Source: a virus
Length of the DNA stretch: 28,947 nt
Virus record (IMG/VR): IMGVR_UViG_3300025759_013899
Span: 1-28,947 of that record
Direction: 5' to 3' (one strand)
Shown here: positions 1-28,947 of the stretch, piece by piece
Layout: each line of letters begins with the position of its first letter
How positions within the stretch are numbered: position 1 is the stretch's first letter
Program-made: the position numbers and the translations under genes
The notes under the pieces: generated by a model
Databases searched by the model: none
The model's input: the letters and a program-made list of their open reading frames with translations, nothing else
What the model was told of the DNA's origin: nothing

Positions 1-289
1 CAAAAGAAGAAGTTCCTTCTTTCACTTGCTTTTTGCGGGTATACATAGCATAGTCTTCCAAGACACTTTGCATGTTGACCAGAGCAGCTAGGCTGTCAAT
101 CTCTGATATAAGGCATATAGAGGTTGTATCGGCTAAGAACTCTTCTAAAACCTCCCTATTGTTAGAGGTGAATACAGTTAGCTCGGTATCATGTCCTATA
201 GCTGCTCTGTACACAAAGGGTATAAAAACCCCGCTATTAGCTAGACGTCTATTTATGACATTTGTTGCCACTACATAGTTGCTATTCAT
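1..289 (-). CDS. Hypothetical protein, N-terminal part (runs off the left edge)
   Basis: An open frame without stops starts at ATG 289 and leaves the window at position 1, giving 96 visible residues. The start follows the TAA of the VWA gene (293-295) by 3 bp and has AAAGG 7 bp upstream, so it reads as the next gene of the same minus-strand operon. The visible protein begins MNSNYVVATNVINRR and then shows alternating hydrophobic stretches (VFIPFVYRAAIG, ELTVFTS, ICLISEI), which suggests a soluble alpha/beta fold. There is no signal peptide or membrane segment. I do not recognise the family. Its position after the MoxR/VWA genes allows, but does not show, a link to that system. Confidence 0.7.
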   Translation of the reverse strand, partial: MNSNYVVATNVINRRLANSGVFIPFVYRAAIGHDTELTVFTSNNREVLEEFLADTTSICLISEIDSLAALVNMQSVLEDYAMYTRKKQVKEGTSSF

Positions 290-292
290 AAG

Positions 293-1852
293 TTAACCTT
301 TCTGCACATGTATATAGTTACCAAAACCACATGTGCCATAGACCTTATCTGGGCGTTTGCCTGACCACGATCTTTCATCAGGTACTTTACCCTCAGAAGA
401 TATAAGCCAAAGCACCTTAGAATCAGGAATAACTCTGTTTTTCATGTCAGGTAAAGGGCATTCGCCATCGGTAGCATAGAGCACTAAGTCTATATTAGTT
501 GGAGGTACAGCTGAATGCCCCTCCCCTGTAGCAAGCCATCTGAAGGGTGGGTTAAAATCAGTACCCCCTCTACCTCGAACATGCTCTAGAGACCCTTTGT
601 ACGGCTCCACTGATTTTATCTTAGTATCGCACTGCACTAAGGTGATACTAGTACCTGCTTGAGAATATATAGAAGAAAGTTCAGCGTTAAGCTCTTTTAT
701 CATGTAGTCATCTACTGAACCTGAAGTGTCCAGTATTGCTACAATGTTGAACTCAGGTACCTTTACTCTACCTGGAAAAGGCATAGCACCTGGGATTAAA
801 GCTGTTCTTAGCCGTGCTCTACGCATAGAACGAGAAACTCTTGCGGGCTTAGACGTAGATACTAATCTGCGTAATAGGTCCTTCCAGTTTAAGGTAGGCT
901 CTTGTAACTGTTTTTCACACCACTTGGTCAGACAGTCATTTGAACCTATACCTCTAGATTTAGAGATCTTGCTGGCCTTCTTTATTAAATCTTTAGCTTC
1001 TTCTTCTAGGTCTGCTGTTAACTCGTCTATGGAGTACCCCTCCAATTCACCCGCCTCTTCTAGCTCTTCTAGTAAACCCTTTTTTCCGGTGCCAGTAGCT
1101 TTCAGCAGTTCTTCTAACTGGTCTGGAGACATGCCCTTAATTGCCTCTACAGTAGATTTAAAATCTCCCGGAGAGGATAGAGCTTTCTTAGATTCTTTAT
1201 CCTCACTTTTCTCAGAGCCGGGGTTGGATAGAATTGGGCTCTGTTTGTTGTTTTGTATTTTCTTAGCTAGCTCCGCTATGTAGAAGTCCATAGACATAGC
1301 TACAGGTAATCCGGCGTCACTAGGGTGGATGCCTGCATAAGTACTCATAGGCTTGCCATTAAACTCGGCCTCTCCTTCAACAGGTTTACCTACACGGGTT
1401 TTTAGATCTTCTAGAGTAAATAACCTCCAAACATCTATAAGCATAGAGTTTAAGCTGAAATCCGCAGCTACATGCACAACAGCCCTAAATTTAAGGAGCA
1501 TATCTTTATCCTCCTTAAACATGTTCTCATACCTAATCATGCGAGGCACATGTTTTAGTAACCCATGACCCATCTCATGCGCTAGAACTATTCCTGCACC
1601 AAATACATCTAGCTCTTCAACCATAGTGGGGCTATACTTCATTATGTACACCCTATTTTTTACGGTGATACAAAATGTATTTATAGAGGGATCTTCCTCT
1701 ATAATTAAACCTGAGGCTATAGAGCTGAACATATTAAATTCAGGATACTCGCTGGTGGACATTAAGTTTGCTAGATAGAGCCTAAAGTCTTTTTTTATAT
1801 TTAAGACTTTAGGTTTATGTTGTATTCTTTTAATTGGCTTTCTTCTTCCCAT
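293..1852 (-). CDS. Metallopeptidase-VWA protein (DUF2201-like), MoxR partner
   Basis: The 519-aa protein joins two modules. Residues about 60-200 carry the zinc-metallopeptidase motif HEMGH (His92, Glu93, His96), as in the N-terminal peptidase-like domain of DUF2201 proteins. The C-terminal part, from about residue 365, is a von Willebrand A domain with MIDAS motif DTSGS (Asp375 to Ser379), followed by a glycine-rich RGRGGTDF segment and a DGE motif. A charged helical linker (about 215-330) joins them. ATG 1852 was chosen over the upstream TTG 1876 because AAGGAG lies 6 bp before it. Proteins of this type usually work with a MoxR AAA+ ATPase, and one is encoded at 3540-4703 on the same strand, separated by two plus-strand genes. 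The pair may act as a remodelling or protein-maturation machine; the target is unknown. Whether the peptidase site is active cannot be told. Confidence 0.85.
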   Translation of the reverse strand: MGRRKPIKRIQHKPKVLNIKKDFRLYLANLMSTSEYPEFNMFSSIASGLIIEEDPSINTFCITVKNRVYIMKYSPTMVEELDVFGAGIVLAHEMGHGLLKHVPRMIRYENMFKEDKDMLLKFRAVVHVAADFSLNSMLIDVWRLFTLEDLKTRVGKPVEGEAEFNGKPMSTYAGIHPSDAGLPVAMSMDFYIAELAKKIQNNKQSPILSNPGSEKSEDKESKKALSSPGDFKSTVEAIKGMSPDQLEELLKATGTGKKGLLEELEEAGELEGYSIDELTADLEEEAKDLIKKASKISKSRGIGSNDCLTKWCEKQLQEPTLNWKDLLRRLVSTSKPARVSRSMRRARLRTALIPGAMPFPGRVKVPEFNIVAILDTSGSVDDYMIKELNAELSSIYSQAGTSITLVQCDTKIKSVEPYKGSLEHVRGRGGTDFNPPFRWLATGEGHSAVPPTNIDLVLYATDGECPLPDMKNRVIPDSKVLWLISSEGKVPDERSWSGKRPDKVYGTCGFGNYIHVQKG

Positions 1853-1864
1853 AAAGGACTCCTT
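1853..1864. promoter_or_regulatory. Bidirectional Shine-Dalgarno segment between divergent start codons
   Basis: The 12 bp AAAGGACTCCTT separate the minus-strand ATG (1852) from the plus-strand ATG (1865). Read on the plus strand it gives AAAGGA 6 bp before ATG 1865. Read on the minus strand it gives AAGGAG 6 bp before ATG 1852. One imperfect palindrome therefore serves as ribosome-binding site for both genes, and no room is left for promoters between them. Confidence 0.75.
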
Positions 1865-2845
1865 ATGATTGATCAAAATAACGACGTTACGTTTTCTACT
1901 CTACGCAACATTATAGGTACGTACCCTGATATACGAGAATACGTAAAAACTGCTTCTGTAGGGGATAGTTACAGAGATAGCCTACCATTAGATAGTTTTG
2001 CCGATAAATCTAATAGAAGGTTTCCTCTAGCCTCCAAGCAGGATGCAGTATTGTCAAAGGCTTATGCCATAAAAGTAGCAAATCTTGCGCCCGAAATTAT
2101 GGATAATATAGACACAGCTCTAGCTCTGTACGAAGTACCTAGCAGCATTTTCCAAGAAACTAAAACTGCTAGTAGCACAGTAGAGCCTAAAAAATACTTA
2201 CTAGAGGAACAACAAAAACTTCCTATAGATTCTAGTACTAGTATAAAATTGGCGGAGAAGCAGTTGTTTTACAACAAATCAAAACTAAAACCCACTACTC
2301 TAAATAAAGCCGCCAGTGTTTTAATAAAAGAAGCATATGCAAGAGGGGAGAACGTAAGTACCCAAACTCTAAAATATGCAGGATTAGTGCAATCCGACCC
2401 AGAGTCATTGACTAGATGGTTAGAAGCCCGGGCTGCCAGTACTAGTAATTCATCAGCTAAATCTGCCTTTGATAAATTAGCTACAATAACTAAGAAATTT
2501 GATTACTCTGTATCTAGAGAAGAGCTAATTAAATTAAGTAATACTATAGAACAATTAGATGAATTAGGTGGTTTGACTAGGCACTATAATAAAAGCCTAC
2601 CAGATGCTATAAGTACTGTATTCAATACTAAAGTAGCTATGCAACCTATGGTAGATCTAGGGAAGCAAGTTCCCCTAGCCTCTTTGTTGGCAATAGATCC
2701 TGCTGTGTATGGGGATATATTAGGATCTGATATAGTTGAGGAAATAACTTCTGAAGGGGAAATCGTACCTGATGCGTTGGCTAGTATACTAGAAACCTTA
2801 CCTAAAGATATGAAAGAATCTTTAGTAAAAGAACTTAACTTGTAG
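1865..2845 (+). CDS. Hypothetical protein, possible virion protein
   Basis: The 326-aa product starts at ATG 1865, preceded by AAAGGA; an upstream ATG at 1817 in the same frame has no ribosome-binding site and would overlap the divergent gene. The protein is helical and rich in Ser, Thr, Lys and Leu, with no membrane segment, Cys cluster or catalytic motif that I can see. Residues about 38-60 contain FADKSNRRFPLAS, which resembles short segments in some phage structural or capsid-associated proteins; this is a weak resemblance. It lies on the plus strand like terL and portal, against the surrounding replication genes, which supports a late role. The next gene starts 13 bp downstream. Function unknown. 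Confidence 0.75.
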   Translation: MIDQNNDVTFSTLRNIIGTYPDIREYVKTASVGDSYRDSLPLDSFADKSNRRFPLASKQDAVLSKAYAIKVANLAPEIMDNIDTALALYEVPSSIFQETKTASSTVEPKKYLLEEQQKLPIDSSTSIKLAEKQLFYNKSKLKPTTLNKAASVLIKEAYARGENVSTQTLKYAGLVQSDPESLTRWLEARAASTSNSSAKSAFDKLATITKKFDYSVSREELIKLSNTIEQLDELGGLTRHYNKSLPDAISTVFNTKVAMQPMVDLGKQVPLASLLAIDPAVYGDILGSDIVEEITSEGEIVPDALASILETLPKDMKESLVKELNL

Positions 2846-2858
2846 GGACTGATAAGTA

Positions 2859-3500
2859 ATGAATTCCTTAGCTAACAAATACAGCAATACAGAAGCTGCT
2901 AAAGACATCTTAAGTAATGAAGGGTTTGTACCCGCCACACCTTTGCTGATATCTGCAGACATGTTAACGGGAGGTAGCTGTTTTGTCTGGGAGATAGACA
3001 CTCTTTTAGAAGAATTAGATGACCTAGATTGCTTACCTGAAGCTAGTAACAGAGACAGGTTGTTAGCCAGCATAGCTTTGTTATTAAATCCAGGATTTTT
3101 ATGGGATGCACAAGGCTTTATGTGTGTAGCCCAATCTATAACTGGAAAGCTGGCCGTGCCGGAGCTTTGGGAACCTCTTAGCCCTGCGGCTATAGCTTAT
3201 ACGGTTAAAGAAATAGAGTCTTTATACTCTAAGTACAAAGGCCTTAATAATTTAGATGCCTTGTATGCCGAGGAACCTAAAATATACATGGCAGGGTGCT
3301 GTGCTAATAGTGGCTTAGCTAAGTTACCTACTAACTTAATGTCTATTTGCAGCAACCAATTTAACAGAATGTACAGCTTACCCAATTCCCTAGAGGATGA
3401 ATTAGCCAATTCTGTACAATTAAGAAAGCATGAAGAAGTAGATGCGTACTTAAAATGTATGCATAACCTTAGAAGTAAATTTATGTCTAAGCTAAAATAA
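2859..3500 (+). CDS. Hypothetical protein, second gene of a plus-strand pair
   Basis: The 213-aa product follows the 1865-2845 gene by 13 bp and is likely cotranscribed with it. The Shine-Dalgarno is weak (GGGACTGATAAG before ATG 2859). The sequence is mostly helical with several cysteines (CLPEA, MCVA, GCCAN, SICS, KCMH) that do not form a clear metal-binding pattern. No signal peptide or transmembrane helix is evident, and I do not recognise a family. The stop codon lies inside a 10-bp inverted repeat that may be a terminator shared with the convergent MoxR gene. Confidence 0.7.
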   Translation: MNSLANKYSNTEAAKDILSNEGFVPATPLLISADMLTGGSCFVWEIDTLLEELDDLDCLPEASNRDRLLASIALLLNPGFLWDAQGFMCVAQSITGKLAVPELWEPLSPAAIAYTVKEIESLYSKYKGLNNLDALYAEEPKIYMAGCCANSGLAKLPTNLMSICSNQFNRMYSLPNSLEDELANSVQLRKHEEVDAYLKCMHNLRSKFMSKLK

Positions 3501-3525
3501 AAGAAACCTCCCGTGTTCTTTTATT
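3496..3525. terminator. Inverted repeat between convergent genes, probable bidirectional terminator
   Basis: AATAAAAGAA (3496-3505) and TTCTTTTATT (3516-3525) are perfect 10-bp complements around a 10-base loop. The left arm includes the TAA stop of the plus-strand gene, and the convergent MoxR gene ends at 3540. The stem is A+T-rich but U-rich on both transcripts, consistent with a weak bidirectional terminator. A second small repeat (AGTAG/CTACT) follows. Confidence 0.5.
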
Positions 3526-3539
3526 AGTAGAATTACTAC

Positions 3540-4703
3540 TTAACTAAGATTTCTTCCTAGAGCTTTATCCACAACAGGTAGTATCTTTGTTTCCCAATCT
3601 TTGTGCTTTATTATCTCGCCCATTAATTTTTCTTGATAAGGAGCATCTAAGCTACAGGAGTTACCCCCTTCTAGGGCGTTATAGAGAATGACTAAATTTT
3701 CAGGACTAAGCATAGTGCTTAGTTGCGCTATATTATTAGCGCATGTGTCTGGATCAGGTGTTTCTTCTTCAATAAAATTAATGACGTTATCTATAATAGA
3801 ACTAAACAGATCTACTCGTTCCTGTTTAATTTTATTCAAGGTTTTAAGGCTTTCCGACCACTTACCTAGTAAAATTTGTTCCGCCGTTATGTGCCACTCA
3901 ACATTCTGAGTGAACTTTATGAAGTGTTTAGCTCTATCTACATTTAAAAGCGTAGACAGTACCGTAGTATCTAGGTTACCTTCGTTTGCTAGCAGGAAGC
4001 TACTGACCTTTTCCCACTGTGCAGGATTAGCATAGATTTTACCTGCGTTTTTAGCTGGAAAATCTATGAGCTCTGTTCTATGTGACTCAACGTAGTTGAT
4101 CACATATTCATGGAAATTGTTAGCCTTAGCATACTTAAGCCAAGAGCTTACTTCAGCCTTCACTACTAGATGACAACCACGACGCCGCCAAGCCTCGTCT
4201 GATAAGATGTCACCCACTTGGAACCCCTTTGTTTGAGGATTACAGGCTGCATAGATATAGCAACTCTTGGGAAATTCCCAGTCATATAGTTTACGAGAGC
4301 CTAAGATACCAAATAAGGCGGAAGCGCTACCTGGAGTGTATCTAGTAATCTCGTCAAAAAGAACCACAGTAGGAATACCTTTAGCGTCATTGGCTATGAT
4401 TTTTTGTACCCAATGCGCCTTAAGCATCTTGAGGAAGCCATCTTCTGGGTAGCCTACCGCATAATCCTCTGGCTGTAATAGAGAGCAATCATGTACCTGA
4501 TAGTCTGCCCCTAGGTGTTTAGCTAATTGTGGTGCTAGAGCAGTCTTGCCAATGCCGCTTCCACCATGTAGGATAGGAAGAAGTCCAGCAGACCATAGTC
4601 CTAGAATTACCTCTTTAGATCTATTTAAGGGCACCACTTGGGCACCTAATTTGTTTGCATAGTCTTGCTCTTCCGAGAGCTCTGTTTTTATTTCATTAGA
4701 CAT
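3540..4703 (-). CDS. MoxR-type AAA+ ATPase
   Basis: The 387-aa protein is a MoxR/AAA_5-type ATPase. Walker A is GGSGIGKT (residues 47-54), Walker B is VVLFDE (Asp117, Glu118), sensor 1 is the Asn in YAACNPQ, and EAWRRRG supplies candidate arginine-finger residues. The region after about residue 190 is helical, as expected for the lid and C-terminal part. Start ATG 4703 has AAGGA 7 bp upstream. MoxR ATPases typically act with VWA-domain proteins as chaperone-like or metal-insertion machines (for example RavA-ViaA); the VWA-peptidase at 293-1852 is the obvious partner. The start codon is only 14 bp from the divergent terL start. The substrate in this phage is unknown. Confidence 0.9.
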   Translation of the reverse strand: MSNEIKTELSEEQDYANKLGAQVVPLNRSKEVILGLWSAGLLPILHGGSGIGKTALAPQLAKHLGADYQVHDCSLLQPEDYAVGYPEDGFLKMLKAHWVQKIIANDAKGIPTVVLFDEITRYTPGSASALFGILGSRKLYDWEFPKSCYIYAACNPQTKGFQVGDILSDEAWRRRGCHLVVKAEVSSWLKYAKANNFHEYVINYVESHRTELIDFPAKNAGKIYANPAQWEKVSSFLLANEGNLDTTVLSTLLNVDRAKHFIKFTQNVEWHITAEQILLGKWSESLKTLNKIKQERVDLFSSIIDNVINFIEEETPDPDTCANNIAQLSTMLSPENLVILYNALEGGNSCSLDAPYQEKLMGEIIKHKDWETKILPVVDKALGRNLS

Positions 4704-4717
4704 TGAAAATCCTTATT

Positions 4718-6223
4718 ATGATTCATATTAATAGAAGACAGCTAGCAGAGGCTAGCCTTATGTTAGATGGAGAAGATTTCTCCTTAGGGGACTACCCCTT
4801 CTATCACGCCCTATACGAAGGCGAGTGGCCTAGCACTTTACTAATGTGCGGCCGTCAAGTTGGTAAGTCTGTTAGTGCAGCTGCTTTCAGTGTTTGTGAA
4901 AGCGTTGCAATACCTCACTTTAAAACACTGTATATAGCTCCAACGCTAAAGCAGACTTCTACTTTTTCGAACACTAGAGTATCTAAGTTAGTGCGTCATA
5001 GCCCTGCAGTAAAAGAGCTAATGGGAGCAGTAACTTCTGATAATGTGTTTTTAAAAGTATTAGGTAATGGAAGTGAGTTATTATTTAACTATGCTTCCGA
5101 TGATCCTGACAGAGTACGGGGTGTATCTGCCGATAGAGTTATTTATGACGAGGTGCAGGACATAGACTACGAAGCTGTAGTGCCTGTAGTAAACGAATGT
5201 CTCGCCAACTCGAAGTATGGGTACATCTCTTATATGGGAACACCTAAGACACAAGAAAACACCATACAGTACATTTGGGATAATAGCTCTCAAAGTGAAT
5301 GGTGTATAAAATGTGATTCATGTGATAAGTATTCCTTCTATAGAGACGTTAAAGGAGTAGGTAAGAAAGGTATACTTTGCTTACACTGCTCCTCTTACGT
5401 TAACCCTGTTAATGGTTTATGGGTAGACATGAAAGAAAACTATTATACAAAAGCTTTTCATGTCCCCCAAGTTATCCTGCCTGCTAATCAGGAAGAGACC
5501 CGATGGAAACGTATACTTAACAAATTAGATACCTACTCCGATAGCAAGTTCAAAAACGAAGTACTTGGTGTTAGTGACTCCGTTGGATCTCGCTTAATAT
5601 CTCAAGACGAACTTCTCAGGGCATGTAAGCCCTGGCAATCTCCCACAGGTTTTGTTTGTGGGGGTGTCGACTGGAGTGGAGGAGGATCTAAAGGTGTAAG
5701 TAGAACTGTTTCTTGGGTCTTTTCTAGGAATCCTGGAGGCAAGTTTATCTGCCACCACTACTACATCTATAAAGATATGAATCCTGTAGATGCTGTAGAA
5801 ACTATAGCCAGAACTTTCATAGAGAAGAACGTGACCTTAGTTATAGGGGATGCAGGTGAAGGTGCGCTAGCTAACTCTTTGTTAACTAAGCGCCTAGCAG
5901 GCAAACCTGTCTACCAACTTCAATATGGATCTAACTCCAAACCATTAACATGGAATGGGGTAGATAGATATCTAGCAGACAGGACTACTTTAATAGATTG
6001 CTTTTTTCTAGACATAAAGCAGGGCAAGGTACAGTTTCTAGCTACAGCAGAGATGCAAGAAGCTTTTGATGACTTCTTGTCTCTCTACGAAGAAACTATG
6101 CCTTCTGGCAAGAAAGTCTGGAGACATTCACCTAATGCACCTGACGATTGCTTACATGCTGCAGTTTTTAGCTGGGTAGCGTGTAAGATACTTAGTCATG
6201 ATTTAACCTTTTACCAGAAGTAG
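4718..6223 (+). CDS. terL: Terminase large subunit (packaging ATPase and nuclease)
   Basis: The 501-aa protein drives DNA into the procapsid and cuts the concatemer. Walker A is CGRQVGKS (44-51) and Walker B is the DE in RVIYDEVQD. The RNase H-like nuclease has Asp318 (GVDWSGG), Asp378 (IGDAGEG) and Asp476-Asp477 (DDCLHAA). Between them lies a cysteine cluster, Cys196, 199 and 202 then Cys221 and 224, that looks like the zinc ribbon of lambda gpA-type terminases. I chose ATG 4718; the in-frame TTG 4703 overlaps the MoxR start, and a later ATG at 4760 has an AGAGG upstream, so the exact start is uncertain. No obvious small terminase gene is adjacent. It is a plus-strand, presumably late, gene between minus-strand genes. 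Confidence 0.95.
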   Translation: MIHINRRQLAEASLMLDGEDFSLGDYPFYHALYEGEWPSTLLMCGRQVGKSVSAAAFSVCESVAIPHFKTLYIAPTLKQTSTFSNTRVSKLVRHSPAVKELMGAVTSDNVFLKVLGNGSELLFNYASDDPDRVRGVSADRVIYDEVQDIDYEAVVPVVNECLANSKYGYISYMGTPKTQENTIQYIWDNSSQSEWCIKCDSCDKYSFYRDVKGVGKKGILCLHCSSYVNPVNGLWVDMKENYYTKAFHVPQVILPANQEETRWKRILNKLDTYSDSKFKNEVLGVSDSVGSRLISQDELLRACKPWQSPTGFVCGGVDWSGGGSKGVSRTVSWVFSRNPGGKFICHHYYIYKDMNPVDAVETIARTFIEKNVTLVIGDAGEGALANSLLTKRLAGKPVYQLQYGSNSKPLTWNGVDRYLADRTTLIDCFFLDIKQGKVQFLATAEMQEAFDDFLSLYEETMPSGKKVWRHSPNAPDDCLHAAVFSWVACKILSHDLTFYQK

Positions 6224-6512
6224 TAGCAAGTCTTCCCTGAAGGCCACCCGTGCCCCCTTATAAGGCACGGTAACAAGATTTATTAGGTACAAAACTATTT
6301 TATACCGATCTTGTATAGAGCCTACTACTTTAGTATTGCTATGTAGCAAGGCCGCTGTAGTACTAGAGCACTTGTAATAGTAGCAAGTAGCGCCCGCCGA
6401 CGCAGCCAGGAAACCTGGCAGCAACTAGCTTTTTAGTTAACTAACTATTAGCTAACTGCTAGTTTTAAAGCCTACTTTACGAGAACACTAGGTACAGCAC
6501 TATCTTATAACA
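6224..6512. other. Hairpin-rich convergent intergenic region after terL
   Basis: This 289-bp gap lies between the ends of terL and the polymerase gene and contains no credible gene. It has three inverted repeats: CCGTGCC/GGCACGG (6248-6254 and 6264-6270), GCCAGG-AAA-CCTGGC (6405-6419), and a nested repeat AACTAGC...AGTTA / TAACT-GCTAGTT (6423-6464). TAGTAGCAAGT occurs twice (6221-6231 and 6378-6388), and its core TAGCAAG a third time at 6344-6350. None of the hairpins is followed by a clear U-run. The region could end transcripts from both sides, encode a structured RNA, or hold a packaging signal; the sequence does not decide. Confidence 0.55.
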
Positions 6513-6516
6513 TTAA
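6497..6516 (+). promoter_or_regulatory. Possible variant of the phage promoter motif
   Basis: The core CTTATAACAT (6504-6513) is identical to the core of the element before the portal gene (19213-19222) and is preceded by GCAC and followed by TAAA at a similar offset. The flanking bases agree less well, and a plus-strand transcript from here would run antisense into the polymerase gene. It may be a degenerate copy or a chance match in A+T-rich DNA. Confidence 0.25.
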
Positions 6517-9500
6517 ATACCTATTTTTTGCGTATAGCTTTCTATACTATACTTAGCTTCTCCGTAACTAGGTCCTACTTCTACATCGTAAGGTAAGGCT
6601 ACAGGAACCATAGGAAATTCATTCTTAATAAAGTCTCTGACTTCTCGTTCTAAATATACTTCTAGATTAGGTAATTCTATAACAGGCATTTCAAACACTA
6701 AACTATCATGTACAGTAAGTAGCAGCCTACCTCTTATCTTGTGTATAGTTTTATGAATATTTATCAAAGTTCTAGTTACTATCTCGCTAGTAAACCCTTG
6801 TACTAAATAGTTTACTCCTTGACGCTGGCAAGCAGCTGCTACGCTGCCTCCTACATGTACTAAGGGAAACCTGCGTGCCCTACCTGTTGGAGTTCGAAGT
6901 ATCCCTTTATTAACTACGGCTCTTTTAGTAGTAGTTATGTATTTTTCTACTAGAGGAAATCTCTTGAAGAATAGATTCATTAAGGCTGTAGCCTCTCCAG
7001 GAGTAATACCTAGCTGCTCTGATAACTTACCAGGTCCTATACAGAATATAATACCGAAAACTATAGACTTAGCTTGCTGCCTAAGGGTGGTTAGCCTTAT
7101 ATCTTCTGTATTTTTTTCCGCGTTTTCTTTTTTTCTAGAGGTGTTAATGGCATCATAATCTTCCTGGAATACCATAGAAGCTACCCAACTATGCATATCT
7201 AAGCCTGTGTTTAAGGCATGCAGAAGGTCAGGATCTCTAGCATATACGGTAAGACCTCTAACCTCTGCGCCTGCAAAGTCTAGATCTACTACGCATAACT
7301 GCTCATCCACTTCCCACCCATATTTTTTACAAAGTAGCTTGTCAGAAGGTCTAGCTCTAGCCGATGTATCTGTAGGTATAAAAGCTTTTTTAATAGGAAC
7401 TCCTGCCAATACAGGAGGTATGTTCTGAAGATTGGGATTACTGGAAGACAGGCGTCCTGTAGCCGTACCGTTGGCATTTATGTTACCATGAACCCTAGAA
7501 TCAAAGCTCCCTAGCTCTAGTATACTAGATAGGTAAGTACTACGGGCTTTGCTTATACCTCTAAAATCTAGTATATCTTTAGCTATAATATGTGTCTTAC
7601 CCCACTCCTCCATAACATCACTAGCACTGCTTATAGCGCCTGACGCTGTTTCTTTTAGCTTCGGAAGACCATACCCCGTTACTAATATATCTGCCAAGCT
7701 AGAAGGATTATTTAGTACTACGCTAGAAGGGTCTCTACCTAGATCAGTACTTATTTTATGTACCAAATTGTAATGAGACTGCACTTCCTTTTTAAATAGA
7801 ACTCTAGACTGGTTTAGCAAATAGCCAGTATCTATCCGCACCCCCTCAACCTGCATGTCACTAAGGCATTCAGTTATGGGTATATAATGCTTATCCATTA
7901 AGGATATCATAGGTTCTCTACACTCTGCTTTAGCCTTAGAGGTAGTGTCTTGTTTCCAAGCATCCAACCGTTGCTTCATGGATAGTCTATAGGTTAGATC
8001 AGCATCAATAGCCGCATAAGGCATCATTACAGATACATCTACCATTTCAAATGTAACTTCTTCTCTAGCTGGATCTACTTTTTTACTAGAGGAGATATGA
8101 TCAGCCTCTTTATTAAGGTACTTAGTTACCGAGGATTTTACTTTTTTAAGATACTTCTTCCTGTTCTCAAGCATGGATAAGGTATTACTAATGGCCTGCT
8201 TTTTAGACTTATCTTTTTGGGAACGCTTTTTATTTTTAAGGATTTTTAGGTAAGTATCTAAATCCTCTAACTCTTCAAGCAAGCCTTTACTACCTCCTAA
8301 GAGTGATTGTTGCAGCTCTTTTAAGCTAGCGTTGAGAGCTAGGTTTAATTTAGTTGCTCTTATATCTTCCTCAATCCTAGATAGCTGCTCGTGTAAGGGT
8401 TTTTCATATCCCGCCAATGAGGGGAATTCCGTTAGTATAACTTCTTTTAAGCTATAGTGACCTTTCTTGTCCTCATCTAGCATATGCTCCGCTAACATTC
8501 CATCCCAGCGGGTATTCTGTACAGGAGTGTTAAATATCTCTTCTAAGGATCTACCTACTTCCTCCTCTATATTAAACCTAAGACTAGGGTTCTTAGCTAT
8601 AGCCTCTCTAGTTTGCCTAGTAAGTATGTGCTTAGCTATACCGTAATCGTATTTATAGTTCCACCAAGTCTTTGGGTGAGGTGATTGTAATATCTTCCAA
8701 ACCCAAGGTATTATCTCTTCAAAACTATACGGGCTATCTTTGTGCTCTACATATAGGGAAAAGGCTTTTCCAGGAGCTACGGCTCCTGAAATAGCTATAA
8801 CCCTGCCTTTATCATTCCAGCCAAATAAAGTGGTGGTCTCAAAATCCAGAGCCATCATAGAATTCTCTACAGTCTTACCCTCTGCACAGTACTGACTGTA
8901 TTCCTTAGCTACCTCAATAGCCCCCTCTATATTGTCTGGAATATCATAATTACTAAGCAGTTTAGGTACGTCTATATCATCCAGCTTCTTGCCTACTACT
9001 AACTTACATGCAGTAAGAATATCCTTAGTTACTATATCTGCAACCCCAGGAGTTTTCATTAAGTTAGCCATAGAAAAGGTAGTAAGTACCTGCATTTGCT
9101 TACCGAAGAAAGTTACTTCTTTAACAGATCCTCTAGAATGTTTATACAAGCCTTTTATCCCCATAAAAGACATTGCCTTTGATCCCATGGCCACTACTAC
9201 TGTAGCTCCGCTGTTTAGTAGGTTTTGAGCACCAACATTGCCTTTGCATTGCTCTATGAGTTTAACTGAGGCTTTAGTCTCTTTATCTCCACAGCTTACC
9301 GCATACATATAGAAGGCTTTATTCATTATAGAAGGCACTACACCCATAGAGTCTTTGTTACTACACCGGGCAAGAACTGCCTTTAGCATCTTGCCATCAT
9401 TGCCTGCCATAGCTACGCCTCCCCAAAAAGGAGGTTCCTCCAGAATAAAAGCTATCTTAGCTGGAGTAGTACCTACAGGAGTGACAAAGTTATTCCTAAA

Positions 9501-9533
9501 TCTAGGGCATTCTTTACATTTGAATGGTTTCAT
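6513..9533 (-). CDS. polA: DNA polymerase I (family A) with N-terminal Fe-S UDG-like domain
   Basis: The 1006-aa replicative polymerase has three parts. Residues 1-185 resemble a family 4-type uracil-DNA glycosylase, with Cys6, Cys9, Cys81 and Cys96 (C-x2-C-x71-C-x14-C) as likely [4Fe-4S] ligands. A DnaQ-like 3'-5' exonuclease follows (Asp230 and Glu232 in ALDFETT, NYKYD, YAAIDAD), interrupted by a long charged coiled-coil insert. The polymerase domain has motif A DFAGAEVR (Asp752), motif B with Lys822 and Phe826 (RQQAKSIVFG), and motif C VHDS (Asp943). The usual motif C Glu is Ser944. The start is ATG 9533 in a TAATG overlap with the primase stop; TTG 9557 is less likely. No 5'-3' exonuclease domain is present. 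It belongs to the replication operon. Confidence 0.95.
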   Translation of the reverse strand: MKPFKCKECPRFRNNFVTPVGTTPAKIAFILEEPPFWGGVAMAGNDGKMLKAVLARCSNKDSMGVVPSIMNKAFYMYAVSCGDKETKASVKLIEQCKGNVGAQNLLNSGATVVVAMGSKAMSFMGIKGLYKHSRGSVKEVTFFGKQMQVLTTFSMANLMKTPGVADIVTKDILTACKLVVGKKLDDIDVPKLLSNYDIPDNIEGAIEVAKEYSQYCAEGKTVENSMMALDFETTTLFGWNDKGRVIAISGAVAPGKAFSLYVEHKDSPYSFEEIIPWVWKILQSPHPKTWWNYKYDYGIAKHILTRQTREAIAKNPSLRFNIEEEVGRSLEEIFNTPVQNTRWDGMLAEHMLDEDKKGHYSLKEVILTEFPSLAGYEKPLHEQLSRIEEDIRATKLNLALNASLKELQQSLLGGSKGLLEELEDLDTYLKILKNKKRSQKDKSKKQAISNTLSMLENRKKYLKKVKSSVTKYLNKEADHISSSKKVDPAREEVTFEMVDVSVMMPYAAIDADLTYRLSMKQRLDAWKQDTTSKAKAECREPMISLMDKHYIPITECLSDMQVEGVRIDTGYLLNQSRVLFKKEVQSHYNLVHKISTDLGRDPSSVVLNNPSSLADILVTGYGLPKLKETASGAISSASDVMEEWGKTHIIAKDILDFRGISKARSTYLSSILELGSFDSRVHGNINANGTATGRLSSSNPNLQNIPPVLAGVPIKKAFIPTDTSARARPSDKLLCKKYGWEVDEQLCVVDLDFAGAEVRGLTVYARDPDLLHALNTGLDMHSWVASMVFQEDYDAINTSRKKENAEKNTEDIRLTTLRQQAKSIVFGIIFCIGPGKLSEQLGITPGEATALMNLFFKRFPLVEKYITTTKRAVVNKGILRTPTGRARRFPLVHVGGSVAAACQRQGVNYLVQGFTSEIVTRTLINIHKTIHKIRGRLLLTVHDSLVFEMPVIELPNLEVYLEREVRDFIKNEFPMVPVALPYDVEVGPSYGEAKYSIESYTQKIGI

Positions 9534-12500
9534 TAAAAGTCTAACCTTTCGTCCCAAGCATCAATGATATCGCTTATATCGTATATAGTAACATCGCTAG
9601 CTTTAATACCGGGTTTTAAAAGTGTTTTTACGTGAGGTACTTTTCTTCTTACTGAAGAGTACTTTAGAGAATTGTCTGCGGAATCACCCATCCGCTTGAG
9701 GCGGCCTGCAGTTTCTCTAGAAAACTTAGTAGTTTTACTAAGCAAGTTAGATAATACATCAGGCCACATCACTATTAATATCTTGGACTTACCTGACTTT
9801 CTTCTAGAGTCATTGTATTCTGCATAGGACAACCCACAATCTAAATCTAGCAACTTAAATCTATCCACGTTATCCGCTAGTAGAGTTCTGATAGCAGTAG
9901 ATCTAGCAGTACTACCTGGGCGCTGATATTCTACCCTACAGGATAGCACTTGATCCAATAGATCCTGTGCATGAGTACTGGTAACTATACGACTAATAAG
10001 ACTAATCTTTTTCTTAACCACTCTTCTGATATAGTCATGCGGATCTCTACCTATCTCTGCTATCAAAGCAGCAGATATAATTACGCCGTCTAAAAATCTA
10101 GATGGCACTACAGCAACTCCAGCGTATAATGCTAAGGCATCTTTAGCCTTACTATCGTTGTAGAATAGCCTCAAAGCATATAAGTGGTCTAAGATGCTCT
10201 TAGCTCTGCTATACATACCCACACTTAAGTTTCTTCGGAAATGGCATATAGTGTTTTCTCCAAAGACCTCTTCTAGTACAGTATGAGGTTCAGGCTTATC
10301 CTCTACCCTTACAGTCTGTAGTTGCATAAATCGGGATATGTCAGCTTCGTCTCTTAGGTAGTTTATTGAGCAAGCCCATACCTGACATTTTAGTACATAC
10401 ACAGTAGCTTCTTTACTATCTACGTTACCTCTAGTAATAATACTTTGCCTAGAGTTAGTTAGCTGCCTTACATCTACTAAGAATTCTCTTACAGCCCTAC
10501 TATGCCTATCATCTCCTTTATCTTCGAATTCATCTAAGGCTACCCCTAAACCACATCTATTAGCATCTTTTCTAATACCTGCTACTGTATAACTAGTTTG
10601 AACGTCTGTTACACATTCTAGGAGTCTAAATTTAGGGTCTTTCCCCGCCACTAAAGATAGCAACTTTGATTTACCACTACCTCGCTGACCATTTAACAGC
10701 GTATATAACTGTCTAGGTAAGCAGCCTGAAATAGGATTTAGCATCATAGCCGCAGCTAAGTACTCACAATCTTCTATGCCCCCATCCATAAGCCACCCTA
10801 GGTTTATGGCACTGACTAAGAAATCGAAAGTTTCTTCTAAATCTACTTCTCTCCCAGCAGTTAGATCATGCGCAGAGTTTATCTCAGTACTCCACTTAGC
10901 TCTCACAATATTAAATACATAATTACCCAATCGAGGTCCATCTAGTAAATCCCAACGAAGCTCTCCAGTATCTTGGTATCTACCTAAATAAACATCGCTG
11001 CCATTAACAACAGCCCATACTTCTTCGGGACCATCTCCTAGATCCACCTCTATATAATGAGCACCTGCTTTTAACTCTTCTAGACTGGTCAGTGTCGGTA
11101 GTTCAGAAGCTAACCCATCTATTGCTATCTCCATATACCTCTTTAAAGTGGAGTTTAACTCTATTAACGAAAGAGGTCTGGTTGTCTTACCTACTTTTTT
11201 AGTAGACAATATTCTAGGTATACCTACGTTACTTTTTAACCAAGTAGATACAGGACCTAAGTCTATAGCCATCTTCCCAAATAACTCATTAGACCTAGAA
11301 ATACGCCACTCTCTAGGCTCCCGCTTTTTTCTATGCCAAGCACGTATCATAGTTTCCGCATTAGAACTCTCTACACCTACAAAATAGAAGTCGTCTCTTA
11401 AGGCCTGCGATACCCTAGATATAAAACCTTCTTCGCTGTCATCTTGACCCACTACCAGTTCTAGCAAAGTACCTAAGGCCAAAGGAACATGGTTAACTAA
11501 CTCTAAGCAAAATAATCTCTGAGAATCAGAGTCTCTTAAGCAAGAGCCATTACTAGCTACTAACTGCTTTACTTCCTGTACGTCTTGAGTATCTACTTTG
11601 GCTAAGTCTTCAAGAGTGCATGAAACTAGCCATTTATAGGCGGCTGTGAAGTGAGTTCTAATGTAGGTATTACTTCCATAAGTAGTGTGCTGGTTAATTA
11701 CAGATAACCAGCAGTCCCATCCATGCTTTTCTATGGCTTCATGGGGGTCTTTAGCAGTTACCTCTTCTGGCCAATCAAAAACTTTACAGGATAGTGTAGT
11801 ATTCTTTAGTATAGCCTTAGTAATGCCGTTACCTCCATGATTGGGGTGATCAGCTAGAATAAGGATATTGCTTATTGAACAATTTCTTTTTAATAAGTCA
11901 GCCGAAGTAGCTCCGGCACCTCCGATACCTAGAACTATATCATAGGTAACTCCATCCAAGTAATTCGATAAGTGGGCCAAAGCATCGAACTCCCCCTCAA
12001 CTAAAATAGCAGATGCTTTTGATTTAGCGGATTTACCTAGGCTACCCACAAAGTTAGCTAAGCCTAGAAACCCTATATCAGATTCTAAGTCATCCTTTAT
12101 GAATAATTCATCTTTAATACCAGGGTTAGGATTTAAGAAGTCTGATCGTATTTTAAATCTACTTATCTCTGTAGGGGTCTTGTGGTAGAAGTAAACTAAC
12201 GCTCCCATATTTTTAGGGGTCAGCACATCCTTAGTATACTCATACACCTCTTTAGTTAGGTTTATTTTTTTATTAACTAAAGCACTAGAAGGTAAAACTC
12301 CTATAGGCAGATTCTTAAACTTAGAAGCCGCTATACCCCGTTTCTCTAAATAGGAAACGCACTTTTGAGCGAATATATATTCTTGGGAAGTTCTATCCTC
12401 AGCTGCTTCTTGCAATATTTTATTACACGCATATGCAAACTCGTTTTTTACAACATGCCGTGTTTCTAGAGTGTGGAGGTCTTTTTCTAGGCTCTTGGGA

Positions 12501-12810
12501 AAGCTCTTTACTCCTTTAGCCCTAAGTAGTCTTGCTACCCCAACCCAAGATAGTTTAGATATGGTGGATATAAACTTAAGAGGGTTTGATTCATACCTCT
12601 CACAACCAAAACATTTAACAAAGCCTTTGTCGGGTACTATCCAACAGGAAGGTCTTGAATCTATATGCCCAGGAAAAGGGAACAGCCATGCAAGGATCTA
12701 CCCTTTATTGACCAAGAGCCTCCTGCCCCTGCATGACTTAGTATTTCTTTCCATTGTGTTAAGGATATATCTGACCATAGGGCTTTATAATGGATTTGAT
12801 CCATCTTCAT
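9533..12810 (-). CDS. Primase-helicase (CHC2 zinc finger, TOPRIM, P-loop ATPase) with an apparent one-base frameshift
   Basis: The long frame (about 12700 to 9533) encodes a TOPRIM primase core (EGEFDAL near 11998, LADHPNHGGNG) and a P-loop helicase (Walker A GQRGSGKS near 10690, Walker B VALDEFED, sensor WACSIN, SRF). Upstream it continues without a stop through CWIVPDKGFVKCFGCE, a DnaG-type zinc finger, but has no start codon. The start and the first cysteine lie in another frame: ATG 12810 gives MKMDQIHYKALW...WSIKGRSLHGCS. Joining the frames at about 12674-12682 gives C-x5-H-x17-C-x2-C (codons at 12684, 12667, 12613, 12604), whose H-x17-C-x2-C part matches DnaG spacing. One missing base in the CCC/TTTT run (coding strand) would explain it, as sequencing error, real mutation or recoding. 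The gene overlaps nuclease A upstream and polymerase downstream and makes primers and unwinds DNA at the fork. Confidence 0.85.
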
Positions 12811-13612
12811 TGTTGCTGTTCTCTTTCTCACAGAGATTCCTGAACTCACACCAATTACAATGTCTGCCTTTTTCTGCTTTGTACCCCTGTAAGAGCTTAG
12901 AACTTGTTTTGTTTATATACTGAATAACTGGGTTAGTTTGTACATAAACAGAACTCCTAAGTATTTTGTTTGGGTACCAAGTTAGTTCACCTGAGGTAGT
13001 AGAGTAGATAGCAGATTGTACTGATGCTAGGTCATATTTACTGTGGAGCAAAATTCCATAACTCTCTAGCTGTATAGAGTAGTGGTCTACACTTTTACAT
13101 CTACCAGTCTTTATGTCAATGGCTATTGCGTGCTTTTTACCACCCTTTTCTATAATTAAAATTCGGTCCAAAACTCCTCTAAGTATTGATTTATTATTCC
13201 AAAAATCAGTAGACTTAAAGTCGGGTAGAACAGCTAGACGTAGTTCAGATTCATCTAAAATAATATTGTTTTTAGACTTAAAATCCTTCATACGCTCTTC
13301 AAAGTTATCTATCTGTCTAGACATACTTTTAATTTTAATTTTATTTTTAGTGGTTTTCGGCACTACCTTAAAAGCCTCTAACTTAGCGGTAGGCCTATCT
13401 TTTCCTTTCTGCTGTAATTCAGCATATTTATGAGCCGCGGAACCTAGTTCCAAAGCAGTATTATCTACTACTACTTTTTCATCTTCTTTTAAGGCAGGTC
13501 TGTTTACATACTGATATACAAATTTTTGAGAGCAAGAGTCTAACACACCTAGCTTACTAGGGCTCCAAGGCATAAAATCTAAGGCCGCAGAGCTAAAAAA
13601 AGCGGTATCCAT
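12785..13612 (-). CDS. Cas4-like PD-(D/E)XK nuclease A
   Basis: The 275-aa protein is a RecB/Cas4-type nuclease. The sequence shows His61 (GSAAHKYAE), Asp149 (RGVLDRI), Asp166-x-Lys168 (AIDIKTG) and Gln181 (QLESYG), the standard order for this fold. Cys27 together with Cys252, Cys255 and Cys261 (CNWCEFRNLC) fits the four-cysteine Fe-S site of Cas4-like and AddB-like nucleases. Start ATG 13612 has GGAGG 5 bp upstream. It overlaps the primase start by 26 bp and follows the SSB-like gene, so it acts in replication, recombination or host DNA breakdown. A second related nuclease is encoded at 16536-17291; the two differ strongly in sequence, so they are not a recent duplication. No CRISPR array is nearby. 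Confidence 0.88.
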   Translation of the reverse strand: MDTAFFSSAALDFMPWSPSKLGVLDSCSQKFVYQYVNRPALKEDEKVVVDNTALELGSAAHKYAELQQKGKDRPTAKLEAFKVVPKTTKNKIKIKSMSRQIDNFEERMKDFKSKNNIILDESELRLAVLPDFKSTDFWNNKSILRGVLDRILIIEKGGKKHAIAIDIKTGRCKSVDHYSIQLESYGILLHSKYDLASVQSAIYSTTSGELTWYPNKILRSSVYVQTNPVIQYINKTSSKLLQGYKAEKGRHCNWCEFRNLCEKENSNNEDGSNPL

Positions 13613-13650
13613 ACCGCCTCCTTTCTTTAAATAGTAAAAGTAAAGTATAT

Positions 13651-14244
13651 TTACAGTTCGAAGTCAGGGACTTCTTCTGTAGCTACCTCATCACTTTTAC
13701 CAAATACCGAATCAAGCTTTTCATCAACTTGAGCAGGCGTCATAGGCTGGTTCATAGGGTTAGTCTCAATGACTTCGCCTTCTTTAGGCGTTGAGTAAAA
13801 GTACTCTGTCCATGTACTTCCTGTCTTAGGGCTGGTTTGGCGTTCTGCTACGATTTTTAGCAGCTTACCAACCATTGCAGAACGGTGACCTTCTTCAGAA
13901 CGGATGTTTTCTCGGAGTTTGTCTGCAGTTAAAGGAGGGTCTAGAGTAAGATAGGCAATATCTTGTATGTTTTTCTCAATGCGTTGTATAATATGTTTTG
14001 GAATACCAGATACAACTAAGCTTTGTTTTAGCTCAGTTCCTTCTGCGTACATAGTAGAACTTACAATATCCAGTTCTAGAATGTACATCTCTTTACCAGA
14101 GTTGGTTGTGGGCTTGTACACCCAGTCATTAATTCTGCAGATATGTGTGCCAGGTTCTGAGTCTAAATATCCACGAGGTTTCTTGTGCGTAGAATACCGA
14201 TCCTCATTAATATCATTTGCCATTGTGTCAAAGTTCATAGCCAT
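13651..14244 (-). CDS. SSB-like single-stranded DNA-binding protein
   Basis: The 197-aa protein has features of phage single-stranded DNA-binding proteins: a compact beta-rich domain at about residues 25-150 (GYLDSEPGTHICRINDW, EMYILELDIV, SAMVGKLLKIVAERQ) followed by a flexible, proline- and glutamate-rich tail that ends in an acidic hydrophobic tip, EEVPDFEL. Such tails recruit polymerase and helicase in known SSBs. It lies 4 bp after the preceding gene and before nuclease A and primase, as expected for a replication protein. The start at ATG 14244 (MAMNF) has a weak GAG-type site; ATG 14238 is an alternative. The OB fold is inferred from pattern and context, not from a clear signature. Confidence 0.65.
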   Translation of the reverse strand: MAMNFDTMANDINEDRYSTHKKPRGYLDSEPGTHICRINDWVYKPTTNSGKEMYILELDIVSSTMYAEGTELKQSLVVSGIPKHIIQRIEKNIQDIAYLTLDPPLTADKLRENIRSEEGHRSAMVGKLLKIVAERQTSPKTGSTWTEYFYSTPKEGEVIETNPMNQPMTPAQVDEKLDSVFGKSDEVATEEVPDFEL

Positions 14245-14248
14245 AAAC

Positions 14249-14764
14249 TTAGCTCTCTTTCTTTTTGTTAGCGTTAGCGTTAGCGTTAGCGTTAGCGTTT
14301 TCGGTTACCTCAGATTGAGGTATAACCTTATTAATTGAAAATTCCACTTCTGTAAAGCTTTTTATTGATATTTTTATGCTCCTAGATTTAAGCCCTCCTA
14401 GGGCATCTAGAACTCTATAAATAGCTTCTACTTTGTGGCTAGATTCACCAGGTATTTCTAGTGAGAATAGAGTATTGTCAAGAATATTAAAACCATGTAA
14501 GGTGTAAATATCCTTGCAAGGATGTACCGAGTCTCTATAAGGATTATAAAGGCAGTCTATGCAGCCTGTACCTGTAGTACTCGTTACTCCGTCATTAGAT
14601 TCACAGCCAGATGGGTGCTTTCTATATACTTGTACTTCCTCCAATACCACATCTATGCTAGAGCCGTAGGTTTGGGAAGGAGAATATATAGAGTTAGGAA
14701 GGTAGCCATTATCCATGGGAGTACTTATGGACAACAGTTCCCTTGAATTAGACATAGTAGACAT
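14249..14764 (-). CDS. Small Cys-motif protein, probable SSB-associated phage protein
   Basis: The 171-aa protein has a putative metal-binding segment, GCIDCLYNPY...HPCKD, near residues 70-86, followed by beta-rich sequence (IYTLHGFNILDNTLFSLEIPG) and a helix. This order, a CxxC...C segment followed by a strand-rich region, resembles small phage proteins often encoded next to SSB-like proteins; I cannot name the family with confidence. The C-terminus is an Asn-Ala repeat encoded by a 6-bp tandem repeat, then KKKES. Starts at 14764 or 14755 are possible. Its 5' end overlaps the divergent sigma gene head to head by up to 38 bp. It is 4 bp upstream of the SSB-like gene and almost surely cotranscribed with it. 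Confidence 0.65.
   Translation of the reverse strand: MSTMSNSRELLSISTPMDNGYLPNSIYSPSQTYGSSIDVVLEEVQVYRKHPSGCESNDGVTSTTGTGCIDCLYNPYRDSVHPCKDIYTLHGFNILDNTLFSLEIPGESSHKVEAIYRVLDALGGLKSRSIKISIKSFTEVEFSINKVIPQSEVTENANANANANANKKKES
14267..14296. repeat. Five tandem copies of GTTAGC
   Basis: Five perfect 6-bp units (GTTAGC on the plus strand) are followed by a degenerate sixth. On the minus strand they encode an alternating Asn-Ala tail of the 14249-14764 protein. Because the unit is 6 bp, a change in copy number alters tail length by two residues without a frameshift. Confidence 0.95.
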
Positions 14765-15401
14765 ATACTACACAGCCCTTTCTAGGGTTGAAATACTGGA
14801 CAAAGCCAGTGAAAAAAGTTTACTCATTACATATAAGAATACCTCCTGCAAAAAAACAAAAGAAAAAATAAAAGATACGGTAATTAAGTCTAACTTAAGA
14901 CTCGTTTTTGGTTTTGCCAAAAACTTTTGGGACCAGAAAGATCCTGTAAAACTACAAGAGCTTATAGCCCAAGGAAACATAGGATTACTATTGGCTTTGG
15001 ATAAGTTTGAACCTAAGTACAATGTTAGGTTCTGTACTTATGCCGGGCATTGGGTTCTTATGTCTATGCGCAAAGCTCACATAGGTTTAATAAAATCCAA
15101 TGGTAAGCCTTTGATAATAGAAGAAGAAACCTCAATACCTGAAAAGCCCTATGTACAGGATTTTGACTCTGCCATTGAAAACGTACAGCAGAGGCATATC
15201 TTAAATACTTGGCTTAGATTCCTAAGTGAAAGAGAGCGTTATATAATAATAAACTCTTTTTCCCTTAAGGATGCTGCAGCTGCTAGCAAGTCCCTTAGAG
15301 ACATGGCTAGCACTCTCAAACTGTCTAGCGAGCGGGTTAGACAGCTTAAAACCCAAGCCTTAGATAAGTTAGCTTTGTGGTTAACTTATCATATAGACTA
15401 A
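14727..15401 (+). CDS. Sigma-70-type RNA polymerase sigma factor
   Basis: The 224-aa protein is a compact sigma factor. Residues 50-118 are a well preserved region 2, with NLRLVFGFAK, then LIAQGNIGLLLALDKFE and RFCTYAGHWV, close to the RpoD/RpoH pattern for core binding and -10 recognition. Residues 155-215 are region 4 (LSERERYIIINSF, then SLRDMASTLKLSSERVRQLK), a helix-turn-helix for -35 contact. Region 1.1 is absent and region 3 is short. ATG 14727 with GGGAG 5 bp upstream is preferred to ATG 14715. It is the only plus-strand gene between minus-strand replication genes; it overlaps one neighbour head to head and the ParB-like gene tail to tail by 4 bp. It probably directs late transcription, by the phage polymerase or by host core. 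Confidence 0.92.
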   Translation: MDNSSLELDIVDIYYTALSRVEILDKASEKSLLITYKNTSCKKTKEKIKDTVIKSNLRLVFGFAKNFWDQKDPVKLQELIAQGNIGLLLALDKFEPKYNVRFCTYAGHWVLMSMRKAHIGLIKSNGKPLIIEEETSIPEKPYVQDFDSAIENVQQRHILNTWLRFLSERERYIIINSFSLKDAAAASKSLRDMASTLKLSSERVRQLKTQALDKLALWLTYHID

Positions 15402-16543
15402 GAGTCCGCGCCCCCAAGAACTACCTCTTGAATAGCTTCGGTGCTCTTAGGATCTACTACCCATTGTAGAACCTTAATAGCCACCTCTAGATCGAAAACA
15501 CCATTGATGTTCTCTTCATCCTCATCGTCCGCTTTGAGAGTGGCTCTGATGGAGCTTAGCTGTTGTATAGAGGCTAGTAGTTCTTCACTACTTCTTGTAG
15601 CCTTTTTGGCTAAGCCCTTAGGAGGTCTAGGAGCACGTTTCTTGCGGTTCTGTAGCTTAATGCCCTCGCCTCCAGCCTTGATAGACTCTTCATGCTTTTC
15701 GTCTATAAGGTCTTTAACCTCATCCGCAGAGAGCTTATCTTCGTCTGAGGTGGCTTTTTCTAGAATCTCTTTACGGGCTTCGTCATCCTTGACGTTGTTT
15801 AGGATCTCCCCCACAGACCATGAGGTTTTCTTTTCAAGAACTGCTTTAAGCAGTTCTGGTTTATCCTGCATACGATCTAGAGTAGATAATTTAGCCTTGA
15901 TGGTACTAACAGCTAGTCCAAACTGCTTGGCTAGTACCTCAATATCTACACCGGCATCTAACTGCTGTTTAATCTGGACAGCTACTTCAGCTACAGACCA
16001 GTTTAGACGTTGGGTGTTACGTATTAGGGCTTCTTGACCTAACTGAAGTTTTACTTGGTTAGTAACCCATACTCTACACTTCTCTTGCTCTTCCGCAGAA
16101 GAAGATGCATTTAAACTAAGCCAAGCTTGAAAAATCTCTTCCGCTATTTGCATAACAGAAGGTTTAACTTCACATCTAACCTTAGTTAAGGCTCTACCTG
16201 TGTCTGTAGCGGTATGGCCTTCCTCTAGAAGTTTTGATAGAACAAAGCAGCGGCGGTTTCCTTCTAGTACCCGATATTTCTTACCATCGTCAGTAAGCAT
16301 TACTTGAGGCGCCTCTAAGATGCCCTTCGCCAGGACGGTCTCCATCATAGATGAAATAGCATCCTCAGACCCGTAGTCTTTTCTAGATTGGAGGATGTCA
16401 GTATCTCCAGGTGTTTTGAATACTAGATCTGCAAAATCTAGCAGCATATACTTAGATTTTACGTCTGTTACATCTACCTCAGGGTAGTCTTTCTCAGAGT
16501 AGTCTTTCTCAGAGTTGTTGTTGTTGTGTGTAGTTTCAACCAT
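15398..16543 (-). CDS. ParB-like DNA-binding protein
   Basis: The 381-aa protein has a ParB/Srx-type N-terminal domain with the diagnostic KKYRVLEGNRRCFVL segment (EGNRR at residues 94-98), followed by a helical central domain that includes a likely helix-turn-helix (LAKQFGLAVSTIKAKLSTL, about 207-225), and an Ala/Lys/Arg-rich basic linker (NRKKRAPRPPKGLAKK) before the C-terminal helices. The start ATG 16543 has GAGGAG upstream and overlaps the stop of nuclease B by 8 bp; the longer frame to 16576 lacks a ribosome-binding site. No ParA gene is in view. It could be a plasmid-like partition factor, a transcription regulator or a DNA organiser that uses the ParB clamp. The N-terminus holds a tandem SEKDY duplication. 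Confidence 0.8.
   Translation of the reverse strand: MVETTHNNNNSEKDYSEKDYPEVDVTDVKSKYMLLDFADLVFKTPGDTDILQSRKDYGSEDAISSMMETVLAKGILEAPQVMLTDDGKKYRVLEGNRRCFVLSKLLEEGHTATDTGRALTKVRCEVKPSVMQIAEEIFQAWLSLNASSSAEEQEKCRVWVTNQVKLQLGQEALIRNTQRLNWSVAEVAVQIKQQLDAGVDIEVLAKQFGLAVSTIKAKLSTLDRMQDKPELLKAVLEKKTSWSVGEILNNVKDDEARKEILEKATSDEDKLSADEVKDLIDEKHEESIKAGGEGIKLQNRKKRAPRPPKGLAKKATRSSEELLASIQQLSSIRATLKADDEDEENINGVFDLEVAIKVLQWVVDPKSTEAIQEVVLGGADS
16484..16513. repeat. Two tandem 15-bp copies in the ParB-like gene
   Basis: The unit GTAGTCTTTCTCAGA occurs twice in direct succession and encodes SEKDY-SEKDY at residues 11-20 of the ParB-like protein. It is an in-frame duplication in a disordered N-terminal tail. 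Confidence 0.9.
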
Positions 16544-17291
16544 TATTTGCTCCTCGGCATTGATTATAAAAGTCACACCACTTTGGATTACACATCCAAG
16601 AAGTTGGTGAAGTCATAGGAAAGTTTCCCGCAGAGATATTAGTAGCTACTTCGCCAATTAAGTCTGTGAAGTAGTTTAACTCTCCTTTAGAAAATACATG
16701 TCTAGATACGCCTACTTTAGGTTTCTTGTTTTTTACAACGCTATCGAACCTTACGCAGGGGTTATTTTGTGTTATTGCATACATGGCTAGCTGAACAGAG
16801 TTTTTGCAGTCTGTTTCAGACTTAGCTCTTTTGACTACTTTAAGATCACATATTTCGGTTTGTCCTGAAGATATGTCTAAGTAGTCAATATAGCCTAGAA
16901 CGGGTACATCTCCTACAAAGGACTCGAATTTTTGCTCGGTCGCTATAGGCATGATGGACTGACCCAGTTCCTTATACCATGTTTTGTACAAAATTTGTGA
17001 ATATGTATACCAGTATTCTAAGGTCTCCTCTTCAAAGTCAGAATCTTTTAAAAGAAGCTCTATATTAGAAGCTACCTCAACCTGCCCAAAGTTATACTCT
17101 AAGCCTTTTATGTTAGCCTCTAAAGTTACCTCTACCATTTTATGAACACTGGAACCTACGCTCATAGAAACAGGGCGTTTAGTTTCAGGTTTTAGATTTA
17201 GTATGTAATCTTTTTCATATTGTCTAGGGCAAGAAAGGTATTTATTTATCTGGCTAGCAGATAAGTATCCTCTGGGTAATTCATATGACAT
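16536..17291 (-). CDS. Cas4-like PD-(D/E)XK nuclease B
   Basis: The 251-aa protein has the RecB/Cas4 motif order: SASQINKYLSCPRQY (Cys21), His50 (GSSVHKMVE), Asp136 (LGYIDYLD), Asp149-x-Lys151 (ICDLKVV) and Gln167 (VQLAMYA). Cys234, Cys239 and Cys245 (CNPKWCDFYNQC) complete a four-cysteine Fe-S site with Cys21. The start ATG 17291 has GGAGGG upstream. It sits between the SNF2-like helicase (8 bp gap) and the ParB-like gene (8 bp overlap), so it is translated with them. A helicase next to a 5'-3' or 3'-5' exonuclease of this class suggests DNA end processing or recombination. It is closer to the classical Cas4/PDDEXK_1 pattern than nuclease A. Confidence 0.9.
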   Translation of the reverse strand: MSYELPRGYLSASQINKYLSCPRQYEKDYILNLKPETKRPVSMSVGSSVHKMVEVTLEANIKGLEYNFGQVEVASNIELLLKDSDFEEETLEYWYTYSQILYKTWYKELGQSIMPIATEQKFESFVGDVPVLGYIDYLDISSGQTEICDLKVVKRAKSETDCKNSVQLAMYAITQNNPCVRFDSVVKNKKPKVGVSRHVFSKGELNYFTDLIGEVATNISAGNFPMTSPTSWMCNPKWCDFYNQCRGANNG

Positions 17292-17299
17292 AAGCCCTC

Positions 17300-19180
17300 C
17301 TATCGTAAAGCTTTTATAGGTATATTAGCTTTGCTGGTTTCAGCATCTAGAATGCAGTCAGTGTCAAAAGGTTCAATACCTCTATTCATACAATAAACTA
17401 CTTTAGTACAAGTTACACACTCTACTGACTTGCTCATCATGCTACTTGCATCTATTTTGGTTTGCAATAGTTTAATTACGCTATGAGCTAGGCTATCTTT
17501 TATAACAATAACCTGCACCAAAAGGGATTTAAATCCTTTAGCTCTTATGCCATAGTTTCTATCCAATGACTGAAGCCAGTGATCTAATCCCCAAGATAAC
17601 TCACAGTATACCATGACAGGTGCTTTGAAAGTTACACCAATACCCATAGATATTTGAGCTACTATTACCGCCCCCTCTAGCTCATTAAATTTCTTCTCGC
17701 AATCAGCATGGCTTTTAGTAGTGGAGTCATACCTAAGAATAGGTACATCTAATCTACCTAACTTAGTAACTAAGGTGTTTAATGTCCATTGGTGTTTTGC
17801 CCAGACTATAACTTTTTTACCGTTGGCTACATGTGAACTGACTAATTCTATACAAGAATCAATTACTTCCGTTGTTCCTACTAAACCTACATCTCTACCT
17901 GGGTCCTTAGTTTCCACAGAGCATTTAGATGTATAAGGGTTTATTTCGTTAGCTACGCAGTTTTGTAACTTAGGGCAGGCATCACAAATTGTAGGATCTT
18001 TCCGGCTCTTATATATAAAGCCCGAAGATAATTGAGCTAGCCTAGTCATAGCTACCAGAGGGTTATCTACTTCAGATAAAGCTAGTTCACCTACTTGTAT
18101 AGGAAGCTCCTTAACTACTTGGTTATATAGCTTTTTTGTTTTAGAGCTAGGTTCTATCTCTATAGTCTGGATAACTCTTTCAGGTAAGTCTAAACACTCC
18201 TCGGCAGTTCTTCGTAAAGATATAGAAGTTACTAGCTCATTAAGTTGGTCTAGGTTTTTCCAGCCAATAACTATGTGCTTGTTAAAGGGGCTTTTTAACG
18301 TATAGGTGTTTTGAAACTGCCAGCTATTAGGAACTAAAAACTGGCCTAAGGCTTTTAGCTGCCCCCATAAATGCATAGGAGAGCCTAAGGAAGGAGTACC
18401 ACTTAGTAGTAACCTCCTGTTGACTACTTTATTACTAAGCATCTCCAATACAGCTTTAGTTTTACCACTCCTAGGGGATCTAAGAGAGTGGCTTTCGTCT
18501 AGAATTACATCTGTGTATGGTACTACCTCTTGCAGCAGTTCTTTAGCTACTCTACATGTATCATAGGTAACCACTAAGCCTAGAGACTTAGGGTTTTGTA
18601 AAGCTTTTTCTATCTGAGATTTCCTAGCTTTACCTGTTTTAGTAATAGGTGTTAAGGTAAATTCCTGTTTACTATGAAACTCCATTTCGTTTTTCCAAGT
18701 AAATTGATTTACTTTTAAGGCTACTATTAGCCAGAACCTTTTACTTGCAGTATTGTTAACATGCATAATTAGATCACAACCTATTTTGGTCTTACCTAAG
18801 CCAGGATCTAAAAATAGGCCTACTCTAGGGGTATGTATAGCCAGGGCTAATGCACTTTTTTGATGGTCGTACAAAGGTACCTTAGGTACGTAGCCATCCA
18901 GGTTATCACTAGCTATACTAGACTCTGCCTTTTTTAGGTCGCAATCTAGTTGTGCTATACTAGGTAGTTTATTAAAGGTAGCTATGTCTTCTAGCTCTTT
19001 AATGTCATCTAGAACAAATCTGCCGAAAGGAAACATGCCTGGAGCAAACCATGTAGATTTATCCTTGCCATACGCCCTCATTCCAAATATGTTATTTACT
19101 ACAGGTACATCTTTAGGGGTTACTCCAGTAATGACTATTACTGGATCCCCTCCTACGCTGTTGGTTGTTTTTACTTCCAT
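17300..19180 (-). CDS. SNF2-like superfamily 2 DNA helicase/translocase with two cysteine modules
   Basis: The 626-aa protein has a helicase core with motif I LDPGLGKT (124-131), motif II DESH, motif III LLLSGTP, and a motif VI-like segment QSLDRNYGIRAKG, in line with SNF2/SWI2-type enzymes. A substrate-binding N-terminal part (1-100) precedes it. Two cysteine modules with exactly the same spacing, C-x2-C-x5-C-x11-C, occur at residues 399-420 and 588-609, each ending in a Pro-Tyr/Phe-x-x-x-Cys pattern; they probably bind zinc or an Fe-S cluster. The start ATG 19180 has AGGAGG 5 bp upstream. It heads the minus-strand replication operon and is divergent from portal. The likely role is remodelling or branch migration during replication and recombination. 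Confidence 0.9.
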   Translation of the reverse strand: MEVKTTNSVGGDPVIVITGVTPKDVPVVNNIFGMRAYGKDKSTWFAPGMFPFGRFVLDDIKELEDIATFNKLPSIAQLDCDLKKAESSIASDNLDGYVPKVPLYDHQKSALALAIHTPRVGLFLDPGLGKTKIGCDLIMHVNNTASKRFWLIVALKVNQFTWKNEMEFHSKQEFTLTPITKTGKARKSQIEKALQNPKSLGLVVTYDTCRVAKELLQEVVPYTDVILDESHSLRSPRSGKTKAVLEMLSNKVVNRRLLLSGTPSLGSPMHLWGQLKALGQFLVPNSWQFQNTYTLKSPFNKHIVIGWKNLDQLNELVTSISLRRTAEECLDLPERVIQTIEIEPSSKTKKLYNQVVKELPIQVGELALSEVDNPLVAMTRLAQLSSGFIYKSRKDPTICDACPKLQNCVANEINPYTSKCSVETKDPGRDVGLVGTTEVIDSCIELVSSHVANGKKVIVWAKHQWTLNTLVTKLGRLDVPILRYDSTTKSHADCEKKFNELEGAVIVAQISMGIGVTFKAPVMVYCELSWGLDHWLQSLDRNYGIRAKGFKSLLVQVIVIKDSLAHSVIKLLQTKIDASSMMSKSVECVTCTKVVYCMNRGIEPFDTDCILDAETSKANIPIKALR

Positions 19181-19205
19181 AAAACCTCCTATGTAAACAT
19201 CCTAG

Positions 19206-19225
19206 GCGTATACTTATAACATAAA
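19206..19225 (+). promoter_or_regulatory. Candidate phage promoter upstream of portal
   Basis: GCGTATACTTATAACATAAA differs at only two of 20 positions from the element at 23155-23174, and both lie at a matching distance (43 and 47 bp) from the start codon of a plus-strand gene. It does not look like a host -35/-10 pair. The likely reader is the phage polymerase or a core enzyme with the phage sigma factor. An ATGT-AA-ACAT inverted repeat lies just upstream (19191-19200). Confidence 0.65.
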
Positions 19226-19248
19226 AATCTAAAAATTAAGGAGTTAAT

Positions 19249-20982
19249 ATGTTGGGAGACTTGCCTAATATAACCGCACCTCCAGGTACAGGTACTTACA
19301 GTGACCCAATGAGACTTTGGGCACATAGTTTCTCACCTAGAAACTTAAAGCAACTATTTAGATGGACTGAATACTTATACTATAATTCTGCCCAGATATT
19401 TGCAGGTGTGCGTAAGTATGCAGAATACCCTATTACTGAGATAGAGTACCTTTCTAGTAGCGATAAAATAACTTCTATCTACAAAAAATTGCTAGAGGAT
19501 GTACTAGGTATAAAGCAGCATTTAATAAAGGCCTCGATAGATCTGCATGTATACGGCAATTCTTTTGTATCACTACACACCCCCTTTAGAAGGCACTTAA
19601 GGTGTTCTAAGTGCAATCATATGGAATCTGCTTCTACACTAGACTTTAAGTACAACCCTAACAAAGCTACCTTTAAGCATACTTGCGCTGATTGTGGGCA
19701 CACTGGGGAATCTGTTGTCGTAGATAAAAAAGAATTAGCACCAGACAAGTTAAACATTATTAGGTGGGATCCTAAGCTAATACAATTAAATTATAATAAC
19801 ATAACCAATGAAACAGAGTACTATTTAAGTATTCCCAGCAACTTAAAATCAAAGGTTATGTCGGGAGATAAGCATCTAATACTAACCCTACCCATGAATG
19901 TACTAGAAACAGTAGCTGAAGGAGAGTTATTTAAGTTTAACAAAGATGCTATATTCCACATGAAAGCAGATGCCCCTTCTGGTGTAGATAGTGGTTGGGG
20001 ATACCCACCGCTAGTAGCCTGTATGCCTCTTTTTTACCATGCAAGTGTACTAAGAAAAGCTAATGAATCTATCGCTTTAGAAAGAATAGTACCCATGCGT
20101 GTAATGCATCCTCAGGCTATATCTGGAAATGCAGATCCCATTCTAAGCTTATCTATGGGTAAGTTTATGCAGGAGGTGGAGGATAATCTTAAGAAGTGGC
20201 GTAGAGATCCTAATCACATTATGATGAGTCCAGTAGCTGTAGGCGTATCTCAGGTGGGAGGAGAAGGTAGAGCTCTCATGGTAAATGCGGAGATACAGCA
20301 GGCAGAGGATAACATAATAGCAGCTATGGGCTTTCCTAAAGAGTTTGTATACGGAGGACTTAGCTACACAGGTAGCAGTGTTACGCTTAGAATGCTTGAG
20401 AATCAACTAGAGTCTTCTGTGTTTCAGCTTTCTAGATTGCTAACTTGGATTACCGATAAAATATCCAACTATCTAAATTGGGATAAGTGCAAAGTATCTT
20501 TAGGTGACTTTAGAATGATTGATGATATACAACAAAAGCAACTAGTTATGCAAATGTTTCAGATGGGTATGGTGTCTAAAACTACTATGGCAGAAGCTCA
20601 TGGCATAAATATGAGTGAAGAGCGGGAAAAAATTAAACAAGAGAACCTGATGGATGCTAGATTCCAAAAAGAATTAGAACTAGATATGATGGATCTACAA
20701 AAAGATATGAGTCAGCAGGCTAGACAAATGGCTGCAGAACAACAGGGCGGAGGTCTTAACTACGACCAACAAGCTGTTATTGGGCAAGCAGAGCAGTTAG
20801 CTATGCAGCTATTGCAGATGGATCCAGGATCTAGAAAATCACAACTAGCGAGTTTACAGTCAGAAGATTATGTGATGTACTCTGTAGTTATACAAAGAAT
20901 GGAACAGCTACAACTAGATCAAAAAAACCAAGCCCTTCAGCAAGCAGGTATGGCTGGTGGTGGCGGACAACCTATGATGTAA
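19249..20982 (+). CDS. Portal protein with inserted zinc ribbon
   Basis: The 577-aa protein fits a phage portal, the dodecameric ring at the capsid vertex. Evidence is the length, the plus-strand late position, the N-terminal PGTGTYSDPMRLWAHSF region, the wing and stem segments (GSSVTLRMLENQLESSVFQL, LTWITDKI) and the Gln- and Met-rich C-terminal crown with long helices (QKELELDMMDLQKDMSQQARQ). A zinc ribbon, Cys119-x2-Cys122 and Cys146-x2-Cys149, is inserted in the wing. The C-terminus ends in a Gly-rich GGGGQPMM tail. The start has AAGGAG 7 bp upstream. It is the first gene after the candidate promoter at 19206 and is followed 11 bp later by a small gene. The family name rests on overall pattern, so some uncertainty remains. 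Confidence 0.85.
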   Translation: MLGDLPNITAPPGTGTYSDPMRLWAHSFSPRNLKQLFRWTEYLYYNSAQIFAGVRKYAEYPITEIEYLSSSDKITSIYKKLLEDVLGIKQHLIKASIDLHVYGNSFVSLHTPFRRHLRCSKCNHMESASTLDFKYNPNKATFKHTCADCGHTGESVVVDKKELAPDKLNIIRWDPKLIQLNYNNITNETEYYLSIPSNLKSKVMSGDKHLILTLPMNVLETVAEGELFKFNKDAIFHMKADAPSGVDSGWGYPPLVACMPLFYHASVLRKANESIALERIVPMRVMHPQAISGNADPILSLSMGKFMQEVEDNLKKWRRDPNHIMMSPVAVGVSQVGGEGRALMVNAEIQQAEDNIIAAMGFPKEFVYGGLSYTGSSVTLRMLENQLESSVFQLSRLLTWITDKISNYLNWDKCKVSLGDFRMIDDIQQKQLVMQMFQMGMVSKTTMAEAHGINMSEEREKIKQENLMDARFQKELELDMMDLQKDMSQQARQMAAEQQGGGLNYDQQAVIGQAEQLAMQLLQMDPGSRKSQLASLQSEDYVMYSVVIQRMEQLQLDQKNQALQQAGMAGGGGQPMM

Positions 20983-20993
20983 TGAGGTAACCT

Positions 20994-21359
20994 ATGACTA
21001 CAGATAATGATTTTATAAACACCATAAGCCAATTAGCAGGGAATCAAGACGGGCCTTCCTTACCTGATCCCTTTCCTAATATACCTAATCCTCCAGAAGG
21101 GTTTAACTCTGAGGCTAATCCTATTAGCACTGAAGGAGTTACTGTAGACCCCCCTGAATGGGCTAAGAAAAAGAAGGTGGAACAATATATACCTTATGCT
21201 AGAGTATTCGTAATCACAGATGAAGGTAACCCTGAGTACGATAATATACTTAGGCGCGGGGCTAATGGTGAAATCGTACTAGCTAAAAAAGAAGTAGCAG
21301 ATTTAAAGGGCTCTCCTGGGTTTAAAGTATACCTAGAGTGGATGGAACCTGTAAGCTAA
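20994..21359 (+). CDS. Hypothetical protein, cotranscribed with portal
   Basis: The 121-aa product starts 11 bp after portal with GAGGT upstream of ATG 20994. The first half is Pro- and Asn-rich and likely disordered (LPDPFPNIPNPPEGF), and the second half is a small folded part (YIPYARVFVITDEGNPEYDNILRRG) ending in EWMEPVS. No membrane segment or catalytic motif is seen. Position suggests a head-associated or scaffold-like protein, but nothing in the sequence proves this. A strong inverted repeat follows the stop. Confidence 0.7.
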   Translation: MTTDNDFINTISQLAGNQDGPSLPDPFPNIPNPPEGFNSEANPISTEGVTVDPPEWAKKKKVEQYIPYARVFVITDEGNPEYDNILRRGANGEIVLAKKEVADLKGSPGFKVYLEWMEPVS

Positions 21360-21366
21360 AAAAAGA

Positions 21367-21402
21367 GCTAAGGTAACTTGCTACCAAAATAGTTACCTTA
21401 GC
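21367..21402. terminator. Probable terminator after the portal operon
   Basis: GCTAAGGTAACT (21367-21378) and AGTTACCTTAGC (21391-21402) are perfect 12-bp complements around a 12-base loop, 8 bp after the stop of the 121-aa gene. A-rich sequence precedes and CTTTAA follows, so the U-run is short. It lies between convergent genes and could stop transcription from both sides. Confidence 0.7.
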
Positions 21403-21428
21403 CTTTAACTAGAAGAATTTAATCAAAA

Positions 21429-21491
21429 TTATTTTTTTGGTTTTGGGAATGCGTTTTTTAATACGTCCCAGTCGATGTTACATTGTATCAT
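21429..21491 (-). CDS. Possible 20-residue microprotein
   Basis: ATG 21491 overlaps the TGA of the upstream 171-aa gene as ATGA, and AAAGGAG lies 6-7 bp before it, an unusually good site for such a short frame. The 20 codons end in TAA at 21429 and encode a peptide with a WDVLKNAF amphipathic core and a Lys/Pro-rich tail (PKPKK). It resembles nothing that I recognise. The coupled start and strong site support translation; chance cannot be excluded for so short a frame. Confidence 0.45.
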   Translation of the reverse strand: MIQCNIDWDVLKNAFPKPKK

Positions 21492-22003
21492 CGTTTTCTC
21501 CTTTCGTATCCATTCCTGTTGTGTTTTCTTTTTAGTTCAGCTAACACCTCCGGATGGATAAAACCGGCATTCATGTCCACATACACAAAAGGGTCATGCC
21601 GACCACCCCCAGTGCGTCTAGGCCCAGCTAGCAGTACGTCATCAGGGTCAAAGACCCGATTGCCGACTACCATGTCTCCATCCTCATCTATGCCTTGCCA
21701 TTTACCAGTATAGCAAGGCCCAGACTCTGGAAATACCATAGTGGGTTGACCTTTCTTAGGTGTTCTAGAGTAATAGGCATATGCAATGCCTGCACCCAAG
21801 ATGCCTCCGATAAGGAACAGAGACACGCTAGCAGTGGAAATAAATCCTCTAACCCCAGTTAGATTCTCTTCTTCCCACTCCTGAGCGCACCTCACTAGGT
21901 AAGGATCTACCTTTACTAGTATTCGCTTTTTTGGATACCAGTAAAGGGTTCCGCCTATTTTTCTCCCAATATCGCTTCTACCTCCTCTTGGTATTGATAC
22001 CAC
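21488..22003 (-). CDS. Hypothetical membrane protein
   Basis: The product is up to 171 aa with one clear transmembrane helix at about residues 54-77 (STASVSLFLIGGILGAGIAY), flanked by a basic N-terminal part (RKIGGTLYWYPKKRILVKVD) and a soluble C-terminal part with Asp- and Gly-rich turns. The start is uncertain: GTG 22003 overlaps the preceding gene by 49 bp and has a poor site, while an ATT at 21970 lies 9 bp after GAGGAGGT. The gene is the second of a minus-strand cassette between portal and RNA polymerase and is more G+C-rich than its flanks. It may be a membrane-acting accessory (moron) protein, but no function can be named. Confidence 0.65.
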   Translation of the reverse strand: MVSIPRGGRSDIGRKIGGTLYWYPKKRILVKVDPYLVRCAQEWEEENLTGVRGFISTASVSLFLIGGILGAGIAYAYYSRTPKKGQPTMVFPESGPCYTGKWQGIDEDGDMVVGNRVFDPDDVLLAGPRRTGGGRHDPFVYVDMNAGFIHPEVLAELKRKHNRNGYERRKR

Positions 22004-23091
22004 CAGGGGTGATCTAGTTCCTTGCGGAACTGATCAACCCCTAAGCAGTCCTTAGGTTCCCTGAAGGGTATCAGGGTACCCTCAGGGCTGATAGAGTCTT
22101 CCAAACCGAACTCAGTTCGGATGAAGGACATTCTAGAAGCTAGAGAGGACTCACTAATTTCCCACTCCACTAGCTTAGCTTCTAGCTTTATTAGATTGTC
22201 AAACTCATCAACCCCTACCTCAACCCACGCAGCTAACTGAGTGGCTGACTCTTCACAGGGTGTGCCTGGGCGCACAAACCCTGCGAAGGCTTTAGGTATG
22301 TCCATACATTGAACATACGAAGCATAGGCTAGTGCCGTCAGGTCCTTCAGTCTCTCGACTTTTGGAGCCCAAGTGACCTCTAGTTTCTTTCGCTTTAGGT
22401 TAGCAAAGAAACTAGATCTAGAGGCCTTAGCCTCTGCTGCTTTGGCTTTCACCTCAGCCTCAGCTTTCGCCTCGGCCTCAGCTTTCGCCGCAGCATTGGC
22501 TTTTTCTTCCGGGCTAATAGAGTTCAAGACTCTTTTACGAGTACGACTCTCTAGCCCCGTGGCTGCCTCTAGGAGTTGGCAATAAGTTCTGATTTTACCC
22601 ATGAACTTAACTGCCACTGTTTTTTTAGTAAGCATAAGACCTAAGCCTCTTGCTACTAGAAACTTGCCTGCTGGAGGCTGGGGGTGCTCTTCTACAACCC
22701 GCAACAACCTTTGCTGGTTGTCCAGCTTGTGTTGCGTCATTCCACTCTTCCCCATCTCTAGATAGGCAAAGCCTACTGTAACGTAGGATAGGGTGCTGTT
22801 CTCAGACACCGATAGCAATCTACATCCATAGGCTCTCTTTTCAGTACCTTTAAGGGCTTTTTTAGCGATACTGATCAGAGTACTTTGACTCTCAGAAGTG
22901 GGTTGCCCCTTCGAGTCAAGTTCTAGAACCCACTTATTACGTGGGTATTGACTGAGTAAAGCTTTACCTTGCTCAGTCTGGCAGATATTCTTTAACCCCT
23001 CCGCCTGGGGGTTTCTAGAAACATCCGAACCCCCTAGGGTGGTTCCGAATGATGAGGATTTAGTACCTCGATTTTTTTGTTTTTTAGTCAT
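21955..23091 (-). CDS. Hypothetical protein of the inserted minus-strand cassette
   Basis: The 378-aa protein starts at ATG 23091 behind a strong AAGGAGG 6 bp upstream. It has a basic disordered N-terminus (KKQKNRGTKSSS), a folded part to about residue 190, an Ala/Glu/Lys coiled segment (KANAAAKAEAEAKAEAEV, about 201-220) and a second folded part. No catalytic motif is recognised. Base composition is higher in G+C than in neighbours: 32 of 60 for 22021-22080, against 20 of 60 for 24001-24060 in the polymerase gene. Orientation opposite to the structural genes and a separate upstream region suggest an acquired accessory gene. Function unknown. Confidence 0.75.
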   Translation of the reverse strand: MTKKQKNRGTKSSSFGTTLGGSDVSRNPQAEGLKNICQTEQGKALLSQYPRNKWVLELDSKGQPTSESQSTLISIAKKALKGTEKRAYGCRLLSVSENSTLSYVTVGFAYLEMGKSGMTQHKLDNQQRLLRVVEEHPQPPAGKFLVARGLGLMLTKKTVAVKFMGKIRTYCQLLEAATGLESRTRKRVLNSISPEEKANAAAKAEAEAKAEAEVKAKAAEAKASRSSFFANLKRKKLEVTWAPKVERLKDLTALAYASYVQCMDIPKAFAGFVRPGTPCEESATQLAAWVEVGVDEFDNLIKLEAKLVEWEISESSLASRMSFIRTEFGLEDSISPEGTLIPFREPKDCLGVDQFRKELDHPWWYQYQEEVEAILGEK

Positions 23092-23111
23092 ATATACCTC
23101 CTTAGGTTGAC

Positions 23112-23127
23112 TAGGTTTTTAAACCTA
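23112..23127. promoter_or_regulatory. Palindrome in the divergent control region, possible operator
   Basis: TAGGTTT-TT-AAACCTA is a perfect inverted repeat 28 bp upstream of the candidate promoter before RNA polymerase and 20 bp upstream of the divergent 378-aa gene. Its symmetry fits a dimeric repressor site, although a hairpin at the 5' end of the minus-strand transcript is also possible. CACAC/GTGTG (23131-23152) flanks it. Confidence 0.4.
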
Positions 23128-23154
23128 CCCACACTTTATGATTAGGGTGTGTGA

Positions 23155-23174
23155 GCATATACTTATGACATAAA
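23155..23174 (+). promoter_or_regulatory. Candidate phage promoter upstream of RNA polymerase
   Basis: GCATATACTTATGACATAAA matches the element at 19206-19225 in 18 of 20 positions and lies 47 bp before the ATG of the polymerase gene. Conservation of sequence and distance across two unrelated upstream regions is the evidence. If the phage polymerase reads it, the gene would be under positive autoregulation; that is inference. Confidence 0.65.
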
Positions 23175-23201
23175 CCAAAGTATTTTTGTGAGTGTGATTC
23201 T

Positions 23202-26200
23202 ATGGCTATTAATACAAGACGTCTGTTTTTAACCCCCGAAGAGAGACAAAAACTTCTACGTGAGAAAACAATGGAGGAGTTAAAGGTCTATTTTCCTATA
23301 ATAGGCACTCACCACACTATAGAAGCGGATAACTTTCAGGTTAAAGAGAAGCCTGTAAGCTACAAAGACCACAAAAAAGCCCTGTTTAAAGGAGGATCTC
23401 TTTACGAACCCGTAAAAGCAGACTTAGTGGTGAAAGACAAAGAGGGGGCTGTAATTCAGCGTAAAAAAGGGCATACAGTAATGCACCTACCCAATGTTAC
23501 TTCTCATAATACTTTTGTAGTAGGTGGTAATGAATACGCTTTGAAACACCAGTTACGTACAAAACCTGGGGTATATACTCGTAGAAGAGGCAGTGATGAA
23601 TTAGAGTCTAGCTTTAACTTAGCTAAAGGAGCTAACTTTCGTTTATCACTAAATCCTGAAAAGGGTGGTATGCAAATGGAGTATGGATCTTCAAAGATAC
23701 CTTTGTACCCGATATTAAAACAAATGGGTTTACAAGATAACGATATATCTAAGTACTGGGGTACTAAATTAGTAGATAGAAATAGAGATCTTTACAAAAA
23801 TAAAGAGGAAGCATCGGTTAATAAGTTATTTAGTAAAATAGTGCCTAGAGCAGAGCAAGCATTAGCTACTAACTTAAAAGATAAATCTGCTGCTATATTA
23901 AGGGCCTATGATAATACTGTATTGGATGAAGAAACCACTGCTTCTACCTTAAAAAAAGGCTTTGCAAAAGTAACTCCAGAAAGCCTACTGGTAGCTAGTA
24001 AGAAGTTATTAAAAGTATATAATCAAGAGGAGGAAGAGGATGAACGGGATAGCTTAGAATTCCAAAAAGTAGTAGGACCTGAAGATATCTTTAAGGAACG
24101 CATAGCACTTAAAACCAGAGAGCTTCAATGGAAGATACGCAACAAGCTTGATTTAGCACCAAAAGTAGACCTTAAAAAGATAATGCCTACAGTAGCTACT
24201 GCAAATGAATTAAAAAAGTTTTTAAGTACTGCGCAGTTAGCTACTTTGCCATCGCAGATAAATCCAGTAGAAGTTATAGATAGCGCTTTAGCTGTAACTA
24301 GACTAGGCGAAGGTGGTATATCTAGCGGAATGGCAGTACCTGCCTCTGCCCGTAAGTTGCATAGTAGTATGCTTGGAATAATAGATCCGTTTAGAACCCC
24401 GGAATCTGCTAATACAGGAATAGACCAAAGATTTAGCATGAGAGCTCAAAGAGATGAGGCAGGCAATCTCTATGGAACATTTAAAGATAAAAAGGGTAGG
24501 ACAGTAGAAATTCCTGCTAAAGATATAGCTAACAAAGTAATAGCCTTTGCAGATCAAGATGTAAAGTCAGGTAGAGTAGATGCTATGGTTAGGGGTAAAA
24601 TAGGTAAAGTTTCGCCCAAAGAAGTAGATTACTATATAGATAAATCTGTAGACATGTATACATTAAATACCAATATGGTGCCTTTACTAGATAGTACCCA
24701 AGGAAACCGAGTAATAATGGGGGCTAAGATGGTAGGGCAAGCCATGCCTTTAGTCCATAGAGAAAAGCCACTAGTTACTAGTGGAGTTCATGGGGATGGT
24801 GGAGTAGAAGATTCCTTCGAACATATAGTAGGAACAAGCAGCACAAAGGGTATAACAAGCCAAGTTGATGGCACAGTAGCCAAAGTAACTAAGGATGAGA
24901 TTCATATAAAAGATGCTGCAGGTAAAATCCACATAGTAGAAGTACCTGAAGATATGCCTTTAGCCTCCAAAACTTTCTTAACGGGTGAAGTAAAAGTTAG
25001 ACCAGGAGACAAGGTTACTAAAGAGAAAACCATACTTATGGATACTAACTTCACTAAAGACGGCACTATGGCTTTAGGCAAAAACCTAAAAGTAGGTTAC
25101 TTAGCTTATCATGGTTTAAATAGTAATGACGCTGTAGTAATGTCTAAAGGTGCTACTGAAAAAATGGCCTCTATAAACATGACTAAGTATGTTATAGAGG
25201 ATGACAGAGATACCGTTATAGATAAAAATAAGCATTCAGCTAACTTCCCTAGACTATTTACAAAAGATCAATATAACAAATTGGATAGGGGCATAGTTAA
25301 AGTTGGCACTAAGCTAAAGGCAGGAGATCCAATAAGTACTGTTCTTAGAAAAAGAACCCCTAGCATAGAGAATCAGATATTAGGAAAAGTACATAAATCT
25401 TTACGTCAAGAGTACTCTGATTCTAGCGATGTTTGGGATAGGTCCTCAGAAGGTGAAGTTATCGCAGTAGAAAAAGAAGGAAAAAGAACTACTGTGGTGG
25501 TTAAAAGTATTGAGAAGCTTAAGATAGGGGATAAGGTTAGTAATAGATATGGAGGTAAAGGGGTAATTAGTAAGATAGTAGATGACGGAGACATGGTGCA
25601 GGATGAGGCAGGAAAGCCTATTGATATACTATGGAGTTCTTTAGGGGTAGTTAGCCGCATAAACCCTTCTCAAGTAATAGAGACAGCGGCAGCTAAGGTA
25701 GCAGAGAAGACAGGTAAGCCTCTAGCTATACAGTCTTTTAAAAAGCGTAATAATGTTAAGTGGGTTAGAGATCTCATGAAGAAGCATGGAGTAAAAGATA
25801 AAGAGACTGTTTTCGATCCTATCACAGGTAAGAAGATACCTAACATCATGGTAGGGCCTCAATATACCTATAAATTATTTAAATCATCAGATACTAACTA
25901 TGCAGCTAGAGGTCTTAACGGTGGTTATGACGTTAACGATGCTCCCAGTAAGGGAGGGGTTACTGGGGCTAAAGGAACAGGTATAATGGAAATTAATGGG
26001 TTATTAGCTCATGATGCTAGAGACATACTCAAAGAAAACGCTATCTTAAAGGGAACTAGGAATACAGAGTTCTGGAGAGCCTTTCAACTAGGTAGACCTT
26101 TACCCCCTCCAAAATCAAACTTTGCTTTCGATAAGTTTAAAGGAATGTTAGCGGGTGCTGGATTAAGATTTAAACAAGAAGGCAACATGATGTCTATGGC

Positions 26201-27557
26201 CCCTATGTTAGACGAAGAAGTTAGGAAAATGTCTAACGGAGAAATAGAAAATAGCCGTATGGTTATTTCTAAAAACCTTAGGAGCGAAAAAGGCGGCTTG
26301 TTTGATATAGGAAAAACAGGAGGTGTTGTAGGCAATAAGTGGACACATATAGAGTTACCTGAGCCCGTAGTAAACCCTTTATTTAAAGATGCTAGTCGTA
26401 GGTTACTTGGACTTACTGAAAAAGGGTTAGACGAAGAGTTAGCCAGTAAAGGCGGCGACTATATAAAGGGTAAGCTAAATGAAATAGATGTAGAATCTAA
26501 AGTAAAAAGTTTAAGGGCTCAGTTAAATACCAAAAAAGGTTCCGACAAAGATAATGTATACAAGCAAATAAAAGCCCTAAAAGCGTTAAAATCTAACAAC
26601 TTAAAGCCTGGGGATGCCTATACAATGAAAGCATTTCCAGTGCTACCTCCGAAGCTAAGACCCATAGTCCCTGGTGCTAAAGGAGACTTACTTATCTCTG
26701 ATTTAAATCACGTCTACAAAGATTTAATCTTAGCCAAACAGAAATTACAAGAAGCCAAAGACTTAGGGCTACCTGACAACGATGTAAAAGATATGCGTAA
26801 GCATATGATGGATGCTGCAGGAGCAGTTATAGGGACAAGCCCTCCAGTGTCTGCTAATCTGCAAGCAAAGCAGGTTAAGGGTATAGTTAACACCATCTCT
26901 GGAACTAAAACAGGGTTCTTTAATGGTAAGATACTGTCTAGGCGTTTGGATTTCACTGGTAGAGGAACTGCTGCTCCCGATCCAAGTTTAGGTATGGATG
27001 AAGTAGGCCTACCTGAAACCATGATGTGGGATATGTATTCTCCTTTTGTGATAAAAAATTTAGTTAAAGGAGGGTATTCGGCTATCCAGGCTAAGCAAAT
27101 GGTAGATAATAAAAACTCTAGAGCCCGAGAAGAGTTAATGATAGAGTCTAACAGACGTCCTGTTATACTTAATAGAGCGCCTTCTTTACATAGATTTAAT
27201 ATGATTAGCTTTAAACCTAAGCCTGTAGAGGGTACTACTATTCAAGTAAACCCCTTTATGGAGGATGGTATGAACCTAGACTATGACGGAGATGCTTTGC
27301 AAGTACATGTACCCGTAACTACTGGGGCTGTTAATGACGCTAAAAAAATGTTCTTATCTAACAATGTCTTAGGAGATAGAAATCCTAACACTATCTTAGC
27401 TTATCCTAAGCAAGAAGCTATGGCTGGATTGTACAAAGCTACTTTGGGCTCCCCCTCAGGGAAAGTCCATAAGTTTAAAACAACTCGGGATGCCTTGGCT
27501 GCCTATAGACGAGGTGCTTTAAAGACGACTGATAATGTGGAGATAGAAGATGAATAG
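23202..27557 (+). CDS. Multisubunit-type RNA polymerase: beta fused to the N-terminal half of beta-prime
   Basis: The 1451-aa protein spans two subunits. The beta part (1 to about 1010) has TFVVGGNEYALKHQLRTKPGVY, IDPFRTPESANTGI near residue 394, NRVIMGAKMVGQAMPL, HGLNSNDAVVMS (Asp643) and GDKVSNRYGGKGV, with Lys778 and Lys786 at the spacing of E. coli Lys1065 and Lys1073. The beta-prime part has KGGLFD near 1027, LPPKLRP, clamp-helix sequence SDLNHVYKDLILAKQKL (from 1166), RRLDFTGRG (1247-1255), NRAPSLHRF (1324-1332) and NLDYDGD (1358-1364), with all three Mg-binding Asp. It ends about 85 residues later, so bridge helix and trigger loop are absent. The beta-prime zinc ribbon is missing. A second polypeptide should supply the rest. 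The gene overlaps the next by 8 bp and lies among virion genes. Confidence 0.95.
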   Translation: MAINTRRLFLTPEERQKLLREKTMEELKVYFPIIGTHHTIEADNFQVKEKPVSYKDHKKALFKGGSLYEPVKADLVVKDKEGAVIQRKKGHTVMHLPNVTSHNTFVVGGNEYALKHQLRTKPGVYTRRRGSDELESSFNLAKGANFRLSLNPEKGGMQMEYGSSKIPLYPILKQMGLQDNDISKYWGTKLVDRNRDLYKNKEEASVNKLFSKIVPRAEQALATNLKDKSAAILRAYDNTVLDEETTASTLKKGFAKVTPESLLVASKKLLKVYNQEEEEDERDSLEFQKVVGPEDIFKERIALKTRELQWKIRNKLDLAPKVDLKKIMPTVATANELKKFLSTAQLATLPSQINPVEVIDSALAVTRLGEGGISSGMAVPASARKLHSSMLGIIDPFRTPESANTGIDQRFSMRAQRDEAGNLYGTFKDKKGRTVEIPAKDIANKVIAFADQDVKSGRVDAMVRGKIGKVSPKEVDYYIDKSVDMYTLNTNMVPLLDSTQGNRVIMGAKMVGQAMPLVHREKPLVTSGVHGDGGVEDSFEHIVGTSSTKGITSQVDGTVAKVTKDEIHIKDAAGKIHIVEVPEDMPLASKTFLTGEVKVRPGDKVTKEKTILMDTNFTKDGTMALGKNLKVGYLAYHGLNSNDAVVMSKGATEKMASINMTKYVIEDDRDTVIDKNKHSANFPRLFTKDQYNKLDRGIVKVGTKLKAGDPISTVLRKRTPSIENQILGKVHKSLRQEYSDSSDVWDRSSEGEVIAVEKEGKRTTVVVKSIEKLKIGDKVSNRYGGKGVISKIVDDGDMVQDEAGKPIDILWSSLGVVSRINPSQVIETAAAKVAEKTGKPLAIQSFKKRNNVKWVRDLMKKHGVKDKETVFDPITGKKIPNIMVGPQYTYKLFKSSDTNYAARGLNGGYDVNDAPSKGGVTGAKGTGIMEINGLLAHDARDILKENAILKGTRNTEFWRAFQLGRPLPPPKSNFAFDKFKGMLAGAGLRFKQEGNMMSMAPMLDEEVRKMSNGEIENSRMVISKNLRSEKGGLFDIGKTGGVVGNKWTHIELPEPVVNPLFKDASRRLLGLTEKGLDEELASKGGDYIKGKLNEIDVESKVKSLRAQLNTKKGSDKDNVYKQIKALKALKSNNLKPGDAYTMKAFPVLPPKLRPIVPGAKGDLLISDLNHVYKDLILAKQKLQEAKDLGLPDNDVKDMRKHMMDAAGAVIGTSPPVSANLQAKQVKGIVNTISGTKTGFFNGKILSRRLDFTGRGTAAPDPSLGMDEVGLPETMMWDMYSPFVIKNLVKGGYSAIQAKQMVDNKNSRAREELMIESNRRPVILNRAPSLHRFNMISFKPKPVEGTTIQVNPFMEDGMNLDYDGDALQVHVPVTTGAVNDAKKMFLSNNVLGDRNPNTILAYPKQEAMAGLYKATLGSPSGKVHKFKTTRDALAAYRRGALKTTDNVEIEDE

Positions 27558-27789
27558 CCTACGCAAAGCATATCTAATAGGTAAGCAACTTTATTTAAGT
27601 AAGGTAGCTGCAGAACTTGATTCAGAGAAAAATCTTACAAGTGTTCTAAAGGCTCTAGTATCTAATACCCCAGAAGAAGACTCTGAAGAAGTAGATGAGG
27701 TATTAGGGGGTGAAGAACGTAAGTCTAAGGCTACCTGGGGCGATAAGATTAACCTAGAGCCTAGCTCTGCACAGGGGATAGAAGTATGA
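27550..27789 (+). CDS. Small hypothetical protein after RNA polymerase
   Basis: The 79-aa protein starts inside the end of the polymerase gene (8-bp overlap) and ends in an ATGA overlap with the next gene, so the three are translationally coupled. It begins with a helix (SLRKAYLIGKQLYLSKVAAEL) that resembles the start of the next protein, followed by a highly acidic segment (EEDSEEVDEV). It could be a small polymerase-associated or virion protein. I do not recognise it. Confidence 0.75.
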   Translation: MNSLRKAYLIGKQLYLSKVAAELDSEKNLTSVLKALVSNTPEEDSEEVDEVLGGEERKSKATWGDKINLEPSSAQGIEV

Positions 27790-28628
27790 ATAATGAAGAA
27801 GCATTACTAAAAGCCTATAAGCTAGGTTGTGAGCTAGCGTACAGCTCTGATAGGGAGAAAACTGCCTTTATAGCTCCCGTAGTTAATGCAGCTAAGTTCA
27901 TGTTTATGGGAGGTAATTTAGGTAGAGCAGGTAGCGTGGCTTCAAAAATAAGCCCTCATTGGGTCGGAGCTCCTTTAGGCTTTGGTGCAATGGAAGCAGC
28001 TATGGCAGAAGAAGGAGACAAGGTAAATGCTTTCGGCAGAGGTATGGTCTCAGGTTTATTATTTAATCCTTTAATGTCTATCGGAGGTAAAATTGGAGGT
28101 AGATTATTAGCTCCAGGATTAAAGGGCATGGGTACTGGAAGCTCTGCAGCTAAATTTATGAGAAGAGTTGGGTTTAGTCCTGAAGCCGCCCAGCATATGC
28201 AGCTAGCCAGGGGTTTAAATAAACAGCTGCATAGCGGCATGCTTAAAAACACGCAAAGAGCTTTGCAGTCCGGTAATTATACTGGAGGCAATATAAAGAA
28301 GTATCTAGATAAAATAGACTCAAAAATGGTACCCGAAGCTTTAAGAAATGATTTATTAAAACTACAAAACCAATTTAGTGGTAGAGTAGCCGCTAGTCAA
28401 CAATCTGCTGCTTTACAAGACCTACAGAACTTCAGCAAGAAGCTGTATGAGGTAGGTTACGGCTCTGGAGGAAAGGCAGCTCAGAGAGCATTGAAAGCTA
28501 CTAGAGTAGCAAAGGGTGTAGGTATGGCTGCAGGAGGTATGGGACTAGGTATGATGGGTAGCCATCCGATAACTGCTTCTATGGATAATTCCCAAGCTTC
28601 TTACTTTAATGAATACGGAGGTCACTAA
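27786..28628 (+). CDS. Hypothetical Gly/Ala-rich protein, possible virion or membrane-active protein
   Basis: The 280-aa protein begins with EALLKAYKLGCELAYSSDREKTAF, a helix that matches the N-terminus of the preceding gene product (L-x-KAY-x-x-G-x-x-L). The rest is Gly/Ala/Met-rich with hydrophobic glycine-zipper-like stretches (GRGMVSGLLFNPLMSIGG and a second one at the C-terminus), separated by a helical, polar part (residues about 115-220). This resembles ejected or membrane-interacting virion proteins, but that is inference. The following gene starts 1 bp after its stop, with GGAGGT upstream. Confidence 0.7.
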   Translation: MNNEEALLKAYKLGCELAYSSDREKTAFIAPVVNAAKFMFMGGNLGRAGSVASKISPHWVGAPLGFGAMEAAMAEEGDKVNAFGRGMVSGLLFNPLMSIGGKIGGRLLAPGLKGMGTGSSAAKFMRRVGFSPEAAQHMQLARGLNKQLHSGMLKNTQRALQSGNYTGGNIKKYLDKIDSKMVPEALRNDLLKLQNQFSGRVAASQQSAALQDLQNFSKKLYEVGYGSGGKAAQRALKATRVAKGVGMAAGGMGLGMMGSHPITASMDNSQASYFNEYGGH

Positions 28629-28629
28629 C

Positions 28630-28947
28630 ATGAACTTAGAACGAGTATATAATAATTTAACCAAAGAAGCCTCTTCCACTCCATTACTATTAGCTATAGG
28701 CGCAGGTGCAGGTATTGGAGGTCTTTATGGTGTGGGAGATTCTAAATATAATTATCACTCCGAGTTACTGTCTCCTAGCGTAGGGTCTAGGGCTGTACAG
28801 GGGGCAGGTACTGCTGCAGCAGGATTAACTAGTTACCAAGCCTTAAGAAAGCTTGGCCTAAATCCTTTACTTTCAGGGTTAGGTAGCTTAGGGGCTGGGT
28901 TTGCTACCGCAAAAGCTTTAAAGCCCAAAGGGTTAATTATGAATGAC
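28630..28947 (+). CDS. Hypothetical Gly/Ala-rich protein, N-terminal part (runs off the right edge)
   Basis: The frame opens at ATG 28630, 9 bp after a GGAGGT, and is open for 106 codons to the end of the window. The protein starts MNLERVYNNLTKEASSTPLLL and then has Gly/Ala-rich hydrophobic stretches (AIGAGAGIGGLYGVG, GLGSLGAGFATAKAL). It resembles the preceding protein in composition and is probably another virion or membrane-active component of the same operon. No family is recognised. Confidence 0.7.
   Translation, partial: MNLERVYNNLTKEASSTPLLLAIGAGAGIGGLYGVGDSKYNYHSELLSPSVGSRAVQGAGTAAAGLTSYQALRKLGLNPLLSGLGSLGAGFATAKALKPKGLIMND

Follow-up and report, generated by a model that had tools for sequence, protein, structure and literature searches.

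Reviews of phage transcription describe phages that encode a multisubunit RNA polymerase (RNAP) and no recognisable sigma factor, and phages that encode a sigma factor and no RNAP (PMC7598289, PMC7824862, PMC13282480). The stretch of viral DNA analysed here, a complete virus record of 28,947 bases that is itself a fragment (hereafter the window), carries genes for both, which raises the question of which core enzyme its sigma factor serves, that of the phage or that of the host. We lean, with modest confidence, towards the first answer, i.e. that the sigma factor joins the phage core in a phage holoenzyme that would start transcription at TGKYATAAGTA promoters on the strand of the replication genes. 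The phage family concerned is abundant in metagenomes and almost unstudied, and with four cultured members, Arash (Salmonella) and D69, D181 and D148 (Vibrio), the question can be tested now. Both genes are already annotated in GenBank for Arash; a search of the open-licence literature returned no papers on this phage, on transcription in its cultured relatives or on a phage with a sigma factor plus a multisubunit RNAP. Features of the window are listed in Table 1.

Table 1. Positions of the features discussed in the text, counted from the first base of the window
Feature	Position	Strand	Remarks
Sigma-70-family factor	14715..15401	+	228 aa; Pfam, PHROG, AF2
SNF2-type helicase	17300..19180	-	Pfam SNF2-rel_dom 2e-22; predicted phage promoter ahead
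Predicted phage promoter core, sense ATGTTATAAGTATACGC	19206..19222	-	Upstream of SNF2 helicase gene
Predicted phage promoter core, sense ATGTCATAAGTATATGC, extended -10-like	23155..23171	-	Zero-mismatch copy of clade motif
-35-like CACAAA	23185..23190	-	17 bp from -10-like CATAAG; read from sequence
Phage RNAP large chain (beta fused to beta' N-half)	23202..27557	+	1451 aa
Flap-tip helix, residues 718-735, PSIENQILGKVHKSL region	25353..25406	+	Alignment to T. thermophilus beta
beta' clamp helices, residues 1166-1210	26697..26831	+	Docking site of sigma region 2 in bacteria
Catalytic DYDGD, beta' double-psi barrel	27279..27293	+	Invariant columns D1360-D1364
Two small genes	27786..28947	+	280 aa; 113 aa (open at window end)

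The sigma factor of the window

The window encodes a true sigma-70-type factor. The original prediction that it keeps clear regions 2 and 4 was confirmed by Pfam, with Sigma70_r2 (E=4e-8) and the helix-turn-helix Sigma70_r4 (E=1.5e-7) both above the curated cut-off, and by an AlphaFold2 (AF2) model (pLDDT 86) that matched sigma-70/SigA chains with a Z of about 16 and in which 111-113 residues of regions 1.2-2 could be superimposed at about 2 A on the sigma of E. coli or Thermus. Regions 1.2 and 2.1-2.4 are present along with region 4, region 3 is not clear, and the family PHROG_351, 'RNA polymerase sigma factor', was matched with E=6e-22. Core binding and promoter-specific initiation are the predicted functions of the protein. 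An in-frame ATG at 14727, where the original prediction placed the start, is a likelier start than 14715, with a better fit to the N-termini of the relatives, and may be the actual one. The start of the gene is overlapped by that of a 171-aa protein with NANANANANAN near its C-terminus, derived from a short in-frame hexanucleotide repeat (window about 14262-14304).

Across the phage family sigma identity goes down to about 25%. Such divergence would fit a sigma that is an inherited minor gene, or an anti-host factor sequestering host core, its co-occurrence with the RNAP being a matter of phylogenetic inertia. Against this, the equivalents of the promoter-reading residues Y430 and W434 are retained in the family sigmas and a matching candidate promoter class is found, as described below, and we regard this explanation as very improbable.

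The phage polymerase and its association with sigma

The polymerase ORF gave Pfam matches to Rpb2_6 (1e-43), Rpb1_2 (3e-21), Rpb1_1 (9e-14) and Rpb2_3 (9e-6), and its relatives are 76-79% identical to it. It matched bacterial beta with an E of 1e-56 and did not match the phiKZ polymerase at 1e-5; no close relatives were found in bacterial genomes. Multisubunit RNAPs have two lysines in the beta barrel, and the corresponding motif GDKVSNRYGGKG is present in the window. The ORF terminates shortly past the catalytic DYDGD and comprises beta together with no more than the N-half of beta'. The bridge helix and the trigger loop belong to the C-half, which lies beyond the window. Relatives encode this C-half in a gene of its own (about 591 aa), and since in one of them (L005) it directly follows the same two small genes with which the window ends, the window seems to be cut just ahead of it. 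The beta' C-half was present in 27/27 long records, all 27 with a match to Rpb1_5 (bridge helix/trigger loop), and a trigger-loop-like EPLTQMALSAKHG was found in L003; no alpha subunit was found in any of these 27 long family records. Catalytic activity is a predicted property of the enzyme. RNAP searches gave one RNAP locus per long record, although a very divergent second set could escape them.

Apart from beta plus beta' N-half with a separate beta' C-half, the family includes polymerases made of beta alone (about 1100 aa, L060-L079) and single chains in which full beta and beta' are fused (2015 and 2165 aa; L051:9995-16039 and L054:9956-16450). Several RNAP genes are interrupted: those of Vibrio D181 and D148 (OZ196140, OZ196545) by a homing endonuclease, those of G059 and G062 by stop codons within the RNAP match, and also those of G070 and G072, while G073-G075 have an in-frame insertion of about 1 kb near residue 402. 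These interruptions are likely introns or inteins.

In pattern scans the polymerase turned up in 76 virus contigs and sigma at 60 loci, the longest contigs of the family reaching about 200 kb. Sigma was found in 42 of 50 polymerase-bearing records, including 19 of the 20 above 100 kb, and conversely RNAP was found in 12/13 sigma-first records above this length. Both genes had the same orientation in 40/42 records; in Arash and in the clade of the window, sigma precedes the polymerase by 8-9 kb. The proposed check that relatives always carry both genes together is therefore borne out nearly always in long records, with a single exception: G033, a 150 kb fragment with a divergent single-chain beta-beta' fusion, in which a search with the family profile gave no sigma either. 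The presence of sigma together with a near-complete phage core is a trait of this family, against the rule drawn in the reviews, and the same is true of a separate Vibrio lineage (150E35-1, 1.031.O). The co-occurrence may be mere shared descent of two core genes. Recognisable phage sigmas are documented to redirect the host core (PMC7598289, PMC7824862), and the sigma of the window could do the same, in the manner of T4 gp55 or SPO1 gp28; the phage RNAP would then act separately, e.g. as an enzyme of the virion, either with a different specificity factor or without one. Sigma tracks RNAP both ways, which argues against this. We consider such redirection unlikely, also in view of the interface and promoter data presented in the following sections.

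The sigma-core interface

According to the original prediction the phage polymerase keeps a clamp-helix segment from residue 1166. The segment itself was corroborated, given that SDLNHVYKDLILAKQKL begins exactly at this residue and aligns without gaps to the bacterial beta' clamp helices, and that the AF2 model shows a two-helix hairpin (residues 1167-1187 and 1192-1210); most of the sigma-docking residues, however, are replaced. In E. coli, sigma region 2.2 (403, 406, 407, 409) touches the clamp helices, where the contacts are R275, R278, R281, L282, L285, I291, E295 and M298 (PMC10216364, PMC8321222), and R275Q, E295K and A302D impair holoenzyme formation, as cited in PMC8321222. Because the alignment is gapless, phage residues can be paired with those of E. 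coli: R275 corresponds to A1178, R278 to K1181, R281 to E1184, L282 to A1185, I291 to D1194, E295 to M1198 and M298 to H1201, while L285 and A302 are unchanged. At the position of R275 the 50 records have A, V, L, I, S or T, and never R. On the sigma side, Q406 is replaced in all family members and E407 in all except G032; the window sequence ELIAQ retains the acid at 403, with A for Q406 and Q for E407, although D403, Q406 and E407 are typical rather than strictly defining bacterial core contacts, from which other phage sigmas deviate too.

Loss of E407 was considered as sole proof of a phage-specific interface and rejected, since it also occurs in sigmas of phages without a beta' match, for which a host core is presumed (SCTP-2, ELIQQ; BX-1, DVIQM). 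In this small control set Q406 is kept, so that only the changes at Q406 and R275 stand out. That E407 is lost in phage sigmas without RNAP speaks in favour of redirection of host core, while the disappearance of bacterial contact residues on both partners speaks against it and suggests, with modest weight, a rewired and dedicated pair. A point against a phage holoenzyme comes from the 150E35-1/1.031.O lineage, which has its own RNAP and a sigma that keeps Q406 (and, in 150E35-1, also E407). Mutual-information covariation between sigma and RNAP did not place the clamp columns clearly above background, at an effective number of 28.

In bacteria the flap-tip helix holds sigma region 4 (PMC10216364). 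Nearly all 50 records retain this helix, which has diverged in G032 and G033; it appears in the AF2 model as a short helix of low confidence. An earlier reading in which it had been deleted proved mistaken, since the flap is shortened elsewhere and still has its tip helix SIENQILGKVHKSL. The phage polymerase therefore retains both elements on which sigma docks, the clamp helices and the flap-tip helix; if sigma acted on host core, the flap-tip helix of the phage beta would be left without a region-4 partner. The clamp helices alone do not reveal a sigma-70 partner, because the non-virion RNAP (nvRNAP) of phiKZ also has them and its sigma-like gp68 docks there (PMC7618050). Hence, of the expectation that a phage core plus sigma would be unusual, what stands is that reviews treat the two as alternatives; retention of clamp helices in itself is not unusual.

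A phage-specific promoter class

Intergenic regions ahead of the polymerase and portal genes share the motif GYRTATACTTATRACAY. It was first taken as rightward, serving RNAP and portal, until the relatives showed it to be oriented leftward, in which direction it reads TGKYATAAGTA. It is most likely the 20-bp element of the original prediction, which proved to be a probable promoter judging from its copies in relatives, facing leftward to replication genes and not to the polymerase. The 13-base core of the motif was matched 14 times, in 9 records, and the reversed pattern not at all, and about 15 more copies, facing genes on the - strand, were found in the 147-kb relative G002. Arash and D69 have counterparts (TGGTATAAGTAA and TGTTATAAGTAATATAG, respectively) enriched ahead of leftward genes, an ORF start following 11 of 12 copies in Arash, where TGGTATAAGTA is the word for promoters of this class. 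In 39 family records, some of them partly redundant related contigs, TGKYATAAGTA had 158 matches versus 7 for the reversed pattern, and 153 of the 158 were on the strand opposite RNAP. There was no excess of it in the outgroups T4, SPO1, phiKZ, YerA41, Va2 and 150E35-1, nor in the sigma-less G033. It is also absent from some subclades that have sigma and RNAP, whose promoter may have diverged.

In some clades the motif is accompanied by a -35-like box, ACGCAAA at 17 bp in G002 and G009 and TTCAAT at 18 bp in D69; none was seen in Arash. Every promoter core has G at -7, where host sigma-70 promoters have T. Taken together, the motif data point to a phage-specific, sigma-like promoter class. Its resemblance to an extended -10 element would be compatible with redirection of host core, and the G at -7 in all cores argues against it. 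Only a loose likeness exists between YATAAGTA and the T4 late promoter, TATAAATA. A general repeat search of the window returned chance-like families only.

The helicase gene that follows one of the predicted promoters sits between sigma and RNAP in the window (17300-19180). SNF2 helicases correlate with RNAP in phiKZ-type phages (Iyer et al., PMC7824862). Elsewhere in the window, a DUF2201 VWA/metallopeptidase-like gene (293-1876) and an AAA_5 ATPase gene (3540-4703), both assigned by Pfam, resemble a MoxR-VWA pair.

A second sigma-like protein

Arash gp10 (OQ632216 11892-12596) is also annotated as sigma factor. Of 32 long records 26 have a relative of gp10, whose gene invariably points the same way as RNAP, and in G002 the gene (24751-25452; L236:4751-5452) is in the tail module, adjoining a baseplate-like gene; among sequenced phages, full-length relatives were found only in the four cultured family members. 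These proteins have an intact region 3, with Pfam values of 9e-9 for Arash and 3e-6 for G002, whereas their region 2 is degenerate and falls short of the Pfam cut-off. Their existence is the main reason why the assignment of partners among sigma, core and promoter is less firm.

Given its frequency, its constant RNAP orientation and its location among tail genes, the gp10-type protein could be the partner of the RNAP, packaged together with it, leaving the sigma of the window for host core or for another class of promoters. The sequence TAAAATA(TA) is enriched ahead of rightward genes in Arash and D69, including the beta' C-half gene of Arash, and is a possible second promoter class that would agree with such a role. 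Nevertheless, TAAAATA was not borne out as a family-wide class, being seen in D69 and Arash, and the degenerate region 2 of gp10-type proteins, even with region 3 intact, counts against this partnership, which we find rather improbable. A broader arrangement can be entertained tentatively, and with some doubt: a self-contained system of an alpha-less core and two dedicated sigma-70-type factors, one encoded alongside replication genes and the other within the tail module, each perhaps with its own promoter class, with core and tail-module sigma perhaps injected with the DNA.

A putative phage holoenzyme

In the holoenzyme that we favour, the core would be alpha-less and bacteria-like, with beta and the N-half of beta' in a single chain and the C-half of beta' in another. 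The phage clamp helices would receive region 2 of sigma and the phage flap-tip helix would receive region 4, across an interface that would have drifted from the bacterial one on both partners. Initiation would take place at TGKYATAAGTA, with a -35-like box 17-18 bp upstream in some clades, and these promoters would drive leftward replication-type genes; both the binding of sigma to the phage core and its reading of this motif are what we infer from sequence. The genes for RNAP, and usually for sigma, are on the other strand, in the company of structural genes, so synthesis may occur late and the virion may take both proteins along to start the next infection, which is speculation.

Should sigma and core indeed associate in this holoenzyme, phages of this family may transcribe genes with a complete machine of their own, and the holoenzyme would be an example from nature of an orthogonal sigma/core pair that lacks alpha and whose interface has been rewired. 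Such a pair would be useful to study the evolution of sigma-core specificity and the origin of promoter recognition in phiKZ-like phage polymerases, and could serve to express genes orthogonally.

Comparison with known systems

T4 gp55 and SPO1 gp28 are likewise phage sigma-70-family proteins associated with phage-specific promoters, whereas the sigma described here is tied to a phage RNAP; a beta' match was found in neither T4 nor SPO1. With the bacterial sigma-70 holoenzyme the system shares both docking elements, regions 1.2, 2 and 4, and a -35/-10-like promoter with a 17-18 bp spacer in some clades. It differs from it in that alpha was not found, the subunits are split differently, region 3 is not recognisable, contacts are replaced and G is present at -7.

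The Vibrio phages 150E35-1 (OX241562) and 1.031.O (MG592415) also combine their own multisubunit RNAP with a sigma-70 homologue, but their RNAP belongs to another lineage, with about 24-29% identity in beta' only. In Arash, D69, D181 and D148, which are of the same family as the window, RNAP is 33% identical, and all have sigma and the second sigma-like protein.

The nvRNAPs of phiKZ and AR9, with gp68 and gp226, are similar in being alpha-less and in having a split beta' with DxDGD, and clamp helices with a sigma-like subunit on them (PMC7618050, PMC9209446). Systems of the phiKZ type are defined by beta and beta' each in at least two polypeptides, virion and non-virion sets, and a gp68/gp226-type subunit in place of a recognisable sigma-70. 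Here, in contrast, only beta' is split, beta being undivided and joined to the beta' N-half, the polymerase is far closer to bacterial RNAP, and the sigma encoded is recognisable as a sigma-70 homologue and has regions 2 and 4.

What the first reader, a model, noticed from the sequence alone, without database searches (positions are those of the whole stretch)
23202..27557. Phage RNA polymerase as a single beta/beta-prime-N fusion that lacks bridge helix and trigger loop
The sequence shows a complete, compact beta subunit and the N-terminal half of beta-prime in one frame, with the beta lysine pair (Lys778, Lys786) and NxDxDGD intact. It stops about 85 residues after the catalytic loop, near where cyanobacterial rpoC1 ends. 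Fused full-length beta-beta-prime (Helicobacter) and fully split phage polymerases (phiKZ group) are known to me; a fusion combined with a break inside beta-prime is a different arrangement. A separate beta-prime C-terminal protein must exist if the enzyme works.
Basis: partly seen in the sequence, partly recalled or inferred. Interest (0 to 1): 0.85.

Follow-up and report, generated by a model that had tools for sequence, protein, structure and literature searches.

The report
Phage RNA polymerase, fused then split
This virus fragment encodes a bacterial-type RNA polymerase whose first large subunit and the front half of the second are one protein, while the back half (with the moving catalytic parts) is a separate gene that in close relatives lies right where this fragment ends; the layout runs through a whole lineage of phages, including cultured ones, and the papers I searched do not describe it.

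Summary
Confirmed. Window 23202-27557 is one intact 1451-aa frame: a compact beta subunit fused to beta-prime-N, with both catalytic motifs, ending 87 residues after the DxDxD loop. The stop is real: it sits at the same place in about 60 relatives and is written as TAA, TGA or TAG. The missing half exists. In four relatives (76-79% identity, same gene order) a separate 591-aa gene with bridge helix and trigger loop follows; in two it begins 17-18 bp after the gene in which the window is cut off. The layout (beta-beta'N plus separate beta'C) was found with both halves in 47 records, including cultured Salmonella phage Arash and Vibrio phage D69. In Arash both pieces were detected in virions, but were annotated simply as beta and beta'. 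Trees place all these enzymes in one phage clade apart from the bacteria sampled. Members are one-piece (beta-beta', ~2000 aa), two-piece (this one) or three-piece; the tree needs one break of beta' and one later re-separation. Relatives carry a sigma factor (the window too) and no detectable alpha. Best reading: the large subunit of an alpha-less, sigma-dependent, probably virion-packaged phage RNA polymerase. A new variant of a known kind; the split is near the cyanobacterial one but looks independent.

The parts
23202..27557 (+). beta-beta'N fusion subunit of a phage RNA polymerase, 1451 aa
   Evidence: conserved full length at 76-79% identity in L001-L004 and ~33% in Arash and D69
23202..26153 (+). 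beta part (aa 1-~984)
   Evidence: alignment to solved beta chains aa 66-989; HMM beta aa 20-985
25533..25559 (+). beta catalytic lysine pair Lys778 and Lys786 (GDKVSNRYGGKGV)
   Evidence: invariant columns
26154..26441 (+). short junction and shortened beta' N-terminus; no zinc-ribbon cysteines (aa ~985-1080)
   Evidence: sequence; no CxC..CxxC in this stretch in about 125 phage proteins of the clade, present in E. coli
26442..27554 (+). beta' N-terminal half (aa 1081-1451), clamp/coiled-coil region, rudder/lid and double-psi barrel
   Evidence: fold match of model of aa 961-1451 to beta'/RpoC1
27273..27293 (+). Mg-binding loop NLDYDGD (aa 1358-1364)
   Evidence: sequence; invariant D1360, D1362, D1364
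27550..27789 (+). conserved 79-aa ORF of unknown function between fusion and the place of beta'C
   Evidence: homologues at the same place in L001-L004
27786..28628 (+). conserved 280-aa ORF of unknown function (Ala/Gly-rich), between fusion and the place of beta'C
   Evidence: 39-46% identity to syntenic ORFs in L001-L004; no family
28609..28947 (+). 113+ aa ORF cut by the contig end; in L003 and L004 its homologue is directly followed by the beta'C gene
14715..15401 (+). phage sigma-70 factor (regions 2 and 4), candidate specificity subunit
   Evidence: PF04542 4e-8, PF04545 1.5e-7; homologue of Arash gp196 and of the D69 sigma
19249..20982 (+). portal protein, syntenic neighbour of the RNAP gene also in Arash and D69
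   Evidence: Arash gp204 annotated portal

Best explanation
23202-27557 encodes the large subunit (beta joined to the N-terminal half of beta') of a phage-encoded multi-subunit RNA polymerase. It assembles with a separate ~590-aa beta'C protein, whose gene in this phage most likely lies just beyond the end of the contig and which supplies F-loop, bridge helix, trigger loop and jaw. The large subunit holds both double-psi barrels, so both halves of the active site are folded in one chain; the junction between beta and beta' is only a short connector. Joining them plausibly replaces the assembly role of the alpha dimer, which these phages lack. A phage-encoded sigma-70 factor (window 14715-15401) gives promoter recognition. 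The enzyme is probably packaged in the virion and injected to start phage transcription. Shown: fusion, conserved stop, existence and content of the beta'C gene in relatives, synteny, sigma genes, no detected alpha, virion detection in Arash. Inferred: beta'C in this very phage, assembly, activity, sigma use, packaging here.
For: Sequence and family evidence. beta'C next door: PF04998 hit in all four close relatives in ~591-aa ORFs, with EGLSPAEAWIAGDESRSQVIKGQLGTAEPGEM (bridge-helix region), GIRSAQSLSEPLTQMALSSKHG (trigger loop with the conserved His) and the DDC..CxxxxGVCxxC zinc site. The same gene order is retained, with the window contig cut in the last ORF before beta'C. Model of beta'C, pLDDT 76, matches bacterial beta'. 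No sequence is lost at the break: one-piece relatives read through it. Sigma region 2 in 13 of 14 long relatives, alpha RNA_pol_L over cut-off in 0 of 14 with control 13 of 14. One RNAP set per genome in 6 of 6. Arash virion MS: gp206 had the most spectra (3516, 100% coverage), gp216 1210 spectra, 89% coverage, sigma gp10 467 spectra (PMC10585845).
Against: The beta'C gene of this phage is not in the record. No biochemistry was found for any member. Arash is only ~33% identical, and its authors note that proteins made in large amounts may simply remain with purified particles. Most relatives are metagenomic fragments, so absence of alpha is firm only for the phage records deposited as whole genomes (Arash, D69). 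Omega was not searched. The virion-detected sigma in Arash is gp10, not gp196, the homologue of the window's sigma.
Confidence: 0.87

Rival explanations
1. Assembly break, frameshift or recoded stop: the real protein is a one-piece beta-beta' of ~2000 aa and the stop at 27557 is an error or is read through.
For: One-piece relatives exist (54 complete), and five one-piece-type records look broken only because TGA is read as Trp.
Against: The stop lies at the same residue in about 60 relatives, as TAA, TGA and TAG. The downstream frames are other conserved genes and beta'C starts 0.6-5.1 kb away. Cultured phages have the same layout.
Confidence: 0.01
2. The protein is not a working polymerase subunit any more: a remnant, or a structural or inhibitory protein that kept the fold, for instance one that captures host beta'.
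For: Found as a very abundant virion protein in Arash (PMC10585845); no activity has been measured.
Against: Catalytic Asp triad and Lys pair are invariant across the alignment, dN is low against near-saturated dS, and a matching beta'C with trigger-loop His and zinc site is present in 47 records.
Confidence: 0.04
3. The arrangement was inherited from a cyanobacterial-type or phiKZ-type split enzyme rather than arising within this clade.
For: The break is in the same inter-domain stretch: cyanobacterial RpoC2 residue 15 aligns with phage beta'C residue 25, and the phiKZ-type and cyanobacterial splits are reported to coincide (PMC7598289).
Against: Unsplit one-piece enzymes branch outside the split clade, and the tree needs only one break. 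Boundaries differ by roughly 10-40 residues. Cyanobacterial beta is separate; phiKZ-type beta is itself cut and those phages have no sigma (PMC7824862).
Confidence: 0.08

Closest known systems
Salmonella phage Arash gp206 + gp216 (OQ632216; PMC10585845) and Vibrio phages D69/D181/D148
   Same: Same fusion (gp206 1525 aa, ~33% identity over 99% of the window protein), same separate ~606-aa beta'C, portal gene just upstream, phage sigma genes, no alpha found
   Different: Annotated as plain beta and beta', or as hypothetical; fusion and split not remarked on in the paper. Diverged; other genes lie between the two halves
mReC, multi-subunit RNAP-encoding Caudovirales (Weinheimer and Aylward 2020, PMC7481178)
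   Same: Tailed phages from metagenomes with alignable bacterial-type beta and beta' that form a clade apart from cells
   Different: The paper describes beta and beta' subunits and mentions fusion only for crAssphage; it required NADxDGD (window has NLDYDGD). Its gp23-type capsid (PF07068) was not found in 14 relatives here, while T4 rings
phiKZ/AR9-type vRNAP and nvRNAP (PMC7598289, PMC7824862)
   Same: Phage multi-subunit RNAP with beta' cut after the double-psi barrel; virion form known; no alpha
   Different: There beta is also cut, beta and beta' are not joined, usually two enzymes per phage, no sigma in those phages
Cyanobacterial/plastid RpoC1 + RpoC2
   Same: beta' cut in the same linker between barrel and bridge-helix half
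   Different: beta separate; break a little further C-terminal; alpha and omega present (own knowledge)
Helicobacter-type fused RpoBC (from my own knowledge) and the one-piece phage RNAPs found here
   Same: beta C-terminus joined directly to beta' N-terminus
   Different: beta' uncut
Yersinia phage YerA41 (MW570730)
   Same: beta'N and beta'C are separate genes
   Different: beta separate and last in order, beta' keeps the zinc ribbon, long branch outside this clade

Membership tests
Double-psi-barrel multi-subunit RNA polymerase | beta' Mg-binding DxDxD loop | tested here: met
   NLDYDGD aa 1358-1364, three Asp invariant
Double-psi-barrel multi-subunit RNA polymerase | beta barrel lysine pair | tested here: met
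   Lys778, Lys786 invariant
Double-psi-barrel multi-subunit RNA polymerase | bridge helix and trigger loop in a partner protein | tested here: met
   Met in relatives: PF04998 and motifs in a separate gene; not in the window record, which ends before it
Double-psi-barrel multi-subunit RNA polymerase | RNA synthesis activity | not testable with these tools
   needs purified proteins
mReC Caudovirales | RNAP forms a clade apart from cellular RNAP | tested here: met
   100* branch against 6-8 bacterial rows; only bacteria sampled
mReC Caudovirales | gp23-type major capsid protein (PF07068) | tested here: not met
   0 of 14 long relatives; T4 control positive; no capsid gene was identified in the window itself
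mReC Caudovirales | TerL of family PF03237 | tested here: met
   window 4703-6223, 26.3 bits over cut-off 22, though GpA_ATPase scores higher
mReC Caudovirales | nests with the published mReC contigs | not testable with these tools
   contig list is in a supplement that could not be read
phiKZ-type jumbo phage RNAP | beta cut into two or three proteins | tested here: not met
   beta intact, aa 1-~984
phiKZ-type jumbo phage RNAP | beta' cut after the barrel | tested here: met
   exact site differs
phiKZ-type jumbo phage RNAP | two RNAP sets per genome | tested here: not met
   one set in 6 of 6 relatives searched; a second, far diverged set could be missed
phiKZ-type jumbo phage RNAP | no sigma factor | tested here: not met
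   sigma-70 in window and in 13 of 14 relatives
Cyanobacterial RpoC1/RpoC2 | separate beta | tested here: not met
Cyanobacterial RpoC1/RpoC2 | identical split site in beta' | tested here: inconclusive
   RpoC2 residue 15 = phage beta'C residue 25; RpoC1 end not aligned residue by residue
Helicobacter-type RpoBC fusion | full-length beta' in the fusion | tested here: not met
   stops at E. coli beta' ~552
crAss-like single-chain RNAP | both barrels in one chain, highly diverged from cellular sequence | not tested
   The window protein is readily alignable to bacterial RNAP, unlike the description of crAss RNAP in PMC7481178; no crAss sequence was compared

The most novel reading that the evidence does not exclude
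A whole phage lineage replaced the bacterial alpha2-beta-beta'-omega core by an alpha-less enzyme that was first fused into a single ~2000-aa chain, then broken once inside beta' to give a two-protein core (beta-beta'N + beta'C), and in one branch cut again between beta and beta'. It works with a phage sigma factor and travels in the virion, so phage transcription can begin with a sigma-dependent RNAP the host did not make. The break near the cyanobacterial and phiKZ-type site is convergent, so a shared split site does not prove shared descent.
Probability: 0.55. Interest if true: 0.75.

Novelty: new variant of a known kind. Interest (0 to 1): 0.62.

Why it matters
Arguments about the origin of phage RNA polymerases have leaned on where the subunits are cut: a shared cut after the barrel was used to suggest cyanobacterial descent of phiKZ-type enzymes (PMC7598289). 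Here the same linker was cut inside a phage clade whose other members carry an uncut beta-beta' fusion, so cut position alone is weak evidence of ancestry. The lineage also offers a natural series (one-piece, two-piece, three-piece) of alpha-less, sigma-bearing RNAPs in which to ask what alpha and the beta-beta' joint contribute to assembly. Cultured members exist (Arash, D69), so the enzyme can be purified and tested now, and gp206/gp216-type genes can be annotated correctly.

Tried and rejected
Looked for beta'C inside the window: none. Frameshift or recoded stop: rejected. PHROG hits 24349 and 25354 to full-length beta and beta' were at first taken for phage homologues; several phage-collection hits of that kind are host DNA (e.g. 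Acinetobacter phage MD-2021a record with rplK-rplL-rpoBC), so they were not used as evidence. L324 first looked like a separate beta | beta' member, but the stop between is a TGA at a Trp column, i.e. a recoded one-piece. AU test that all one-piece forms are one clade: not rejected, p = 0.135; this leaves open where the one-piece forms sit but not the single break of beta'. Two earlier runs of that test did not finish. Scoring phiKZ-type beta'N against clade HMMs gave no clear affinity. The models (pLDDT ~76, pTM 0.5-0.6) support fold identity but not domain placement (rmsd ~15 A over full chains).
Full report
What is there. The record is a 28,947-bp IMG/VR virus contig. At 23202-27557 on the plus strand is one open frame of 1451 codons. 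Pfam finds beta domains (Rpb2_3, Rpb2_6) followed by beta' domains 1 and 2, and nothing of beta' domains 4 or 5. Against solved structures the first ~989 residues align with beta and residues ~1072-1441 with beta' 169-541 (E. coli numbering). Both catalytic signatures are intact: Lys778/Lys786 and NLDYDGD. The junction is short, and the beta' N-terminal zinc ribbon is missing here and in about 125 proteins of the clade.

The stop is real. The nearest relatives (76-79% identity over the whole length) end at the same residue with TGA, TAG, TAG and TAA. Over the clade 60 complete fusion genes end with TAA 37, TGA 15 and TAG 8 times, 59 of them within 0-8 residues of the profile end. The genes that follow in the window (79, 280 and 113+ aa) are conserved in the same order in relatives and are not beta'.

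The missing half. Searching the relatives for the bridge-helix/trigger-loop domain PF04998 gave a hit in all four, in separate ORFs of ~590-610 codons. In L003 and L004 that gene starts 17-18 bp after the homologue of the ORF in which the window is cut off. By synteny the window ends a few dozen bases before its beta'C gene (inference). The partner carries the F-loop, bridge helix, trigger loop with its conserved His, and the second zinc site. A model of it matches bacterial beta' (pLDDT 76).

How common. Profile scans of viral contigs, classified with HMMs built here, gave three layouts: one-piece beta-beta'N-beta'C of ~2000-2200 aa (54 complete, 8 cut), beta-beta'N plus separate beta'C (47 records with both; the window and 11 others show the fusion only, mostly because the contig or locus ends too soon), and three separate pieces (about 18). 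The beta'C gene lies 0.6-5.1 kb downstream of the fusion, median ~1.4 kb. The HMMs were trained partly on Arash and D69, so the independent evidence for beta'C is the Pfam hit and the motif alignment. The layout is in cultured phages: Salmonella phage Arash gp206/gp216 and Vibrio phage D69, with the fusion also in D181 and D148, where the match is in two pieces with a homing endonuclease annotated within it.

History. On trees of beta + beta'N + beta'C with bacterial outgroups (FastTree, 102 rows; IQ-TREE LG+C20, 56 rows) all these phages form one clade (100*). The layouts need three changes in all, the least possible. The split forms are one clade (100*), with the three-piece forms nested next to Arash and D69, and one-piece forms branch outside. 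An AU test did not reject one-piece monophyly (p = 0.135), but under either topology beta-beta'N joining is ancestral to the clade, beta' was broken once, and beta and beta'N came apart again once, given a root between bacteria and phages. The break is at the same place in the split forms aligned (E. coli beta' ~552), and one-piece proteins read through it without lost sequence. Cyanobacterial RpoC2 starts close by (its residue 15 matches residue 25 of the phage beta'C) and phiKZ-type beta'N seems to end ~30 residues earlier (from, approximate), so the three breaks look independent.

How it works. The two barrels that make the active site are in one chain, so the core can be assembled from two proteins. 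Alpha was not found in 14 long relatives while 13 of 14 control genomes rang. Sigma region 2 was found in 13 of 14, and the window has its own sigma at 14715-15401. Only one RNAP set per genome was seen in six genomes. In Arash both RNAP pieces and a sigma (gp10) were detected in particles, gp206 with the most spectra of all proteins (PMC10585845). A virion-delivered, sigma-dependent enzyme is therefore the likeliest mechanism; activity, assembly and packaging in this phage are inferred.

What is known. Fused beta-beta' (crAss-like, as cited in PMC7481178; Helicobacter from my own knowledge), fully cut phage enzymes (phiKZ type, PMC7598289, PMC7824862) and an mReC clade of phages with bacterial-type RNAP (PMC7481178) are described. 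None of the papers found describes a beta-beta'N fusion with separate beta'C, although the Arash genes are published as beta and beta'. The phages here lack a detectable gp23-type capsid, a feature reported for mReC, so I do not file them as mReC; their RNAP may still prove to be sister to or part of that group. Verdict: real, functional by all sequence evidence, a new variant of a known kind.

Noticed in passing
L058 9995-16042, L061, L106-L181: One-piece beta-beta' phage RNA polymerases of ~2000-2200 aa (54 complete), mostly with NADFDGD loops; alignable to bacterial RNAP, not described as fusions in the papers found.
   Followed up: partly
L104, L126, L105/L129, L324: RNAP frames of one branch are interrupted only by TGA, mostly at columns where relatives have Trp: TGA is read as Trp, so these phages probably infect hosts with a TGA-recoded genetic code.
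   Followed up: partly
L079 ~12341-13393; L136 ~12180-13637; also L143, L147, L154, L156, L176: Large in-frame insertions in RNAP genes; two tested carry LAGLIDADG (and one an intein splicing) domains, the L136 one next to the beta' active-site region: probable inteins.
   Followed up: partly
L062-L086 (several): Three-piece members: beta, beta'N and beta'C as separate genes, one clade next to Arash and D69.
   Followed up: partly
L099, L100, L101 (Vibrio phages 1.031.O and Va2, Rhizobium phage RHph_Y65): Full-length beta' (1127-1288 aa, with zinc ribbon) with no beta gene found in the fetched surroundings; outside the clade studied here.
   Followed up: no
window 293-1876 (-) and 3540-4703 (-): VWA-like/metallopeptidase-like protein (DUF2201) and AAA ATPase near each other, a MoxR/VWA-like pair, in a phage.
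   Followed up: no
window 17300-19180 (-): SNF2-type helicase near the RNAP gene, conserved in relatives; a Swi2/Snf2-type helicase is reported to go with phiKZ-type RNAPs (PMC7824862).
   Followed up: no
L429 11892-12596 (Arash gp10) and L005 10534-11571 (gp196): Arash has two sigma-like proteins, one detected in virions (gp10) and one (gp196) homologous to the window's sigma: possible early/late sigma switch.
   Followed up: partly
phages collection records CAKLQF020000005, AFYI01000006 and unverified 'phage' contigs: Records labelled phage that hold host rpoB/rpoC (the first with rplK-rplL beside them), i.e. contamination.
   Followed up: partly
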